Made by a program: the position numbers and the translations under genes
Notes under the pieces: model-generated
What the model was told of the DNA's origin: nothing
The model's database searches: none
What the model saw: only the letters and a program-made list of their open reading frames with translations
Part shown: positions 1 through 64,000 of the stretch, piece after piece
Numbering within the stretch: position 1 is the first letter of the stretch
Layout of the letters: each line of letters starts with the position of its first letter
Assembly: GCF_021502675.1 (NCBI RefSeq)
Contig: NZ_JAKFHA010000026.1
Location: 1 to 64,000, forward strand
DNA length: 64,000 bases
Direction: 5' to 3'
DNA from: Yinghuangia soli
Lineage (GTDB): Bacteria > Actinomycetota > Actinomycetes > Streptomycetales > Streptomycetaceae

Positions 1-83
1 GGGGAGCCACGGGGAATCGCGGGCAAAGTGCGACGTCGGAGCAGTCGAGAAGGTGCGCAGGTCGGGGCACAGGCGTCCGCAGC
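1..83. other. probable terminal arm of an integrated element (left edge)
   Basis: These bases precede a tRNA 3' fragment that lacks its 5' half. In tRNA-targeted integrations the intact tRNA lies at one end and a copy of its 3' part at the other, so this stretch is inferred to be the distal end of an element that continues to the left. No gene can be called in it. Confidence 0.45.
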
Positions 84-127
84 GTCTTCCAAACTGATTA
101 CGCGAGTTCGATTCTCGTCATCCGCTC
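84..127 (+). other. 3' half of tRNA-Gly(UCC), likely attachment-site copy
   Basis: The stretch starts at the anticodon loop (cttccaa, anticodon TCC) and continues through the 3' anticodon stem (actga), a T arm (gcgag-ttcgatt-ctcgt) and a 3' acceptor strand (catccgc). The five bases before the loop (agcgt) do not pair with actga, and no gcggatg acceptor strand or D arm lies upstream, so this is not an intact tRNA. Fragments starting at the anticodon loop are the usual att duplication left by tyrosine integrases at tRNA genes. Confidence 0.75.
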
Positions 128-137
128 TGTGAAGAAC

Positions 138-176
138 AGGCCCGGACCAGGGATTTTCCCCAGGTCCGGGCCTTTT
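138..176. terminator. hairpin terminator after tRNA fragment and MFS gene
   Basis: Perfect 11-bp arms (aggcccggacc at 138-148, ggtccgggcct at 163-173) are followed by tttt on the plus strand. It lies between the att-like tRNA fragment and the 3' end of the leftward MFS gene and could act in both directions. Confidence 0.7.
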
Positions 177-201
177 CCGTGGTCCGGTGGCGGGTCTGCG
201 G

Positions 202-1458
202 TCAGGCCTCGTAGAGGGTCTGGCGGGTGGCCGGGGCCGGTTCGGCGGGGGCCGGTTCCGGGGTCGGCTCGGGGGCGGGCGGGCGGCGGAGCCGGCGGCT
301 GCCGGACAGGGCGATGAGGACGGCCAGGGCGCCGGCCGCGACCGGGACGCCGAAGGCGGCCGCGGAGCCGTACTCGTCGACCGCGAGGCCGCCGATCGAG
401 GAGCCGGCCGCGACGCCGACGGCGAGGCCGGTGGTGGTCCAGGCGAGGCCTTCGGTGAGCTGGCGGGCCGGGACGAAGTCGCCGACCAGGGCCATGGTGG
501 TGACCATCGTGGGGGCGATCGACAGGCCGGCCAGGAAGAGTGCGCCGCCGACCCACCAGAGGTTGCCGACGAAGAGCAGCGGGACGAGGCTCGCGGCCAT
601 CACCAGGACGCCGGTGAGGAAGCGGCCCGCGGCGGTGCCGCGGGGCTTGACCATGCCGAAGACGATGCCGGCCAGGCAGGAGCCGAGGGCGTAGACCGCG
701 AGGGCCACGCTGGCCAGGCCCTTGTGGCCCTCGTCCTCGGCGAACGCCACGGTGACCACGTCGACCGAGCCGAAGACCGCGCCGGTGGCGGCGAAGGTGA
801 GGGCCAGGACACGCAGGCCCGGGGAGCGGATCGCGGAGCCGTGCTTGCCTTCGACGCGGGCCCGGACCGGGGGCTCGGTGCCGCGTTGAGCGCAGAAGAG
901 GACCGAGCCGACCGCGAGGAAGAGGCCGGAGACCAGGACGCCGGCCTCGGGGAAGAGCGTGGTGGCCAGGCCGACGGACAGGATCGGGCCGGCGATGAAG
1001 CACATCTCGTCGACGACCGACTCGAAGGAGTACGCGGTGTGCAGGTCGAGCGGCCGGTCGCCGTAGATGTGCGCCCAGCGGGCCCGGACCATCGAGCCGA
1101 AGGTCGGCATGCAGCCGATCGGCACGGCGGCCGCGAACAGCGTCCACTCGGGGGCTTCGAGGCGGGCGCACAGGAGGAGCGCGGCACCGCCGGACAGCGT
1201 GACCGCGGTGGCGGGCAGCGCGATGCGGCGCTGGCCGTGCCGGTCGACGAGGCGGGCGATCTGGGGGCCGAAGAAGGCGCCGGAGATCATCATGACCGCG
1301 GTCACCGCGCCGGCCAGGCCGTACGAGCCGCGCATCTCGGAGAGCATCGTGAGGATGCCGATGCCGGTCATCGAGAGCGGCATGCGCGACAGGAACCCCG
1401 CACCGGCGAACGCGAGGGTTCCGGGCGCTTCGAATATTCGGCGGTAGGGGGACGGCAC
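202..1458 (-). CDS. MFS transporter, 12-TM efflux type
   Basis: Predicted 418-residue inner-membrane protein of the major facilitator superfamily. It has about twelve hydrophobic segments, the loop 2-3 signature region (GPQIARLVDRHGQRR) and a Pro/Glu-rich C-terminal tail. The substrate cannot be read from the sequence; similar actinobacterial proteins are proton-driven drug or metabolite exporters. I chose the GTG at 1456-1458, preceded by GGAG, because an upstream in-frame ATG would add 18 non-membrane residues and start inside a perfect palindrome (1496-1519). That palindrome sits about 40 bases upstream of the start and is the likely operator, so the gene is probably controlled by a dimeric repressor encoded elsewhere. 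Confidence 0.85.
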   Translation of the reverse strand: MPSPYRRIFEAPGTLAFAGAGFLSRMPLSMTGIGILTMLSEMRGSYGLAGAVTAVMMISGAFFGPQIARLVDRHGQRRIALPATAVTLSGGAALLLCARLEAPEWTLFAAAVPIGCMPTFGSMVRARWAHIYGDRPLDLHTAYSFESVVDEMCFIAGPILSVGLATTLFPEAGVLVSGLFLAVGSVLFCAQRGTEPPVRARVEGKHGSAIRSPGLRVLALTFAATGAVFGSVDVVTVAFAEDEGHKGLASVALAVYALGSCLAGIVFGMVKPRGTAAGRFLTGVLVMAASLVPLLFVGNLWWVGGALFLAGLSIAPTMVTTMALVGDFVPARQLTEGLAWTTTGLAVGVAAGSSIGGLAVDEYGSAAAFGVPVAAGALAVLIALSGSRRLRRPPAPEPTPEPAPAEPAPATRQTLYEA

Positions 1459-1495
1459 AGGGTCTCCACGAGGCAACGCGGGCGGGCAGGATCTG

Positions 1496-1519
1496 CTCCC
1501 GTTTGAGTACAAACGGGAG
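1496..1519. promoter_or_regulatory. perfect palindrome, likely operator of the MFS gene
   Basis: Arms ctcccgtttg and caaacgggag are perfect 10-bp inverted repeats around the 4-base centre agta. It lies in the leader of the leftward MFS gene, 38 bases from its GTG. No T tract follows on either strand, so an operator for a dimeric regulator (TetR, MarR or GntR type) is more likely than a terminator. Confidence 0.7.
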
Positions 1520-1575
1520 CCGACCCCAGGGTACTCGTGCAGGTGGCAACGTTTTAGCCCTGTATTTTTTCGGCC

Positions 1576-3138
1576 TTACGGCTGGGCGACCGCGGAGACC
1601 ACCGGCAACCACGCGCTGACCGCTCCCGACCAGGCCACCGCACGCATCTGGAACTCGTACTTGTGGCCGGGGGCGAGCAGGGCCGGGGTCCAGTTGTCGG
1701 CGTCCGGGGTGAACAGGACCCAGTCGCTCCAGGCCTGGCCCGCGGTCGCGTCACGCCACTTTCCTTCGTAGGACCATTTCCCGCCGGGGGTCGGCCGCGT
1801 CCACGACAGCTTGATGGCGGCTCCGGTCAGCGCGGTCGCCTTGACGTTCGTCGGGGCCGGGGCCGCCTTGGTGTTGTCGGTGCAGTAGTCCGGCCTGGTC
1901 ATCGTCCAGGGCGCGCCGGGCGGTGCCTTGGTGGGGCTGATGTAGGCGCCGCCTTGTGCGGTCGCGGGCAGCGTGAACTGCACGAACCGGGGCCGGTAGA
2001 GGTTGGCCTGCCAGTAGTTCTGCGCGGTGCAGGCGCCGTCGACGTAGAGGGAGTTGACGCTGTACGCGACCACCACGGTGTTGCCGCTGCTGAGGTGCGG
2101 CACCAGGCGGTACTCGTAGGTCCAGTTGCCCGTGTCGGTGGTCGTCTCGCGGGTCATGTGCAGGACGGTCTTGTTGCCGCCGTTGAAGCCGGTCGGCGTC
2201 GCGGAGTAGTACGCCTCCATGTTCCCGGCCAGGGCGCCGGTCAGGCCCTGGGTGATGAGGACGTACCGGCCGCCGGTGTAGGTGACCGAGAACCCTTCGG
2301 AGACGCCGTTCATCATGCGGGCCGACTGCGCCGGGTCGGTGCTCCAGGTGCTGCCGTTCCAGTACTCCCAGGTGCCGGTGAACTGCCCCTTGGGAACGCG
2401 GGCGAGGTGCAGGTACTTGTTGAGCACGCCGCCGGTGTGGTCGTACTCCGTGTTGTACAGGTACGTGTAGGTGGCGTCGCTGACCAGCGCGGTGCCCCAC
2501 AGCGTGCAGTGCACGCCCGGCACGCAGTCGGCCGGCGACGGGACCGGCACCTTGCGGTACGTCGTCGGGTCGGTGATGGTGGCGACCGGCATCGCGACCA
2601 GTTCGGCGCCGTTCACCCGGAAGCAGAAGTCGCCCTGGCAGGGCGGGGGCACGGGCGCGATGCGCTGGTAGAACTTGTAGACCGTGCCGCCGGACAGCAT
2701 CTGGTCGCCGCCCCACAGCCACTCCCCCGGTACCGCCGCCTCGACGAGGCTGGACGGGCCGTTGGCGCTGCCGGTGACCGTGGACATCGCCGAGCCGTTC
2801 TGGATCACCAGCGAGTTGCGCAGGAACCGGCTCTGGAACGGGCGCCGCGTGCCGTCCGGGTTGACCGGACCGTGGTAGGTGTCGTTGAAGAACCACAGCA
2901 CGCGGCCGTCCGGCAGCTTCAGGGACTCGGCGCCGTCGGCGCCGTTCCAGGCTCCGGAGCTGTTGCCGTAGTTCTGGAACTGGTTGGTCAACGAGCTGTA
3001 CGGCGTCGTCGGCACCGCGGCCTGCACGGGTGTGATGCCGAGGGGACTCAGCAGGGCGGCGAAGGCGGCGGCAAGGATCAGGACGGCCCGCCGCGCACGG
3101 CGGGCGGGCTTCGTGAACGGCTTCGTGGGGGTCGGCAC
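1576..3138 (-). CDS. secreted beta-propeller-like protein with C-terminal FN3 domain
   Basis: Predicted 520-residue exported protein. The N-terminus has a twin-Arg-poor but basic n-region, a hydrophobic core and a PVQAA-V cleavage site near residue 41. The middle (about 50-410) is rich in Trp, Tyr and Asn with repeated strand patterns and resembles the DUF4185/DUF5005 propeller families, which relate to glycosidases; I cannot assign an activity. The last 95 residues look like a fibronectin type III domain, common in extracellular actinobacterial polysaccharide-active enzymes. The GTG at 3136-3138 has a GGAGG seven bases upstream and places the signal peptide at the N-terminus; longer in-frame starts would bury it. 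Confidence 0.65.
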   Translation of the reverse strand: MPTPTKPFTKPARRARRAVLILAAAFAALLSPLGITPVQAAVPTTPYSSLTNQFQNYGNSSGAWNGADGAESLKLPDGRVLWFFNDTYHGPVNPDGTRRPFQSRFLRNSLVIQNGSAMSTVTGSANGPSSLVEAAVPGEWLWGGDQMLSGGTVYKFYQRIAPVPPPCQGDFCFRVNGAELVAMPVATITDPTTYRKVPVPSPADCVPGVHCTLWGTALVSDATYTYLYNTEYDHTGGVLNKYLHLARVPKGQFTGTWEYWNGSTWSTDPAQSARMMNGVSEGFSVTYTGGRYVLITQGLTGALAGNMEAYYSATPTGFNGGNKTVLHMTRETTTDTGNWTYEYRLVPHLSSGNTVVVAYSVNSLYVDGACTAQNYWQANLYRPRFVQFTLPATAQGGAYISPTKAPPGAPWTMTRPDYCTDNTKAAPAPTNVKATALTGAAIKLSWTRPTPGGKWSYEGKWRDATAGQAWSDWVLFTPDADNWTPALLAPGHKYEFQMRAVAWSGAVSAWLPVVSAVAQP

Positions 3139-3403
3139 GCGGCATCCTCCGGGTGACCGGTAGACGGTTGATGGCCCGGCGGCGCCGGGAGCAGGGGACG
3201 TGCGCCGCCGTAGGCACCATTCACCAAGGAGCCGCAGGCGAAGCGCACGGTGCGTGTTCCCGCGTTTCGTGGACAGCGCGGCCGGCGTGGCCGAAGGGGT
3301 CGGCGCGGCCGGCGCAGTGGCCAGGCTCACCCCGGGCTCGTCCTGGTTTCGTGGCCGGATCTTGGATATGACGAAGCGTCACGTCCTGAAGGAGGCACCA
3401 GCG

Positions 3404-4315
3404 ATGTTGTCCGGCGAGAAGATCCTCATCACCGGCCCGGCGGGGCAGATCGCCTTCCCGCTGACCGAGTACCTGGCCAAGGACAACGAGGTCTGGGGCA
3501 TCGCGCGGTTCTCGAACGCCGAGGACCGGGCCAAGGTGGACGCGCTGGGCGTGACCACGCGGGCGATCGACCTGGGTGCCGCGGACTACAGCGAGCTGCC
3601 GTCGGACTTCACGTACGTCCTGCACCTGGCGACCTTCCAGGCGCCCGGGTACGACTACGACGAGGCGCTGCGCGTCAACGCCGAGGGCACCGGGCTGCTG
3701 CTGCAGCACTGCCGCAAGGCCAAGGCCGCGCTGGTGATGTCGACCGCGTCGGTGCTGCGGCCGCACGAGGACCCGATGCACGTCTACGCCGAGACCTCGC
3801 CGCTGGGCGATGCGAACGTGCTGCACGCGCCCACCTATTCGGTGTCCAAGACGGGCGAGGAGGCGGTGGCCCGGTTCTGCGCGCGGGCGTTCGACCTGCC
3901 GGTCACCATCGCCCGCATGAACGCGTCGTACGGCGCCAACGGCGGCCTGCCCACCCACCACCTGTCGGCGATCCTGGAGGGCCGCCCGGTGGTGACGCGC
4001 TGGGACCCGTGCATGTACAGCCCGATCCACCAGGACGACATCAACGCGCAGACCGAGGCGCTGCTGGCCGCCGCGTCCGCCCCGGCCACGGTGGTCAACT
4101 GGGGCGGCGACGACCCGGTGAGCGTGCAGGAGTGGTCGGCGTACTTCGGCGAGCTGACCGGCCGGCCCGCCGAGGTGCAGGTCGTCGAGCAGCCCGGCAC
4201 GCTGCGCGGCCAGATCCAGGACACCGCGAAGCGGATCTCGCTGACCGGCCCGTGCACGGTTCCGTGGCGCGAGGGCTTCCGGCGTACCGCCGAGGCCTGG
4301 GGCGCGCGGGGCTGA
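3404..4315 (+). CDS. NAD(P)-dependent epimerase/dehydratase (extended SDR)
   Basis: A 303-residue cytoplasmic oxidoreductase-like protein. It has an N-terminal Rossmann nucleotide-binding turn (ITGPAGQIA, residues 9-17) and the SDR catalytic pair YSVSK (Tyr145, Lys149). Family members act on nucleotide sugars or small carbonyl compounds; the substrate is unknown here. The start ATG at 3404 has a strong AAGGAGG eight bases upstream; a nearer upstream ATG at 3369 is in frame but lacks a good site. The gene stands alone, divergent from the secreted protein and followed by a short gap to glutathione peroxidase. Confidence 0.8.
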   Translation: MLSGEKILITGPAGQIAFPLTEYLAKDNEVWGIARFSNAEDRAKVDALGVTTRAIDLGAADYSELPSDFTYVLHLATFQAPGYDYDEALRVNAEGTGLLLQHCRKAKAALVMSTASVLRPHEDPMHVYAETSPLGDANVLHAPTYSVSKTGEEAVARFCARAFDLPVTIARMNASYGANGGLPTHHLSAILEGRPVVTRWDPCMYSPIHQDDINAQTEALLAAASAPATVVNWGGDDPVSVQEWSAYFGELTGRPAEVQVVEQPGTLRGQIQDTAKRISLTGPCTVPWREGFRRTAEAWGARG

Positions 4316-4423
4316 GCCCGGCGGCCGCGGGCGGGGAGTCGGCCGCGGCCGCGCAACAACGTCCGGCGACAATGGGTCGGCCGCTACACCGACGGATCAC
4401 ACCCCCACGGAAGGAGAGCGGCC

Positions 4424-4912
4424 GTGAGCCTGCTCGACACCTCGATCGCCCGCCTCGACGGCACCCCGGGCACCCTCGGCGACCTGACCGGCGGCAAGCC
4501 CGCCCTGATCGTCAACGTCGCCTCGAAGTGCGGCCTGACCCCGCAGTACACCGGCCTGGAGCAGTTGCAGAAGGAGTACGGCGACCGCGGGTTCACCGTC
4601 CTGGGCGTCCCCTGCAACCAGTTCATGGGCCAGGAGCCCGGATCGGCCGAGGAGATCCAGGAGTTCTGCTCGACCAGCTACGGCGTCTCGTTCCCGCTGA
4701 CCGAGAAGATCGAGGTCAACGGCGAGGGCCGGCACCCGCTGTACGCGGCGCTGACGGAGACCGCGGACGCCGAGGGCGCGGCGGGCGACATCCAGTGGAA
4801 CTTCGAGAAGGTGCTGGTCGCCGCGGACGGCACGCCGGTCGCGCGGTTCCGCCCGACGACCGACCCGCACGACCCGGCGCTGATCGCGGCGATCGAGGGC
4901 CAGCTCGCCTGA
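4424..4912 (+). CDS. glutathione peroxidase family thiol peroxidase
   Basis: A 162-residue peroxidase that reduces hydroperoxides with a Cys rather than selenocysteine. The catalytic motif NVASKCGLTPQY places Cys36; Gln70 (in CNQFMGQEP) and Trp125-Asn126 (in QWNFEK) complete the usual tetrad. Length is normal for bacterial Gpx/BtuE proteins. Actinobacteria lack glutathione, so the reductant is probably thioredoxin or a mycothiol-linked partner (inference). The GTG start follows AAGGAGAGC. A strong bidirectional terminator separates it from the convergent phosphatase gene. Confidence 0.92.
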   Translation: MSLLDTSIARLDGTPGTLGDLTGGKPALIVNVASKCGLTPQYTGLEQLQKEYGDRGFTVLGVPCNQFMGQEPGSAEEIQEFCSTSYGVSFPLTEKIEVNGEGRHPLYAALTETADAEGAAGDIQWNFEKVLVAADGTPVARFRPTTDPHDPALIAAIEGQLA

Positions 4913-4928
4913 CGCCCCCGCGAGACGA

Positions 4929-4971
4929 CCGCCGAGGCCCGCGCTCCCCGTCGGAGCGCGGGCCTCGGCGG
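4929..4971. terminator. bidirectional terminator between gpx and SpoIIE-phosphatase genes
   Basis: Arms 4929-4947 and 4953-4971 form a perfect 19-bp GC-rich stem around the loop ccgtc, followed by cttt on the plus strand. It lies between two convergent stop codons. Confidence 0.85.
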
Positions 4972-4993
4972 CTTTGGCAAGCCCGGCGGGCGG

Positions 4994-6100
4994 TCAGTGC
5001 CGGCGGATCATGATGACCGCGCAGTCGTCGGAGATGTTCGCGGCGGCCGAGTCCGCGATGCGGCGGGCGCCGTCCTTGAAGTCGTCGGCGACCAGTTTGT
5101 CGGCCTCGCCGATGAGCCGGTCGATGCCCAGCGAGATGTCCTGCCCGGGTACTTCGACCATGCCGTCGGTGAACAGGAGCAGGGCGTCGCCGGGGCCGAG
5201 GACGCCGGTCACGCCGTCGAACGCGGCGCCCGGGATCACCCCGAGCAGCGGCCCTTCGGCCTCGCGTATCTCCCACAGCCCCGAGGCGGCCACCCAGTGC
5301 ACGCCGGGCGGATGGCCCGCGGAGAGCAGCTCGTACTCCCCCGTCTCCAGATCCACCGCGACGTGCACGGCGGTCGCGAAGCCCTCCGACCAGCCCTGCC
5401 GCAGCAGGTAGTCGTTGGCGGCGGGCAGGAAGCCGCGCGGCGGCAGCGAGCCGAGCAGGCCGCCGAACGCACCGGACAGCAGCAGCGCGCGGGTGCCCGC
5501 GTCCAGGCCTTTGCCGGATACGTCGACGAGGGCGATCTCCAGGGTCCGCCCGCCGCGCCGGCCGCGGGTGGCAATCACGAAGTCGCCGGAGAACGCCTGC
5601 CCGCCGGCCGGCCGCAGCGCGACGTCGGCGTGCCACTGCGGCGGGAGTTCGGGCACCAGGCCGTGCGCCCGCAGGCGGTCCCGCAGGTCGAAGAGCATGG
5701 TCTCGCCGCGGGTGCCCTGGAGGCCCAGCCGCGTGCGCTTGCGGGCCATGAAGAGCATCACGAACGCGACGGCCGCCACCACGGCCACCGCACCGGGCGT
5801 GACGTGGTCGGGTTCGCGCGCGTGGTCCTCGGCGGCCAGCACGCCGGCCACGGCCGCGTAGAGCAGCAGCAGGGTCCGCATGCGCAGCACGAGGGCGCCG
5901 ATGACGACAGGCACGACGACGGTGGTGGCCGGGAACCAGGAGCCGTCCAGGGTCGGCAGCAGACCGCAGACCGTGACCGCGGCGAGGAGGACGACCAGGA
6001 CGAACCGGTCGGAGGGCAGCAGGGTATGGCGTAACCACCTCGCCAACTTGCTTGCTCGCCGGGCGAATCGCCGGGAATGCGAGCCCCTGGTGTCCGCCAT
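4994..6100 (-). CDS. membrane-anchored SpoIIE/PP2C-type serine phosphatase
   Basis: 368 residues. The N-terminal 130 residues hold about four membrane segments. The rest is a SpoIIE-like PPM phosphatase domain with metal-binding acidic motifs: FSGDF near residue 173, LVDVSGKG near 193, LLFTDGMVE near 311 and the terminal SDDCAVIMIR. Such proteins dephosphorylate anti-anti-sigma factors and couple envelope signals to sigma-factor release in Streptomyces. There is no sensory PAS, GAF or kinase domain, and no partner STAS or anti-sigma gene is adjacent. The ATG at 6098-6100 begins a very basic N-terminus, which fits a cytoplasmic start before the first membrane segment. Confidence 0.85.
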   Translation of the reverse strand: MADTRGSHSRRFARRASKLARWLRHTLLPSDRFVLVVLLAAVTVCGLLPTLDGSWFPATTVVVPVVIGALVLRMRTLLLLYAAVAGVLAAEDHAREPDHVTPGAVAVVAAVAFVMLFMARKRTRLGLQGTRGETMLFDLRDRLRAHGLVPELPPQWHADVALRPAGGQAFSGDFVIATRGRRGGRTLEIALVDVSGKGLDAGTRALLLSGAFGGLLGSLPPRGFLPAANDYLLRQGWSEGFATAVHVAVDLETGEYELLSAGHPPGVHWVAASGLWEIREAEGPLLGVIPGAAFDGVTGVLGPGDALLLFTDGMVEVPGQDISLGIDRLIGEADKLVADDFKDGARRIADSAAANISDDCAVIMIRRH

Positions 6101-6205
6101 TGCGCGACCCTACCCAGCGCATCGGGGCCGCGTCGACGGCCACGAACACCGGTTCGGCGGCGCAACCGGGCGTATCACCCGAAATTCAGAGGCGAAGTCG
6201 ACACA

Positions 6206-6224
6206 TCTCCTGGTAGTCAGGAGA
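6206..6224 (+). promoter_or_regulatory. hairpin sequestering the ribosome site of the Eis-like gene
   Basis: tctcctg (206-212 of this stretch) pairs perfectly with caggaga (6218-6224) across the loop gtagt. The right arm is the AGGAG ribosome site for the ATG at 6226, so the folded leader would hide it. This suggests control of initiation by RNA structure; it could also be chance because only seven pairs are involved. Confidence 0.5.
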
Positions 6225-6225
6225 A

Positions 6226-7473
6226 ATGAGCTCCCCTCCCGGCTTCGCCCCGGTCGTCCGCCCCGTCGCCGACGGCGAGTGGGACGCCTGGAACGCCATC
6301 GATCCGCACGCGTTCGGCGGCGAGGAGCCGCCCGAGCGGGTGGAATTCTGGAACCGCATCCTCGAGGCGGACCGGTGCATCGGCGCGTACGAGGGCAACG
6401 AACCGGTGGGCAGCGCCGCGGCGTTCTCGTTCGCCATGACGGTCCCGGGCGGTGCCTCGGTGCCGGTGGCCGGGATCAGCGCGGTCGGCGTGCTGCCCAC
6501 CCACCGCAGGCGCGGCGTGCTCCGCGCGCTGATGCGCCACCAGCTCGACGGCCTGCACGAGAACGGCGAGGCCGTGGCCGCGCTGACCGCGTCCGAGCCG
6601 GCCATCTACGGCCGTTTCGGGTACGGACTGGCCACCTGGCGCATGTCGCTGCGCATCGCCCGGACGGCCGCCGTGCTGCCCGCCGAACCGGCCGCCCCCG
6701 CGGGGCTGCGGCTCCGCCTGGCCGACCCGGCCGCCGCGCTGGACACCTGCGTCAAGGTCTACGAGGAACTGCTCGGCACGCGCGCCGGGCTGATGCCCCG
6801 CTCCGGCGCCTGGAAGGAGCGCGTGCCGCTGGACCCGCCGGGCGACCGCGAGGGCGCCAGTCCGCTGCGCTGCGTGCTCGCCGAAGTCGACGGCCAGGTA
6901 CGGGGGTACGCGTACTACGCGACCGTCGTCGACTGGGACGCGACCGGCCCGACCGGCACCACGCTGGTCCGCGAGGCGATCGCGGCCGACCCGGCCGTCC
7001 GGCTGGCGCTGTGGCGCTACCTGTTCGACCTGGACCTGATGACGACCATCAAGGTCGACAACCTGCCGCTGGACGACGAGTTGCTGTTCCAGCTCGCCGA
7101 TCCGCGTGCCGCGGTGCCGTCGTTCCGCGATGCGCTGTTCATCCGCCTGGTCGAGGTCGGCAAGGCCCTGGAGGCGCGCACCTATTCGGCGCCGGTCGAC
7201 GTGGTCCTCGACGTCGCGGACCCGTTCTGCCCCTGGAACACCGGGCGTTGGCGGTTGTCCGGCGACGCCGCCGGGGCACGCTGCGAGCGCACCGCAGACG
7301 CCGCCGAACTCCGGCTCGGCGCGCAGGAATTTGGGTCGCTCTATCTGGACGGCGTGAGCCCGGCGGCGCTGGCCGCGGCCGGCCGGATCAGCGAACTGCG
7401 CCCCGGCGCACTCGCGGAGCTGGGGCGGGCGTGTGCGCCGCTGCAGCTGCCGTGGATGTCCTTCGGCTTCTAG
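6226..7473 (+). CDS. Eis-family GNAT N-acetyltransferase
   Basis: 415 residues, the usual length for the Eis (enhanced intracellular survival) family: an N-terminal GNAT domain with the acetyl-CoA loop (VGVLPTHRRRGVLRALM, about 88-104), a second pseudo-GNAT domain, and a C-terminal sterol-carrier-like domain. The protein ends in an aromatic residue (SFGF); in known Eis proteins the free C-terminal carboxylate and a conserved Tyr take part in catalysis. Members acetylate amines such as aminoglycosides or lysines; the natural substrate is unknown. The ribosome site caggaga lies inside a small hairpin. The 3' end overlaps the converging nei2 reading frame by 86 bases. Confidence 0.87.
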   Translation: MSSPPGFAPVVRPVADGEWDAWNAIDPHAFGGEEPPERVEFWNRILEADRCIGAYEGNEPVGSAAAFSFAMTVPGGASVPVAGISAVGVLPTHRRRGVLRALMRHQLDGLHENGEAVAALTASEPAIYGRFGYGLATWRMSLRIARTAAVLPAEPAAPAGLRLRLADPAAALDTCVKVYEELLGTRAGLMPRSGAWKERVPLDPPGDREGASPLRCVLAEVDGQVRGYAYYATVVDWDATGPTGTTLVREAIAADPAVRLALWRYLFDLDLMTTIKVDNLPLDDELLFQLADPRAAVPSFRDALFIRLVEVGKALEARTYSAPVDVVLDVADPFCPWNTGRWRLSGDAAGARCERTADAAELRLGAQEFGSLYLDGVSPAALAAAGRISELRPGALAELGRACAPLQLPWMSFGF

Positions 7474-8362
7474 CCGGGGTACCCGAGGCGGTGGCCGCGC
7501 CGCCTGCGGCAGGGGCGGCCGCCGCGCGCCGCTTCCGGGCCTTGGGCTGGCACTTGGGGCACCAGAAGAGGTTGCGGCCGGCCAGTTCCTCGATGCGGAC
7601 CTCGGTGTCGCAGACCAGGCACGGCATCCCGGTACGCCGGTACACGTACACCTCGCCGCCGTGGTCGTCCTGCCGCGGCGGGCGGCCCATCGCCTCGGGG
7701 GTGTGCTCGGGCCGCACCGTGTCGATGCGGTTGACCCGGACGCCCTCGGCCATGAGGTCGACCAGGTCGGCCCAGATGGCATCCCAGGTCGCCCGCTTGA
7801 CGAGGCGTCCTTCGCGGTGCGGGTCGAGCCCGGCGCGGAACAGCGCCTCGGCGCGGTAGACGTTGCCGACGCCGGCCAGCACCTTCTGGTCCATGAGCAG
7901 CTCGGCGATGGGCTTGGCGCTGCGGGCGATGCGCTCCCAGGCCTGGTCCGGGTCGGCGTCCGGGCGCAGCGGGTCGGGGCCGAGGCGGGCGTGCAGCGCG
8001 TCCTTCTCGGTGCGGGTGACGATCTCGCAGGTGTTGGGGCCGCGCAGGTCGGCCCAGGAGTCGTCGCCGGCGATCCGGAGCCGGACCACCCCGACGACCG
8101 GCCCGGGGCCGTCCGCGGGGTCCGCGATCTCGCCGAACCGGAAGACCCCCGCGAGCCCGAGGTGCACGTGGATCCAGCGTTCGCCGGGGAACTCCAGGAA
8201 CAGGTGCTTGCCGTGCGCCTCGGCGCCGACCAGCTCGGTGCCGTCGAGCAGCGCGGCGCCGTCCGCGAACCGGCCCTGCGGGCTGGACAGCGCGACGGTG
8301 CGGCCGGCGAAGCGGCGGGTGTTCTCTTGGGCGAGGCGGTGGATCGTGTGGCCCTCGGGCAC
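7388..8362 (-). CDS. nei2: Nei2-type Fpg/Nei DNA glycosylase
   Basis: 324-residue base-excision-repair glycosylase/AP lyase. After the start Val the sequence PEGHTIHRLA gives the catalytic Pro2 and Glu3 of the Nei branch. The H2TH segment (LAGVGNVYRAEALF) and a C-terminal zinc finger (CLVC ... CPKC) follow. About 45 Ala/Arg/Pro-rich residues extend past the finger, which normally ends the protein, and this tail runs antisense into the 3' end of the Eis-like gene. The tail looks like read-through to the next available stop in GC-rich DNA. The GTG at 8360-8362 is set by the conserved N-terminus and a GGGGGAG site. Confidence 0.88.
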   Translation of the reverse strand: MPEGHTIHRLAQENTRRFAGRTVALSSPQGRFADGAALLDGTELVGAEAHGKHLFLEFPGERWIHVHLGLAGVFRFGEIADPADGPGPVVGVVRLRIAGDDSWADLRGPNTCEIVTRTEKDALHARLGPDPLRPDADPDQAWERIARSAKPIAELLMDQKVLAGVGNVYRAEALFRAGLDPHREGRLVKRATWDAIWADLVDLMAEGVRVNRIDTVRPEHTPEAMGRPPRQDDHGGEVYVYRRTGMPCLVCDTEVRIEELAGRNLFWCPKCQPKARKRRAAAAPAAGGAATASGTPARSRRTSTAAAAAHTPAPAPRVRRGAVR

Positions 8363-8462
8363 GTACTCCCCCTTCGGCAGGTCGGACCCCACCAACGTAG
8401 CCGACCCCGCCGACACTCCCGGACGTGCGCGATCCGCCCGGAACCGGCCCGGAGACGCCGCA

Positions 8463-8494
8463 GGCCCGGCGGTTCCGCGAGGAACCGCCGGGCC
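8463..8494. terminator. hairpin between rpiB and nei2
   Basis: Perfect 14-bp arms (8463-8476 and 8481-8494) enclose a gcga tetraloop. It lies just downstream of the leftward rpiB stop and before the nei2 start, so it probably ends rpiB transcription. There is no T tract. Confidence 0.65.
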
Positions 8495-8529
8495 GTGCGT
8501 CAAGCGTTGCGGGGTGTGGGTGCCGGGGC

Positions 8530-9003
8530 TCAGGCCTCGGGCAGCGGCGGGAGCTCGCCGGTGGTCTCGTAGGTGCTCATCTGCTCGATGCGCTTGATGT
8601 GCCGCGGCGCGTCCGAGAACGGTGTGTCCAGGAACACCTGCACGAACTTGGCGGCCTCCTCGTCCGTGTGCATGCGCGCGCCGAGGCTGATCACGTTGGC
8701 GTTGTTGTGCTCGCGGGCCAGCGCGGCGATGTCCTCGCGCCACACCAGCGCGGCACGGACGCCCTTGACCTTGTTGGCGGCGATCTGCTCGCCGTTGCCC
8801 GAGCCGCCGATCACGATGCCGAGCGAGCCCGGGTCGGCCGCGACGGCCTCGCCGGCCCGCAGGCAGAAGACGGGGTAGTCGTACGCCTCGGCCTGGACGG
8901 CCGGGCCGCAGTCCACGGCCTCGTGGCCGTGGGCGTTCAGCCACTCGATGAGGTGTTGCTTGAGGTCGTAGCCCGCGTGGTCGGAGCCGAGGTAAACGCG
9001 CAT
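8530..9003 (-). CDS. rpiB: ribose-5-phosphate isomerase B
   Basis: 157-residue RpiB of the RpiB/LacA/LacB fold, interconverting ribose 5-phosphate and ribulose 5-phosphate in the non-oxidative pentose phosphate pathway. The N-terminal GSDHAGYDLK, the catalytic loop IGGSGNGEQIAANKV and HNNANVISLGAR are diagnostic; a Ser-containing GSGNGE loop is typical of actinobacterial enzymes. The ATG at 9001-9003 starts exactly at the conserved MRVYLGSDH. Confidence 0.95.
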   Translation of the reverse strand: MRVYLGSDHAGYDLKQHLIEWLNAHGHEAVDCGPAVQAEAYDYPVFCLRAGEAVAADPGSLGIVIGGSGNGEQIAANKVKGVRAALVWREDIAALAREHNNANVISLGARMHTDEEAAKFVQVFLDTPFSDAPRHIKRIEQMSTYETTGELPPLPEA

Positions 9004-9069
9004 GGAGGCAGTCTCTCAGGACCCTGCGCGGAACTCACATCGCAGGGTCCGGTCGAGTGCCGCGGCCGG

Positions 9070-9687
9070 TCAGTAGCGGTAGTCGGACGGCGGGTACGAG
9101 GGCGGCGCGGCGGGCGGGGGCGGCGGCGAGCTCGGCGGCGGGCCGGCTGCGGCGTGCGCGGCCGGGGTGCGTCCCGCGGCGGCCGCGAGGGCGCAGACCA
9201 GTCCCACGAACCAGCCGGCCAGCAGGCCGTACCCGCCGCCGGCCGCGAGGGCGTTGAGCGCGGCGGAGAGCGTGCGCTCGTCGTCGTCCCCGAAGTGGCC
9301 GGTGACGCCGAAGCCGCCGGTGATCAGGTAGCTCGTCAGCACGCAGACGGCGCCGCCCGCGACGAGCGAGAACCAGCCGATGACGAACGGAGAGGCCGCG
9401 GACGAGCGGGCCAGGGCGAGCACCGCGCCGACCGTGACCACAAGGATGGCCGCGCCGATCAGGTAGCCGGCCACGAACTTGCCTTCCAGCCCTTCGAAGG
9501 GGCCGCTCTTGTCGAGCACGAAGTGCGGGACGTTGAGCCAGCCCAGGATGTGGTAGCCCGAGTTCTCGCCGACGTCCTCCTGCTCCAGGAGGTGCTCCCA
9601 GACCCACTGGTTGCCGAAGCCGGCGACCAGCAGGAACGAGGCCACGGTGCCGGCCCATACGACGCGTCGTGCTGTCCCGGTGTCCAT
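9070..9687 (-). CDS. membrane protein of unknown function with Pro-rich tail
   Basis: About 205 residues with four predicted membrane segments (near residues 8-24, 70-90, 98-122 and 150-172), an extracytoplasmic acidic segment between the first two, and a C-terminal Pro/Ser-rich cytoplasmic tail ending in SDYRY. I do not recognise a family. The ATG at 9685-9687 puts the first membrane helix at the N-terminus; it has no clear ribosome site. A regular 10-bp-phased repeat array lies 44-123 bases upstream and may be its control region. Confidence 0.6.
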   Translation of the reverse strand: MDTGTARRVVWAGTVASFLLVAGFGNQWVWEHLLEQEDVGENSGYHILGWLNVPHFVLDKSGPFEGLEGKFVAGYLIGAAILVVTVGAVLALARSSAASPFVIGWFSLVAGGAVCVLTSYLITGGFGVTGHFGDDDERTLSAALNALAAGGGYGLLAGWFVGLVCALAAAAGRTPAAHAAAGPPPSSPPPPPAAPPSYPPSDYRY

Positions 9688-9730
9688 GGCGCGGATGGTA
9701 GGCCGTGCGCACCGGGCGCGGGAAGCATCC

Positions 9731-9810
9731 GGCCGGTGAATTCCGGTGAATCCCAGGGAACTTGAGGGAATGCGCGGGAACACGCAGGAACGTGCGGGAG
9801 TCCGGCGGAA
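9731..9810. repeat. 10-bp-phased degenerate array (8 units)
   Basis: Eight consecutive 10-base blocks end in ggtgaa, ggtgaa, agggaa, agggaa, cgggaa, aggaa, gggag and cggaa. The period is exactly one helical turn, so the motif always faces the same side of the DNA. It sits upstream of the 9070-9687 gene. Confidence 0.7.
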
Positions 9811-9825
9811 CGCGGGCGGAAACGG

Positions 9826-9858
9826 CAAGGCCCGCCCCTGCGCCAGGAGCGGGCCTTG
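9826..9858 (-). terminator. bioY terminator
   Basis: caaggcccgc (9826-9835) pairs with gcgggccttg (9849-9858). It lies 22 bases after the leftward bioY stop and is followed on the minus strand by ccgtttcc. Confidence 0.7.
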
Positions 9859-9879
9859 CGCGTCGTGCGGGAGGCGGGC

Positions 9880-10476
9880 TCAGCCGCGGCGGCCGACCAG
9901 CTTCCAGGCGGCGGGCAGCAGGCCCATCGCGAGGACGATCTTGAGGGCGTCGCCGAGCAGGTAGTTCTGCATGCCGATCTCGTACGCGCGCTCCAGCCCG
10001 ATGTTCAGGTCGTACGCGAGGTAGGCCAGGCCGGCCGCGTAGATCACCGCGTTGCCGAGCACCATGACCCCCGCGGTGCGCAGCGGGCTGCGGTCCGCGC
10101 CACGCTCGGCGAGCGCACCGGCGAGGCCGGCCGCGAGCACGAAGCCGACGATGTAGCCGAGCGTCGGCATGCCGGTGCCGGAGCCGCCGTCGGCGAACCA
10201 CGGCATGCCCGCGGCGCCCGCGGCCAGGTACAGCGCCATCGCGGCGAGGCCGCGCCACGCGCCCAGTGCGGTGCCGGCCAGCAGGACGGCGAAGGTCTGG
10301 CCGGTCACCGGCACCGGCGAGCCGGCCACCGGGATGGCGATCTGGGCGGCCAGGCCGACGAATCCGGCGGCGCCCGCGACCAGCGCGGCGTCGCGCACCA
10401 GCGCGCCGCGGAAGACGCGGGACGGGACCAGGTCGGCCAGGACGGGCAGGGAGTTGCTGGGCAGAGCGGTGCTCAC
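9880..10476 (-). CDS. bioY: biotin transporter substrate-binding protein BioY
   Basis: 198-residue integral membrane S component for biotin uptake with six hydrophobic segments. The family landmarks VTGQTFAVLLAGTALG, GMPWFADGG and PTLGYIVGF are present. BioY works alone or with an ECF energizing module (EcfAT); no ECF ATPase or T component is adjacent, so it either acts solo or uses a shared module. The GTG at 10474-10476 has GGAGG four bases upstream. An upstream near-palindrome (10513-10541) could be a biotin-repressor site. Confidence 0.92.
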   Translation of the reverse strand: MSTALPSNSLPVLADLVPSRVFRGALVRDAALVAGAAGFVGLAAQIAIPVAGSPVPVTGQTFAVLLAGTALGAWRGLAAMALYLAAGAAGMPWFADGGSGTGMPTLGYIVGFVLAAGLAGALAERGADRSPLRTAGVMVLGNAVIYAAGLAYLAYDLNIGLERAYEIGMQNYLLGDALKIVLAMGLLPAAWKLVGRRG

Positions 10477-10512
10477 GGAGCCTCCACACTCGGAATCAGT
10501 TGCGGGACTCTG

Positions 10513-10541
10513 CGAACGTACCGAACCGGTTAACGAACGTT
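10513..10541. promoter_or_regulatory. candidate operator upstream of bioY
   Basis: A central aaccggtt palindrome is flanked by gaacgt on the left and acgttt on the right, giving an offset symmetric element 37-65 bases before the bioY start. It could bind a biotin regulator (BioQ- or BirA-like), but the symmetry is imperfect. Confidence 0.35.
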
Positions 10542-10617
10542 TATGCCGGTCCCCGACAACCCCGCGGGCCGGACCTTGTCGCCTCCCGCACAACCCGCGG
10601 GGCGGGCAGAAACCGCG

Positions 10618-10651
10618 CGGTGCCCCGCCCCGGGACCGGGGCGGGGCACCG
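10618..10651 (-). terminator. terminator of aldehyde dehydrogenase gene
   Basis: Perfect 14-bp arms (10618-10631 and 10638-10651) surround gggacc, 20 bases after the leftward stop codon at 10671. Confidence 0.75.
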
Positions 10652-10670
10652 TCATGCCGCACTCACAAAC

Positions 10671-12095
10671 TCACAGCTGGATGGATTTGACCTCCAGGTA
10701 CTCCTCCAGGCCGTACTTCCCCAGCTCGCGGCCGTTGCCCGACTGCTTGTAGCCGCCGAAGGGGGCCAGCGGGTTGAAGGCGCCGCCGTTGACGTCGACC
10801 TGGCCGGTGCGCAGCTTGCGGGCGAAGGCCAGGCCCTCTTCCTGCGTGCCCGCCCAGACGGCGCCGCCGAGGCCGTAGGGGGTGTCGTTGGCGATGCGCT
10901 CGGCGTCCTCCTCGTCGGCGTACGGCAGGATCGCGAGCACCGGGCCGAAGATCTCCTCGCGGGCGATCGTCATGTCGTTGTGCACGTTCGCGAAGACCGT
11001 CGGGCGCACGAAGTAGCCGGTGTCGATGCCGTCCGGCCGGCCCGGGCCGCCGGTGGCCAGGGTCGCGCCCTCGTCGATGCCCTGGGCGATGTAGCCCTGC
11101 ACGCGGTCGTACTGCACCGCGGAGACCAGCGGGCCCATCTTGCCGTCGAGTTCGGCGGCGGCTTCCACCGCGAGTCCGACCGCGCGGTCGTGGTCGTCGC
11201 GGTGCACGAGCATGCGGGTGGTGGCGTTGCAGCGCTGCCCGGTGTTGAGGTACGCGCCGTTGACGCCGGCCTTCACCGCGGCGGCCAGGTCCGCGCCGGG
11301 GAGGATGACATTGGCCGACTTGCCGCCCAGTTCGAGCGAGACGCGCTTGACGGTGGGGGCGGCCAGTTCGGCGACCCGGGTGCCGGCACGTGTCGACCCC
11401 GTGAAGGACACCATGTCGACGCCGGGGTGCGCGGCGATGGCCTCGCCGACCACGGGGCCGGTGCCGGAGACCAGGTTGACCACGCCGCGCGGGAGTCCGG
11501 CGGTGTCCAGGATGTCCATGAAGACGTACGCCGCCGAGGGGGCGACCTCGCTCGGCTTGAGCACCACGGTGCAGCCGGCCGCGAGGGCCGGGCCGAGCTT
11601 GTTGGTGATCTGGTGCAGCGGGAAGTTCCACGGCGTGATGGCGCCGACCACGCCGACCGGTTCGCGCACCACGAGGGAGTTGCCGATGCGCTCTTCCCAG
11701 GCGAACTCCTCGGCGAGCCGGACGAAGCTGCCCAGCACCCCGATCGGCAGGCCGACGTGCACGCGCTGCGCGAGCGGGCCGGGGGCGCCGATGTCGCGGA
11801 CCACTGCCTCGGCCATCTCGCCGGCCCGCTCGGCGAGCAGGTCGCGGACCTTGGCGAGATACGCGGCGCGCTCCGCGGGCGGAGTGGCGGCCCAGCCGGG
11901 GAAGGCCCGGCGGGCCGCGGCGACCGCGCGGTCGACGTCCTCCGCGGTGCCGTCCGGGACGGTGGCGTGCACCTTCTCGGTGGCCGGGTCGACCACCTCC
12001 AGCCCGCCGGTGCCGGTCGAGGGCACCCAGGCCCCGTCGATATAGACGGTGTCGTACACGGTGATCTCCGCCTTGCCCTGCGCCTGTCCGGCCAT
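10671..12095 (-). CDS. NAD(P)-dependent aldehyde dehydrogenase
   Basis: 474 residues, a normal ALDH-superfamily length, oxidising an aldehyde to its acid in the cytoplasm. It shows the cofactor motif FTGSTRAG, the general base in [10 protein letters not shown], the nucleophilic Cys in NTGQRCNA and the terminal [11 protein letters not shown]. The match to PWNFPLHQI in the cofactor domain is also typical. Substrate cannot be deduced and no pathway genes adjoin it. It starts at an ATG preceded by GGAGG on the minus strand. Confidence 0.92.
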
Positions 12096-12236
12096 GCCGC
12101 GTAGCCCTCCTCCGAGTGGGGACGTCCCCCTGCACGCTACGTCGGGCGGGCGGCGAGGTCACCCCTTCGGCCGACACGCACCGCCGCCGGATCCCCCTGC
12201 TGCTGCGGGAATAGGTTTCTTGCATAGGATCTTCAA

Positions 12237-12253
12237 TTGCAAGTAACTTGCAA
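12237..12253 (+). promoter_or_regulatory. Nur box upstream of sodF
   Basis: ttgcaa-gtaac-ttgcaa is a perfect match to the Streptomyces Nur box (tTGCaa-N5-ttGCAA). Nur is a Fur-family repressor that, when loaded with nickel, silences the Fe superoxide dismutase gene. The box is 24 bases before the ATG, where it would overlap the transcription start region. Confidence 0.88.
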
Positions 12254-12276
12254 CTGAGAAGCTCTCGGAGGAACTG

Positions 12277-12903
12277 ATGACCTACACGCTGCCCGAGCTG
12301 CCGTACGACTACGCGGCGCTGGAACCCGTCATCAGCGGCCAGATCATCGAGCTGCACCACGACAAGCACCACGCGGCGTACGTCAAGGGCGCGAACGACA
12401 CGCTCGAGCAGATCGCCGAGGCGCGCGACAAGGACCAGCTCGGCGGCATCGTCGGCCTGGAGCGCACCCTCGCGTTCCACCTGGCCGGGCACGTCCTGCA
12501 CTCCATCTACTGGACGAACATGTCCGGCGACGGCGGCGGCGAGCCGGGCAAGGACGGCGCCGAGGGCGAGCTGCGCGAGGCGATCGAGGAACACCTCGGC
12601 GGCTTCGACAAGTTCAAGAACCAGCTCACCAAGGCCACCGCGACCACGCAGGGCTCGGGCTGGGGCGTGCTGGCCTGGGAGCCGCTGGGGCAGCGCCTCA
12701 TCGTCGAGCAGGTGTACGACCACCAGGGCAACATCGGCCAGGGCGCGGTCCCGCTGCTGGTCTTCGACGCCTGGGAGCACGCGTTCTACCTGCAGTACAA
12801 GAACGTGAAGCCGGACTTCGTCGACGCCATGTGGAAGATCGTCAACTGGCAGGACGTGGCCGCGCGCTTCGGCAAGGCGAAGGCGGCCGGCGCCCTCATC
12901 TGA
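12277..12903 (+). CDS. sodF: Fe/Mn-family superoxide dismutase, probably Fe-type SodF
   Basis: 208-residue cytoplasmic enzyme converting superoxide to peroxide and oxygen. Metal ligands are visible: His in [10 protein letters not shown], His in [10 protein letters not shown], and the Asp/His pair in VFDAWEHAF. The ATG has CGGAGGA upstream. The perfect Nur box just before the gene identifies it functionally as the Streptomyces sodF, made when nickel is scarce and repressed when the nickel enzyme SodN can be used. sodN itself is not in this window. Confidence 0.93.
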
Positions 12904-12997
12904 GGCCGCGTCATCCGCACCGCAGATTCCGGAGGGACGTGACCTCCGGGGCCTTTCGAACCGATCGTCTTCCCAACGTCGATTCAGTCAGGCCGCA

Positions 12998-13032
12998 GAC
13001 GACCCCGCGCGGGCCAATCGCGCGGGGTCGTC
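12998..13032. terminator. bidirectional terminator after sodF
   Basis: gacgaccccgcgcg (12998-13011) pairs perfectly with cgcgcggggtcgtc (13019-13032) across ggccaat, between convergent sodF and the 13066-13815 gene. Confidence 0.8.
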
Positions 13033-13065
13033 GTGCTGCGCGCCAAGCGTAGCCAGGACCGGCCG

Positions 13066-13815
13066 TCAGGCTCCGGGCACCTCGGGCATCCCCGCACCCC
13101 CGGGCGCGCCCGCACGGGCCGGCGCGGCCCACACCAGCGGGCGGCTGCGGCCGACGACCGCGTACTCGCGGGCGAGGCCCGCCTCGTGCAGCCGGGCCAG
13201 CGGCGTGAACGACAGGCCGTACTCGTCCTCGCCCTTGTCGAAGCCCCAGTCCTTGTAGACCTCCACCTCGTAGACCACCCGCACCAGCGCCTCGGCGGCG
13301 CCGTCCGGCGCCCGGTCCGGCACCTCGGGGATGTCGCCGCCCAGGCCGGGGGTGATGTCGATGCGCCCGGTCATCCGGTACTGCAGCCCGCGCAGCGCGA
13401 GCCACCAGTCCAGGTCGTCGCCCTTGCCGATGCGCACCCCGTGCCAGTTGGTGGTCGCGTCGAACTCCCGCTCCACGCCGCCGCTCTCCTGCCAGCGGGC
13501 CACCGCGAGGTCACGCCACTCCTCCAGATGCCGGTCCGCGACCTGGCGGAACGGGCCGGTGGCGAGCGGGCCCTCGGGGTCCACCGCGAAGCGGCCCCCC
13601 GCGCGGTTGTAGTAGTGCCGCAGGGTCGCCGCGCTGTGCCGGAGGCCGGCCAGCTTCCAGCAGGCCGCGGTCGGGCGCAGGGCCACGGCGAACGCCCGGT
13701 CGCGGATCCCGGGCCGGCGTGACCCGAACGGCGCATTGCCGTTGGGGGTCCGCGGGTCGGGACGGCCGCGGCGGGCCGTACGTACCAGAGGTCTCGAGCG
13801 TTCAGGCGCGGTCAT
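13066..13815 (-). CDS. conserved-looking protein of unknown function
   Basis: 249 residues, not recognised. The first 40 residues are basic and low in complexity, so the true start may be later. The central part (about 65-200) has a folded-protein composition with many Trp, Tyr and acidic residues (for example LDWWLALRGLQYR and YEVEVYKDWGFDKGEDEYG). There are no membrane segments or signal peptide. It converges on sodF and is preceded by an 11-bp-phased repeat array. Confidence 0.55.
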   Translation of the reverse strand: MTAPERSRPLVRTARRGRPDPRTPNGNAPFGSRRPGIRDRAFAVALRPTAACWKLAGLRHSAATLRHYYNRAGGRFAVDPEGPLATGPFRQVADRHLEEWRDLAVARWQESGGVEREFDATTNWHGVRIGKGDDLDWWLALRGLQYRMTGRIDITPGLGGDIPEVPDRAPDGAAEALVRVVYEVEVYKDWGFDKGEDEYGLSFTPLARLHEAGLAREYAVVGRSRPLVWAAPARAGAPGGAGMPEVPGA

Positions 13816-13877
13816 CTGTCCAGTTTATTGGGTTATGTCACGATACGTTCAGTCGTCGCTGCATGGTGTCGCCGACC

Positions 13878-13954
13878 GAGTCGCAGACCGGCTGGAGAGC
13901 CGCTGCAGACTCGCTGCAGAGCCGCTCCGGACCCGCTGCAGACTCGCCGCAGAC
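13878..13954. repeat. 11-bp-phased degenerate array (7 units)
   Basis: Seven consecutive 11-base units approximate YCGCTGCAGAS: gagtcgcagac, cggctggagag, ccgctgcagac, tcgctgcagag, ccgctccggac, ccgctgcagac, tcgccgcagac. It lies 63-139 bases upstream of the start of the leftward 13066-13815 gene. Confidence 0.75.
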
Positions 13955-13958
13955 CAAA

Positions 13959-13994
13959 GGGGCCGCATCCGGCATTGTCTCCGGATGCGGCCCC
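13959..13994 (-). terminator. terminator of the DsbA-like gene
   Basis: ggggccgcatccgg (13959-13972) pairs with ccggatgcggcccc (13981-13994); on the minus strand it is followed by tttggt. It lies 40 bases after the stop at 14035. Confidence 0.8.
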
Positions 13995-14034
13995 TGGCAC
14001 GCAAGACGACACGGGCGCCGCCGAACAGCTGCCG

Positions 14035-14652
14035 TCAGTCGAAGACCGGGCCCTCGGTGCGGGTGCGCTTGAGCTCGAAGAAGCCCGGGGTGCCGGCCAC
14101 CAGGACGCAGCCGTCCCAGAGCCTGCCGGCCGCCTCGCCCTTGGGTGCCGGGGTCACCACGGGGCCGAAGAACGCCACCCCGTTGACCGCGACGACGGGC
14201 GTGCCGACGTCCTCGCCGACCAGCGTGATGCCTTCCTTGTGCGAGGCGCGCAGGGCGACGTCGTACTCGTCGGAGTCCGCAGCGTCCGCGAGCTCCTTGG
14301 GCAGCCCGGCCTCGACGAGAGCTTCCTCGATGGTCGCCCGGTCGTAGTCGCGCCCGCCCGGGTGCCGCCGGGTGCCGAGCGCGGTGTAGAGCGCGCCGAG
14401 CACCTCGTTGCCGTACTTCTGCTCGGCGGCGATGCACACGCGCACCGGGCCCCAGCCCTTGGCGAGGAGTTCCTTGTACTGCTCCGGGATGTCGTCCCGG
14501 TTCTCGTTGAGCACCGACAGGCTCATCACGTGCCAGGTGACGTCCACCGGACGCACCTTCTCCACCTCGAGCATCCAGCGCGAGGTCATCCAGGCCCAGG
14601 GGCACAGCGGGTCGAACCAGAAGTGCGCCTGGTCGCGCTCAGCGGTCGTCAA
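14035..14652 (-). CDS. DsbA-family mycothiol-dependent nitroreductase-like protein
   Basis: 205-residue thioredoxin-fold protein related to the mycothiol-dependent nitroreductase Rv2466c. The active site near residue 17 reads CPWAW, so only the first Cys of the usual CxxC is kept, which implies a monothiol mechanism via mixed disulfide with mycothiol (inference). The cis-Pro loop [16 protein letters not shown] is present. There is no signal peptide, so it is cytoplasmic. The gene is divergent from the aminopeptidase pair and ends at a strong terminator. Confidence 0.82.
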
Positions 14653-14853
14653 GGTCGGTTCCTTCCCAACGCGGTCCGGCCGCGGGACGGGGGCCCGGCC
14701 GCAGCCATCTCAGTTGCCTTCTCCAGGCTGCAACCGCGCCGGTTCCGGGGGCATTCCTCGTCCCCCTGGCGCGGGGCGCGGCGTGAAAGGATTCGCGGGC
14801 AGGCAGAAACAATCCGCATCTGCTGCGAACGGCGCAAACAGGGAGCGTGATCC

Positions 14854-17409
14854 GTGCCCGGCAAGAACCTGACGCGCGACGAGGCCCGCGAACGGGCCCG
14901 GACGATCGGCGTCGAGGCGTACGACATCACCCTCGATCTGACCACCGGGCCCACGACGTTCCGGTCCGAGACGGTGATCCGGTTCGGCTGCACCGAACCC
15001 GGCACCTCGACCTTCGTCGACCTGCTCGCCCCCGAGGTGGCCGAGGTCCGCCTCAACGACCGGGTGCTCGACCCCGCCGAGGTCTTCGACGGCACCCGCA
15101 TCGCCCTGGACGGCCTGGCCGCGGAGAACGAGCTGCGCGTGGTGGCCTCGTGCGCGTACAGCCGCACGGGGCAGGGCCTGCACCGCTTCGAGGACCCCGC
15201 GGACGGCGGCGTGTACACGTACACGCACTTCGAGCCCGCGGACGCCCGGCGGCTCTACGCCAACTTCGAACAGCCGGACCTGAAGGCCTCGTTCACCTTC
15301 ACGGTGACCGCTCCCGAGGAGTGGACCGTGGTCTCCAACGCCGCCGAGGCGGTCCGCGAGCCCGCCGGTGCCGGCGCTGCCACGTGGCGCTTCGAGCCGA
15401 CCAAGCGCATCTCGACCTACATCACCGCGCTGGCGGCCGGCACGTACCACGTGGTGCGCGCCGTATACGAGGGCGACGGAGTCGTCATCCCGCTCGGGCT
15501 GCTGTGCCGCAAGTCGCTGGCCGAGCACCTGGACGCCGACCGCCTGCTCGCGCAGACCAAGGCCGGCTTCGCGTTCTTCCACCGCGCCGACCGCTTCGCG
15601 CTGCCCTACCCGTTCGGCAAGTACGACCAGGTCTTCGTGCCCGAGTACAACATCGGCGCGATGGAGAACCCGGGCTGCGTGACCTTCCGCGACGAGTACA
15701 TCTTCCGCTCGAAGGTCACCGAGGCGTCCTACGAGGGCCGCGCCAACACCGTGCTGCACGAGATGGCGCACATGTGGTTCGGCGACCTGGTCACCATGAA
15801 GTGGTGGGACGACCTGTGGCTCAAGGAGTCGTTCGCCGACTACATGGGCACCGCGGCGGTCGCCGAGGCCACCGAGTACGAGGACTCATGGGTGTCCTTC
15901 GCGATCCGCCGCAAGGCCTGGGCGTACCGCCAGGACCAGCAGCCCACCACGCACCCGATCGTCGCGGACATCCGCGACCTCGAGGACGCGATGCTGAACT
16001 TCGACGGCATCACCTATGCCAAGGGTGCCTCGGTGCTCAAGCAGCTGGTGGCGTACGTCGGCGCCGAGCACTTCTACGCGGGCGCGCGCCGCTACTTCGC
16101 GGCGCACGCGTACGGCAACACCGGCCTCGTCGACCTGCTCTCCGCGCTGGAGGAGGAGAGCGGGCGCGACCTGTCCACGTGGTCGAAGGCCTGGCTGGAG
16201 ACCACCGGCATGAACCGGCTGGTGCCCGAGGTCGCGGTCGGCGCGGACGGCGCGGTCGCCGGCTTCGCGGTCCGGCAGGAAGGCGAGCCGCTGCGGCCGC
16301 ACCGCATCGCGATCGGCTGCTACGACGACGACGGCAGCGGCAAGCTGGTGCGCACCCGCCGGGTCGAGGTCGACGTCGTCGGCGCCCGCACCGAAGTGCC
16401 GGAGCTGGCCGGCGGGCCGCGCCCCGCGCTGATCCTGCTCAACGACGACGACCTCACCTACTGCAAGATCGCCTTCGACGAGGTCTCCACCGCCACCATC
16501 GGCGAGCGCCTCTCCGACGTGCAGGACCCGCTGGCCCGCGCGCTCATCTGGTCGGCCATGTGGAACCTCGCCCGCGACGCGGAGCTGCCCGCCCGGGAGT
16601 TCATCGCGCTGGTGCTGCGGCACGCGGCCCGCGAGTCGCGCATCGCGGTGGTCCAGATGGTCCTGGAGCAGGCCGAGGCGGCACTGCACCACTACGCCGC
16701 ACCGGACTGGCACGCCGCCGGGCAGGCCGAACTGTCCGCGGGCGCGCTGCGCGAGCTGCGCGCGGCGGCCCCGGGCAGCGACCACCAGCTGGCCTGGGCG
16801 CGCTGCTTCGGCCGCACCGCGGCCGGCGACGAGCAGCTCGCGCTGCTGCACGGCCTGGTGTCCGGCACGGAGTCGGTGCCCGGCCTGGACGTCGACAAGG
16901 AGCTGTCCTGGCTGTTCGCCGAGACGCTCACGGTGACCGGCGCCGGGACGAAGGCCGACCTGGACGCGCTGCTCGCCGCGGACGAGACCGCCGCCGGCCG
17001 CCAGCACTACACGGCCTGCCGGGCCGCGGTGGACACCACCGCCAACAAGGAGCGCGCCTGGCGTTCCGTGGTGGAGTCCGACGACCTCCCCAATGCGATG
17101 GTCGACGCGGTCATCCGCGGCTTCGACCGGACCATGGACCCCAAGAACCTCGCGCCGTTCACCGAGCCGTACTTCGCGGCCCTGGACCGGATCTGGTCGG
17201 AGCGCTCGATCGAGATCGCCCGGCGCATCGTGGTCGGCCTCTACCCGATGGGGGACGTGTCCGCCGAGCTGCTGCGGCGTACCGACGACTGGCTCGCCGA
17301 CGACGGCCGGGCGCCCGCGCTGCGCCGCCTGGTGCTGGAGCGCCGGGACGACGCGGCCCGGGCGCTCAAGGCCCGCGCCGCGGACGCCCGCGCGGCCGCC
17401 GCCGGCTGA
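14854..17409 (+). CDS. pepN: aminopeptidase N (M1 zinc metallopeptidase), copy 1
   Basis: 851-residue cytoplasmic M1 peptidase removing N-terminal residues from peptides. The exopeptidase motif GAMEN (VPEYNIGAMENPG) and zinc site HEMAHMWFGDLV followed by WLKESFADY are intact. The C-terminal ERAP1-like helical domain is complete. The GTG start begins the conserved PGKNLTRDEARERA. A near-identical-length paralogue follows 51 bases downstream in the same orientation, so they are probably cotranscribed. Confidence 0.95.
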   Translation: MPGKNLTRDEARERARTIGVEAYDITLDLTTGPTTFRSETVIRFGCTEPGTSTFVDLLAPEVAEVRLNDRVLDPAEVFDGTRIALDGLAAENELRVVASCAYSRTGQGLHRFEDPADGGVYTYTHFEPADARRLYANFEQPDLKASFTFTVTAPEEWTVVSNAAEAVREPAGAGAATWRFEPTKRISTYITALAAGTYHVVRAVYEGDGVVIPLGLLCRKSLAEHLDADRLLAQTKAGFAFFHRADRFALPYPFGKYDQVFVPEYNIGAMENPGCVTFRDEYIFRSKVTEASYEGRANTVLHEMAHMWFGDLVTMKWWDDLWLKESFADYMGTAAVAEATEYEDSWVSFAIRRKAWAYRQDQQPTTHPIVADIRDLEDAMLNFDGITYAKGASVLKQLVAYVGAEHFYAGARRYFAAHAYGNTGLVDLLSALEEESGRDLSTWSKAWLETTGMNRLVPEVAVGADGAVAGFAVRQEGEPLRPHRIAIGCYDDDGSGKLVRTRRVEVDVVGARTEVPELAGGPRPALILLNDDDLTYCKIAFDEVSTATIGERLSDVQDPLARALIWSAMWNLARDAELPAREFIALVLRHAARESRIAVVQMVLEQAEAALHHYAAPDWHAAGQAELSAGALRELRAAAPGSDHQLAWARCFGRTAAGDEQLALLHGLVSGTESVPGLDVDKELSWLFAETLTVTGAGTKADLDALLAADETAAGRQHYTACRAAVDTTANKERAWRSVVESDDLPNAMVDAVIRGFDRTMDPKNLAPFTEPYFAALDRIWSERSIEIARRIVVGLYPMGDVSAELLRRTDDWLADDGRAPALRRLVLERRDDAARALKARAADARAAAAG

Positions 17410-17460
17410 CCCCGCAGACCTCTTCGCCCCGAACCACCCAACGCAAAGGAGACGACCGGC

Positions 17461-20016
17461 GTGCCCGGTACCAACCTCACCCGTGACGAGGCCCGCGAGC
17501 GGGCCCGGATCCTCACCGTCGACAGCTACGACATCGCCCTCGACCTGACCGGCACCGGACCGACGTTCGCCTCCGAGACCACGCTGCGCTTCTCGTGCGC
17601 CGAGCCGGGTGCCGCGACGTTCGTGGACCTGGTGGCGCCGTCCGTCTCCGCGATCACCCTGAACGGCGTGGCGCTGGACCCGGAGAAGGTGTACGCGGAC
17701 AGCCGTATCCAGCTGGACGGGCTGGCCGCGCAGAACGAGTTGCGCGTGGTCGCGGCCTGCGCGTACATGAACACCGGCGAGGGCCTGCACCGCTTCCTCG
17801 ACCCGGTCGACGGCAAGACCTACCTGTACACGCAGTTCGAGGTGGCGGACGCCCGCCGCGTCTTCGCGAACTTCGAGCAGCCGGACCTGAAGGCGACGTT
17901 CGCGTTCACCGTCACCGCCCCGGCCGACTGGCAGGTGGTGAGCAACTCGCCGACCCCCGAGGCGGTCCCGGCGGTGGGCTGCGACGGCGCCGCGGTGTGG
18001 GCGTTCGCGGCCACCCCGCGGATCTCCACCTACATCACCGCGCTGGTCGCGGGCCACTACCACGCGGTGCACGACAGCTACACGGCCGCGGACGGCACGG
18101 TCGTCCCGCTGGGCGTGTTCTGCCGCGCGTCGCTCGCCGAATTCCTGGACGCCGACAACATCTTCGACGTCACCAAGCAGGGCTTCGACTACTTCCTGGA
18201 GCAGTTCGACTTCCCGTACCCGTTCGCGAAGTACGACCAGCTCTTCGTGCCGGAGTACAACGCGGGCGCGATGGAGAACGCGGGCTGCGTGACGATCCTG
18301 GAGGACTACGTCTTCCGGTCCAAGGTCACCGACGCGTCCTACGAGGTGCGCGCCGAGACCATCCTGCACGAGCTCGCGCACATGTGGTTCGGCGACCTGG
18401 TCACCATGCAGTGGTGGGACGACCTGTGGCTGAACGAGTCGTTCGCGACGTACGCCTCGATCCGCTGCCAGGCCGAGGTCACCCGCTGGACGCAGGCCTG
18501 GGCGACGTTCGGCAACCGCATGAAGACCTGGGCGTACCGGCAGGACCAGCTGCCGTCCACGCACCCGATCTTCGCGGACATCCGGGACCTGGAGGACGTC
18601 GAGGTCAACTTCGACGGCATCACCTACGCCAAGGGCGCCTCGGTGCTCAAGCAGCTCGTCGCCTACGTGGGCAGCGAGCAGTTCATGTCCGGCGTGCGCA
18701 CCTACTTCAAGCGCCACGCGTGGGGCAACAGCACGCTGGCCGACCTGCTGACCGCACTGGAGGAGACCTCCGGGCGCGACCTGTCGGCGTGGTCCGCGGC
18801 GTGGCTGCAGACCGCGGGCATCAACACCGTGCGCCCCGAGATCGCGGTCGACGAGTCCGGCACGATCACCTCGTTCGCGGTGCTGCAGGAGGCGCCCGAG
18901 GCGTGGCCGACGATCCGCACGCACCGCATGGCGATCGGCTTCTACAACCGCACCTCCGAGGGCCTGGTGCGCTCGCACCGGGTCGAGCTGGACGTGTCGG
19001 GGCCGCGCACCGAGGTCACCGAACTGGTCGGCCGCGCCCGTCCGGACGTCGTGCTGCTCAACGACGACGACCTGACGTACTGCAAGATCCGCCTCGACCC
19101 GCACTCGCTCGGCGTCGTCACCTCGGCCATCGGCGAGTTCGCCGACCCGCTGCCGCGCGCGCTGTGCTGGGCGGCAGCGTGGGACATGACGCGCGATGCG
19201 GAGATGGCGGCGCGCGACTACCTGACCCTGGTGCTGTCCGGCATCGGGCAGGAGAAGGACATCAACATCGTCGGGTCGCTGCACCGCCAGCTGATCAGCG
19301 CGCTGGAGCTGTTCGCCGACCCGGCGTGGCGCCCGGAGGGCCTGGCCCGCCTCGCCGAGGCGGCGGTCGGGCACCTGCGCACCGCGGCGCCGGGCAGCGA
19401 CCACCAGCTCGCCTGGGCCCGCTGCCTGTCCTCGGTCGCCGTCGCGGACGACCAGATCGCGCTGCTCCAGGGCCTGCTCGCGGGCACCGAGACCATCGAG
19501 GGGCTGGCGGTGGACACCGACCTGCGCTGGGCGTTCCTGCAGCGCCTGGTCGCGGTCGGCGCGGCCGGCACGCCGGAGATCGACGCCGAGAAGGCCCGCG
19601 ACGACACCGCGGCGGGCGCCCGGCACGCGGCGTCCTGCGTGGCGGCCCGTCCGACGCGCGAGGCCAAGGACGAGGCCTGGGCGCAGGTCGTGGAGTCCGA
19701 CGCGCTGCCCAACGCCACGCAGGCGGCGGTGATCGGCGGGTTCGTGCAGACCGGCCAGCGCGAGCTGCTGACCGCCTACACGGACCGGTACTTCGCGGCG
19801 ATCGCGGGCGTGTGGGAGTCGCGCACCAACGAGATCGCGCAGCAGATCGTGCTGGGCTTGTACCCGTCGATCCAGGTCTCCCAGGACACCCTGGACAAGA
19901 CGGACGCGTGGCTGGCCACCGCCGAACCGGCGCCCGCGCTGCGCCGCCTGGTGGTGGAGAGCCGCGACGGCGTGGCCCGGGCGCTGCGCGCGCAGGCCAA
20001 GGACCGGGGCAAGTAG
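17461..20016 (+). CDS. pepN: aminopeptidase N (M1 zinc metallopeptidase), copy 2
   Basis: 851 residues, the same length as the upstream copy, with intact GAMEN (VPEYNAGAMENAG) and HELAHMWFGDLV...WLNESFATY zinc and catalytic motifs. The two copies share the N-terminal PGxNLTRDEARERAR but differ at many positions in the middle and C-terminal domains, so this is an old tandem duplication rather than an assembly repeat. The second copy is closer to the usual family pattern (WLNES). It starts at a GTG with AAAGGAGACGACC upstream. Different peptide specificities are likely but unproven. Confidence 0.95.
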   Translation: MPGTNLTRDEARERARILTVDSYDIALDLTGTGPTFASETTLRFSCAEPGAATFVDLVAPSVSAITLNGVALDPEKVYADSRIQLDGLAAQNELRVVAACAYMNTGEGLHRFLDPVDGKTYLYTQFEVADARRVFANFEQPDLKATFAFTVTAPADWQVVSNSPTPEAVPAVGCDGAAVWAFAATPRISTYITALVAGHYHAVHDSYTAADGTVVPLGVFCRASLAEFLDADNIFDVTKQGFDYFLEQFDFPYPFAKYDQLFVPEYNAGAMENAGCVTILEDYVFRSKVTDASYEVRAETILHELAHMWFGDLVTMQWWDDLWLNESFATYASIRCQAEVTRWTQAWATFGNRMKTWAYRQDQLPSTHPIFADIRDLEDVEVNFDGITYAKGASVLKQLVAYVGSEQFMSGVRTYFKRHAWGNSTLADLLTALEETSGRDLSAWSAAWLQTAGINTVRPEIAVDESGTITSFAVLQEAPEAWPTIRTHRMAIGFYNRTSEGLVRSHRVELDVSGPRTEVTELVGRARPDVVLLNDDDLTYCKIRLDPHSLGVVTSAIGEFADPLPRALCWAAAWDMTRDAEMAARDYLTLVLSGIGQEKDINIVGSLHRQLISALELFADPAWRPEGLARLAEAAVGHLRTAAPGSDHQLAWARCLSSVAVADDQIALLQGLLAGTETIEGLAVDTDLRWAFLQRLVAVGAAGTPEIDAEKARDDTAAGARHAASCVAARPTREAKDEAWAQVVESDALPNATQAAVIGGFVQTGQRELLTAYTDRYFAAIAGVWESRTNEIAQQIVLGLYPSIQVSQDTLDKTDAWLATAEPAPALRRLVVESRDGVARALRAQAKDRGK

Positions 20017-20071
20017 GGACGGATCCGCACGGCCGCGGCTGCCCTCGGGCGGCTGCGGCCTCGGGCGGCGC

Positions 20072-20098
20072 GGCCGGGACGGGAGCGCTTTCCCGGCC
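20072..20098 (+). terminator. candidate terminator after second pepN
   Basis: ggccggga (20072-20079) pairs with tcccggcc (20091-20098); modest stem in the gap between pepN copy 2 and the small membrane protein. Confidence 0.4.
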
Positions 20099-20163
20099 CG
20101 CCGCGTCACCCGAGAGGCTGCCCCGGTGGGGCAAGGTGGCAGTGCGCCGAGTACGGTAGATCC

Positions 20164-20400
20164 GTGGTCAACAAGAACGCACTGCGTGCCGGCACGGTCA
20201 GCGCCGGGCTCACGCTCATGCTGCTCATCTCGTCCCCGGCGGCCTTCGCCCTGACCCGGGACGACGGCGACGACCCCGGCTCCGGCCTGAGCATCGGCGA
20301 GACCCTCGGGTACTTCGTCGGCCTGCCGCTGCTGCTCTTCGCGGTGATCGCCTTCCTCGTCTCGCTCCCCGACATCATCGGCAAGGGCAAGAAGAACTGA
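20164..20400 (+). CDS. small membrane protein with signal-anchor and one further TM
   Basis: 78 residues. Residues 8-29 form a hydrophobic signal segment ending in PAAFA, followed by a short acidic stretch (TRDDGDDPGSG), a second membrane helix (about 47-68) and a basic tail (GKGKKN). No named family is recognised; similar small proteins occur in Streptomyces next to pepN/malQ. The GTG start at 20164 lies a few bases after the last promoter-like sequence with no strong ribosome site, so a leaderless or near-leaderless message is possible. Confidence 0.7.
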   Translation: MVNKNALRAGTVSAGLTLMLLISSPAAFALTRDDGDDPGSGLSIGETLGYFVGLPLLLFAVIAFLVSLPDIIGKGKKN

Positions 20401-20418
20401 CGTCTCGCCGACGGGTGT

Positions 20419-20455
20419 TGCGCGGCTCCTGAACCGGAAGGTCAGAGGCCGCGCA
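20419..20455. terminator. bidirectional terminator overlapping malQ stop
   Basis: tgcgcggctcctga (20419-20432) pairs with tcagaggccgcgca (20442-20455) with two mismatches. The right arm contains the stop codon of the leftward malQ gene. Confidence 0.55.
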
Positions 20456-22658
20456 GCACTCGCGCGAGCGAGGCTGCCCGGGCATTCTCGGTCAGGTCCT
20501 CCAGCAGCACGCGCCGGCCCGCGGCATCCGCGACCGGCAGCAGCCAGTTCGGGTACTCCCGTGACGTCCCCGGGAGATTCTGCGGACGCCGGTCGCCGAC
20601 CGCGTCCGGCAGCCACACCCCCAGCATCCGGCAGGGCGCCCGCACCAGCAGCCTGTGCAGCGCCTCGACGGTCTCCCGCTCCCCCGCGCCGGGCCGCAGC
20701 AGCCCGCGGGTGCGCAGCAGGTCCAGCCACGCGTCGCGGTCCTTGTCCGCCTCCGCGTGCGCTTCCTCGGCGCTGCCGGCCAGCAGGCCCAGTTCCGCCC
20801 ACAGGTCCACGTGTTCGCCCGCGAGCCGGGCCGCGGTGGGCGGCAGGTCGTGGGTGGTGACGGTGGCCAGCGACAGCTCGCGCCAGTCCTCGGGGGCGAC
20901 CGGGCCGTCCTCGTCCTGTTCGAACCACAGCACCGAGGTGCCGAGCAGGCCGCGCTCGCGCAGGTAGTCGCGCACCCACGGCTCGACCGTCCCGAGGTCC
21001 TCCCCGACCACCGCGGCGCCCGCGCGGTGCGCCTCCAGGGCCAGGATGCCGACCATCGCCTCGTGGTCGTAGCGCACGTACGCGCCGCGGTCCGGGCGGT
21101 TGCCGCGCGGCACCCACCAGAACCGGAACAGCCCGAGGATGTGGTCCACGCGGACCGCGCCGGCGTTGCGGAAGGCGGTGCGCAGGAGTTCGCGGTACGG
21201 CGCGTAGCCGGCCTCGGCGAGCCGCACGGGATGCCAGGGCGGCTGGCCCCAGTCCTGGCCGAACGCGTTCATGGCGTCCGGCGGGGCGCCGCCCGAGGCG
21301 CCCAGTGCGAGGACCTCGCCGCCGCGCGCCGAGCCGAGCACCCACGCGTCGGAGCCGTCCGGGTGCACGCCGACCGCGAGGTCGTGCACGATCCCGACCG
21401 GCATGCCCGCGTCGCGGGCGGTCCGCTGGGCATCGGCGAGTTGGCCGTCCGCGATCCACTGGCACCAGCGGTGGAAGTCGACGGCGGCGGCCAGCCTGCG
21501 GCGGGCCTGGCGGACCGCCGGGGAGTCCGGGTCGTGCAGTTCCTCGGGCCAGTCGTGCCAGTTCCGGCCGTACTCCTCGACCAGTGCGCACCAGGTGGCG
21601 TGGTCGTCGAGCCAGCGGCCCTCGGCGGCCAGGAACGCGCGGTACTCCGCCTCGCGCCCCGGGCTGCGCGGCACGCGGTGCACGAGCGCGAGCGCCTCGC
21701 GCTTCGCGGCGCGCACCCGGTCGCGGTCCAGGCGGTCCGCATCGGCACCGTCGGCGGACTCCAAGTCGCCGGTACCGAGCTTGAGTTCCTCGACCACGGC
21801 GTGCTCGACCGGGCTCAGGTAGGCGTATTCGGGGACCGCCTCGACGCGCACGTACATCGGGTCGGTGAAGCGGCGGCTGACCGGGAGGTACGGGGACGCC
21901 TCGACCGGCGCCGCCGGGGAGGCCGCGTGCAGCGGGTTGACCAGCACGAACCCGGCGCCGTGCCGGCGCGCCGACCAGCCGGCCAGGTCGGCGAGGTCGG
22001 CCAGGTCGCCGAGACCCCACGAGCGGCGCGACAGCAGCGAGTAGAGCTGCACCATGAAGCCCCACGAGCGGCCGGCGGGCGGGGCCAGGGTCGCGGGGGT
22101 GACGGCCAGCGGGGTGCCGGCGTGCTGCTCGGCGGTGCGGGTGCCGGGTTCGCCGCCGGAGCCGAGCGGGGTGTCGTCGGACGGCAGGATGCGGGCGTGC
22201 AGGGTGTGCCAGCCGAGCGGCAGGTCGGCGGGCAGGGCGTAGGTGCGCTCCTGCACGACGTGCCCGTCGACGGCGGGCGGCAGGTGCCGGGAGCGCTCGG
22301 CGACGTCGCGGCGTACCCCGCCGTCCTCCTGCTCGATCCACAGCTCGACGCGCGCGCCCGGTTCGGTGTGCACCGAGAACGACTCGGCGCGCCCGGCGCG
22401 CGTGACGATCACCGGCGGCAGCACGCGCTTGCGGCGGGCGGCCTCGTGGCCGGCCAGCGCGGCGCCGATCTCCTCGGGGGTCTCGGCGGGTACGCCGAGC
22501 GCGCCGAGGACCGCGCGCACGGTCGCCTCGTCGGCATGCACGACATCGCCGCGCCAGCCGTGGTGCTCGGTGGCGACGCCGTATGCCGCCGCGAGGCGGG
22601 CCAGGTCGCCGGTCACCGGTCCCGCCGTACGTGCTTCCTCGGTGCTCGTGCGCTCCAT
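20442..22658 (-). CDS. malQ: 4-alpha-glucanotransferase (amylomaltase, GH77)
   Basis: About 738 residues. MalQ moves alpha-1,4-glucan segments between maltodextrins in the cytoplasm. The C-terminal two thirds carry GH77 motifs: NPLHAASPAAPVEASPYLP, the nucleophile region VRVDHILGLFRFWW, the acid/base EDLGTVEPWVRDYL and VTTHDLPPTAARLAG. The N-terminal 180 residues are the extra beta-sandwich region found in actinobacterial MalQ. I chose the ATG at 22656-22658 over one 16 codons upstream because the latter would add a Cys/Arg-rich leader. Confidence 0.93.
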   Translation of the reverse strand: MERTSTEEARTAGPVTGDLARLAAAYGVATEHHGWRGDVVHADEATVRAVLGALGVPAETPEEIGAALAGHEAARRKRVLPPVIVTRAGRAESFSVHTEPGARVELWIEQEDGGVRRDVAERSRHLPPAVDGHVVQERTYALPADLPLGWHTLHARILPSDDTPLGSGGEPGTRTAEQHAGTPLAVTPATLAPPAGRSWGFMVQLYSLLSRRSWGLGDLADLADLAGWSARRHGAGFVLVNPLHAASPAAPVEASPYLPVSRRFTDPMYVRVEAVPEYAYLSPVEHAVVEELKLGTGDLESADGADADRLDRDRVRAAKREALALVHRVPRSPGREAEYRAFLAAEGRWLDDHATWCALVEEYGRNWHDWPEELHDPDSPAVRQARRRLAAAVDFHRWCQWIADGQLADAQRTARDAGMPVGIVHDLAVGVHPDGSDAWVLGSARGGEVLALGASGGAPPDAMNAFGQDWGQPPWHPVRLAEAGYAPYRELLRTAFRNAGAVRVDHILGLFRFWWVPRGNRPDRGAYVRYDHEAMVGILALEAHRAGAAVVGEDLGTVEPWVRDYLRERGLLGTSVLWFEQDEDGPVAPEDWRELSLATVTTHDLPPTAARLAGEHVDLWAELGLLAGSAEEAHAEADKDRDAWLDLLRTRGLLRPGAGERETVEALHRLLVRAPCRMLGVWLPDAVGDRRPQNLPGTSREYPNWLLPVADAAGRRVLLEDLTENARAASLARVLRGL

Positions 22659-22715
22659 TGGGCGAGCATCGCACCTGAACGGGCGATTTATGGGTTGTTC
22701 GCACACGACGTCGCC

Positions 22716-22752
22716 CGAAGGGGCGCTCCGGACGGCACGGAGCGCCCCTTCG
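22716..22752 (-). terminator. terminator of the sigma-factor operon
   Basis: cgaaggggcgctcc (22716-22729) pairs perfectly with ggagcgccccttcg (22739-22752), 42 bases after the last stop codon of the four-gene leftward operon. Confidence 0.8.
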
Positions 22753-22793
22753 GTCTCGCCCGCCGGCCCCGGGTGGAGGGGCCGGCGGGCCGC

Positions 22794-23852
22794 TCAGGAG
22801 AGCCGGCCGAACGCGTAGTCGCCCTCGACGCCTTGGGAGCGTTTGCCGAAGTAGCCGAAGCTCTCGGGGGCGACCGGGTCCGTGGCAGCGTCGATGTCGG
22901 CGGCGCTGCCGCTGCCCGACACGAAGTTGCCTTCCGGCGTGACGCAGCCGTCGGTGACGAACTCGCCCTGCGGGCAGGGCGGGACCTTGGCCCTGTCCTT
23001 GGCCGCCTGCTGTTCCTCGGCCCACATCTTGGCCTCCTCCTCGGGGTCGCCCCATCCCGGGAAGGTCCCCGGCAGCACCCCTTCGGTGCGGGCCCGGCCG
23101 ACCGGGGCGCCGTTCGCGTCCAGGCCCTGGACGACCACGGATGCACCGGCCGGGGCGATGACGGCGACCGCGAAGTAGCTCACCCCGGCCGCCTCGGGCG
23201 CCCTGGCGGTGTCCGCGACGGCGACGACGACGCCGTCCACGCGGATCTCGGCCTTGGCGGCGTCCGGCGGGGCGATCCCGTACATCAGGAACTCCCCCTC
23301 GTCCGGGGTCGGCCGGTAGCCCGTGAAGGCCGTGCCGTCCGCGAACGTCAGGGGCAGTGCCGGGTCTTCGTAGTACGCGACGTCGCCGCGCGAGGTGCCG
23401 GCGTGGGCGACCAGGCAGCGGACGTCGGACAGCGTGAACTGCGGCTGCGGCCATGCCCAGACGCGGCTCGGGTCCACCCCGATGGGCGGCCACATGACCT
23501 CGGCCGCGCGGCCGGCCGGGTCCGACCCGTCCTTCGGGCATGCCGACGCACGCACCCACCAGGGGCCGAAGGAGGCGTTCCCGGAGATCGCCCCGGGCGG
23601 TGCCGGGGTCGGGGTCCTGGGCGCCACCGCCGGGCCCGCGTCGCGGTGCGGGAGGCCGAGGTATTCGGGGGCCGCGAATGCGGTGGCCACGAGTGCCGCG
23701 GCGACGCCCGCTGCTGCTGCGGCCCGCAGGCGGTCGCGGCGCCGCCGCCGCCGTACGCCGGTCATGACCCGGTCGAACGGGTCCGGGTCGCCCGGGTAGT
23801 CGTCCGGGAGGCGTCCGGCGTCGACGAGCCGGGATGTGAAGCGGTCGGTCAT
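22794..23852 (-). CDS. single-pass membrane partner of SigE-family sigma factor, copy 1
   Basis: 352 residues. The N-terminal 30 are cytoplasmic with a run of Arg (VRRRRRRDRLR), then one membrane helix (about 44-62), then an external domain with Pro-rich linker, the motif GAISGNASFGPWWVRASAC and several Cys. The start ATG overlaps the sigma stop in an ATGA, implying coupled translation. By position it is the likely anti-sigma or signal receptor, but it has no recognisable zinc anti-sigma or ASD motif. Closely similar to the 24393-25490 product, including the C-terminus ending in DYAFGRLS. Confidence 0.72.
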   Translation of the reverse strand: MTDRFTSRLVDAGRLPDDYPGDPDPFDRVMTGVRRRRRRDRLRAAAAAGVAAALVATAFAAPEYLGLPHRDAGPAVAPRTPTPAPPGAISGNASFGPWWVRASACPKDGSDPAGRAAEVMWPPIGVDPSRVWAWPQPQFTLSDVRCLVAHAGTSRGDVAYYEDPALPLTFADGTAFTGYRPTPDEGEFLMYGIAPPDAAKAEIRVDGVVVAVADTARAPEAAGVSYFAVAVIAPAGASVVVQGLDANGAPVGRARTEGVLPGTFPGWGDPEEEAKMWAEEQQAAKDRAKVPPCPQGEFVTDGCVTPEGNFVSGSGSAADIDAATDPVAPESFGYFGKRSQGVEGDYAFGRLS

Positions 23853-24388
23853 GCGGCACCTCCCGGGATCGCCGTGTCGCCGAGGATCCCGACGGAGCGC
23901 AGGGCCTCCAGGCCGCGGGACGCGTAGGTCTTGGCGGTGCCCACCGAGCAGCCCATCAGTTCGGCGACCTCGGTTTCCGGAAGGCCGTGGGCGTAGCGCA
24001 GGACCACGGCGACGCGCTGCCGCGTACCGAGTCCTGCCAGCGCGCGGCGCATGGCGTCGCGGTCCTCGGCCTCGCCGGCCCCGCCGGCCGGGGCGTCGGC
24101 GGCGACGTCGGACGGTGCGGTCGGTTCGGACGGTCCGGCCGCGGCGCGGCCGGTCCACCATCTGCGGCGGCCGGACGCGACGGCGAGGTTCACCACGATC
24201 CGGCGACTGTAGGCCTCGGGCTGCTCGTCCCGCAGCTTCGGCCAGACCTTCCACAGCCGGGCCAAGGCCTCCTGGGCCAACTCCTCGGCGCGGTCGACGT
24301 CGTGGACCAGGCTGTACGCGAAAGCGGTCAGCGCGGTCCAGCGGCCGCGGGTGAAGTCGGCGAACTCTTCCTGTGCAGTGGCGTCCAT
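23849..24388 (-). CDS. SigE-family ECF-like RNA polymerase sigma factor, copy 1
   Basis: 179-residue group 4 sigma factor. Region 2 (FAYSLVHDVDRAEELAQEALARLWKVW, about 22-48) binds core and the -10 element; region 4 (LPETEVAELMGCSVGTAKTYASRGLEALR, about 136-165) is the -35-reading helix-turn-helix. Similar to the SigE family common in actinobacteria. Its start lies 4 bases past the stop of the preceding membrane-partner gene and its stop overlaps the next start, so the four genes form one operon made of two duplicated cassettes. Confidence 0.88.
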   Translation of the reverse strand: MDATAQEEFADFTRGRWTALTAFAYSLVHDVDRAEELAQEALARLWKVWPKLRDEQPEAYSRRIVVNLAVASGRRRWWTGRAAAGPSEPTAPSDVAADAPAGGAGEAEDRDAMRRALAGLGTRQRVAVVLRYAHGLPETEVAELMGCSVGTAKTYASRGLEALRSVGILGDTAIPGGAA

Positions 24389-24392
24389 CGGC

Positions 24393-25490
24393 TCAGGCCA
24401 ATCTGCCGAAGCCGTGGTCGCCTTCGATGGCCTGCGACCGCGAGCCGCGGGCACCGAAGTCGTCGGGGGACGCCAGAATCGCCTCCGCGTCGGCGCGGGT
24501 GATGCCCTCGGAGCCCAGCGGGCGGTCGATCATGCCCAGCCGACCGGGCACGCGGCAGGTGCGGGGCCCTGGAAGGGTCTCGGGGCATACCGGAACATCG
24601 GCGATCTGCCGTTCCTGCTCCTGCTCTTCGGCCCATGCCGCCGCCTCGGCCTTGGGGTCGCCCACTCCGGGGAAGGTCCCGGGCATGACGTCCTGTGTGC
24701 GGGCCCGGCCCACCGGTGCGCCGTTCGCGGCGAAGCCCTGCACGGTCACGGAGGCACCGGCCGGGGCATCGAGCAGCAGGGCGAAGAAGTTCATGCCGGC
24801 CGCTTCGGGCGCCGCCGCGGTGTCCGCGGTGGCGACGACGGCGTCGTCGACCCGGATCTCGGCTTTGGCGGCGCCGGCCGGAGCGATTCCGTACAGCACG
24901 AACTCTCCTTGGTCCGGGGTGGGCCGGTAGCCCGTGAAGGCCGTGCCGTCGGCGAACGTGAGCGGCAGCGCGGGGTCTTCGAAGAACGTGATGTCGCCGC
25001 GCGAGGTGTTCGCGTGCGCCAGCAGGCACCGGACGTTCGCCTTCCAGCGGTCCTGCTCCGGCGGGACCTCCTCGCCGGTCGGCACGGCGCCGACCGGCGG
25101 CCACGCGATGAGGCGCCGTTCGCTCAACGGATCCCCGGGGTCCCGTTCGCGGCATTCCGAGGCGCCCACCCACCAGGGGCCGAACGACGCGGTCCCGGAG
25201 ATCGCCCCGGGCGGCGCCGGGGTCGCCGGCCTCGGGCTGCCCGGGGTCTCGGGTGCCGGCACGGGGACCGTCACGTCTCCGTCGCCGCCGCCGCTCCAGG
25301 GCCGGGGCACGGTCAGGGCGGCGACCGCGAGCGCCGCGGCGAGGCCGGTCGCGGCCGCCGCGCGCAGGCGGTTGCGGCGCCTTCTGCGGCGCACGCCAGC
25401 CATGACGCGCACGAGCGGGTCGGCGTCGGCCACGTAGTCGTCGGGCAGGCGGCCGGCGTCGGCCAGCCGTCCGCCGAGGCGGTCCGTCAT
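24393..25490 (-). CDS. single-pass membrane partner of SigE-family sigma factor, copy 2
   Basis: 365 residues with the same plan as the 22794-23852 product: MTDRxxxRLxDAGRLPDDY start, Arg-rich cytoplasmic segment, one membrane helix near 44-62, Pro-rich linker, GAISGTASFGPWWVGASEC, LPLTFADGTAFTGYRPTPD and a C-terminus ending in DHGFGRLA. The conserved external block and paired Cys suggest ligand binding or envelope sensing. The ATGA overlap with the upstream sigma gene supports a functional pair. Activity as anti-sigma factor is inferred from context only. Confidence 0.72.
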   Translation of the reverse strand: MTDRLGGRLADAGRLPDDYVADADPLVRVMAGVRRRRRRNRLRAAAATGLAAALAVAALTVPRPWSGGGDGDVTVPVPAPETPGSPRPATPAPPGAISGTASFGPWWVGASECRERDPGDPLSERRLIAWPPVGAVPTGEEVPPEQDRWKANVRCLLAHANTSRGDITFFEDPALPLTFADGTAFTGYRPTPDQGEFVLYGIAPAGAAKAEIRVDDAVVATADTAAAPEAAGMNFFALLLDAPAGASVTVQGFAANGAPVGRARTQDVMPGTFPGVGDPKAEAAAWAEEQEQERQIADVPVCPETLPGPRTCRVPGRLGMIDRPLGSEGITRADAEAILASPDDFGARGSRSQAIEGDHGFGRLA

Positions 25491-26083
25491 GCCGCACCTC
25501 CCCGGTCGCGCCGGGACGCGGACTGCGGGCGAGGCCGCGGGAGGACGGCCATCACGCGTTCGCCGGGGTCGGGGCGTCCGCCGGGGGGTCCTTCGTCCGG
25601 GCCGAGGACCCCGCTGGACCGCAGGGCCTCCAGGCCGCGGGACGCGTGGGTCTTGACGGTGCCCACCGAGCAGCCGAGCAATTCGGCGACCTCGGTCTCG
25701 GGGAGGTCGTGGGCGTACCGCAGGACGACCACGACGCGCTGCCGGGCGCTGAGCCCGGCGAGTGCGCGGCGCATGATGTCGCGGTCCTCGACCTGGCCGC
25801 CGGGGCCGTCGACCGCGATGTCGGGCATCTTCGCGGTGGCGCGCTCGCCCCACCACCGGCGGCGGCCGGAGGATATGGCGAGGTTGACCAGGATGCGGCG
25901 GATGTAGGCCTCGGGCTGCTCGGTGCGCAGCTTGGGCCATACCTTCCAGAGCCTGACGAGGGCTTCCTGCACGAGGTCCTCGGCGCGGCCGACGTCGTGG
26001 ACCAGGCTGTGCGCGAATGCGGTCAAAGCCGTCCAGCGGCCGCGGGTGAACTCCGCGAACTCCTCCTGCTCCGTGGCGTCCAT
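25487..26083 (-). CDS. SigE-family ECF-like RNA polymerase sigma factor, copy 2
   Basis: 198-residue sigma factor, first gene of the leftward operon. Region 2 (FAHSLVHDVGRAEDLVQEALVRLWKVW) and region 4 (LPETEVAELLGCSVGTVKTHASRGLEALRSSG) match the other copy closely. About 20 extra Pro/Arg-rich residues follow region 4 before the ATGA junction. The near-identical start MDATxQEEFAxFTRGRWTALTAFA in both copies shows that the pair arose by tandem duplication. Both would be transcribed from the promoter upstream of 26083, probably autoregulated. Confidence 0.88.
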   Translation of the reverse strand: MDATEQEEFAEFTRGRWTALTAFAHSLVHDVGRAEDLVQEALVRLWKVWPKLRTEQPEAYIRRILVNLAISSGRRRWWGERATAKMPDIAVDGPGGQVEDRDIMRRALAGLSARQRVVVVLRYAHDLPETEVAELLGCSVGTVKTHASRGLEALRSSGVLGPDEGPPGGRPDPGERVMAVLPRPRPQSASRRDRGGAA

Positions 26084-26149
26084 CCATCCCCCGGTCGCGC
26101 CTGCCTGTCCCCCGGGGAACGCGATGGCGGGCAGGTCGCGTTGACACGG

Positions 26150-26211
26150 CCGGGAAAAAATACGGCCGGCGGCCCGAAGGCTCGGGGTGCGAGCCTAGGG
26201 GCCGCCGGCCG
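26150..26211 (-). terminator. intrinsic terminator of the HNH gene
   Basis: A long stem (about 26164-26175 with 26198-26210, plus inner stem aggctcg/cgagcct) is followed on the minus strand by gtattttttccc. This is the most canonical terminator in the window. Confidence 0.88.
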
Positions 26212-26287
26212 GACGGCCGTGCGCGGGATACCCGGGATACGGCGACGGCGGCGGACTGGCTGCCTCGTCCGGCAGAGCCCGCCGCCG

Positions 26288-26929
26288 TTATGCGCTTGCG
26301 GCTTGGTCGAAATTATCAAATTGTCCAAAATGCCCATCGCGGGCGCCGTGCCCAAAATGCTGATGCTGATGTTGGTGCTGGTGTTGGTGATGCGGCTGGT
26401 ACTGGTGATCGGTGCGGGACCCGTACTCGTCGGCCCCGTACGGCGCCAGGTAGGGCTCCCAGCGCGGATCGCGGAACCCCGTCCCGATGATCCGCCACGC
26501 CAGACCGCTCGGCTGGGTGGGCTTGCGGTGCATCCGCCACCCCAGCTCCGCGATGTAGCGGTCGCTCTTGACGTGGTTGCAGCGCCGGCACGCCGAGACC
26601 ACGTTCTCCCAGGTGTGCTGCCCGCCCCGGCTGCGCGGAATGACGTGGTCGACGCTGGTAGCGGCGCCCCCGCAGTACACGCAGCGTCCGCCGTCCCGTG
26701 CGAAAAGCGCACGGCGGGTGAGCGGAACCTGCCCCCGAAAAGGGATGCGGACGAATCGCGTCAGGCGGATGACGCTCGGAACCGGGATCTCGGTGGTGGC
26801 GCTGTGCAGAATGCTGCCGGATTCCTCCAGGCAGGTGGCCTTGTTGTTGAGCACGAGGATCAGTGCTCGCCGCACGGAGACCACGCACAGCGGCTCGTAC
26901 GACGCGTTGAGGACCAGTGAATGCGGCAC
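26288..26929 (-). CDS. HNH endonuclease-family protein with His/Gln-repeat tail
   Basis: 213 residues. The HNH core has paired zinc Cys (CVYCG), the catalytic DHVIPRSRGG and the second zinc pair CRRCNHVKSD. This Streptomyces protein type is widespread and chromosomal; its role is unknown, with DNA repair or restriction proposed for relatives. The odd part is the C-terminus, about 20 residues of alternating His and Gln (HHQHQHQHQHQH) from a gtg/ttg repeat, which could bind metal or be a slippage expansion. The GTG start has AAAGGAGG eight bases upstream. Confidence 0.85.
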   Translation of the reverse strand: MPHSLVLNASYEPLCVVSVRRALILVLNNKATCLEESGSILHSATTEIPVPSVIRLTRFVRIPFRGQVPLTRRALFARDGGRCVYCGGAATSVDHVIPRSRGGQHTWENVVSACRRCNHVKSDRYIAELGWRMHRKPTQPSGLAWRIIGTGFRDPRWEPYLAPYGADEYGSRTDHQYQPHHQHQHQHQHQHFGHGARDGHFGQFDNFDQAASA

Positions 26930-27086
26930 GTAATGCCTCCTTTAACGCCTGCGGCACGTGGCTCGTGCCGGGACGATCGGATCCCAGTGTCGCTGCCCGC
27001 CTACCCCTCGCGCTACAAAGAATCCCCAAGGTCACACGTCGTTCACCTGTGGGTGCCCTGATCCGGGCGGCATTAGGATCCACGCC

Positions 27087-29219
<2,133 letters not shown>

Positions 29220-29293
29220 GGGCAGAAACCGGGCATGGACCGCCGTGCCGTTACCGTGGTGGGGGAAACCAGCCCCTGCAGAGAGGTCCGTTC

Positions 29294-30310
29294 GTGTTCG
29301 TTCCGGGAATGCCGGCCGTCCTGCTCGCCGCCGACGATGGGCAGCAGAACGAAAAGGTGTCGACCTGGTTCGACCGGCACGGCGAGGCCCTCGTGGTGAC
29401 CCCCATCCGGATCCTGGTCATCATCATCGTGGCGCTGATCCTGCGGGCCATCACCCGCAAGATGATCACCCAGCTGATCGCCCGGATGGCCAACGACGGC
29501 TCGAACGGCAGCGGCCGCCCGGTCACCGGGTTCCTGCTCAACGCCGAGCGCCGCAGGCAGCGCGCCGAGACGGTCGGCTCGGTCATGCGCAGCATGGCGT
29601 CCTTCGTGATCCTCGGCATCGCCACGCTGCTGGTGCTCAGCGAGCTCAACGTGAACCTGGCCCCGCTGCTGGCCAGCGCCGGCATCGCGGGCGTGGCGAT
29701 CGGCTTCGGCGCGCGGAACCTGGTCACCGACTTCCTGTCCGGCATGTTCATGATCCTCGAGGACCAGTACGGCGTCGGGGACTTGGTGGACGCCGGTCCC
29801 GCGTCCGGCACGGTCATCGAGGTCGGGCTGCGCATCACCAAGCTGCGGGACGTCGACGGCACGGTCTGGTACGTCCGCAACGGCGAGATCAAACGGGTCG
29901 GGAACCGCAGCCAGGGCTGGGGCACCGCCAAGGTCGACGTGCAGGTCGGCTACCGCGAGGACGTCGAGAAGGTGCGCGACCTGATCGTCACCGCCACCGA
30001 GCAGCTCGCCGACGACGAGCAGTGGAACGAGACGGTGTGGGGCCCGGGCGAGGTGATCGGCATGGAGTCGGTCACCGCGGAGTCGGTGGTGCTGCAGGTC
30101 CAGATCAAGACGATGCCGGGGCAGGAGCTGCCGGTCGCGCGCGAGCTGCGGGGCCGCCTCAAGCACGCGTTCGACGACGCGGGGGTGCGGCTCAGCGAGC
30201 CGGTCGTGGTGCCCACCGGCGTACCCGAGGCTGCCTCCGCGGGTGCCTCGGCGCCGGCCGAGCCCGCCCCGCCGGCCCCGCCGCCGGCCGCTCCCCAGCC
30301 GCCTGCGTAG
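29294..30310 (+). CDS. MscS-family mechanosensitive ion channel
   Basis: 338-residue inner-membrane channel protecting against hypo-osmotic shock. Membrane segments lie near 35-55 and 95-115, and the pore-lining helix has the Gly/Ala-rich [25 protein letters not shown] soluble MscS beta domain follows ([10 protein letters not shown]... [13 protein letters not shown]), then an alpha/beta cage and a Pro/Ala-rich tail. The GTG start has AGAGAGG upstream. The following globin gene begins 47 bases downstream and may be cotranscribed. Confidence 0.93.
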
Positions 30311-30357
30311 CCCGCGGATTCCCCCGTTCGGGGGTTCCCGTCTGCGAGGATGGTCGG

Positions 30358-30756
30358 GTGAGTGATTCGACGGCGGACCAGCCCCCTTCCTTCTACGACG
30401 CGGTCGGCGGCGAGGAGACCTTCGCCAAGCTCGTGCACCGCTTCTACGAAGGCGTGCGGACCGACCCGCTGCTGCGTCCGATGTACCCGGAAGAGGATCT
30501 GGCGGGCGCCGAGGACCGGCTGCGGCTGTTCCTCATGCAGTACTGGGGCGGGCCGCGGACCTACAGCGACGAGCGTGGCCATCCCCGGCTGCGCATGCGG
30601 CATGCGCCGTTCGCGGTCACCCCGGCCGCGCGCGACGCCTGGCTGCGGCACATGCACGCGGCGGTGGAGGAGCTCGCGCTGGAGGACGCGTACCGCGACC
30701 AGCTGTGGGACTACCTCGTGTACGCCGCCGAGTCGATGGTGAACCAGGCGGAGTAG
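30358..30756 (+). CDS. glbO: truncated hemoglobin, group II (GlbO-like)
   Basis: 132-residue 2-over-2 globin binding haem and oxygen. It has the start [22 protein letters not shown], the YWGG segment before the E-F region, and the proximal His region MRHAPFAV. Group II globins are linked to oxygen or nitric oxide chemistry and, in mycobacteria, to membrane respiration. The GTG start at 30358 overlaps no upstream gene. MscS upstream and GH13 downstream give no clear functional link. Confidence 0.9.
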
Positions 30757-30800
30757 CGCGCCTCCGCCGCCCGGTGCGGTTCGCTCGGGCGCGGGCGGCT

Positions 30801-30870
30801 CCGGTTCAGTCGGGTTCAGCCGGGTTCGGTTTCCTTCGATTCGGTTCGGTGCGGTCCGCTTCGGGAACGA
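30801..30870. repeat. 10-bp-phased degenerate array (7 units)
   Basis: Seven consecutive 10-base blocks: ccggttcagt, cgggttcagc, cgggttcggt, ttccttcgat, tcggttcggt, gcggtccgct, tcgggaacga. It lies 57-126 bases upstream of the GH13 start codon. Confidence 0.65.
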
Positions 30871-30926
30871 TCCGTACGGCTCAGAAGGCCCGGACGGCTC
30901 GGACGGCTGCGGAGGTGGCGACCCAC

Positions 30927-32540
30927 GTGGACGGCGGCGAATGGTGGCGGGACGCGGTCTTCTACCAGGTGTACCCGCGCAGTTTCGCGGACGCGGACGG
31001 CGACGGCGTCGGTGATCTGCCCGGTGTGGTCGAGCGGCTGCCGCATCTGCGCGACCTGGGCGTCGACGCGCTGTGGCTGAGCCCCTTCTACCCGTCGCCG
31101 ATGGCCGACGCCGGCTACGACGTCGCCGATCCGCGCGGCGTGGACCCGCTGTTCGGCACGCTCGCCGACTTCGACCTGCTGGTGGACCGGGCGCATGCAC
31201 TCGGGCTGCGGGTGGTCGTCGACGTCGTGCCCAACCACACCTCGCACGAGCACGCGTGGTTCCGGGCGGCGCTGGCCGCCGCGCCCGGTTCGCCGGAGCG
31301 GGCCCGCTACCTGTTCCGCGACGGCCGCGGCCCGGGCGGGGACGCCCCTCCCAACGACTGGACGTCGCAGTTCGGCGGCGCCGCGTGGACGCGCACCGCC
31401 GATGCGGACGGCCGTCCCGGGCAGTGGTACCTGCACCTGTACGCGCCCGAGCAGCCCGACTTGAACTGGCGCAACCTCGAAGTGCGCGCCGAGTACTTGT
31501 CGATCCTGCGGCACTGGCTCGACCGCGGCGTGGACGGGTTCCGCATCGACGTGGCGCACGGCCTGGTCAAGGCGGTCGGCCTGCCGGACGCGGGCGAGAT
31601 CCCGCAGGGCTGGGAAGGCCGCATGAACCACCGGCTGCCGTACTGGGACCAGCCCGAGGTGCACGACATCTACCGCGGCTGGCGGCAGGTCCTCGACGCG
31701 TACCCGGGCGACCGGATCGCGGTCGCCGAGGCGTGGGTCCCGCAGCCGGAGCGGCTGGCCGCGTACACCCGGCCCGACGAGCTGCATCAGGCGTTCAACT
31801 TCCCCTATCTGATGGCCGGTTGGGATGCGGAGCGGATCCGGTCGGTGGTGGACTCGTCGCTCGCCGCGGCGGACAAGACCGGTGCCCCGCCGACGTGGGT
31901 GCTGGCCAACCACGACGTGGTGCGGGCGCCGACCCGGTTGGGCGGGCTGGACCGGGCGCTTGCCGCGCTGCTCGTCGAACTCGCGCTGCCCGGCTCGGTG
32001 TACCTCTACCAGGGCGAGGAACTGGGCCTGGAGGAAGTACTCGACCTGCCCGACGAGTTGCGCCAGGACCCGGTGTTCCTGCGGTCCGGCGGCAAGGTGC
32101 GGGGCCGGGACGGGTGCCGGGTGCCGCTGCCGTGGTCGGACGACGGGCCCGCGCTGGGGTTCTCGCCGAGCGGGCGCTCCTGGCTGCCGCAGCCGGCCGC
32201 CTGGCGGGCGCTGAACGCGGCGTCGCAGGCCGCCGATCCGGCGTCCACGCTGCAGTTCTACCGGCGGGCGCTGCGGCTGCGCCGCGAACACCCGGCGCTG
32301 GGCCGCGGGACCGGGCCGGCGGAGCGGGCGGGGCGCCTGACGTGGATGCGGACGCCGCCGGGGACACTGGCGTTCGTCCGCGATCCCGGGTTCGTGTGCA
32401 CCGCGAATCCGACGGACGCGCCGGTGGAGTACGGGCCGATCGGGGCGCTGCTGCTGGCGAGCGGGCCGGTGGACGCGAGCCCGGACGGCGGGCACGTGCT
32501 GCCCGCGCACACCACGGCGTGGTGGAGCGTGGGCGGCTGA
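30927..32540 (+). CDS. GH13 alpha-glucosidase (oligo-1,6-glucosidase type)
   Basis: About 537-residue alpha-amylase-superfamily enzyme that hydrolyses short alpha-glucosides in the cytoplasm. It shows all landmark regions: VVVDVVPNHTS, the nucleophile in GFRIDVAHG, the acid/base in AVAEAWV and the third acid in WVLANHDVVR. The sequence FYQVYPRSFADADGDGVGDLPG is typical of the glucosidase/trehalulose branch. There is no signal peptide. I favour the GTG at 30927 because GGAGG at 30911-30915 precedes it; a GTG at 30915 is also in frame but would overlap that site. With malQ at 20442-22658 it suggests maltodextrin use, though the genes are not linked. Confidence 0.87.
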   Translation: MDGGEWWRDAVFYQVYPRSFADADGDGVGDLPGVVERLPHLRDLGVDALWLSPFYPSPMADAGYDVADPRGVDPLFGTLADFDLLVDRAHALGLRVVVDVVPNHTSHEHAWFRAALAAAPGSPERARYLFRDGRGPGGDAPPNDWTSQFGGAAWTRTADADGRPGQWYLHLYAPEQPDLNWRNLEVRAEYLSILRHWLDRGVDGFRIDVAHGLVKAVGLPDAGEIPQGWEGRMNHRLPYWDQPEVHDIYRGWRQVLDAYPGDRIAVAEAWVPQPERLAAYTRPDELHQAFNFPYLMAGWDAERIRSVVDSSLAAADKTGAPPTWVLANHDVVRAPTRLGGLDRALAALLVELALPGSVYLYQGEELGLEEVLDLPDELRQDPVFLRSGGKVRGRDGCRVPLPWSDDGPALGFSPSGRSWLPQPAAWRALNAASQAADPASTLQFYRRALRLRREHPALGRGTGPAERAGRLTWMRTPPGTLAFVRDPGFVCTANPTDAPVEYGPIGALLLASGPVDASPDGGHVLPAHTTAWWSVGG

Positions 32541-32992
32541 CCCGTACGCCGTGCCGGCGCCGGGCGGCGCTCCTGCCGGACATGCCAAGGGCGGCCTCCT
32601 GGGGGTGAGACCGCCCTTGCCGGGATGCCCCCACATGCCGTCCCCCCCTCGGGTCGGCACGCGGGTCCCGCGATCCGCCGGTCACCACGGGGCAGTCCGG
32701 CGGGCTGGGTCCAGATTGGCGGCGCCCCGGCGGCGGCACCATGGGTTCGGGACCGCGGTTACCGGTCCAGGACACAGGAGTTGCGTGCCGCGCACGTTCG
32801 TACATATCCGGTGACACGTGGCGGCCCGGCAGGGATGGGGAGTGTATGTCACGCAAAGGGGCGCGCGGTAGACCAAGATTCGCATCTCGGACCACCACGC
32901 GCCCCTGGCGGTACGGCTGCTGACGGAGCGTCGGCGGCCGTACGCGCCCTGCTGCATACCTGCCGGTTGCTGCTGTTGCTTGTTGCTTGTTG
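32541..32992. other. intergenic stretch with three hairpins
   Basis: No gene seen. It holds a terminator-like stem after the GH13 gene (caagggcgg 32586-32594 with ccgcccttg 32611-32619), and two stems downstream of the leftward MMPL gene (aggggcgcg 32857-32865 with cgcgcccct 32898-32906; gtacggctgc 32911-32920 with gcggccgtac 32934-32943). A glutamine-codon-like tgttgcttgttgcttgttgc repeat lies at the far right. Confidence 0.6.
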
Positions 32993-35128
32993 CTAGACGA
33001 GCACCTTGTCGCGGTCGTCGCTGCCCTGGCCGCCGGCACCGCCGTCGTCGTCGGGCTCGTCGGGCCGGTTCGCCAGCTCGCCCGGCCACCAGATCTTGCG
33101 GCCGATGTCGTGGGTCAGCGCGGTCACCAGGACCGAGCGGACCACGAAGGTGTCGAGCAGGACGCCGAGGGCGACCGCGAAGCCCATCGTCACGAAGCCG
33201 ACCAGCGGCATCGCGGTGAACACCGCGAACGTCGCGGCGAGCACGAGGCCGGCCGAGGTGATGACGCCGCCGGTGGCGGACAGGCCGATCAGGGCGCCCT
33301 TGCGGGTGCCGTGCTTGACGGACTCCTCGCGGACCCGGTGCATCAGGAAGATGTTGTAGTCGATGCCCAGGGCGACGAGGAAGACGAACACGAACAGCGG
33401 CAGTGACGGGTCGCCGCCGACGAATCCGAAGACGTTCTCGAAGAAGAACGCGCTGATGCCGAGCGCCGCGGCGAACGACAGCACCACGGTGGCGATGAGG
33501 ATGAGCGGCGCGATGATCGAGCGCAGCAGCACGCACAGCACCAGGAACACGGCGATCAGGATGAGCGGGATGATCACCTTGTCGTCGCGTTCGGACGCCT
33601 TCATCATGTCGAGCACCAGGGCCGGGCCGCCGCCGACGATGGCGTCGGCCTGGGGCACCGCGTGCACCGCCTTGCGCATCGCGGTGACGGTGTCCCGGGC
33701 TTCGTCGGTGTCCGTCGGCACAGTGAGCGTGACCGACAGCTCGACCCGGTCGCCCGCTTCCCCGGTGGGGATGATGCCGTTCGGGTCGACGTTCTTGACC
33801 GAGGCCAGTGCGGCCTGGACGGCGCCCTGCTGGCTCTTGTTCGCCAGCACGTGCACCGGGTCGCCGGAGCCCTGCGGGAAGTACTTGCCGGACACCTCGG
33901 CACCGACGATGGACGACGGCTTGTTGGTGAACTGGTCCTCGTTCTTCACGCCGCCGGTCTGCAGCTGCATGATGCCGAACGAGAGCGCACCGAGGATGAT
34001 CGCGGTGACGACCCAGACCGAGCGCGAACGGCGGCCGATGAGGCCGCCCACGCGGTCCCAGATGCCGCCCTTGTGCACCGAGACCTCGCCCACCCGGGGC
34101 TTCTTGGGCCAGAAGATCCAGCGGCCGCAGATGACCAGCAGCGCGGGCAGCAGGGTCAGCATGACGACGAGGCCGACCGCGATGCCGATCGCGCAGACCG
34201 GGCCCATGCCCTGCGTCGAGTTCATGTCCGCGGCGAGCAGCACCAGCATGCTCAGCGCCACGGTCGCGGCGCTGGCCACGATGGCCGGGCCGGCGCGGTG
34301 CAGCGCGTGCGCCATCGCCTCGTGCCGGTCCTCGAAGTTGGCGAGCTCCTCGCGGTACCGGGCGATGAGCAGCAGCGCGTAGTCGGTGCCCGCGCCGAAG
34401 ATCATGATGTTGAGCACCGCGAAGCTCTGGCCGTTGACCGTGACACCGGCCTTGGTGCTCAGGTACACCGCGGACCACGCGGTGAACATCGCGAACACCG
34501 CGGAGAGCACCGGGACGATCCACAGGACCGGCGAGCGGTACGTCAGCAGCAGGATGAGGATGACGACGCCCATGGTGGCGTAGAGGATCGTGCCTTCCAG
34601 ACCCTCGAACGCGGACGCCTGGTCGGCCCCGATACCCGCCGGGCCGGTCGTGTAGTGCTTGAGCCCCGCGGGGTTGTTCGCCGCGGTCTCCTCGATCGCG
34701 TCGACCGTCTTGAGGAGGTCGCCCCAGCCTTCCTTGGCGATCTCGATCGGGATGACGATCTGCGCGGCCTTGCCGCTCGGGTCGTACGTGACACCGGGCA
34801 GCGGGCCGATGACGCCCTTGATGCCGGCGAACGCCTTGGCGTCGTCGTCGATCGCGGCGCGGTCGGCGTCGGTCAGGCCCGACGCGCGCTCCCACACCAC
34901 GACACCCGGCGCGAAGAGCTCGTCGCGGAACTTCTCCTGCTCCTCGACGACCTTCGTGGACTCGGCGCTGCCGGGCAGCCACGCGGCCATCTCGTTGTTC
35001 TGCGCGCCGGCCAGCTTCGACCCCAGCGTCGGCATCAGTGCCATGACGATGATCAGCCAGCCGACGACCACTACCCATTTACTTCGCCGACCGCATGGCA
35101 GCGCGGACAGCTTTTCCCAGCTCTTCAT
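32993..35128 (-). CDS. MMPL/RND-family transporter
   Basis: 711-residue inner-membrane exporter with the MmpL plan: one N-terminal helix, an extracytoplasmic porter domain (about 55-170), five helices, a second porter domain (about 390-520) and five more helices. Signatures include the proton-relay motif region NIMIFGAGTDYALLLIARYREE and the matching FLVALGIDYNIFLMHRVREE in the second half. MmpL proteins export lipids or drugs. The ATG at 35126-35128 has GGGGG upstream and is preferred over one 15 codons earlier. Two matching palindromes upstream indicate repression by a dimeric regulator not encoded nearby. Confidence 0.92.
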   Translation of the reverse strand: MKSWEKLSALPCGRRSKWVVVVGWLIIVMALMPTLGSKLAGAQNNEMAAWLPGSAESTKVVEEQEKFRDELFAPGVVVWERASGLTDADRAAIDDDAKAFAGIKGVIGPLPGVTYDPSGKAAQIVIPIEIAKEGWGDLLKTVDAIEETAANNPAGLKHYTTGPAGIGADQASAFEGLEGTILYATMGVVILILLLTYRSPVLWIVPVLSAVFAMFTAWSAVYLSTKAGVTVNGQSFAVLNIMIFGAGTDYALLLIARYREELANFEDRHEAMAHALHRAGPAIVASAATVALSMLVLLAADMNSTQGMGPVCAIGIAVGLVVMLTLLPALLVICGRWIFWPKKPRVGEVSVHKGGIWDRVGGLIGRRSRSVWVVTAIILGALSFGIMQLQTGGVKNEDQFTNKPSSIVGAEVSGKYFPQGSGDPVHVLANKSQQGAVQAALASVKNVDPNGIIPTGEAGDRVELSVTLTVPTDTDEARDTVTAMRKAVHAVPQADAIVGGGPALVLDMMKASERDDKVIIPLILIAVFLVLCVLLRSIIAPLILIATVVLSFAAALGISAFFFENVFGFVGGDPSLPLFVFVFLVALGIDYNIFLMHRVREESVKHGTRKGALIGLSATGGVITSAGLVLAATFAVFTAMPLVGFVTMGFAVALGVLLDTFVVRSVLVTALTHDIGRKIWWPGELANRPDEPDDDGGAGGQGSDDRDKVLV

Positions 35129-35142
35129 GTAGCCCCCACAAA

Positions 35143-35184
35143 CGCGATATGTCGCGAGCCTTCTCACGGACACGATGTATCGCG
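35143..35184. promoter_or_regulatory. twin operator upstream of the MMPL gene
   Basis: Two copies of a 14-base near-palindrome: cgcgatatgtcgcg (35143-35156) and, on the opposite strand, cgcgatacatcgtg (35171-35184). Consensus CGCGATAYRTCGYG, centres 28 bases apart, 15-56 bases before the MMPL start. This fits a TetR-type repressor bound as two dimers. Confidence 0.72.
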
Positions 35185-35549
35185 TTTACGCAAGGTGTCA
35201 AGGAAACAATCGGCTAGTTGGCAACCCGGTCGGATTGGTCCAGACCATGGCCGCAAACGCGCGTAGTCCGACCCTCAATCCAACAGGTCGCGACACCTTC
35301 TGCGCCATCCGTTTTTCGCGTACATCGCGCAGTGCCGCGGGCACCGCCGGGCAGGCGGGGGCGTCCGCCGAACCGCCGGGCACGGCTGCCGCTCATGCGG
35401 TGCCGTACCGGCGGGGCCGCCTCCGGACCGTCCGCCGAAGTTGCCGCACATGCCGCTGCCCGCTGCCCGCTGCGCACGATGCCATGCGGCTTTCCGCCTG
35501 GCGCAGTTCCACGGCACCCGGCGGCGGGAGGTGGGCCCGCCTCTTTCCC
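35185..35549. other. non-coding stretch between MMPL and repeat array
   Basis: Divergent intergenic DNA. Short overlapping frames here lack coding character and ribosome sites. Apart from the operators at its left edge I see no structure. Confidence 0.5.
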
Positions 35550-35815
35550 TGTCCGCGGTAGGGAGCCCCTGCCCTAGAGCGGGGCGGCGTCTCCTTCCGT
35601 ATCGGCCGCAATCCGGTGTGCCCCTTGGCTCTACGGCGAGGGCCTCCTCTCCCGTCTCCCCCTCCGCAGCGCGGCGTGCCCCGTCGCCCTCTCGCGCGGC
35701 CGCGCCTCCTTGAGCCCCTCCGCAGCCCGGCGTGCCCCATGGCCCTATGGCGACGCCTCGTCTCCCTCCTCCCCCTCCGCAGCGCGGCGCGGCCTCTGGC
35801 CCTATGCTCGGCCGC
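35550..35815. repeat. 57-bp imperfect tandem repeat, about 4-5 copies
   Basis: A recurring block (cctccgcagc, gcggcgtgcccc, then ggccctatg-like sequence) recurs with its ggygtgcccc landmark starting at 35615, 35673, 35729 and 35786, spacings 58, 56 and 57. A weaker copy begins near 35550. The array ends about 35 bases before the start of the PQQ-propeller gene. No reading frame in it is convincing. Confidence 0.7.
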
Positions 35816-35848
35816 CACGTGGGGGCGGTCGCGACGGAGGGGGCTCCG

Positions 35849-37333
35849 GTGTTTCGGAGAAGCGTGTTCGGATCGGTTTTGGCGGTACTCGCAGGCTTGT
35901 TGGCCTGCTGGGCCGCGCTGTTCCACTACTACGGCTGGGGACTGGTGTCCGATGTCGGCGGCGAGTGCGGCGACGACGGACCGGCCTGCCCCACGGGCAC
36001 CGCACCGCTGATCGTGCTCGCGTTCGTCTGCACCTTCGCCGCTGTCTTCGTGCTGATCGCGGCGCTCGCGCTCACCACCCCGAAGAGGCTGGCCATAGTC
36101 CTCGCCGCGGTCGGCATCGGCGCGGCCATCTTCCCGGGGCAGTCCATCGAGCGGGCCCTCACGTCCGACGGCCGCGTGCCGGTCGCCTGGACCGCGCCGC
36201 CCGACCGCCCGGCAGGCATGGCCGCTGTCGCGATGTGGCAGCACGGCACGACGGTGGTGCGCATCCGCCCCGACCAGGCCACCGGGTACGACACCGCCAA
36301 GCCCGCCACGGCCTGGACGTTCACGCTGCCCGGCACCGACGTCGTGTGCTCGGCGAGCCCGCGGCCCGATGCCGGGGTCGGCCTCCTGCTGCACGGCCCG
36401 TCCGACGCCGCGTGCGCCACGGTGACCGCGCTCGACCTGGGCACCGGGCGCGCGTTGTGGACGTACCGGATCGGCGAGCCGGACCGGGCGCTGACCAACG
36501 CGCTGATCAAGGGGAACGACAAGCAGTCCGGCAAGGTCGCGGCGGCCGGCGGGGTCGCCGTCGTGGTCGAGCACGAGAAGCTGCAGGGCCTCGACGCCCG
36601 GACCGGCGCACCGCTGTGGCAGGCGGCGACCGGGGAGAACCAGTACGCCGTGGACGTCGACGCGGACGCCCGCGAAGTCGTGGTGGCCACGCTCGGCGGC
36701 ACGGTCCGCTCGCTGTCCCCGGCGGACGGCACCGAGCGCTGGGCCGCGAAGCTGCCGCGCCCGGACAAGGCGACTTCCGTCGCGATCATCGGCACGGGTC
36801 CGGTGGCGGTGTGGCACCAGGGCCAGCAGCCGCGCTCGAACCCGGCCGTCACGGCGTTCGACGGCAGCGGCAAGGCGCAGGCCGACATCCCGGTCACCGG
36901 CGCCGACGAGGACCTGGTGATCGGCCGCTGGGACCGGTTCGGTGCGCAACTCCCGCGCCTGAGCGCGGTCGTCGGCGGCATCATGGTCACCGCGGCCAAG
37001 GCGGCCGGCACCGACGAGTACCGGGTGTCCGGCTATTCGCTGGCCGACGGCCGGCGCGTGTGGTCGCAGGACGTCGACCGGACGGTGGTGGGGCTGCGCG
37101 CCGAAGCGGGCGGGGTGCTGGTCGCCACCGACGCCTCGTACGGATCGTCGCCGCGCATGCGGACCTTCGAGCCGGGCACCGGCAAGGTGCTGCGCGACGA
37201 CCAGATGCGCGAGGTGCACGGCAAGAGCCCCGTCGACTCGAAGTACGCGGTGGCCCCGGTCGGTCCGGGCCGCTACGCCGTGGTCAACGAGACCAGCACG
37301 CCGACGACGCGGCCGCTGGTGCTGATCGGCTGA
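35849..37333 (+). CDS. membrane-anchored PQQ-type beta-propeller protein
   Basis: 494 residues. Two or three N-terminal membrane helices (about 8-28, 58-80 and 88-105), with a Cys-containing external loop (GGECGDDGPACPTG) between them, are followed by a long extracytoplasmic domain with repeated ALDLGTGRALWTYRI, GLDARTGAPLWQA and SLSPADGTERWAA motifs, the hallmark of PQQ-like propeller blades. Probably a binding or sensing domain rather than a quinoprotein dehydrogenase. The GTG at 35849 has GGAGG eight bases upstream. A 57-bp tandem repeat lies just before it. Confidence 0.8.
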   Translation: MFRRSVFGSVLAVLAGLLACWAALFHYYGWGLVSDVGGECGDDGPACPTGTAPLIVLAFVCTFAAVFVLIAALALTTPKRLAIVLAAVGIGAAIFPGQSIERALTSDGRVPVAWTAPPDRPAGMAAVAMWQHGTTVVRIRPDQATGYDTAKPATAWTFTLPGTDVVCSASPRPDAGVGLLLHGPSDAACATVTALDLGTGRALWTYRIGEPDRALTNALIKGNDKQSGKVAAAGGVAVVVEHEKLQGLDARTGAPLWQAATGENQYAVDVDADAREVVVATLGGTVRSLSPADGTERWAAKLPRPDKATSVAIIGTGPVAVWHQGQQPRSNPAVTAFDGSGKAQADIPVTGADEDLVIGRWDRFGAQLPRLSAVVGGIMVTAAKAAGTDEYRVSGYSLADGRRVWSQDVDRTVVGLRAEAGGVLVATDASYGSSPRMRTFEPGTGKVLRDDQMREVHGKSPVDSKYAVAPVGPGRYAVVNETSTPTTRPLVLIG

Positions 37334-37358
37334 CCCGGCGGACTCAGGGGCGCCGGAC

Positions 37359-38564
37359 TCAGGGGGCGCCGCGGCCGTAGTGCAGCGGGGACCACGCGGC
37401 CAGCCAGACGAATCCGGCGGCGAACAGAACTGTCACGATCACGAACGTCCGGCCGCGCAATCTGGCTGCCGCGGCGATGAACAAGGGGAACGCGGTCCAC
37501 ACGAACCGCGGTTTGCTGCCCTGTGCAGATGCCGTGAACGAGAGGAACAACACAGTCAGCGTGAACACCGTGACCGGTGCCGGGAGCCGCTCGCGCAGCA
37601 GCCACACGACACCGATCACGGCGAGCACGAAGAAGACGGTGTGCATGAGGTTCTGCGCGGGCTCGGCGCGTACCCCGGCGTCCAGCCACAGCACCCGCCG
37701 GACGGTCGCCGCGCCCCAGTCGGTGTGCTGGTTCCAGCCTTCTGCCTGGGTCTTGAACCAGAAGCGCGGGTCGTCGTAGCGCAGCGACCCCCACGCCAGG
37801 TACGCGGCGCCGCCGATCGGCGACAGCAGCGGGGCCCACAGCGCACGCCAGTCCCGGCTGCGGTGCACCGCGATCGCGGCCGCCACCGCGCAGGCCGCGC
37901 ACAGCGCCACCATGTTGGGACGTACCGCGGTGCCGATTCCGGCCAGCACGCCGGCCGTGACCCATTGCCGCTTCACCAGCGCAAGGAGGCAGAACGCGGC
38001 GAGCAGTGCGGCGAGGGACTCGGAGTAGAGGAAGCCGAAGACGAACGCCCCGGGGAACAGGCAGTACAGCACCACCGCCCGGTCGGCGATGCGCCGGCCG
38101 CGCAGGTGGTCGGCCAGCTTCCACACCGCGAACGCGCTTGCCGCGCCCAGCACGACGGACACGACGAGGGCGGCCAGGACGTAGCGGCCGCCGAGCGGCA
38201 CCGCGACTGCCTTGACGAGCATGGGCAGCAGCGGGAAGAAGGCCGTGTTGTTGGCCTTGACCGAGCCGTCGGCGTCCAGCGGCAGCGCGTCGGGGTAGCC
38301 GAAGCGTGCGACGTCCAGGTAGTTCGAGGCGTCCTTGAAGACGAAGTGCAGTTCCCAGCCGTGGTACTTGCGGCGCTCCACGGAGGGCACCTGGGCGACG
38401 TTGCGGTCGCCGAGCCAGGCCCAGACGCCGAGCGTGAGGATCCAGGTCGAGGCGTACGCCAGCAGCGGGAACAGCCAGGGGCGGGGCAGCCTGCCGCTGA
38501 GCGGGGGTGGTCCGTCGGGGTCGGCGGCCGCAGCGGCCGGCTCCTCGATCGTGCGGGTGCTCAT
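37359..38564 (-). CDS. polytopic mannosyltransferase, PIG-V-like
   Basis: 401 residues with about ten membrane helices and a first extracytoplasmic loop containing DASNYLDVARFGYP, followed by FFPLLPMLV. This plan matches the GT-C fold PIG-V/Mannosyl_trans2 family, which uses polyprenyl-phosphate mannose to mannosylate lipids or proteins on the outer face. The likely catalytic Asp lies in the DASNY loop. Acceptor unknown; lipomannan-type glycolipids or secreted proteins are possible. It converges on the PQQ-propeller gene with a 25-base gap. Confidence 0.78.
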   Translation of the reverse strand: MSTRTIEEPAAAAADPDGPPPLSGRLPRPWLFPLLAYASTWILTLGVWAWLGDRNVAQVPSVERRKYHGWELHFVFKDASNYLDVARFGYPDALPLDADGSVKANNTAFFPLLPMLVKAVAVPLGGRYVLAALVVSVVLGAASAFAVWKLADHLRGRRIADRAVVLYCLFPGAFVFGFLYSESLAALLAAFCLLALVKRQWVTAGVLAGIGTAVRPNMVALCAACAVAAAIAVHRSRDWRALWAPLLSPIGGAAYLAWGSLRYDDPRFWFKTQAEGWNQHTDWGAATVRRVLWLDAGVRAEPAQNLMHTVFFVLAVIGVVWLLRERLPAPVTVFTLTVLFLSFTASAQGSKPRFVWTAFPLFIAAAARLRGRTFVIVTVLFAAGFVWLAAWSPLHYGRGAP

Positions 38565-38621
38565 GTGCGGCTGCTCTCTGCGCTCGTCCGATGACGCTAC
38601 GTGCTCGCCTCAGACGATAGA

Positions 38622-38647
38622 GGCTCCCGCGGGCGGACCCGGGAGCC
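38622..38647 (-). terminator. candidate terminator of the 38715-39536 gene
   Basis: ggctcccg (38622-38629) pairs with cgggagcc (38640-38647), 68 bases past the leftward stop. Confidence 0.45.
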
Positions 38648-38714
38648 CCTCACACGAAAGAGGAACGCGCAAAGAGGAACGCACACAGCGCGGCGCGCCG
38701 GATCGCCACCCGGA

Positions 38715-39536
38715 TCAGCGCGGGGCGAAGAGAGTAGTCGCGCCCGGGCGGCGTACCGAGACCGAGCCGTACGGGCCGTCGAGGCGGAGCCAGCCGCCGA
38801 CCGACAGGACCGTCGCCTCGGTGCCCGCGTCGACCGCGCCCAGGAAGCCGAGCGAGGCCGCGGCGTGCGCGGCGCGCAGCGGGACGTGGGTGCCGGGGAC
38901 ACCGGGGAGGGCCTTGCTCCACACGTCCTCGGCGATCCGGTCGAGTGCCGGGCGGGTCCGCTCCTCGGCGGGCAGTGCCTCGGTACGGGCCCGGAACCGG
39001 CCGACCGCTTCGGCGACTTCGCGGACCAGGCCGGGGATCGGCAGGGATGCCAACTGCGCCCAGCCGGTGCGCGGCGGCAGCATCGCGGACCACGGCGGGC
39101 CGGTCACCGCAGCGGGGAGCACGACGTCGATCGCCCGGGTGGGCGGGGTAGTCGGGGGCAGTGCAGCCTCGTGGCACGCGGGCGCGGCCGCCTCGGTGGC
39201 CGCGGCCTCGGCCTCTGCGGTCTCCCCGGGCGCTGCGGTCTTGTCCGGCTGCCCGGCTTCCGCGGTCCCGCCGGCCGGGTCCGCAGCGCTCAAGGCGTCC
39301 AGCAGTTGCCCGGCCGAGTAGGCCGCGTCCAGGCGGGCCGGCTCGGCGAGTTCGGTGGTGCGCAGGGCGATGACGCCCGAGGTGCCGCCGCCGAAGGGCA
39401 GGCGTCCGAAGGTGCCGAGCACCGGGCCGTCGGCGCGCAGGTGGACGACCGCGGCGCGGTCGTAGCGCAGCAGTCGGACGAGGTATCCGGCAAGGTCGGC
39501 GAGACCCGATCGGTCACCGAGGTGCAAGGCGGTCAT
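38715..39536 (-). CDS. protein of unknown function in the ettA-ssbB neighbourhood
   Basis: 273 residues, no membrane segments. The N-terminal 80 residues and C-terminal 130 residues look folded and are joined by an Ala/Glu/Pro-rich linker (about 85-130). I recognise no domain. It starts 8 bases after the stop of the thioesterase gene and is probably the last gene of the ettA-thioesterase operon. Confidence 0.7.
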   Translation of the reverse strand: MTALHLGDRSGLADLAGYLVRLLRYDRAAVVHLRADGPVLGTFGRLPFGGGTSGVIALRTTELAEPARLDAAYSAGQLLDALSAADPAGGTAEAGQPDKTAAPGETAEAEAAATEAAAPACHEAALPPTTPPTRAIDVVLPAAVTGPPWSAMLPPRTGWAQLASLPIPGLVREVAEAVGRFRARTEALPAEERTRPALDRIAEDVWSKALPGVPGTHVPLRAAHAAASLGFLGAVDAGTEATVLSVGGWLRLDGPYGSVSVRRPGATTLFAPR

Positions 39537-39840
39537 GGTGGTTCTCAGGGCTCCAGGAAGCCTTCGAGGTAGCGGCGTTCCTCGTCGTTGACGCGGCGCG
39601 GCCGCTGGCCGTCCAGCGAGTAGGGCACCAGGACCGACGCGGCGCGCGCGTACACGCCGTCGTCGTCCAGGACTTCGTAGGCGAGCGCGAAGCTGGCCGC
39701 GCGGATCTGCGTCACCCAGGTCTCGATGCGGATCGGCTCGGGGCGCCAGACCAGCGGGCGCTTGTAGTCGATCTCGTGCCGGGCGATGACGACGCCTTCG
39801 GACAGCGTCTTGGCGCCTTCGCGCTGGCCGAGCGTGAACA

Positions 39841-41715
<1,875 letters not shown>

Positions 41716-41983
41716 ACTCCGATCCTAGGGTCTGCGGGTGAGGTCCTCGGACACGAGTGTCTTCCGGCCCCCCACCACGACGCGAACGGATTCCCCCGGG
41801 GACCCGCGCAAATGTGACGCAGGTCGCTTTCCACCCGTCGCACCCGTCCGCAGACCGGGACGCCCGAGCACCGCCCCGTACGGACACCGTGACGCTCCGT
41901 CAGACCTACCCGGTGCAACCCTCGTCAGCGGTCCCGCCCTGACCCGCACGGCCATCACCGCGTACCGCCGGCGTGACACTCCG
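41716..41983. other. intergenic stretch upstream of ettA
   Basis: No gene seen. It carries a 15-base direct repeat gtgacRctccgtcag near 41889 and 41971. Nothing else is apparent. Confidence 0.4.
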
Positions 41984-42292
41984 TCAGCGGCTCCCGCGCT
42001 TCGGGGCCCCGGGCGCGGACTTGCGGGTCTGGAGGAATGCGTCGATCTCGGCGAGCTGCTCGGCGGTGAAGGCGGTCTGGGACCGTGGCGATCGCTCCGC
42101 CCGGAATCCGCACGACGAGGTGTCCGAGCCTGCGGTACCGCCTTCGCCTTGGCACTCCCTCTTCGCCGTTGTCCGGCTCCGGCTAGGGCCGGTCCGCCGC
42201 GGGTGCCGGGCCGCCATGCGCTCGCGCTCCTCGGTCAGCGGGTAGAGCGGCCGCAATGCGGCCGCGATCTCCTGGTCGGTCACTGCTTGCAT
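41984..42292 (-). CDS. small hypothetical protein (doubtful)
   Basis: 102 residues starting at an ATG with aaaggaag upstream. The start (MQAVTDQEIAAALRPLYPLTEERERMAARH) and end (TAFTAEQLAEIDAFLQTRKS) look helical and real, but the middle is Arg/Ser-rich and resembles translated non-coding DNA. It may be a small regulator, or the decayed remains of a longer gene. Confidence 0.35.
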   Translation of the reverse strand: MQAVTDQEIAAALRPLYPLTEERERMAARHPRRTGPSRSRTTAKRECQGEGGTAGSDTSSCGFRAERSPRSQTAFTAEQLAEIDAFLQTRKSAPGAPKRGSR

Positions 42293-42429
42293 GCTCGGTG
42301 CTTCCTTTCGCGGCGCAGCCGGGGCGGCGGTGCGAGTGGCAGGTGCCGGATGCTCCGGCATTGCCGCGAGAGTGGCACCGGTGGGCGCGGCTCAAACCCG
42401 TCGGGCCGTGCTGTGCGTCCACCGGGCGT

Positions 42430-43512
42430 TCAGCGGTGGCGGCGTTGGGCTCGGGTCCAGTGGGACTTGTCCTTTCGGTAGGCGCGGGTGTCCGGGTGTT
42501 TGGGGCCGAGGACGCGCTCGGTGTCGGCGACGAGTGCTTCCAGGAGCCGGCGGGCGTTCAGGGGGTCGCCGAGCTCGCCGGTGCACACCGCGTGGACGCG
42601 GCGGGTCCGGAGGGTGTCGCGGTGGTCCGGGCCCAGGATGCGGGTCTGGTCGGCGAGGAGCGGGGTCAGCAGGGCCATGGTCTCGGGGACGCCGACGACC
42701 GCGCCGGCGCACAGGGCGTACATGTACTGCGAGTCCATCGAGTCCCGGTGTTCGCGGCCCAGGACGCGGGCGCGGTCGGCTGCGACCTGGGCGAACAAGG
42801 CGTACGCCTCGGCCGTGCGGTCGTCCTGGTCGGTCCAGTAGGCGTGGTGGTGGCGGCTCTCCAAGGTGAGTGGATGGTCGGGGCCCAGGACCCGGGAGCG
42901 GTCCCAGGCCGCCGAGGCGAAGAGTGCGGCGGCGACGTGCGTGTCCCCGGCGGCTCCGACGGACTGGGCGTACAGGTGGCGGGCCCGCAAGGTCTCGGGG
43001 TGATCGGCGCCGAGCACCCGGGCCCAGTCGGTGGCCAGCGCGGCGCGCAGCTTGCGGGCCTTGCCGGCGTTGCCGCTGCGGAGGACGTAGGCCGCGTGGA
43101 AGTCCCGGACGGTCAGGGTGTCGGGGTGCTGGGGGCCGAGCACCCGGATCAGGCGCTCGACCAACTTGGCGTACTGCGCGACGGCTTGGCCGGTGTCGCC
43201 GGCCTCGGCCACGCACCACAGGTAGGTGTCCCTGGCCCGCAGCGCCTCGGGGTGGTCGGGGCCGAGCACTTCGGCGCGCTCGTCCACCGCTTCCCCGAGC
43301 CGGTCGCGGACCACCGCCGCGGTCCGCAGGTCGCCGCGGAGCACGAGGTGCTGGTGCTGCGCCGCCAAGGTGTCCGGGTGCTCGCGGCCCAGGTGGGCGA
43401 TGCAGAGCTCGGTCAGCTCGGCGAACAGCGCCACGCCGTCGGCCGGTTCCCAGGTCCAGTCCTGCCCGCGGGCGTCCCGGAAGCGGGCGCGGGTCCCCTC
43501 GGCGGCCGTCAT
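42430..43512 (-). CDS. tetratricopeptide-repeat protein (eight TPR_10-like units)
   Basis: 360 residues built almost wholly of about eight 42-residue repeats, each with the motif V-LG-x-D/E-HP-x-TL-x-A-R (for example VLGPDHPEALRARDTY and VLGADHPETLRARHLY). Such NB-ARC-associated TPR solenoids bind protein partners and often form the sensor part of actinobacterial signalling or defence ATPases; no ATPase or effector domain is present here. I set the start at the ATG 43510-43512 (GGGAG seven bases upstream) because the 76 codons upstream have non-coding character. Confidence 0.8.
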   Translation of the reverse strand: MTAAEGTRARFRDARGQDWTWEPADGVALFAELTELCIAHLGREHPDTLAAQHQHLVLRGDLRTAAVVRDRLGEAVDERAEVLGPDHPEALRARDTYLWCVAEAGDTGQAVAQYAKLVERLIRVLGPQHPDTLTVRDFHAAYVLRSGNAGKARKLRAALATDWARVLGADHPETLRARHLYAQSVGAAGDTHVAAALFASAAWDRSRVLGPDHPLTLESRHHHAYWTDQDDRTAEAYALFAQVAADRARVLGREHRDSMDSQYMYALCAGAVVGVPETMALLTPLLADQTRILGPDHRDTLRTRRVHAVCTGELGDPLNARRLLEALVADTERVLGPKHPDTRAYRKDKSHWTRAQRRHR

Positions 43513-43744
43513 CCTGCACTCCCAACCGCGCACTCGCGCTGGTCCCGGCGTGCCTTCGTCGCTCCCTTCATCATCCCGAACCGCCCTGCCGTGGAACAGA
43601 GTCCAGACCTCCCGAGGCCTGGGCAGGTACCGCATGTGCCGAGCTTGTCGCGGACACGCACCGGGCGTACCCGGAGTCGACGAGACCCCGGGCACCGTAG
43701 CCGGGCGACGCGGAGTCGGATCCCCTCCCTCCGACGCCACGGGC

Positions 43745-44275
43745 TCAGGCGGCCCGGGCTGTCGTCTGGTGCTCCTTTCTCTCCCCGAGGTGGGTGGCCG
43801 CAGGTGACGATGCGGGCTCGCGCTGCTCGCCGAGGAGGGCGGATTCCTCGGGGCGCCCGGGTGGTTCGGGGCGTTCGGCGGCCGCGGCGAGGGTGCGCTG
43901 CGTGTCGGGGTCGCGGCGGCCGGCCCGGGTGAAGCGGGAGGTGCCGCGGGTGAGGTCGTGGCCCAGGGACCAGGCCTCGACCTCGGCGTTGACGTGCCAG
44001 CGGTCGTCGCGCATCCACTCGCGGACGTTCAACCGCCCGGTCACGACGAGCGGATCGCCGCGGTCCACCGAGCTGAGCGTGTGCTCGGCCAGGCGGCGCC
44101 AGGCCACCACCGTGTAGTAGCTGGAATCGCCGTACGTCCACTCGTTGCGCTCGCGGTCGAAGCGGCGCGGCGAGACACCGAAGCGGAACTTGGCCATGGG
44201 CACGCCGTTCGCGGTGGTCGCGGAGCGGATCTCGCCGACGACGTTGCCGATCAGGGTCACGTAGGTGTCGTTCAC
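43745..44275 (-). CDS. ssbB: sporulation-type single-stranded DNA-binding protein SsbB
   Basis: 176 residues. The N-terminal 110 form an OB fold (MNDTYVTLIGNVVGEI... WTYGDSSYYTVVAWRRLAEH) typical of SSB. The C-terminus is Ala/Arg/Glu-rich and lacks the acidic DDDIPF-like tip used to recruit repair proteins. In S. coelicolor the paralogue without that tip is SsbB (SCO2683), needed for chromosome segregation in spores. The neighbouring dynamin pair supports this. The GTG at 44273-44275 has GGGAGGA upstream. Confidence 0.88.
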   Translation of the reverse strand: MNDTYVTLIGNVVGEIRSATTANGVPMAKFRFGVSPRRFDRERNEWTYGDSSYYTVVAWRRLAEHTLSSVDRGDPLVVTGRLNVREWMRDDRWHVNAEVEAWSLGHDLTRGTSRFTRAGRRDPDTQRTLAAAAERPEPPGRPEESALLGEQREPASSPAATHLGERKEHQTTARAA

Positions 44276-44402
44276 GGGGTCCTCCCGGTGGGGTGAGGCG
44301 GGGTGCGGTGCTGGTCGGTGGCTGCGGCGGCCCGGCGTGGGCGCTGCCGTACGACCACGATCCCCGCATCCGGCACGGCTCCGCGGCACCTCGGGCCCGG
44401 TC

Positions 44403-44515
44403 TGTGGACAACGGGAGGGGGACGCCCGTCCCAACGGGGTTGCCGCACACCGGCGAGCGCGGCGCAATCCCTCGGGGGCGTGAAACGGCCCATGGGGGCT
44501 GGGCCGTTGTCCACA
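44403..44515. promoter_or_regulatory. two inverted consensus DnaA boxes
   Basis: tgtggacaa (44403-44411) and ttgtccaca (44507-44515) are perfect inverted copies of the actinobacterial DnaA box TTGTCCACA, 104 bases apart, in the gap between dynB and ssbB. They could tie ssbB expression to replication or titrate DnaA. Confidence 0.55.
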
Positions 44516-44562
44516 GGGAAGAGGAATCCGACTTGCGGCCCCGGCGGTCTCAGCGCATGCGC

Positions 44563-46122
44563 TCAGCGCACGTGCAGCGGTTCCCGGGCCGCGACGAACA
44601 GCGCGTGTGCCTCGCGGTACCGCTCCAACTCCACGGTGGCCGGTTCGACCAGGTACTCGTCGACGACTTCGGCGACCCGCTCTGCCAATTGCCGTTCCGC
44701 GTCGTCCCGCCGATCGCGCTCGGCCTCGGCGCGCCACTGCTGCCCCAGGTACATGGCGCCCACCGCGAGCAGGATCCCGAGGACGAGCGGGAGCAGCGCC
44801 GCGTACCAGCCGTTCCAGCGTCCGACCGGTTCGACATCGGCAAGGGCCAGCGCGACGCCGACGATGCCCAGGCAGGCCAGCACGATCCCGGCCCACATCG
44901 CTGCCGCGGCGCCGAGCACGCGGCCGGGCATGCCCAGGCAGCCCACCGGCCCGGCGGCCATCTCCACTTCCAGGGCCGCCGGTACGCGCCGGGCCCCGCG
45001 TCCCAGCACTCTCCGTACGCCCTCGGCCCACGGCTCCGGGAGCCCGCGCGTGAGTTCGGCGGCCGCGTGCCGGACCGTGAGGTCGACCTGGTGCGCCTGC
45101 ACCGGAACGGGCTGCGGCACGGCACCCGCCTCGCGGGCCGCGGCCGCCGCGACGGTCCCGATCCCCGCGGCCGCGCCCAGGCCGTGGAGGAGTCCGGCGC
45201 GTACCGACGCGGACACCGGCTCGGCGCCGGGCACGACGCCGGTGAACTCCGGGTCGAAGCCTTCGGCGAGCAGGTCAAGGTCGGCCGACAGCCGCAGGAC
45301 TGCGGCCCGGCGCCCGGCGGCGACGGCCGTGACGATGTCGCGGAGTTCGCGTACCCCTTCGCCGGTCACCGCCGACGTGGTGACCACGCGTACGTCGGGC
45401 AGCCCGTCGGCGGCCAGCAGCCGCCGCAGGTCGGCACGGCAGGTGTCGGCCGTGCCCTCGGGAAGCCGGTCGATCTGGTTGAGCACGACGGTCATGACGT
45501 CGCCGTGCCTGGCGAGCGGCCGCAAGTAGCGTTCGTGGACGAGCGCGTCGGCGTATTTCTGCGGGTCGAGGACCCAGATCAGGTGGTCCGCGGCGGCGAC
45601 GAAGCGGTCGACCTCGTCGCGGTGCCCGGTCTCGACGGAGTCGTGGTCGGGCAGGTCGACGAGCACGAGCCGGGACAGCACCGGGTCCTGGAGCGGCCCG
45701 GTGCTGTCCAGGGCGCCGTGCCGCGGGATCTGCCGGGCCCGCGGCAGGCCGAGGAGGTCGAGCAGCGGGCGGGCCCCGTCGGGGTCCCAGGCGCACGAGA
45801 TCGCGGTGACGGTCGTCGGCCGCCGCGCGCCGGTCTGCGAGAGGCCGAGTCCGACGAGTTCGTTGAACAGCGACGATTTGCCCGAGCCGGTGGCGCCGGC
45901 CAGCGCCACGACGGCGTGCTGGGGTGCGGTGCGCAGCCGTGCGTCGGCCCGGTCGAGCAAGGCACGGGCGCGGGCGAGCTGTTCGGCGGGCAGCCGGCCG
46001 TCGGCGGCGTCCGCCATGCGTTCGAGGGCGGAGAGCCGGGCGAGCAGCCGCGACGGCTCCTCCTCGGTTCCGTAGTCGTGGCCCGGGAAGGGCCCGGTGA
46101 AGCGTTCCGCCAGCGCGTTCAT
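44563..46122 (-). CDS. dynB: dynamin-like GTPase DynB
   Basis: 519 residues. GTPase motifs: P loop AGATGSGKSS near 75, switch Thr region RRPTTVTA, G3 VDLPDHDS and G4 LNQIDRLPEG. Two adjacent membrane helices (about 405-430 and 440-465) precede a helical C-terminal tail. In Streptomyces the membrane protein DynB and its partner DynA stabilise FtsZ ladders during sporulation septation. The start overlaps the dynA stop in an ATGA, and ssbB follows, so the operon joins septation with spore chromosome handling. Confidence 0.83.
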   Translation of the reverse strand: MNALAERFTGPFPGHDYGTEEEPSRLLARLSALERMADAADGRLPAEQLARARALLDRADARLRTAPQHAVVALAGATGSGKSSLFNELVGLGLSQTGARRPTTVTAISCAWDPDGARPLLDLLGLPRARQIPRHGALDSTGPLQDPVLSRLVLVDLPDHDSVETGHRDEVDRFVAAADHLIWVLDPQKYADALVHERYLRPLARHGDVMTVVLNQIDRLPEGTADTCRADLRRLLAADGLPDVRVVTTSAVTGEGVRELRDIVTAVAAGRRAAVLRLSADLDLLAEGFDPEFTGVVPGAEPVSASVRAGLLHGLGAAAGIGTVAAAAAREAGAVPQPVPVQAHQVDLTVRHAAAELTRGLPEPWAEGVRRVLGRGARRVPAALEVEMAAGPVGCLGMPGRVLGAAAAMWAGIVLACLGIVGVALALADVEPVGRWNGWYAALLPLVLGILLAVGAMYLGQQWRAEAERDRRDDAERQLAERVAEVVDEYLVEPATVELERYREAHALFVAAREPLHVR

Positions 46123-47651
46123 CCCGCCCTCCTCACCGCGCTCATCGCCTGGTGCAGTCCCTCGGCGGGATCGGTGCGGAGGGCCCGCACGGCGCCGAGC
46201 TGCCGTTCCCTCGCTGCCCCGAGAACGGCGGCGGCACACTCCCGGATCCGGTTCCGGGCGGGTTCGACCTGGTCGGCGAGTCCGGCGGGCAGGAGGTCGC
46301 GGGCCTGGGCGCCCGCCTCGCCGTCCGGGTCGGTGAGGGCGGCGACGGTCAGGAGTACGGCCGCGCGCCGGCGGTTCTCGAGCCCCGCGGGCACCTGTGC
46401 GTCGGTATCGCGGTGCCATGCGCGGACGGCTTCCGCGGCCTCGGCGTATGCCTCCGCTTTCGAGGCGGACGGCATCGCCACGCCGCCGGGGCGGCCGCGC
46501 CAGCAGGTGTCGGTGAGCCCGGCGGCGCGTTCGGCGATGTCGCGCAGCAGGCTCTCCGTGCCGTGCGCCAACGCCTGTTCGACCGCGGCGGCGCCCGCCT
46601 CGGGCAGCCCGGACGCGTGCCAGGCCCGCCACGCGGCGAGGACGTCGCCGGTGAGGAGTGCGCCGCTGCACAGCGAGTGGTCGGCATGGCGTACGGCCGC
46701 GGCGTACGCCCGTTCGGCACACGCGGCCAAGGCGGCGGCCGCCTCGTGCTGGCGTCCCGCGGCCCGGCCGAGCACCCCGGCGCGCCGCGGCAGGCTGCCG
46801 AGCGCGCCGCCGAGGGTGCGGCGCAGCGCCGCCGCGCGCACGTCGGGGTCGACGGCCAAGCCGTACAACCAGTTCCGTACCGGGGCGACCTGATCACGCG
46901 TCAGCATCCGGTGCCGGAGCGTGGACTCGGGCAGCAGGAACAGCGGGACGCTGCCGAGCCCGGCGCTGGTGAGCATGGCCTCGAAATGCGCGCGGACTTC
47001 GTCGAGGTCTTCCTCGGGCACCCGGTCGAGGACGATGCCGATCTCGGCGGTGCGCTCGCGGGCGACACGCAGTATGTGCCACGGCACGGCGTCGGCGTAC
47101 CGCGCCGCAGTGGTGACGAAGACCCACACGTCGGCGGCGCCAAGCAGCCGTACCGCCAGGTCGCGGTTCGCGGAGTCGACCGAGTCGACGTCCGGGATGT
47201 CGAGGACGGCCAGCCCCTCCGGGATGCGGTCGTCCACCTGCAGGACGACCGCCGGCCCCTCGTCCCCGGTCGTCGCGCCCGCTGCCACGCGGCGCAGTCC
47301 GGGAAGTACGCGCGTGCCCGAGAACCAGCGCCGATCGGCCGCACGGCATACGAGCACAGGTACGCGCGTGGTCGGCCGGAGGACGCCTGCCGGGCTCACC
47401 TCGCGGCCGACCAATGAGTTCACCAAGGTCGAACGGCCTGCTCCCGTCGACCCGCCGACCACCGCGAGCAGCGGTGCATCCGGCTCCCGCAGACGCGGCA
47501 GGACGTAGTCGTCGAGCTGGGCGACCAACTCGCGCCGCGTACGGCGGGCTTCGTCCGCGCCGGGCAGGTCGAGCGGCAGCCGCACCCCGTCGGCCTCGTC
47601 CCGGAGCCGCGCCACGGCGCCCGGCAGTTCCCCGCCGGAAGAGCTCACCAC
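46119..47651 (-). CDS. dynA: dynamin-like GTPase DynA
   Basis: About 510 residues, largely helical after the GTPase domain. P loop GGSTGAGRSTLVNSL near 66 (the usual Lys of GKS is Arg), RPTTRVPV switch region and LDIPDVDSVD as G3. Known DynA proteins are peripheral and recruited by DynB. The Arg for Lys change in the P loop is unusual and could lower nucleotide binding. The start is uncertain: GTG 47649-47651, GTG 47646-47648 or an ATG at 47718-47720 are all in frame, and none has a strong ribosome site. Confidence 0.8.
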   Translation of the reverse strand: MVSSSGGELPGAVARLRDEADGVRLPLDLPGADEARRTRRELVAQLDDYVLPRLREPDAPLLAVVGGSTGAGRSTLVNSLVGREVSPAGVLRPTTRVPVLVCRAADRRWFSGTRVLPGLRRVAAGATTGDEGPAVVLQVDDRIPEGLAVLDIPDVDSVDSANRDLAVRLLGAADVWVFVTTAARYADAVPWHILRVARERTAEIGIVLDRVPEEDLDEVRAHFEAMLTSAGLGSVPLFLLPESTLRHRMLTRDQVAPVRNWLYGLAVDPDVRAAALRRTLGGALGSLPRRAGVLGRAAGRQHEAAAALAACAERAYAAAVRHADHSLCSGALLTGDVLAAWRAWHASGLPEAGAAAVEQALAHGTESLLRDIAERAAGLTDTCWRGRPGGVAMPSASKAEAYAEAAEAVRAWHRDTDAQVPAGLENRRRAAVLLTVAALTDPDGEAGAQARDLLPAGLADQVEPARNRIRECAAAVLGAARERQLGAVRALRTDPAEGLHQAMSAVRRAG

Positions 47652-47720
47652 GTCATCACCACGACTGGACAATCCCCCGATCTCGGGGAAAATCACCCAT
47701 CCGTTCCAGTGACGAAACAC

Positions 47721-47748
47721 GCCCGAACGCCGCGCGCGACGTTCGGGC
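47721..47748 (-). terminator. terminator of the Gfo/Idh/MocA gene
   Basis: gcccgaacg (47721-47729) pairs with cgttcgggc (47740-47748), followed on the minus strand by gtgtttcg, 64 bases after the leftward stop. Confidence 0.65.
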
Positions 47749-47811
47749 GAACGCTTCTCGGGGTGGACGCAACGGGTGGTGGAAGGTGAGGGCCCAGCAT
47801 GCGCCGACCCG

Positions 47812-48891
47812 TCAGCCCTCGACCTTCGGCAGCGCCACCACCCTCCCCGCCCGCGCCGACTGCTGGGCCGCCGCGATCGTCTCCAGTACCGCGATCGACT
47901 CCGCGAGCGGGACCGGCGGTGCGGCGCCCTCCCGCACCGCGGCCGCGACGGCCCGGTAGAAGTCGCCGTACGCCCCCGGCAGCGTCCGCACCGCCGCCAT
48001 AGCGTCCGGCGTGCCGAGCCTCCCCCACGCCTCCGGCTCCTCCGCGCCCCACTCCGCGCCGACCGGCGCCTGCCCCGCCCGCAGCAGCGCCTCCTGCACG
48101 TCCATGCCGTACTTCACATACGCCGCCCGGCTCCCCAGCACCCGGAAGCGCGGGCCGAGGTCCGCGGCCGCCGCACTCGTCCACAGGTGCGAGCGGACCC
48201 CGCCCGGATGCGTGAGCGCCACGAACGAGTCATCGTCCACCACGACCCCGGGCCGCGTCAGGTCCAGTTCCGCGTACACGCTCTCCGGGCGCCCGAACAG
48301 CGCCACGGCCTGGTCGATCAGGTGGCTGCCGAGGTCATAGAGGATGCCGCCCAATGCCGCCGGGTCCGCGTCCTCCTTCCACCCGCCCGCGGCCGGCTGC
48401 GGACGCCACCGCTCGAACCGCGACTCGAAGCGGTGCACATCCCCCAGCTCACCGGCCTCCATCAACTGCCGCACCGTCCGGAAATCGCCGTCCCAGCGGC
48501 GGTTCTGGAAGACGCACAGCAGTCGGCCGCTCGTGTCCGCAAGGCGCGCGAGAGCCCGCCCCTCCCCCGGCGTCCCGGCGAACGGCTTGTCGACCACGAC
48601 ATGAAGACCCGCCTCCAGCGCCTGCGCGGCCAGCGGCGCATGGAAGCGGTTCGGCACCGTCACCACCGCAAGATCGAATTCCTCGGCCCGCGCGGTCAGA
48701 AGATCCGGAGTGGCGAAAATCTCGGTGGAGTCGCCGTACCTGGCCCGGACCTCCGCCGCCCGCTCGGGATTGCCGGTGACCACGGCCGCCAGTTCGAATT
48801 CCGGCAGCGCGCCCAGAAAGGGAGCATGGAAGGCGGCGCCGCCCAGCCCGTACCCGATGAGCGCCGCGCGCAGCGGCCTGGTGCCGTTCAC
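47812..48891 (-). CDS. Gfo/Idh/MocA-family oxidoreductase
   Basis: 359-residue NAD(P)-dependent oxidoreductase acting on sugars, inositols or related polyols. It has the Rossmann motif ALIGYGLGGAAFH, the catalytic Lys in VVVDKPFAGT (EKP-like) and the C-terminal domain with GGILYDLGSHLIDQA, whose His is catalytic. Substrate unknown. The GTG start has GAGGACG upstream. It stands alone between the dynAB operon and the tRNA. Confidence 0.88.
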   Translation of the reverse strand: MNGTRPLRAALIGYGLGGAAFHAPFLGALPEFELAAVVTGNPERAAEVRARYGDSTEIFATPDLLTARAEEFDLAVVTVPNRFHAPLAAQALEAGLHVVVDKPFAGTPGEGRALARLADTSGRLLCVFQNRRWDGDFRTVRQLMEAGELGDVHRFESRFERWRPQPAAGGWKEDADPAALGGILYDLGSHLIDQAVALFGRPESVYAELDLTRPGVVVDDDSFVALTHPGGVRSHLWTSAAAADLGPRFRVLGSRAAYVKYGMDVQEALLRAGQAPVGAEWGAEEPEAWGRLGTPDAMAAVRTLPGAYGDFYRAVAAAVREGAAPPVPLAESIAVLETIAAAQQSARAGRVVALPKVEG

Positions 48892-49139
48892 TTATGTACG
48901 TCCTCGCAGGTGGGTGGCCATGAACCGGGCGGTTCCGGAGCCCCTGCCGACCGGCGGTCGGACGCCCCGGGCCGGCCCGTGTCCGATTTGCCACGAACCG
49001 GAACCCCGCCCGATCACATTCTGGCCGCCAACTGCGTCTGATCAGGTAACGGTCGCTGCGGCGCGGGCAGTACCAACGGGTACCGGCCCTATTGTGTTGT
49101 GCCGCGACCGGATCCCGTGCATGATCCTCAATCGCCCCA

Positions 49140-49212
49140 GCCCCCGTAGCTCAGCGGACAGAGCAGGTGCCTTCTAAGCACTTGGTCGCAGGTTCGATTC
49201 CTGCCGGGGGCA
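49140..49212 (+). tRNA. tRNA-Arg(UCU), host of the integrated element
   Basis: Complete 73-base tRNA: acceptor gcccccg (49140-49146) pairs perfectly with cgggggc (49205-49211), discriminator a, T arm gcagg-ttcgatt-cctgc, anticodon stem ggtgc/gcact with loop cttctaa (anticodon TCT). CCA is not encoded. An integrase gene begins 65-125 bases beyond its 3' end, so the 3' half is inferred to be the attachment core; the second copy would be to the right of the window. Confidence 0.95.
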
Positions 49213-49336
49213 CACTCAAAGGCTTTCGCCTGGTCAGACTAGGTATAACGAGCGTAAGAACGGCGTAAGCGCCAGGTTGGCCGGTAGCACGTCTGTCATC
49301 CACCAAGTGCCTTCCAGGGGCTTTACCTTCGCCTTT

Positions 49337-50305
49337 ATGACGAAGCGCGCACACATCCAGGACGAGCAGCCGTACGACCTGACGCCGCTCATCGGTTCGT
49401 GGCTCCGCGCCCTGAAGGACCAAGACCTCTCCCCCAACACGATCAAAATCTACGAGCGGGCCGCCCGCGGCCTGGCCGCGTCCCTGCTCGCATACACACC
49501 TCCGGATGAAAAGGCCCGGCCGGCACCGGCAACGATCGAGGCAATTCACCGCGAGCACATCGGGGCGTACATCACAGCCGTACGCGAGCGGACCAGCCGG
49601 ACCACCGCGAACCAACATTTCCGCAGCCTCAAGACGTTCTTCGGGTGGCTGGTCGACGAAGAGGAGATCGACCGCCACCCGATGCGGACGATGAAAGCAC
49701 CGAAGCCCGAGGACACTGTCGTGCCCGTACTCGCCGACGACGCGATCCTGAAGCTGCTGAAGACGTGTGCCGGCAAGGAGTTCGCGGACCGCCGAGACAC
49801 GGCGATCCTGATGCTGCTGCTCGACACCGGGGCACGCCTGTCCGAGATCACGCTGACCACGATCGACGACGCTGACCTGAACCAGAACGTGCTGCGCGTC
49901 CTCGGGAAGGGACGGCGGCCCCGCGCGGTCCCGTTCGGTAGGGCCTCGGCACTGGCCGTGGACCGCTACCTACGTGCCCTGTCGCGCCATGCCGGGGCCT
50001 CGGCAACAGAGCCTGAGTCGCCGCTGTGGATCGGCATCAAGTCGAAGCGGGCAATGGGCGTGTTCGGCATCGGGCAGATGCTCGGGCGCCGGGCGAAGGC
50101 CGCCGGCCTGGAGCACATCCACCCGCACCAGTTCCGGCACACCCTCGCGCACACCTGGAAGTTGCAGGGCGGCGGCGAGGACGAGCTCATGCGCATCATG
50201 GGCTGGTCGTCGCGGGCGATGCTGAGCCGCTACGGGGCCTCTGCGGGCGACGAGCGGGCGCGTGAGGCCCATAAGCGGCTGAGCCCCGGCGACCGGCTCA
50301 AATGA
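49337..50305 (+). CDS. int: tyrosine recombinase (element integrase)
   Basis: 322 residues (343 if an in-frame TTG at 49277 is used). A SAM-like core-binding domain (about 10-105; [21 protein letters not shown]) is followed by the catalytic domain with Arg in [22 protein letters not shown] (H-x-x-R), the His/Trp position as MGWSS and the Tyr nucleophile in MLSRYG. It directs site-specific insertion at the adjacent tRNA-Arg. Related to XerC/D-like recombinases rather than to pSAM2-type long integrases. No strong ribosome site precedes either start. Confidence 0.9.
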
Positions 50306-50333
50306 GCCGGGCCGGGGCGTCCAGTGGCCCGTC

Positions 50334-50591
50334 CTATCGGGCCGCGGGAATCACCGTGGTGGGCTGCTGCATGTTGGGCGTCAGGCTCAGCTGTCCTGCG
50401 CTCCAGGCGTCTCGGAGGTAGGTCGTCAGCGCGGCAGCGATTGCTGCCGGCGGGGCTTCCTCTTCGAGGATCATGCGGTAGACCTCTGGGTGGTTGTAGA
50501 CCAGGAGGTCACAGCCGGGATCGAGTCGGTCGGCCTCGACGAGGATTCGTGGCCGTGGCACGCGGTGCAGAGTCGGGGTGTGGTCGGTCAT
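50334..50591 (-). CDS. small element protein of unknown function
   Basis: 85 residues, starting at an ATG with ggggg upstream. It has a soluble helical look (VYRMILEEEAPPAAIAAALTTYLRDAW) and no known motif. Position beside the integrase on the opposite strand would suit an accessory or excision factor, but it lacks a MerR-like Xis helix-turn-helix. Confidence 0.5.
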   Translation of the reverse strand: MTDHTPTLHRVPRPRILVEADRLDPGCDLLVYNHPEVYRMILEEEAPPAAIAAALTTYLRDAWSAGQLSLTPNMQQPTTVIPAAR

Positions 50592-50709
50592 GCAGCCCCC
50601 CGGGGCATGACTACTCGAACTCTCGTTCGAGCGGGAGAGGACTGCCAACAATACGCCTGCCCCGTACACGTTTGGCGGAAACTCACCGGGGGAGCTTGAT
50701 CCGTTTTGG

Positions 50710-51108
50710 TTAGTCGCCGAACTCTTCCTGTTCGATTCGGTCGATGTGGGCGCGGTTGCGGGATCCGTCCCGCACCGCGCCCGGCCGGTGTACGACCGTG
50801 GCGACGGCGTCCGGGGCAGTCTCGCCCTCGAAGACCTGGGTGGCCCGGAGGCCGGCGAACTGGACAGCCGCCGCGATGGCGACGCGCTGCGGATCGAGGC
50901 CGAGGCCGGCGGCCAGGGCAGCCACGAGCTTGGGGTTCAGCTTGACGGAATGCCCCAGCTTGATGTCGCCGATCAACGTCTTGCTCGGCGTGTAGCCGCT
51001 ATCAGGGTCGATGCACCGCGCGGCCAGTTCGCGCACGGTGAGGCCTCCGTCCAGTGCCTCCTGGATGAGGCGGCTCAGTGGCTGGTCCTCCATCAGTACG
51101 TCCTTCAT
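50710..51108 (-). CDS. helix-turn-helix regulator, likely element repressor
   Basis: 132 residues. The N-terminal 70 form a probable XRE-like helix-turn-helix (LTVRELAARCIDPDSGYTPSKTLIGDIKLG... LNPKLVAALAAGLGLDP). The C-terminal part is short and acidic (IDRIEQEEFGD). Start at ATG 51106-51108 after ggggg; an ATG five codons later is possible. It is divergent from another HTH gene across a 220-base region with a perfect palindrome, an arrangement like phage repressor switches. Confidence 0.7.
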   Translation of the reverse strand: MKDVLMEDQPLSRLIQEALDGGLTVRELAARCIDPDSGYTPSKTLIGDIKLGHSVKLNPKLVAALAAGLGLDPQRVAIAAAVQFAGLRATQVFEGETAPDAVATVVHRPGAVRDGSRNRAHIDRIEQEEFGD

Positions 51109-51328
51109 GTCGCCCCCGGGTACGTGCGGTCCGCGGCGTCCGGCAACGCCGCCGGTTGCCATTGTCCACAGACGCGGACGCGGACAGCCATACGGCCTGC
51201 GCAGTTTGGCGAGATGTTGCCCGAATCTGTGGACACTGGCGAGATTCTGGCGAGGTTGTGGACATGAAGGGACAGACGTGCTTAGCTTGTCCGTGTCCGG
51301 GGACACGGACAGCAAGGAGTAGCCGAAC
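51109..51328. promoter_or_regulatory. divergent switch region with palindromic operator and TGTCC half-sites
   Basis: At 51288-51311 arms tgtccgtgtcc and ggacacggaca form a perfect 11-bp inverted repeat around gg. Eight TGTCC/GGACA pentamers fall within 51162-51311. Three of them lie in DnaA-box-like 9-mers: ttgtccaca (51162-51170, consensus), tgtggacac (51228-51236) and tgtggacat (51257-51265). The palindrome is 17 bases before the TTG start at 51329. Confidence 0.75.
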
Positions 51329-51745
51329 TTGCGCCAGACCCGATACCGCCTGCATGACGGCCTGCTCCTGCGGCGCCTCATGGAAGGCCCGACCCCCCAG
51401 GGATCCCGGCATTCCGTGCGCAGCCTGGCTGCCAAGACCGGGATCTCGAAGAGCAAGGTTCAGTACATGATCAGCGGCGACGGCCGGCGGGACTCCGTCA
51501 CGGAGGACGACGCCGACCGCATCGCCGCAGCACTGCACGTGAACCGCAGGTCTCTTTTTCGGCCCATCTTGTCCGCGTCCGGGGACACGGACGACAAAGG
51601 AGTGATCGATGACCCCCGCTCAGCGTTCGATGCGCGCCCGGCAGGCGGCTCACATGAGCTGGAGCAACACGACGGACCGCCGGGCCCGTACGGCCGCGGC
51701 CACCAAGTCCAGCCACTGGACGCGCCACGAGAAGGCCGTCCGTGA
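51329..51745 (+). CDS. XRE-like helix-turn-helix protein
   Basis: 138 residues from a TTG start with AAGGAG nine bases upstream. Residues 25-75 form a helix-turn-helix (HSVRSLAAKTGISKSKVQYMISG... ADRIAAALHVNRRSLF). After about residue 85 the sequence is low in complexity and overlaps the next gene in another frame, and it also encodes a second copy of the operator palindrome, so the functional protein may be effectively shorter. A Cro- or activator-like role opposite the 50710-51108 regulator is inferred. Confidence 0.6.
   Translation: MRQTRYRLHDGLLLRRLMEGPTPQGSRHSVRSLAAKTGISKSKVQYMISGDGRRDSVTEDDADRIAAALHVNRRSLFRPILSASGDTDDKGVIDDPRSAFDARPAGGSHELEQHDGPPGPYGRGHQVQPLDAPREGRP
51570..51596. promoter_or_regulatory. 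second copy of the element operator
   Basis: tgtccgcgtcc, gg, ggacacggac then gaca: nearly the same inverted repeat as 51288-51311, with one arm mismatch and a two-base insertion. It ends just before the AAAGGAG ribosome site of the 51609 gene, so the same regulator could block that gene. Confidence 0.65.
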
Positions 51746-51938
51746 GGAGGCCGCCGCCCGCGGCGAAGAGCTGACGGACGAGCAGCTCGAAGCCCGCACC
51801 CGGTCCCGGCAGCAGGCGGCGTTCAACAAGCTCGCCGCGGCCGGTGTCGCCGCCAGGCAGGCCAAGAAGGCGGCCGCCGAGGCCGCCGACCGCGCGCAGG
51901 CGGAGGCCAAGCTCCGCCGCCGTTCCCGCGCCGCCTGA
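51609..51938 (+). CDS. small basic coiled-coil protein
   Basis: 109 residues, strongly helical, with many Arg, Ala and Glu (RRARTAAATKSSHWTRHEKAVREEAAARG... AAAGVAARQAKKAAAEAADRAQAEAK). Likely a coiled coil that may bind nucleic acid; no family recognised. ATG start with AAAGGAG upstream. It overlaps the preceding HTH frame by 137 bases in a different frame. Confidence 0.6.
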   Translation: MTPAQRSMRARQAAHMSWSNTTDRRARTAAATKSSHWTRHEKAVREEAAARGEELTDEQLEARTRSRQQAAFNKLAAAGVAARQAKKAAAEAADRAQAEAKLRRRSRAA

Positions 51939-52028
51939 TCTGTCCCCAGACATGAGGGCGGCCGCCCCGATCTCTCACCCCCGGGACGGCCAGACCCCGC
52001 CACCCACCTGAACCCTGAAGAGGAGTGG

Positions 52029-52946
52029 ATGACGTTGCAGAACCACGGTATCCCCCCGACCCCCGCCGAGTGCACCGGTTCCGGTGTCGTCGCGGTCCCG
52101 CCCGGCTCGGCCGTCGTCGGCCGGCGGATCGTCGAGGACGCGCCCGGCCACCGCATGGTGGAGGTGACCGTCGAGCGCCCGGCCGGGCGGACGCCGGCGC
52201 GGCGCAGCGTGGACCGCACGCTGGGGCGCGGCGTGTCGGCCGCGTTCGCCGGTCTGCCGGTTCCGCCGCCGGAGCTCGGCCCGGCGATGCCGACGACCGC
52301 ATACATCGTGTGGGCGATGGACCCGGACAAGCAGGCCAGCGAGGGCCTGTATTGGACGCGCACCGCTGCCTACGCCGCTGCGCTGACGATTGCCGGGGCC
52401 GGCGCCCGGACGGTTCCGTACGAGCACGGGCGCGGCGCGGTGGTGTACACCGCGTTCCCGGAGCTGCGCATGGTCGCGTCCGTGACCGAGATGCCGGTGC
52501 ACCGCGACGTTCCGGCGCACGGGCTGCCGGTCGTCGACCAGGCCGCCGTCGTTGCCGCGCTGGACGACCTCGGCGCGGCACCGGTGCAGGACGGCTGCTA
52601 CTCCGACCCGGCCGTCCGGAACGCCATCGCCGCGCACCTCGCCACCGTCGACCCGTACGACGGCATGACCAACGACGACATCGGCGAGGGCTGGAGCTAC
52701 GAGGACGAGCGAGACGCCGAGTTCGCCCTCGACGCGCTCGACGACGAGCGCAACGCCGAGCTCGCCGCCGCGGACGACGTGTACGACCCGGCCGAGGACG
52801 AGCCGTACCAGGGCCTCGGCTACGACGACTACGACCCGTGCGACCCCGCCGACGACGGCCCCGCTACGGCCGATGAGAACGGGGTGCCCACCGAATACGG
52901 CCTGACCGCCATGTTCGGCGCCATCGACGACGCGGACCGCGAGTGA
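52029..52946 (+). CDS. acidic element protein of unknown function
   Basis: 305 residues. The N-terminal 90 are Pro/Arg-rich; the middle (about 90-170) looks globular (YIVWAMDPDKQASEGLYWTRTAAYAAAL); the last 100 are highly acidic with repeated Asp/Glu/Tyr (EDERDAEFALDALDDERNAEL). Acidic tails are common in DNA-mimic anti-restriction proteins, but no ArdA signature is seen. ATG start after gaagagg. First gene of the long rightward operon; its stop overlaps the next GTG. Confidence 0.6.
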   Translation: MTLQNHGIPPTPAECTGSGVVAVPPGSAVVGRRIVEDAPGHRMVEVTVERPAGRTPARRSVDRTLGRGVSAAFAGLPVPPPELGPAMPTTAYIVWAMDPDKQASEGLYWTRTAAYAAALTIAGAGARTVPYEHGRGAVVYTAFPELRMVASVTEMPVHRDVPAHGLPVVDQAAVVAALDDLGAAPVQDGCYSDPAVRNAIAAHLATVDPYDGMTNDDIGEGWSYEDERDAEFALDALDDERNAELAAADDVYDPAEDEPYQGLGYDDYDPCDPADDGPATADENGVPTEYGLTAMFGAIDDADRE

Positions 52947-53128
52947 TTCGCGGCTCGGCGATGACGGGGCCGCCGCCCGCCCCCCGGGTGGCGGCCCCGA
53001 ACGACCCGGACCTGATCCCGTGCGAGATCTGCCGCGAGACCGGCATCGCACCTGATGACCCCGCCGCCGACTGCGAGTTCTGCATCCGCGGCTACCGACC
53101 CACGGACCACGAAGAGGTTCCGGCATGA
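52943..53128 (+). CDS. small Cys-rich (zinc-ribbon-like) protein
   Basis: 61 residues from a GTG overlapping the previous stop (an ATG at 52961 is also possible). Two pairs, CEIC and CEFC, 15 residues apart suggest a single zinc-bound knuckle. Overlaps the recT start in ATGA. Function unknown; the tight coupling suggests a cofactor or regulator of the recombination gene. Confidence 0.6.
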   Translation: MIRGSAMTGPPPAPRVAAPNDPDLIPCEICRETGIAPDDPAADCEFCIRGYRPTDHEEVPA

Positions 53129-54159
53129 CCGAACTCGCCATCCGCCCCGCCGCCCCGACGCTGCTGGACAAGGTCAACTACGCCGAGAAGTTGGCGAACT
53201 CCGGCCTGCTGCCCTCGCAGTACCGCGCGCAGCCCGCGAACGTGCTGTACGCCATCGAGTACGGCGAGATGCTGAACCTGTCGCCGATGGCCGCCATCAA
53301 CGGCATCCACGTCATCGAGGGCAAGCCGACCGCGAGCGCCGGACTCATCGCTGCGCTCGTCCGCCGTGCCGGCCATCGCCTCAGGGTCTCCGGTGACGAC
53401 CGGCGAGCCGTCGCAGAGATCGTGCGCTCCGACGACCCGGAGTTCGTGTTCCGTGCCGAGTGGACGATCGAGCGCGCAATCGCTGCCGGTCTGGTGGAAG
53501 AGAAGAACGGCAAGCTGTGGTCGCGCGACTCGAAGGGCCGCCCGAAGCCCTGGGAGCGGTACCCGGCAGCGATGCTGAAGGCGCGCGCCGTGAGCGAGGC
53601 CGCCCGCGACGCGTGCGAAGAGGCCTTGTCCGGCGTGCACTACACCCCGGAGGAACTCGGCGCCGACGTGGACGAAGAAGGCGTTCCCGTCGTTACCGCC
53701 GAACAGGCCGGGCCCGCGCAGGCGCACCCGTGGGCAGCACCCGCAACGCGGGACTTCCTCGCGGAGGCGAACGCGGCCACGAACGCGGAAACGGTGCGCG
53801 AGATCTACCGCGCAGCCTTCGAGGCGTCCATGCCGGACGTGGTGCTCACGCAGATCACCAACATCGGCAAGCGCCTGGCTGAGGCCGCTGCGTCGCCGGA
53901 TCGGGCCGAGCAGCCCGCGGGCGAGGGCGATGGCAGTGATCAGGGCAACGACAGCAACGTGATCGAGGCGGAGATCGTACCCGGTCCGGGAGCGGACCGC
54001 GAGCAGGCCCTCGCCGCGCTGCGCGCCGAGGCGGCCCGGCACAACGTGGCCGAGACCGACCTCGACGGCTACGCAGGCGACAGGCACGGCCGGCACCTCT
54101 CCGAGCTGACCATCGCCGAAATCCGCGAGATGACGCAGGTCTTGGCGGGTGCGAAGTGA
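53125..54159 (+). CDS. recT: RecT-family ssDNA annealing protein
   Basis: 344 residues. The first 200 match the phage RecT/Bet-like annealing family of actinobacterial prophages: LPSQYRAQPANVLYAIEYGEMLNLSPMAAINGIHVIEGKPTASAGL and the later KPWERYPAAMLKARAVSEAARDAC. These proteins anneal complementary strands during replication-linked recombination. The C-terminal 140 residues are acidic and variable, likely a partner-binding tail. No exonuclease (RecE or YqaJ) is visible beside it. Coupled to both neighbours by 4-base overlaps. Confidence 0.82.
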   Translation: MTELAIRPAAPTLLDKVNYAEKLANSGLLPSQYRAQPANVLYAIEYGEMLNLSPMAAINGIHVIEGKPTASAGLIAALVRRAGHRLRVSGDDRRAVAEIVRSDDPEFVFRAEWTIERAIAAGLVEEKNGKLWSRDSKGRPKPWERYPAAMLKARAVSEAARDACEEALSGVHYTPEELGADVDEEGVPVVTAEQAGPAQAHPWAAPATRDFLAEANAATNAETVREIYRAAFEASMPDVVLTQITNIGKRLAEAAASPDRAEQPAGEGDGSDQGNDSNVIEAEIVPGPGADREQALAALRAEAARHNVAETDLDGYAGDRHGRHLSELTIAEIREMTQVLAGAK

Positions 54160-54689
54160 GCATCAAGGACATCGCCCAGCGGACCGCGGTGCTGCGAAAC
54201 CTCGCAGCCTCGATCAACTCCGCGTTGGCCAACGCCGAGACGGAGTTGAAGACCGCGCTGCGCGAGCAGAAGAAGGCCACCGGAACCACGAAGATCAGCA
54301 TCGAGTTGCCGGACGCGACGCCGATCGGTTCGGTCACGTTGGTGCAGCCGCCCCCGGCCGCGACGGTCGTCGACGAGGCCGCGTGGCGGGACTGGGTCCG
54401 GAGCGTGATGCCGGGCGAGATCGAGCCGACGTTCACCGTGCGGGTGCGCCCGTCGACGGAGAAGGCGCTGCTGAAGTCCATTTCGGCGGCCAGCAGCACG
54501 GTTCCGCAGTGGTGCGACCCGGAGACGGGTGAGGTCCACAACGTGCCGGGCGTGGAGGTCCAGCCGCGCGCGGCGTACGCGCGGATGACGCTCCCCGCCG
54601 ACAGCAACCAGGCCATCGCCGCAGCGTGGCAGCGCGGTGACCTGGCACACCTCGTCCTCCCCGCGCTGACGGCGGGCGGCGAGTCGTGA
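54156..54689 (+). CDS. protein of unknown function next to recT
   Basis: 177 residues, GTG start overlapping the recT stop. An N-terminal helix with coiled-coil character (LASINSALANAETELKTALREQKKATG) is followed by a compact domain with Trp-rich turns (EAAWRDWVRSVMPGEIEPTF). It is regularly the kind of gene found beside phage recT in actinobacteria, and may be a recombination accessory factor, but no motif proves this. Confidence 0.65.
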   Translation: MSIKDIAQRTAVLRNLAASINSALANAETELKTALREQKKATGTTKISIELPDATPIGSVTLVQPPPAATVVDEAAWRDWVRSVMPGEIEPTFTVRVRPSTEKALLKSISAASSTVPQWCDPETGEVHNVPGVEVQPRAAYARMTLPADSNQAIAAAWQRGDLAHLVLPALTAGGES

Positions 54690-54886
54690 TGGCGACCGTC
54701 ATCGCGTCGGGGCGGCCCTCCGCGGCCGCCCCGGTCCGCCCCGAACTCGTCCGCCTGCTGCCGCCGTTCACAGAGCACCTCGGATGGTGCCCGGTATGCG
54801 TGTCGCATACGCCCCGCCTCGGCCGTCTGACGGCCGCCGGATGGTGCTGCCCGGTTTGCGGGGAGGTGACCCCATGTGGCCTGTGA
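54686..54886 (+). CDS. small zinc-ribbon protein
   Basis: 66 residues (GTG at 54686 or ATG at 54689). Two CPVC knuckles (GWCPVCVSH and CCPVCGEV) 16 residues apart make a likely zinc ribbon. It is embedded in the operon between the recT accessory gene and a membrane protein. Function unknown. Confidence 0.6.
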   Translation: MMATVIASGRPSAAAPVRPELVRLLPPFTEHLGWCPVCVSHTPRLGRLTAAGWCCPVCGEVTPCGL

Positions 54887-55161
54887 TCCTCATGGCCTGC
54901 GGGCTCGCCTCGCTCGCGCTCCTGGCCTGGATGCCGGTCTGCGCCGCGGACTACCAGCGCCGCGAGAAGGCCGCCAACCCGGAGCCGGCCGAACTGCCGC
55001 CCGACGTCAGCCCCATGTCGCCGGAGCGCTGCGAGCTGTGCACGCCGCACGGACGGCACGCCCGCATCGAGCTGTGCCCGGCCTGCGCGCTGCTCGCCGC
55101 CGTGTTCCCCGAACATACGGCCCCGCCACGGCCCGACAGCGCCCCGGACGGCCCGTCATGA
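54874..55161 (+). CDS. small membrane protein with cytoplasmic Cys motif
   Basis: 95 residues. One N-terminal membrane helix (about 3-24) and a soluble tail with CELC and CPAC pairs. Ribosome site GGGAGG lies inside the preceding gene, which it overlaps by 13 bases. Unknown function; a membrane-tethered zinc knuckle is unusual. Confidence 0.55.
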   Translation: MWPVILMACGLASLALLAWMPVCAADYQRREKAANPEPAELPPDVSPMSPERCELCTPHGRHARIELCPACALLAAVFPEHTAPPRPDSAPDGPS

Positions 55162-55556
55162 CCGGCCGGTACCGCGTCGACACCACCGATACGACGCTTG
55201 GCGACATCGACGTGATCGCCGTGGAACGCGTCGTCAACGGCGACAACGGGCCGCACCCGACGCTGACCGACGCCGAACAGCAGTTCGCCGCGGTCGCGAT
55301 GTTCCGGCGCGGCGCCGGACCGCGGACGGTTGCCGAGGCAGTCGGCGCTACGGAGCGGGTGGTCCAGCGGTGGCGCCGTGAGGCCGGCCTCGTGCCGCAG
55401 GCCCGCGGGGAGCCGCCGCCGTGCGGGACGAGGTCCGCGTACCAGCGGCACCTGCGCCGCGGCGAGACGCCCGATCACGCGTGCCGTGAGGCGAACAACG
55501 CTGCGCACCGACGGCTGCTCGCGACCGGCAGCACGCTCGCCGGAGGCCGGGCATGA
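55158..55556 (+). CDS. helix-turn-helix protein with C-terminal Cys/His motif
   Basis: 132 residues. Residues 48-75 form a helix-turn-helix (RRGAGPRTVAEAVGATERVVQRWRREAGLVP). The C-terminal CGTRSAYQRHLRRGETPDHACREANNAAHRR is a motif seen in many actinophage small proteins and may bind zinc. Likely a transcriptional regulator or DNA-binding accessory of the element. Confidence 0.65.
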   Translation: MTGRYRVDTTDTTLGDIDVIAVERVVNGDNGPHPTLTDAEQQFAAVAMFRRGAGPRTVAEAVGATERVVQRWRREAGLVPQARGEPPPCGTRSAYQRHLRRGETPDHACREANNAAHRRLLATGSTLAGGRA

Positions 55557-55849
55557 GAGTGCTCATGTGCGCCTGGTGCCGCGCAATCGCAGGCGTGCGC
55601 CTGTACGCGGTGGGGGCGCGCTGCCCCGCACACACGCCCGCGGCGCTCGCTGGCCTTCCGGAGCCGGGCCGATCGGTGTACTGCCCGCCACGGATCTGCT
55701 GGTGCGGCACCTGCCCGCACGCGGACCAGCTCGTTCCCGCCGCTCCGTCCTCGACGGCGATCGACGCGGCGCACGTCATCAGCGGCAAGCGCCGGTCGAC
55801 GTACCAGCGAGTACGGATCCTGCGCGACGCAACCCCGGCAACTACCTGA
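55553..55849 (+). CDS. small Cys-rich protein
   Basis: 98 residues, start overlapping the previous stop (ATGA). Cys pattern CAWC ... C ... CWCGTC suggests two zinc sites. The C-terminal third is basic. Not recognised. Confidence 0.55.
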   Translation: MRVLMCAWCRAIAGVRLYAVGARCPAHTPAALAGLPEPGRSVYCPPRICWCGTCPHADQLVPAAPSSTAIDAAHVISGKRRSTYQRVRILRDATPATT

Positions 55850-55929
55850 ACTCCGGCGCCCGACCGCGACTCCCCGGCGGTCGGGCGCCGGCACCAACCC
55901 CGAGCAGCACGACCGAGAGAGAGATCCGA

Positions 55930-56982
55930 GTGAGCCACGAGGCGGTGACCTGGGCGATGCGCGACGCGCCCATGCTGCGCACCGAGGCCGGCAAGCCGGA
56001 CCACACGGCGCGGCATGTGCTCCAGGTGCTCGCTGAGTTCGCGCAGAAAGACGGCTCCGAGGCTCGCCCTTCGACCGTGACGATCCGGTATCGCACCGGT
56101 CTGGACCGCAGCACGGTGCAGCGCGCTCTCCGGCGCCTGGAGGAGGCCCGGCTCATTGCCGCGGTCGGCATCGTGAACGGCTGCACGAACTACACGCTCG
56201 CGCTTTCGCAGGTCCGTCCGGCGTCCGACTGGGACGAGTTGGTCGAAGAGGAGGAGCGTCGTCGAGCGGCCGCTGCGGAGCGCAAGCGGAAGTCCCGCGC
56301 AGGCGCTGTCACGGACTCTGCGTCCGTGACGGTCACATACGCAGAGTGTGTGACCGAACCCGATGTCACGCCCTCAGAGTTCGTGACCGAGGGGGAAGTC
56401 ACAGACTCTGCGCCCGGACGTCACGCACTTGAAGTGTGTGACACCCCCGATGTCACACACTCTGCGCCTGGCCGTCACACACTCAACGCGGCCGTACCCG
56501 TTATAGACCCGTCCCTAAAAGAAGAACCGTCCGTAGACCCGTCTGCTGCGGACGCACTTCCCGGGATCGACGCTCCGCCCGCTGAGGCCCCCGTCGCGGA
56601 CAAGCCGCGCCGCGCGCAGAAGGCCGCCGCGCCGACGCCCAACCGGCACGCCATCGCCGACGAGCTCACCTCGGCGTTCTGGGACGTCCACGGCGCCGGC
56701 CGCGCGCAGTCCTTCATCGCGACCCGCGGCGTCATCCGAACCGCCATCACCAACGGCGTGGCCCGCGACACCCTCGCCTGCGCGCTCGACCTCATCGCCC
56801 GCGAAGGCCGGTCGATCTCCGGCGGAACCATCCAAACCGCCCTCGGCCAACTTCAGCACCCGCAGCAGCACCGCGACCGGCCCGTTGCCGGCGGCCTCAC
56901 GCAGGCGCAGTGGGACGCCGCGTACGCCCGCGCGCAGGCCCGCGACGCCGCCGAGGCCGCAGCACACCAGGAGGCATCGTGA
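55930..56982 (+). CDS. winged-helix replication initiator with internal iterons (lambda O-like)
   Basis: 350 residues. N-terminal winged helix-turn-helix (about 22-90; ARPSTVTIRYRTGLDRSTVQRALRRLEEARLI), a low-complexity linker (about 125-235) and a C-terminal helical domain (about 235-310). The linker is encoded by at least eight copies of a GTCACNNACTCTGCG-like repeat, so the origin appears to lie inside the gene, as in lambda gene O. The next gene resembles a helicase loader, giving an O-P order. Start GTG 55930 after gagagagaga. Function is inferred from architecture and context, not from strong sequence identity. Confidence 0.7.
   Translation: MSHEAVTWAMRDAPMLRTEAGKPDHTARHVLQVLAEFAQKDGSEARPSTVTIRYRTGLDRSTVQRALRRLEEARLIAAVGIVNGCTNYTLALSQVRPASDWDELVEEEERRRAAAAERKRKSRAGAVTDSASVTVTYAECVTEPDVTPSEFVTEGEVTDSAPGRHALEVCDTPDVTHSAPGRHTLNAAVPVIDPSLKEEPSVDPSAADALPGIDAPPAEAPVADKPRRAQKAAAPTPNRHAIADELTSAFWDVHGAGRAQSFIATRGVIRTAITNGVARDTLACALDLIAREGRSISGGTIQTALGQLQHPQQHRDRPVAGGLTQAQWDAAYARAQARDAAEAAAHQEAS
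56308..56530 (+). repeat. iteron array and AT-richer stretch, candidate replication origin
   Basis: Repeats of GTCACNNACTCTGCG or its complement: 56308-56322 (+), 56340-56354 (-), 56364-56378 (+, degenerate), 56373-56387 (-), 56398-56412 (+), 56420-56430 (+, half) opposed to 56431-56442 (-, half), 56452-56466 (+), 56474-56488 (+, degenerate). They are followed at about 56499-56530 by the locally AT-rich ttatagacccgtccctaaaa and aagaa. Iterons plus an AT-rich unwinding region define theta-type origins. Confidence 0.75.
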
Positions 56983-57389
56983 ACTCCACCGAGACCATCC
57001 AACTCGTCCGCTACGTCGCCGCGCTGTTCCCTGCGGTCCGAACCGATCCGCACACCGCCGACGCGTGGCACGACGTGCTTCACCGCTACCCGATCGAGCA
57101 GGCCCGCGCCGCAGCCGTCCGCGTGTCCGAGCGGCAGACGTTCTGCTCGCTTGCCGACATCGTCGCCGAGCTGAAACGCACCCGCGCCGTAGCACTCGAC
57201 GGATTCCGGTACGTGCCCGTCCCCGGCGACGACGACCCGACCGTCTATCTCGCCGCGCGTCGCGAGCAGCTCGCCGCGGTCGCCGCCGGCCACCGCGCCG
57301 CCGACCCCGAAGCGCTGACCGCGGCCCGCCCGCGGCCCGTCGCCGAACTCACCGCCGCCACCGGCCGCGACATCCCGGAGGAACTGTGA
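56979..57389 (+). CDS. probable helicase loader/inhibitor (G39P-like)
   Basis: 136 residues. The start TETIQLVRYVAALFPA... WHDVLHRYPIEQARAAAVRVS... CSLADIVAEL follows the pattern of the phage SPP1 G39P family (loader and inhibitor of the replicative helicase), a short helical domain with a disordered C-terminus. It would deliver host DnaB to the origin inside the preceding gene, as lambda P does. GTG start overlapping the initiator stop. Assignment rests on the N-terminal pattern and position. Confidence 0.6.
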   Translation: MNSTETIQLVRYVAALFPAVRTDPHTADAWHDVLHRYPIEQARAAAVRVSERQTFCSLADIVAELKRTRAVALDGFRYVPVPGDDDPTVYLAARREQLAAVAAGHRAADPEALTAARPRPVAELTAATGRDIPEEL

Positions 57390-57817
57390 CCGCCATCGCG
57401 CCGCCCGCCGTTGCCGCCGCCATCCGCGGCGCCCTCACTGACCGCCTGCGTGCGTTCCGAGTACCCCGAGCCGAGCACCTGGCCACCGTTCTCGCCGACA
57501 CCGCGATCCGCACCATTCGCAGCTACGGCTGGGAAATCCGGCCCGAACCCGCGCGGCGCTCGGACATCCCGCGGATCACCCACCGCCGCCGCCAGGTCCT
57601 CGTATTGGTTGCCGCGGGCCTGACGTCGGAGCAGGCCGCCCAGCACCTGGACCTCACCGACCGCGGCATCCAGTCCCACATCCGCGAGCTGCTGGTGATC
57701 CTCGGCGCGCAATCCCGCACCGAACTCGCGGTGCGGGCCATCGCGTACGGACTCGTCACACCCGACGAGGCGCTCGCCGCGGCTGACGCAACGCGTACTC
57801 GGAGCCCTGCGGCGTGA
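57386..57817 (+). CDS. LuxR-type helix-turn-helix protein
   Basis: 143 residues. Residues 72-125 form a GerE/LuxR-like DNA-binding domain (THRRRQVLVLVAAGLTSEQAAQHLDLTDRGIQSHIRELLVILGAQSRTELAVRA). No receiver or ligand domain. Probably a regulator of the later operon genes. GTGA overlap with the loader gene. Confidence 0.72.
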   Translation: MTAIAPPAVAAAIRGALTDRLRAFRVPRAEHLATVLADTAIRTIRSYGWEIRPEPARRSDIPRITHRRRQVLVLVAAGLTSEQAAQHLDLTDRGIQSHIRELLVILGAQSRTELAVRAIAYGLVTPDEALAAADATRTRSPAA

Positions 57818-58023
57818 CCAGCCGGACTGTCTGCCGCGGCTGCCGGCGCCCGCTGCGTGCCGCCGCGTCGGTCGCGCTCGGCTACGGCCGCAAGTGCGCC
57901 ACCGAGCTCGGCATCCTCCAGCCGCGCCAGCCCCGCGCGCCGCACCGCGCCGACGACCGCCAGGCCGAGCAGCACCACCCCGGACAGACCGCCATCCCGA
58001 TCCAGATGGAGATCCCGACATGA
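57814..58023 (+). CDS. small Cys protein, DUF6011-like
   Basis: 69 residues. RTVCRGCRRPLRAAASVALGYGRKCATEL matches the DUF6011 pattern (CxxC, later GxxC) common in actinophages and mobile elements. Function unknown. 4-base overlap at both ends. Confidence 0.65.
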   Translation: MTSRTVCRGCRRPLRAAASVALGYGRKCATELGILQPRQPRAPHRADDRQAEQHHPGQTAIPIQMEIPT

Positions 58024-58196
58024 CCACCCCTCCCGATCTCGCCGCCTCACTGCCGCAGATCGCCGTGGACTGCCCCACCTGCGGATCCGCCGCCGGCCAG
58101 TTGTGCACCAGCCACAGCGGCACGCGCACCCGCCGCCACGACACCCACCAGGCCCGCCGCAAGGCCTGGAACGCGACCGCGAAGGACACCGCCTGA
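58020..58196 (+). CDS. small zinc-finger-like protein
   Basis: 58 residues: [12 protein letters not shown] then [19 protein letters not shown]. The CxxC...C...H pattern with a basic helix resembles small phage zinc fingers thought to bind DNA. Confidence 0.65.
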
Positions 58197-58405
58197 TGGC
58201 CGGCCTTCCCTGCCCCTCCTGCGGCAGCCAGAAGCAGCCGCAGCAGTACCTCTGCCGCGACTGCTGGGGACTGCTCCCGCTGCCCACCCGCAAGGCCCTC
58301 AACCGGCGCGACACCGCAGCGTTCGCCCGGCTCCTGGACCTCCGCGCCCAGATCACGGCTGGAACCCCCCTCGCCGACATCACCACCCTGAAGGAGACCC
58401 GCTAG
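58196..58405 (+). CDS. small zinc-ribbon protein
   Basis: 69 residues: [24 protein letters not shown] is a clear zinc-ribbon knuckle, followed by a helix. ATGA overlap with the preceding gene and a shared base with the SSB GTG. Confidence 0.65.
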
Positions 58406-58905
58406 TGGCCAACGAAACGACCATCACCGTGGTCGGGAACCTCACCGCCGATCCCGAGCTCCGCTTCACCCCGTCCGGCGCGGCCGTCGCAAACTTCACC
58501 GTGGCGTCCACGCCGCGGACCTTCGACCGGCAGGCGAACGAATGGCGAGACGGCGACGCGCTGTTCCTCCGCTGCTCGGTCTGGCGCCAGGCCGCCGGGC
58601 ACGTTGCCGAGTCCCTCGCCAAGGGCATGCGCGTGATCGTGCAGGGCCGGCTGCGGCAGCGGTCGTACGAGAAGGACGGCGCGACGCGCACGACGTACGA
58701 ACTCGAGGTGGACGAGATCGGCCCGTCGCTGACGTTCGCGACGGCGCGCGTTGAGCGGGCGTCTCGCGGCGCGAACTCCGGTGCGGGTGGCCAGCCCCCG
58801 CGGGAGCCCCAGCGAGGCCGTCAGGCGCCCGCCGAGGACCCGTGGGCGGGCAGCCAGGGCCGCGGTGGATGGGGGCAGCAGGGCGGATCTGAACCGCCTT
58901 TCTGA
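58405..58905 (+). CDS. ssb: element-encoded single-stranded DNA-binding protein
   Basis: 166 residues. OB fold from [32 protein letters not shown] to [15 protein letters not shown]-terminal Gly/Gln-rich linker ending in a short acidic tip EPPF (host SSB tips end in DDDIPF/DEEPPF). The tip suggests that it can recruit host replication proteins, unlike the chromosomal ssbB in this window. Together with RecT and the initiator it completes a self-contained replication-recombination module. Confidence 0.93.
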
Positions 58906-58963
58906 TCTTGCTCGCCAGCCGGGCGCCGGCCAACCCGGCGCCCGGCCACACCCAGGAGGACCC

Positions 58964-59182
58964 ATGCCCCGCCCCAAACTCACCGAACTGGAGCGCGCCG
59001 TCCGCGACCTGATCACGCACGGCGTCATCGACGGCATCCCCGTCAGCGAACTCGCCGTGACCGTCGTAGCCCGATGCCAGGGCCCGAGCCCGATCACGAC
59101 CAAACCGAACGCGCTGCCCGAGGACGCCCGGCGTATCGCCCGACGTTTTGATCGCGGCGCGCCGCCGCCGCCCGGCGCCTGA
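58964..59182 (+). CDS. small hypothetical protein
   Basis: 72 residues, ATG with aggagga upstream. Helical start (LTELERAVRDLITHGVIDGIPVSELAVTVVARC). No known motif. Confidence 0.5.
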   Translation: MPRPKLTELERAVRDLITHGVIDGIPVSELAVTVVARCQGPSPITTKPNALPEDARRIARRFDRGAPPPPGA

Positions 59183-59198
59183 CACCACAGGAGATCCG

Positions 59199-59558
59199 AT
59201 GACCGACACCGACACCCTCCGCGCTGCCGCCGCCCGACTCCGCAACCTCGCCCGCGACGCCACAACGGACGGCGCAGCCCCGTGGCGCTACCGCGACCGC
59301 ACGCCCACGACCGGCACCCTCCTCTACGCCGACCGCGGCCACCCGATCATCCGCGGCGGCTCAACCGGCCGCGGCGACGGGCCGCGCGTCCACCGCGCCA
59401 CCGGCATCTGGATCGCCACCCTCGACCCCACCCTCGGCCTGCTGATCGCCGCCTGGCTGGACCACGACGCCGACACCGGCCACCCCAGCGAGGCCGCGCT
59501 CCACGTCGCACGTGCGGTCCTCGACGACAGCCACATCAACCCGGAGACAACGCGATGA
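59199..59558 (+). CDS. hypothetical protein
   Basis: 119 residues, ATG with aggag upstream. Alpha/beta look with GIWIATLDPTLGLLIAAWLDHDADTG near 65-90; resembles small actinophage proteins that recur in operons like this. Function unknown. Confidence 0.55.
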   Translation: MTDTDTLRAAAARLRNLARDATTDGAAPWRYRDRTPTTGTLLYADRGHPIIRGGSTGRGDGPRVHRATGIWIATLDPTLGLLIAAWLDHDADTGHPSEAALHVARAVLDDSHINPETTR

Positions 59559-59989
59559 CCGATCCCCGCCACACCGCGCACCTCGCCGTCGAAGTCCGTT
59601 TCGAGGGCGACTACTACGGCCCCGATGAGCTTGTCGCCCTGTGCGACGGCTGGATCGGTGCCGCGTTCGAGGACCGCGACAACCTCCGCGGCTACACGCT
59701 GACCGGCAGCGTCAACCCCGGGCACGACACGGCACCGAACCTCGACGCCGATCCGGCCGCCCTCGCCTGGGCCCGCGGCAAGATCCAGCACCACATCGAC
59801 AAGCTCAACCGCTTCCGCGAGAACGCCGCCGAACGCGGCGACTCTGCCGCAGCCGAGCAGTGGCGACGCATCGCCGGATACATGAGCCGCTACCTCATCG
59901 CCGGGGGCAGCTGCACCATCGGCAGCTTCGACGAACGCCTCCCCGACTGGGCCGTCCTGGCCGACAACACCGAGGACACCCCGCGATGA
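59555..59989 (+). CDS. hypothetical protein
   Basis: 144 residues, ATGA overlap at both ends. Soluble and acidic, with VEVRFEGDYYGPDELVALCDGWI and a later helix IQHHIDKLNRFRENAAERGD. No family recognised. Confidence 0.55.
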   Translation: MTDPRHTAHLAVEVRFEGDYYGPDELVALCDGWIGAAFEDRDNLRGYTLTGSVNPGHDTAPNLDADPAALAWARGKIQHHIDKLNRFRENAAERGDSAAAEQWRRIAGYMSRYLIAGGSCTIGSFDERLPDWAVLADNTEDTPR

Positions 59990-60951
59990 CCGAGCCGTAC
60001 ACCTACGCCGACACCCCCGACGGGTGCGAACTCAGCTTCCAGGCCTACCCGCCTGAGGGCGTGTCCCCGGCGGTCCTCGTCCACGCCTGCGAGGACGGCG
60101 TCCGCGTCCCCCTCGACGAGCTGCACGACGTGATCGCGGGCCTGCTCGCCATAGCCGCCGCCGCACAGGGCCGCACCTGGACGAGCGCGCTTGCCCAGGC
60201 CCGCGACGACACGGCCACCCTCGCCAACATCACCGCGGGCGAGACCCCGCAGCGGCTGGCCGCACTTGCCCGCACGCACTACGAGCACCTGCCGCTGCTG
60301 CTGGCCCTCGCCGAGGCGTACACCGGCCAGGACGCGCCGCTGTGGCACCAGTACCGACAAGTCCAGGCCGAACGCGACACCGCGCGGTTCAACAACGGGG
60401 CCCTCCAGGCAGCCACCCGGCTCGCCCAGGAGGAGGCCGACAAGCTTCGCGCCGAGGCTGCAGAGCTGCGCACGCGCATGCACAAGCTGGAGGACGTCCG
60501 GACCGAGGCCCTCGCCGACGCCGAGCAACTGCGCGCCCGGCTCGTCGCCGTCGAAACGATCGCCCGAGCGGGCGGTGGGACCGTGCGGTCCGACATCCTC
60601 GCCGTCCTCGACGACGACACCGACGCAACGGAGTTCGCGACCGGCGGCATCGTCACCAACCCGGCCGCCATCGGCCCGGGCGACAACGGCGGATGCATCA
60701 TCCCCGCCCGCAAGGCGACCCCGCGCGGCCCCGGCATGACCGCCGACCAGTGGAACACGCATCACCCCGTCGGTACCCCGGTGCACGCCTGGCTCGGCCG
60801 CCGCGACGAAGCGCCCCTCGTAACCCGCACCCGCAGCGACGCCTGGAACCTCGGCCACGGCGAACCGGTCGTGTCCGTCGACGGCTACGCGGGCGGCATC
60901 GCGCTGACCCACATCGAGCCCCGCCCCGACGACACCCCGGAGCAGCCGTGA
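59986..60951 (+). CDS. hypothetical protein with central coiled coil
   Basis: 321 residues. Residues about 105-200 form a probable coiled coil (QEEADKLRAEAAELRTRMHKLEDVRTEAL), flanked by an N-terminal domain and a C-terminal segment (GPGMTADQWNTHHPVGTPVHAWLGRRDEAPLVTRTRSDAW) typical of small ligand or nucleic acid-binding modules. Not recognised. Confidence 0.55.
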   Translation: MTEPYTYADTPDGCELSFQAYPPEGVSPAVLVHACEDGVRVPLDELHDVIAGLLAIAAAAQGRTWTSALAQARDDTATLANITAGETPQRLAALARTHYEHLPLLLALAEAYTGQDAPLWHQYRQVQAERDTARFNNGALQAATRLAQEEADKLRAEAAELRTRMHKLEDVRTEALADAEQLRARLVAVETIARAGGGTVRSDILAVLDDDTDATEFATGGIVTNPAAIGPGDNGGCIIPARKATPRGPGMTADQWNTHHPVGTPVHAWLGRRDEAPLVTRTRSDAWNLGHGEPVVSVDGYAGGIALTHIEPRPDDTPEQP

Positions 60952-61283
60952 ACAACCGCCAAGCAGCCGAGGCGAACATCCGCGACGGATTCGCGCGCCT
61001 GGCCCGCATCCCGCTCGGCGACGTCCGAACCGAAGTCGTCGTTGCCGGATCCAGCCTGGCCACCGCCTACTTCACCGCCGCCATTGCGCAGGGCCTGGCC
61101 GACGTGGCCGACGCCATCCGCGAGAGCAGCGACGCCCGCCCGCGCCTCGTCTCGATCGCCCAGCTCGCCGACGCGCTCGGCGACCAACTCCCCGGCGACG
61201 GCTGGCACCTCGCGCACGCCATCAAACGCCTCGCCGACGGCACCGTCACACCCGACGAGATCGCCGCCGAGACCGACGGCTGA
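60948..61283 (+). CDS. small helical protein
   Basis: 111 residues, GTG overlapping the previous stop. Mostly helical (VVVAGSSLATAYFTAAIAQGLADVADAIRESSD). Last gene of the long overlapping run before a hairpin. Confidence 0.5.
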   Translation: MNNRQAAEANIRDGFARLARIPLGDVRTEVVVAGSSLATAYFTAAIAQGLADVADAIRESSDARPRLVSIAQLADALGDQLPGDGWHLAHAIKRLADGTVTPDEIAAETDG

Positions 61284-61292
61284 ACGCAGAGC

Positions 61293-61320
61293 GGCCCGCC
61301 CCTTGCACCAGGGGCGGGCC
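61293..61320 (+). terminator. hairpin after the long operon
   Basis: ggcccgcccc (61293-61302) pairs perfectly with ggggcgggcc (61311-61320), loop ttgcacca, ten bases after the stop at 61283. Confidence 0.6.
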
Positions 61321-61388
61321 GACCAGGTGGACCACGACGCCGGAACGCACGGTCCCCCGCAGCGTACGACCAGGGAGCGACACACCCC

Positions 61389-62066
61389 ATGCACCCGCAC
61401 CCCGCCGACACCATCGCCGAGTTCTGGCCCGACCTGCTCGCCGCCACCGAACCCGGCACCCGCCGCCGCACCAACAGCCTGGCCCGCCCGATCGCCGAGG
61501 CCATCGTCGAGCGCGACCGGATCGAGCGCGCCGAACGCTCCACGCTTGCCCGCGGCGTCGCGCCGGCACCCGCCACAGTCCACGTCATCGACGTCATCCG
61601 CGACGTCACCGCCGCCGTCCGCTACGTGGAGGCAGAGACCCGCGAAGCGCTCCGTCTGCCCTACCTGGTGCCCGCCCCGTCAGCCGACACCGACACCCCG
61701 TCAGCCTGCCGCCGCATCCTCGGCTACCGACGCATGCTCACCGTCGACCAGGCCGCGTGGATCGAGACCCAACTCCGGCCCGCAGCACGCGCCGTCCTGA
61801 CGGCCGTCGGACTCGACGAGCGGCCCGTCACGCTCCTTCAGCCCTGCCCGTGGTGCGGAGGGCCGCTCACCGTCCACGCCGTCACCCCCGTCGGCCCGCA
61901 CGTCCTCTGCTCCGGTGACGCCCCCTGCGACGCCGTCTCGTCGACCTGGCTCTACGGCCGGCCGCTGTGGCACCTCGACGACCTCGGCCGACTCGGCGCC
62001 CTGCTGCACGTCCCCACCAGGTCGGCCCGGCAGCCGCTCAAGGTCAACCTGCACAAGGCCGCCTGA
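61389..62066 (+). CDS. hypothetical protein with C-terminal zinc motif
   Basis: 225 residues. Helical N-terminal half; C-terminal CPWCGGPLTVHAVTPVGPHVLCSGDAPC is a zinc-ribbon-like knuckle followed by a Trp-rich segment (WLYGRPLWHLDDLGRL). ATG with aggga upstream. Similar plan to small DNA-binding proteins of actinobacterial elements, but no family is assigned. Confidence 0.6.
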   Translation: MHPHPADTIAEFWPDLLAATEPGTRRRTNSLARPIAEAIVERDRIERAERSTLARGVAPAPATVHVIDVIRDVTAAVRYVEAETREALRLPYLVPAPSADTDTPSACRRILGYRRMLTVDQAAWIETQLRPAARAVLTAVGLDERPVTLLQPCPWCGGPLTVHAVTPVGPHVLCSGDAPCDAVSSTWLYGRPLWHLDDLGRLGALLHVPTRSARQPLKVNLHKAA

Positions 62067-62153
62067 CACCCCGTCATTTGCCTTCACCGTGTAGGCTGCT
62101 CCACGGCTTGCCGCTCCAGCAGCGTCTGAACGGCCGCCCCCACAAACGAAAAC

Positions 62154-62188
62154 GGCCCCGGCCGGTGCGTCAACACCGAGCCGGGGCC
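62154..62188 (+). terminator. hairpin before the DUF2637 gene
   Basis: ggccccggccggtg (62154-62167) pairs with caccg-a-gccggggcc (62174-62188) with one bulged base. It lies 32 bases before the DUF2637 start, so it may be an attenuator or leader structure rather than an end. Confidence 0.45.
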
Positions 62189-62219
62189 TGACCACAACAG
62201 ACCCTCTGGAGGTCTCACC

Positions 62220-63119
62220 GTGGCTACCGCGCATCCTAAAGCGCCCGCGATCGGCGCGCGCATGCCGTGGCTCGTCCGCGCCGCCTGGTACCTCGTCCTC
62301 GCGATGATGCTGACCGCCGCCGCATGGTCCATCGCCCACCGGCTCATGGCCTGGGGCATGAGGCCGGAACTTGCCTGGGGCATCTCGCTGATGTTCGACG
62401 GCTCCGCGCTCGTCTGCGCCGAATACGCCCGCCGCGCCATCACCCGCGGCACCCCCGCCGGCCTCCCCCGCGCCGCCATCCTCGCGTTCGTCACCGCATC
62501 CGGCGTCATCACCTACACGCACGGCCATGCCGTCGGCGGCGTCCCGGCCGGTATCGCGTTCGCGTCCACGAGCCTGCTTGCCGAGCTGCTTTTCGAGCTG
62601 AACCGGCGCGACCTCCGCGACACCGAACGGCACGCCCGCGGCCTCGTCCCCGAGATGCTCCCCCGCATCCCGCTCGTCGCCTGGGTGATGTTCCCCGCGG
62701 AGTCCTGGCGCACCCTGCGGCGCGCGGTCGGCGCCCGCCTCGCGACCCTGGACCCGGTGTCCGCCGAGACCCCGGACGCCCCCGCGGACACCCCCGGACA
62801 TGCGAACGGGACTGTCCGCGCGGCCGTCCGGGCTGCGGCCGCAACCATGCCCGAGGCCACCGCCGAGGACATCGCCGAGAAGCTCGCCGAAGTGCGCATC
62901 GACGTGGACGCGGACACGGTCCGGACAGTCCTCGGACAGCAGGACAGCAGGTCAGTCGAAGTGACCGACCTCAGCGAGGGGACGATCAGCGCCACCGTCC
63001 GGGACTGTGTCCGGCTCGGTGTCCGCGACGTCGAGGACATTGTCCGAGCCGTCCACAAGGTGCACGGCTCCGAGGTCCCGCGCGACACCGTCACCCGCAC
63101 CCTGCGCCGCATCTCCTGA
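62220..63119 (+). CDS. DUF2637/Spd-like membrane protein
   Basis: 299 residues. Four membrane helices in the first 125 residues (WYLVLAMMLTAAAWSIAH, ISLMFDGSALVCAEYA, ILAFVTASGVITYTHG, IAFASTSLLAELLFEL) match the DUF2637 pattern found with spread (Spd) genes of Streptomyces conjugative plasmids, which aid intramycelial plasmid movement. The cytoplasmic tail has a winged-helix look (ATAEDIAEKLAEVRIDVDADTVRTVLGQ). GTG start with GGAGG. Its 3' half is dense in TGTCC/GGACA. Confidence 0.78.
   Translation: MATAHPKAPAIGARMPWLVRAAWYLVLAMMLTAAAWSIAHRLMAWGMRPELAWGISLMFDGSALVCAEYARRAITRGTPAGLPRAAILAFVTASGVITYTHGHAVGGVPAGIAFASTSLLAELLFELNRRDLRDTERHARGLVPEMLPRIPLVAWVMFPAESWRTLRRAVGARLATLDPVSAETPDAPADTPGHANGTVRAAVRAAAATMPEATAEDIAEKLAEVRIDVDADTVRTVLGQQDSRSVEVTDLSEGTISATVRDCVRLGVRDVEDIVRAVHKVHGSEVPRDTVTRTLRRIS
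62758..63045. repeat. TGTCC/GGACA cluster inside the DUF2637 gene
   Basis: I count twelve TGTCC or GGACA pentamers in 288 bases, for example at 62786, 62796, 62912, 62923, 62934, 62942, 63008, 63019 and 63041. At about 70% G+C fewer than one is expected. The same motif makes up the element operator at 51288-51311. Confidence 0.55.
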
Positions 63120-63196
63120 CCAACCGTCACCCCGCCCGGTGACGGGCCCGGCGCCACGCGCTGCCCACACCCGGGCCACCACGCCTGGAGACCCCC

Positions 63197-63505
63197 ATGC
63201 CCGACACCACCCCCATCCCCGCGCCCACCCCGATCACCGGAACCGGCGTACAGCAGGCCCCCATCCCGCCCGCGCAGGCACCCGCGTACACCGGCGCCAC
63301 CGTCGTCACCGCCGGCAGCATCTCGGCCGTCCTGCTCGGCGTCGCCGTCTGGTACGTCCTGAAGCACAAGAAGGCTGTCGGACTGCACATGCTGCTCGGC
63401 GTGTGCCTCGGCCTCGCGCTCGCCAACTCCGTCATCGGCCGCGCGCTCAATCAGGTCGTCGCGTCCCTCGTCGGCGCACTCATCGGCGTCACCGGCTCCC
63501 TGTGA
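63197..63505 (+). CDS. small Spd-like membrane protein
   Basis: 102 residues: a Pro/Thr-rich N-terminus and two membrane helices (about 37-53 and 60-82). ATG with ctggag upstream. Small two-helix proteins following DUF2637 genes are typical of spread clusters. The next gene starts inside its stop. Confidence 0.6.
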   Translation: MPDTTPIPAPTPITGTGVQQAPIPPAQAPAYTGATVVTAGSISAVLLGVAVWYVLKHKKAVGLHMLLGVCLGLALANSVIGRALNQVVASLVGALIGVTGSL

Positions 63506-64000
63506 CCCGACGCCCCGTCGCCGCGCTGCACCGCCTCGCAGACGGCAACGCCGCCCAGGCCCGCCACGTTCGGGCCTGGGCGGTCGTCCGCGACGACCCG
63601 CGCGCCACTGCCCGCCGCATCGGCGGCCTGGCGCTCGGCGCCTACGTCACGCTCAAGGCCGGCCCCGCAGGCGTCGCGCCGGTCGGCTGCTGGTGGCTCT
63701 GGCAGGCATGGCGCCGCGCACCCACCCCCGCCGAGCACACCCTCGACACGTTCACCGGCTACCTGCACGCGCTCATCGGCGACCGCACCGGCATCCACCT
63801 CGACGAGCTACACGCCGTACTCGTCGAGGGCGGCCTCGACTGGACCCGCGCCGACCTCCGCGCCAACCTCGCGACGATGGGCATCCCCGTCCGCGCGTCC
63901 GTCCGCGTCGGCGGCCTCGTCCGCAGCGGTATCCACAGGGACGACCTCCCCTCCCCCGGCCGACCCGCACCCCTACCGGACCGCGGAAAGGCTGGTCACG
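63502..64000 (+). CDS. element protein, 3' end outside the window
   Basis: At least 166 residues from a GTG overlapping the previous stop. It has one or two membrane segments (IGGLALGAYVTLKAGPAGVAPVGCWWLW) and then a soluble part (LDELHAVLVEGGLDWTRADLRANLATMGIPVRASVRVGG) with a winged-helix character. Conjugation genes such as an FtsK/TraB-like translocase would be expected next, but nothing beyond 64000 can be seen. Confidence 0.6.
   Translation, partial: MTRRPVAALHRLADGNAAQARHVRAWAVVRDDPRATARRIGGLALGAYVTLKAGPAGVAPVGCWWLWQAWRRAPTPAEHTLDTFTGYLHALIGDRTGIHLDELHAVLVEGGLDWTRADLRANLATMGIPVRASVRVGGLVRSGIHRDDLPSPGRPAPLPDRGKAGH

Follow-up and report, generated by a model that had tools for sequence, protein, structure and literature searches.

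A tandemly doubled cassette of SigE-family sigma factors and proposed membrane-anchored anti-sigma factors in Yinghuangia soli

Within a 64,000-nucleotide stretch of the Yinghuangia soli genome (the window), two sigma factor genes alternate on the minus strand with two genes for single-pass membrane proteins, in the order sigma1, partner1, sigma2, partner2 (22794-26083, open reading frames read from the sequence). We consider it probable that each pair consists of an ECF sigma factor and a dedicated, minimal anti-sigma factor anchored in the membrane, and we propose below how the two would dock, separate and drive their own operon. The pair type is widespread in the SigE family and not special to the Y. 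soli locus. Most sampled SigE-family sigma factors have such a partner, yet the partner type has no family in Pfam, NCBIfam or PDB sequences. If a minimal brake whose contact site can be read is shared to this extent, many unassigned regulators could be paired with a sigma factor, and synthetic switches could draw on the brakes as small parts. The locus, with its two copies, would also allow a test of how duplicated pairs retain or lose cross-talk.

Gene layout and promoter of the cassette

A preliminary description of the locus had proposed a tandem sigma/membrane-partner cassette on one strand, and the four open reading frames confirm it (Table 1). The paralogy claimed for both protein types lies far above chance: the sigma factors are 73% identical over 178 aligned positions (E 6e-85) and the partners 57-60% identical (57% over 271 aligned positions, E 8e-92). 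The ATGA joins that had been described are found within both sigma/partner pairs but not between them, where partner1 and sigma2 are separated by a 4-nt gap. Sigma1 and sigma2 belong to the ECF sigma factors, both matching Pfam Sigma70_r2 and Sigma70_r4_2 with no region 3 family among the matches. Both also exceed the TIGR02983 cut-off for the SigE family, sigma2 barely. At E 1e-35, the Y. soli genome contains 26 SigE-family matches, and other genomes contain up to 58.

One promoter is visible for both cassette copies, and TCAAC-N18-C[AG]TT is present at 5/5 subfamily loci examined. A promoter scan of one genome returned four sites genome-wide and none in the control; two of the other three sites lie upstream of TetR-like genes (identity read from translations), and we derive no regulon from these sites. 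Across the family, the upstream regions analysed were those of 130 nt or more, from 348 sigma factors, 283 with and 65 without a partner. Among the 283, AAC-N17-CGT occurred in 65 and AAC-N18-CGT in 55, compared with shuffled means of 7.4 and 5.3. Scans of the locus for sigma-70 promoters and simple terminators returned nothing, and the hairpins upstream of the cassette promoter were not reported by the simple terminator scan.

Table 1. Features of the doubled cassette, in positions of the window
Feature	Positions	Strand	Basis
sigma1, SigE-family ECF sigma factor, 198 aa	25487..26083	-	ORF; TIGR02983 180.4 bits, cut-off 141.55
partner1, proposed anti-sigma factor with a single membrane pass, 365 aa	24393..25490	-	ORF, hydropathy, paralogy
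sigma2, SigE-family ECF sigma factor, 179 aa	23849..24388	-	TIGR02983 142.0 bits; likeness to sigma1
partner2, proposed anti-sigma factor with a single membrane pass, 352 aa	22794..23852	-	ORF, hydropathy, paralogy
ATGA overlap sigma1/partner1	25487..25490	-	sequence and ORF ends
ATGA overlap sigma2/partner2	23849..23852	-	sequence and ORF ends
partner1 cytoplasmic segment, residues 1-43, with motifs H1 and H2, arginine run at the end of H2	25362..25490	-	family motif blocks
partner2 cytoplasmic segment, residues 1-43, with motifs H1 and H2, arginine run at the end of H2	23724..23852	-	family motif blocks
partner1 membrane helix, residues 44-62	25305..25361	-	hydropathy
partner2 membrane helix, residues 44-62	23667..23723	-	hydropathy
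partner1 external region from residue 95	24396..25208	-	likeness to partner2
partner2 external region from residue 87	22797..23594	-	low-confidence models
predicted autoregulatory ECF-type promoter, TGTCAAC-N18-CGTTCC	26116..26146	-	motif match, with 61 nt from sigma1 up to the start of TCAAC
strong hairpins ending in UAUUUUUU, between HNH gene and cassette promoter	26155..26290	-	RNA fold z -7.6
pair of strong hairpins in the partner2-malQ interval	22700..22793	-	RNA fold z -5.8

The partner type across the SigE family

Hydropathy supports the single membrane helix per partner that had been described. Two AlphaFold runs on the window sequences alone gave mean pLDDT values of 42.5 and 44.8; the former, low-confidence model places helices at residues 2-11 and 25-57 of partner2. 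A second hydropathy peak of partner2 (223-241) falls in a predicted strand region. The strands modelled at residues 187-255 perhaps form an Ig-like fold, and the match of partner2 to Pfam Big_15 is weak (E 0.086). In an external core of 182 residues, partner1 is 67% identical to partner2. Neither partner has a significant family in Pfam or NCBIfam, and for this reason the earlier statement that they lack a known anti-sigma motif is valid for these two libraries. PDB chains searched with a profile of 17 cytoplasmic segments gave no CnrY or RsbN match, the presence of those two chains among the chains searched being unconfirmed.

Manual reading of the 30 best SigE-family loci in the Y. soli genome showed a partner of this anatomy at 28. 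Automatic scans placed one beside 173/222 sigma factors (set A) and 111/127 (set B), and the sigma and partner genes overlapped at the -4 offset for 91/173 and 80/111 partners, respectively. The automatic filter accepted no more than two hydropathy peaks and required an early first peak with at least four R/K ahead of it. It admits a few poor cases (e.g. L010, L039, L062, L108, L110, L112, L194), which were kept and treated as noise, except where the sigma score fell under 120; removal of the latter reduced set A from 173 to 169 pairs. Set B (n=111) includes five pairs from set A genomes (L353-L357). Some SigE-family groups are without partner (L050-L053 and others).

What the partners share is a cytoplasmic segment of 30-60 aa with two short motifs and an arginine run, followed by one helix. 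Two motif blocks recur across 280 partners, H1 (eddLRelLaaaAdd) and H2 (pdpaaavraRGRRRRRRRR), both ahead of the membrane helix. The external parts are without recognisable likeness: in its own genome, partner2 matches only partner1 at E<=0.01, and a partner2 query against the genome contigs found no relative. A five-row partner alignment searched against 118 genomes of the class yielded only weak N-terminal matches outside Y. soli, and partner2 had matches at E<=0.001 in 6 of 101 genomes of the family, Y. soli counted.

Coupling between sigma factor and partner

In mean-field DCA of 280 pairs, the top inter-protein coupling joins sigma W46 to the partner's conserved Gly column (1.747 vs a shuffle maximum of 1.447; reached by 0/40 shuffles). 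W46 corresponds to position 58 of E. coli RpoE, where anti-sigma contacts are common (Table 2, PMC7406223). Known sigma2 contact columns were favoured over other sigma2 columns in their coupling with H2 (AUC 0.62 vs 0.35 shuffled, 0/20), also in set B alone (0.58 vs 0.41, 0/25); without shuffles, the sigma2-H2 enrichment has p=0.11. Together with the family-wide pairing and the conserved cytoplasmic segment, this coupling to the anti-sigma surface of region 2 lends indirect support to the earlier suggestion of a regulatory role for the partners.

We propose that H2 would dock on sigma regions 2.1/2.2, where RNA polymerase binds, and that H1 probably docks on region 4, which would keep the sigma factor inactive at the membrane. 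A signal at the external domain would free it, probably via stepwise proteolysis, and the freed sigma factor would transcribe its own operon from TGTCAAC-N18-CGTT. A recent tandem duplication put the whole unit twice behind one promoter, and a signal to either copy would therefore raise both. Cross-talk between the copies is plausible, because the known contact surface is unchanged between them, with 14/14 mapped anti-sigma contact residues identical in sigma1 and sigma2.

A variant of this proposal, in which the copies are already insulated and sigma1-partner1 and sigma2-partner2 act as separate circuits with different target promoters, appears somewhat unlikely to us. It would agree with the longer branch of sigma2 in the tree (0.295 vs 0.061 for sigma1) and with the sigma differences V143A and H146Y, which by our own placement would lie in the region 4 helix-turn-helix. 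V43A adjoins W46 and is matched by A31T in partner2, and V43-H2.9 is the second strongest DCA coupling among the 280 pairs; however, this match is one post hoc case, and both the identical contact residues and the single promoter visible for both copies speak against insulation.

Coupling indicates contact at best and not its sign. The partner could instead be a membrane co-activator or tether required for sigma activity, or combine both roles, as the title of PMC7509140 claims for RskA as a dual activator-inhibitor. We regard this as very unlikely, since RNA polymerase and class I anti-sigma factors bind at the coupled surface, in keeping with occlusion.

Equally improbable is that the partner, as an envelope protein, shares only its transcript with the sigma factor and makes no contact with it, the coupling arising from the shared ancestry of operon neighbours. 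Shuffling of pairs indeed removes common ancestry along with contact, and sigma and N-segment distances correlate as in any co-inherited pair (r 0.41 for all pairs, 0.20 below 60% identity; 0/500 shuffles reach either). This mirror-tree correlation was set aside as contact evidence, because co-inherited neighbours correlate in any case. Set B alone is also weaker: its top DCA coupling joins W46 to another H2 column (reached by 2/25 shuffles), and its top pair by mutual information is K47 with the Gly column (z 5.4), not the pre-stated W46-Gly. The column is labelled V33 there and was read as the Gly column, as the label follows the window partner shifted by one. Entropy-matched mutual information gave p=0.45 for sigma2-H2 over all pairs and 0.04 in set B, and p=0.0095 and 0.18, respectively, for sigma4-H1. 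However, co-inheritance would lift H1 and the adjacent membrane helix alike, whereas the AUC gain of the sigma2 contact columns is confined to H2 (H1, 0.40 vs 0.37 shuffled, 5/20; membrane helix, 0.26 vs 0.39, 19/20), and the partners agree in a conserved N-segment but differ in their external parts.

The interval between the HNH gene and malQ holds no cassette in one congener, the two copies are sisters in the tree, and the doubling is lineage-specific and recent. That it is an assembly artefact has a practically negligible probability, for although the assembly consists of 91 contigs, the copies are only 57-78% identical, lie within one contig and have intact frames.

Comparison with known anti-sigma systems

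Class I anti-sigma factors (RseA, RskA, RsiW, ChrR) apparently use the same sigma2.1/2.2 surface (Table 2, PMC7406223). However, they have a four-helix domain of ~100 residues (~101 on average), often with a zinc motif, whereas the segment here has ~43 residues, no zinc motif and no Pfam family match. RsbN, described in PMC8103513 as the membrane-anchored anti-sigma factor of the ECF factor BldN in Streptomyces venezuelae, is likewise a membrane-anchored partner of a streptomycete ECF sigma factor. Its class III anti-sigma domain has three helices, in contrast to two motif blocks only in our partners, with no RsbN sequence match among the PDB chains searched. A membrane protein beside the S. 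venezuelae ECF gene RS00060 is proposed in PMC11256431 to be a membrane-embedded anti-sigma factor of unknown family; compared by description alone, it has 102 aa vs 365 and 352 aa in the partners.

The preliminary description had seen a possible new class of regulator. As tied to this locus the idea does not hold, the anatomy recurring at most SigE-family loci sampled (~28 in this genome), but a new structural class is possible because no CnrY or RsbN sequence match was found. A wider reading seems unlikely: segments of 30-60 residues would form a fourth structural anti-sigma class, acting as general brake on the SigE family in actinobacteria, with the H2 helix continuing into the membrane helix and tandem cassettes as the birthplace of new orthogonal sigma/anti-sigma pairs. 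In that case signal transfer could be mechanical, owing to the continuity of H2 with the membrane helix.

The minimal class II type has two helices and places the first of them on sigma4 and the other on sigma2 (PMC7406223 section 10). Unlike this type, our partners have a run of arginines in the segment, followed by a large external domain, and the 17-segment profile detected no sequence similarity among the PDB chains. Of its two contacts, sigma2-H2 is supported here by coupling, whereas sigma4-H1 is not significant by AUC. Still, in size and in its two-motif layout the partner segment looks like this known minimal type.

Organization and history of the duplicated cassette

The cassette comprises two genes for SigE-family ECF sigma factors (TIGR02983), each followed by a gene for a single-pass membrane protein that we propose as its anti-sigma factor. 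The preliminary description had presented it as a tandem duplication joined by ATGA overlaps. The duplication stands and ATGA start/stop overlaps are found inside each pair, but the two pairs are separated by a 4-nt gap. Sigma1 and sigma2 share 73% identity over 178 aligned positions (124/157 positions in the core) and the partners 57% over 271 positions. The cassette is flanked 5' by an HNH gene and its hairpin, which ends in UAUUUUUU, and 3' by two strong hairpins and malQ (both gene names were assigned by reading translations) and therefore looks like one transcription unit. The HNH protein ends in a histidine-glutamine repeat tail (HQHQHQHQH) that differs in congener G002.

Features of the cassette region, in window coordinates
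Feature	Position	Strand
HNH gene C-terminus, with repeat tail	26288-26400	
Predicted promoter, TGTCAAC-N18-CGTTCC	26146-26116	
Whole cassette	22794-26083	minus
sigma1	26083-25487	minus
partner1	25490-24393	minus
sigma2	24388-23849	minus
partner2	23852-22794	minus

A full-length search of the Yinghuangia soli genome with partner2 (E<=0.01) matched these two partners only. Congener G002 carries malQ directly after HNH on one contig, without a cassette between them. In congener G001, one cassette lies ahead of malQ on a contig that begins just upstream of its sigma gene, and a separate HNH contig stops just past HNH; because the contigs break at these points, G001 may hold a second copy. The window sigmas pair together in a tree of six sigmas and five outgroup paralogues (support 98), as do the window partners in a tree of six partners (support 100). 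The branch of sigma2 is longer than that of sigma1 (0.295 vs 0.061), and those of the partners are equal (0.39 each). A scan of 357 loci, most with short flanks, revealed same-strand tandem sigma genes spaced by 0.76-1.25 kb at three other places (L019/L028, L231 and L281), the first of them within the Yinghuangia soli genome; tandem doubling of such sigma genes is therefore recurrent. L019/L028 (contig C56, about 35.6-37.8 kb) is a second, older-looking SigE-family sigma/partner tandem whose sigmas are 57-59% identical.

All 14 mapped contact residues are the same in sigma1 and sigma2, compared with 79% identity overall. Among the substitutions between them, V143A and H146Y fall in the region 4 helix-turn-helix, and V43A is paralleled by A31T in partner2. 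Judged from these residues, binding between sigma and partner across the two copies is likely, and the target choice of the two sigmas may have begun to diverge.

Distribution of the pair type and its predicted promoter

The genome contains 25 TIGR02983 matches above cut-off. By reading, 28 of the 30 best loci were judged to have a downstream gene whose product has a short segment at its N-terminus, a stretch rich in arginine and a single membrane helix; no such partner was seen at L010. Automatic scoring of larger sets found a partner for 173/222 distinct sigmas in the first set and for 111/127 in the second, which was drawn largely from other families of the class; the start offset is -4 in 91/173 and 80/111 partners, respectively. 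No membrane partner lies downstream of the top-scoring TIGR02983 loci L050-L053, L055, L058, L059, L065-L068, L070, L071 and L074-L076 of the order-level sample. At related loci (L056, L057, L060, L061 and others) the next gene is acyl-CoA-synthetase-like, as read from the translation. The other exception among the 30 best loci of the Yinghuangia soli genome, L039 (contig C61), pairs a SigE-family-like sigma with a partner that is longer, carries a CPDC motif and has its membrane helix late in the sequence; this partner may be class I-like. A plasmid-borne relative of the partner is annotated by NCBI as 'hypothetical protein'.

A gapless motif search in 280 partners yielded two motifs in the cytoplasmic segment, H1 (eddLRelLaaaAdd) and H2 (pdpaaavraRGRRRRRRRR), which read TDR[LF]..RL.DAGRL and [AP]DP[LF].RVM[AT]GVRRRRRR in the window partners. 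In three Acidimicrobiales loci (L099, L102 and L103) the segment before the membrane helix is even shorter, about 32 residues, without a clear H1. AlphaFold models from two sequences were of poor quality; both show strands in the part corresponding to residues 187-255 of partner2. A Pfam Big_15 (Ig-like) match in the partner was sub-threshold (E 0.086).

Among upstream stretches of at least 130 nt, AAC-N17-CGT and AAC-N18-CGT precede 65/283 and 55/283 partner-bearing sigmas, against means of 7.4 and 5.3 after shuffling and counts of 8 and 10 on the reverse complement; each spacing precedes 5/65 partnerless sigmas. TCAAC-N18-C[AG]TT occurs 58-108 nt upstream of sigma in all five subfamily loci examined, one of which (NZ_CP108555.1) was obtained only after the motif was found. 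The upstream stretch examined for sigma2 has no such site. Only three other TGTCAAC-N17/18-CGTT sites occur in the genome, two of them (L358 and L360) just upstream of TetR-like regulators.

Coevolution of sigma and partner and comparison with known anti-sigma factors

In the 173 pairs, sigma W46 with a partner Gly column ranked first (z 7.3), and this coupling was set down as a hypothesis ahead of collecting the second set of 111 pairs. There, by mutual information, the first rank went not to W46-Gly but to the neighbouring sigma residue K47 paired with this Gly column (z 5.4). With both sets joined, this column gave z 7.5 for K47 and 5.6 for W46. The column labelled V33 in the second-set and joint runs is read here as this Gly column; in those runs the column labelled G32 placed the pre-stated pair at ranks 159 and 565, respectively. 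Most of the mutual-information tests with entropy matching did not reach significance.

By mean-field DCA of all 280 pairs, W46-Gly was the strongest coupling (1.747, reached by 0/40 shuffles), followed by V43 with the residue preceding Gly; the third and fifth linked region 4 M104 and A124, known contact positions, to H1. A gain was seen for the region 2 contact columns with H2, but with neither H1 nor the membrane helix. The second set alone kept this gain (0/25 shuffles); its top coupling was not outstanding (2/25 shuffles reach it) and the region 4-H1 enrichment was absent. Taken together, these results argue moderately for partner H2 lying on sigma region 2, and H1 might lie on region 4.

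A profile of 17 segments matched no anti-sigma chain among the PDB chains searched. In the portions available of the literature searched, including PMC7406223, PMC8103513, PMC11256431 and PMC8999054, the partner family is not described; an earlier description is possible in ECF classification papers. According to PMC7406223, domains under 50 aa were taken out as possible divergent class II factors, so the size range of these partner segments was left aside there. Sigma W46 aligns to RpoE residue 58; Table 2 of the same paper shows that residue contacting helix 4 of class I anti-sigmas in each of four crystal structures.

Follow-up and report, generated by a model that had tools for sequence, protein, structure and literature searches.

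The window, a 64,000 nt stretch of the 9.7 Mb Yinghuangia soli genome with a GC content of 72.5%, includes a same-strand gene pair encoding a truncated (bacterial-like) globin and a GH13 family glucosidase. The spacer between them holds a GC-rich hairpin and, immediately downstream, a short tandem array (Table 1). The more downstream of the two candidate GH13 start codons, GTG 30927, has a GGAGG motif 11 nt upstream.

Table 1. Positions in the window of the target array, its flanking features and two companion arrays
Feature	Position	Strand	Evidence or context
Truncated (bacterial-like) globin gene, upstream neighbour	30358..30756	+	PF01152, E=6e-38; gene finder
Spacer holding the target array, globin–GH13	30757..30926 (170 bp)	+	No sigma-70-type promoter or U-tract terminator by consensus scan
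GC-rich hairpin just upstream of the target array	30760..30799	+	z -1.25 vs shuffles; no T-run
Target array: degenerate 10-bp tandem array, ~7 units (GGTTCRGYYG-like)	30803..30870	+	Lag-10 self-match vs shuffles; unit listing
GH13 family glucosidase gene, downstream neighbour	30927..32540 (start GTG 30927 or GTG 30915)	+	PF00128, E=2e-101; gene finder; in-frame starts and GC3
Companion 10-bp array	9733..9811		3ʹ of a hairpin; ~45 bp from likely - strand gene start at 9687
Companion 11-bp array	13883..13955		3ʹ of a hairpin; ~67 bp from - strand gene start at 13815

Read in a 10 bp register from 30803, the units of the target array are GGTTCAGTCG, GGTTCAGCCG, GGTTCGGTTT, CCTTCGATTC, GGTTCGGTGC, GGTCCGCTTC and GGGAACGATC. 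The sequence matches itself at a lag of 10 at 34 of 50 positions, a score that no dinucleotide shuffle of the 170 bp spacer reached at period 10 in 20,000 trials, and that only one of 20,000 reached when all periods between 4 and 16 were allowed. Head-to-tail tandem units beyond chance expectation, one defining property of bacterial VNTR (minisatellite) loci, are present here. Among period-10 stretches in the window, the target ranks second, behind a stretch at 9732; for period 11, the top stretch lies at 13885. Hence, the phased 10 bp array that a sequence-only reading had placed upstream of the GH13 gene is borne out. That reading described the units as being of a GGTTCGG type: the 10 bp register stands, but a uniform motif does not, since the units are degenerate and only four of the seven begin with GGTTC. 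Neighbouring units have a mean identity of 0.63, and identity drops to 0.30 with increasing distance between units (order permutation p=0.03). This trend fits copying from neighbour to neighbour, with the caveat that the array was chosen for the similarity of its neighbouring units. In a pool of 65 arrays selected regardless of unit order, a weak test, neighbours were barely more alike than expected by chance (z 0.26 ± 0.14). The target array is a real, degenerate short tandem repeat.

Two further arrays exist elsewhere in the window, evidently those that the sequence-only reading had grouped with the target as having unrelated motifs, and the three indeed have no motif in common. The same reading stressed their equal distance to the adjacent gene. 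This holds roughly for the three arrays (about 45, 67 and 57 bp) but fails genome-wide, where the distance from array to gene start has a median of 128 bp and a 10th–90th percentile range of 36–513 bp; the agreement is a coincidence of three cases. A separate 56 bp tandem repeat of 3.4 copies lies at 35614-35806, in the spacer that precedes a + strand gene at 35900.

The globin and GH13 genes are also adjacent in both other Yinghuangia genomes, and among the loci examined outside Yinghuangia this adjacency was not found. In Y. seranimata (NZ_JASAOI010000020) the two genes are separated by a shorter spacer without an array, and the orthologous spacer of the second sister genome also has none. 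An operator would be expected to keep its units and their spacing at orthologous genes; the target array shows no such conservation. Both companion arrays are likewise absent from the orthologous spacers of the second sister genome. In the spacer of the 11 bp companion array, that genome shares a promoter-like sequence by the gene start (around TTTATTGGnTTATGTCAC) but not the array. Hence, the regulatory-looking part of this spacer lies outside the array.

How common are such arrays? We conducted a census of spacers of 66 bp or more, using a codon-usage gene finder written for this analysis, across 464 kb of the Y. soli genome and 200–400 kb of each of six relatives. In the 464 kb from Y. soli, short-period arrays were found in 42 of 259 spacers, compared with 2.6 expected from shuffles. 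In the six other Streptomycetaceae genomes, 7% to 27% of spacers bear arrays. Across all seven genomes, intergenic arrays with unrelated motifs exceed their frequency in shuffled sequence approximately 5- to 35-fold. Arrays were found in 3–7% of spacers in other actinobacteria (one locus sampled each), in 9/119 spacers in Cupriavidus, for which the gene finder was poorly trained, and in 0/22 spacers in the small E. coli sample. Some intergenic repeats in Y. soli are near-perfect, for example those at C45:54973 (15 bp) and C45:56677 (8 bp, CCCGGTTG); the near-perfect repeats, on contigs C45 and C67, are probably young members of the same array class.

The census also speaks to where arrays occur and which periods they have. 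Convergent spacers contain no promoters for the flanking genes, and arrays are as frequent there (26/155) as in other spacers (118/966); there is no enrichment in promoter-bearing spacers. Spacer arrays cover the whole range of periods from 5 to 16 bp. Among non-triplet periods, 10–11 bp is mildly over-represented (32/86, p=0.0016), the null being a rough one that assumes equal frequencies for nine periods; periods of 9 and 12 bp are also high, perhaps because some coding sequence was missed. The period is a multiple of three in 868 of 889 arrays within predicted genes, compared with 103 of 204 in spacers. This contrast is suggestive of selection purging frame-breaking repeats from genes, and only suggestive because codon structure alone favours triplet periods in genes.

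These data bear on the two general explanations offered by the sequence-only reading, for which genome-wide enrichment over shuffled sequence had been set beforehand as the test. Enrichment was found, but specificity for 10–11 bp was not: all short periods are enriched. The proposal of a general process such as repeat-generating slippage is supported by the enrichment in seven Streptomycetaceae genomes and by the gain and loss of whole units described below, although its placement “in promoters” finds no support in the convergent spacers. The second proposal, a class of helically phased binding platforms, is not supported, given the range of periods, the broad spread of distances to gene starts and the absence of arrays from orthologous sister-genome spacers.

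Turnover was assessed in a pair of close relatives, G078 and G054, that align collinearly for 193 kb with 96.1% identity, with a length change defined as 4 bp or more. Ten of 12 arrays in G078 differ in length in G054, compared with 16 of 82 control stretches lacking an array (Fisher p=3e-5). The reverse comparison, from G054 to G078, gave 8/9 arrays and 18/85 controls (p=1e-4). Length variability among close relatives, another defining property of VNTR loci, is thus found for the array class; it was seen at the relatives' arrays and not at the target. The changes that could be aligned involve one 9 bp unit, two 8 bp units, six 12 bp units and five 12 bp units, whole-unit gains or losses of the kind expected from slippage between repeat units. 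Nonetheless, some arrays found in only one of the two genomes are already degenerate, and slippage of perfect copies followed by decay since the divergence of the two genomes is therefore not the whole story. At least some of the differences must reflect the removal of older arrays or the movement of units that had already diverged, and removal of older arrays is likely to be among them. Several insertions of 107–183 bp without tandem character also distinguish spacers in this pair (G078 offsets 54993, 74665, 92917 and 110270); these could represent small repeat elements, mobile or palindromic. In a search of 34 relatives for an array of another genome, G084, strong matches stop at the gene border. 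Hence, relatives at 82–89% identity are too distant for comparison of arrays.

Canonical mismatch repair acts poorly on loops of 8–12 bp. MutS was absent from all seven genomes tested (a control search was positive in 11/14), and NucS was present in 7/7. The absence of MutS in genomes with NucS is a possible permissive factor for arrays, as a correlation that is weak for 8–12 bp loops. NucS is reported to be unable to correct indels (PMC8228993) and to have little effect on the indel rate in S. ambofaciens (PMC11109965).

What, then, is the array upstream of the GH13 gene? Very probably, it is a lineage-specific, degenerate minisatellite-like repeat that arose through slippage in a weakly constrained spacer and is now decaying, with no dedicated function. 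Most likely, a replicating or repairing strand slipped by approximately one unit in GC-rich, weakly constrained spacer DNA. Such slippage would both add and remove units, and substitutions would then erode the array. Spacers across the Streptomycetaceae would in this way be seeded with repeats of many unit lengths, which would account for the resemblance among arrays, while unit lengths not divisible by three would be removed from genes by selection. That the same process made the target array, and that this array is non-functional, are both things we infer. Besides the weak pooled test of unit order and the degenerate arrays that differ within the close pair, two observations stand against slippage: the nearest relatives, each species being represented by one genome, lack the target array altogether and so give no variation in unit number at the target itself, and generic slippage does not predict the mild excess of 10–11 bp periods.

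The 10 bp register and the position upstream of a sugar-metabolism gene could instead indicate a helically phased operator, in which a regulator of the GH13 gene would bind cooperatively to GGTTC direct repeats placed at intervals of one helical turn, 57 bp ahead of the start. Direct-repeat arrays bound by oligomeric regulators are indeed known in other bacteria. We nonetheless consider an operator very unlikely, given the absence of the array from both sister genomes despite conservation of the gene pair, a spacer in which a consensus scan found no promoter-like site, the equal abundance of the array class between convergent genes, and the lack of a motif shared by the three arrays in the window. 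The array could also be transcribed and act at the RNA level, as an attenuator or terminator between the globin and GH13 genes; a GC-rich hairpin precedes it, and this hairpin-then-array layout recurs at both companion arrays. However, compared with shuffles, no extra folding stability is seen for the hairpin (z -1.25) or the array region (z 0.55), there is no T-run and no conservation, and such an element is highly improbable.

A coding role appears just as improbable. The GH13 reading frame is open back to 30705 and contains in-frame GTG codons at 30774 and 30849, from which the array could be read as an N-terminal extension of the protein; the orthologues in both sister genomes do appear to be extended from an upstream GTG. 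Third-position GC, on the other hand, is 0.68 in the upstream extension compared with 0.94 in the gene, every 10 bp unit shifts the frame, inspection revealed no good ribosome-binding site before either GTG, and the gene finder places the limit of coding at 30915. Finally, low-complexity GC-rich DNA might produce such a pattern fortuitously: the sequence is 72% GC, and the motif consists mostly of G, T and C. As far as dinucleotide composition goes, chance is ruled out by the dinucleotide-preserving shuffles, none of 20,000 of which matched the target at period 10, and the genome-wide excess of arrays leaves chance with a negligible likelihood.

A bolder version of the slippage-derived minisatellite is a repeat-forming process that keeps remodelling the spacers of Streptomycetaceae, preferring steps of approximately one helical turn (9–12 bp) and gaining or losing units that already differ from one another; it would supply new, variable DNA to spacers and promoter-flanking regions. 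We regard this broader proposal as rather unlikely, and the preference for about one helical turn as a lead only.

The arrays described here invite comparison with known systems. Like bacterial VNTR or minisatellite loci, such as the mycobacterial MIRU-VNTR loci, they are head-to-tail, mostly intergenic and variable in length among close relatives. Unlike those loci, arrays of the Yinghuangia type have units of 8–16 bp that are strongly degenerate, with motifs unrelated from site to site, and the variation was observed in arrays of relatives and not at the target. The tandem repeats of archaeal Borgs (PMC9879509) are similarly pervasive, of independent origin and subject to fast turnover, with unit lengths that are multiples of three in genes and mostly not between genes; Borg repeats are perfect copies and A-rich, whereas the arrays here are degenerate, GC-rich and located on a bacterial chromosome. 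Phased direct-repeat operators share the spacing of approximately 10 bp upstream of a gene, but the arrays studied here lack conservation, promoter bias and a shared motif, and arrays with many other periods occur in the same genome. We found no description of Streptomyces arrays of this kind in the open-access literature searched, and the density and turnover of the array class in Streptomycetaceae are mildly new. Caution is warranted in high-GC actinomycetes, where phased intergenic repeats should not be read as operators: about one in six of the spacers sampled in Y. soli carries such an array. More broadly, short degenerate minisatellites point to a fast route of spacer divergence in genomes of this kind.

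Two other parts of the window deserve mention. Two adjacent genes at 14854-20016, of 851 aa each, are an apparent tandem gene duplication; the product of the first is an M1 aminopeptidase by Pfam. The region 54883-64000 contains approximately 17 small, tightly packed genes on the same strand, including those for an HTH_36 protein (55930-56982) and a protein with a weak, sub-cut-off match to Lar restriction alleviation (61389-62066), and resembles the early region of a prophage or integrative element.
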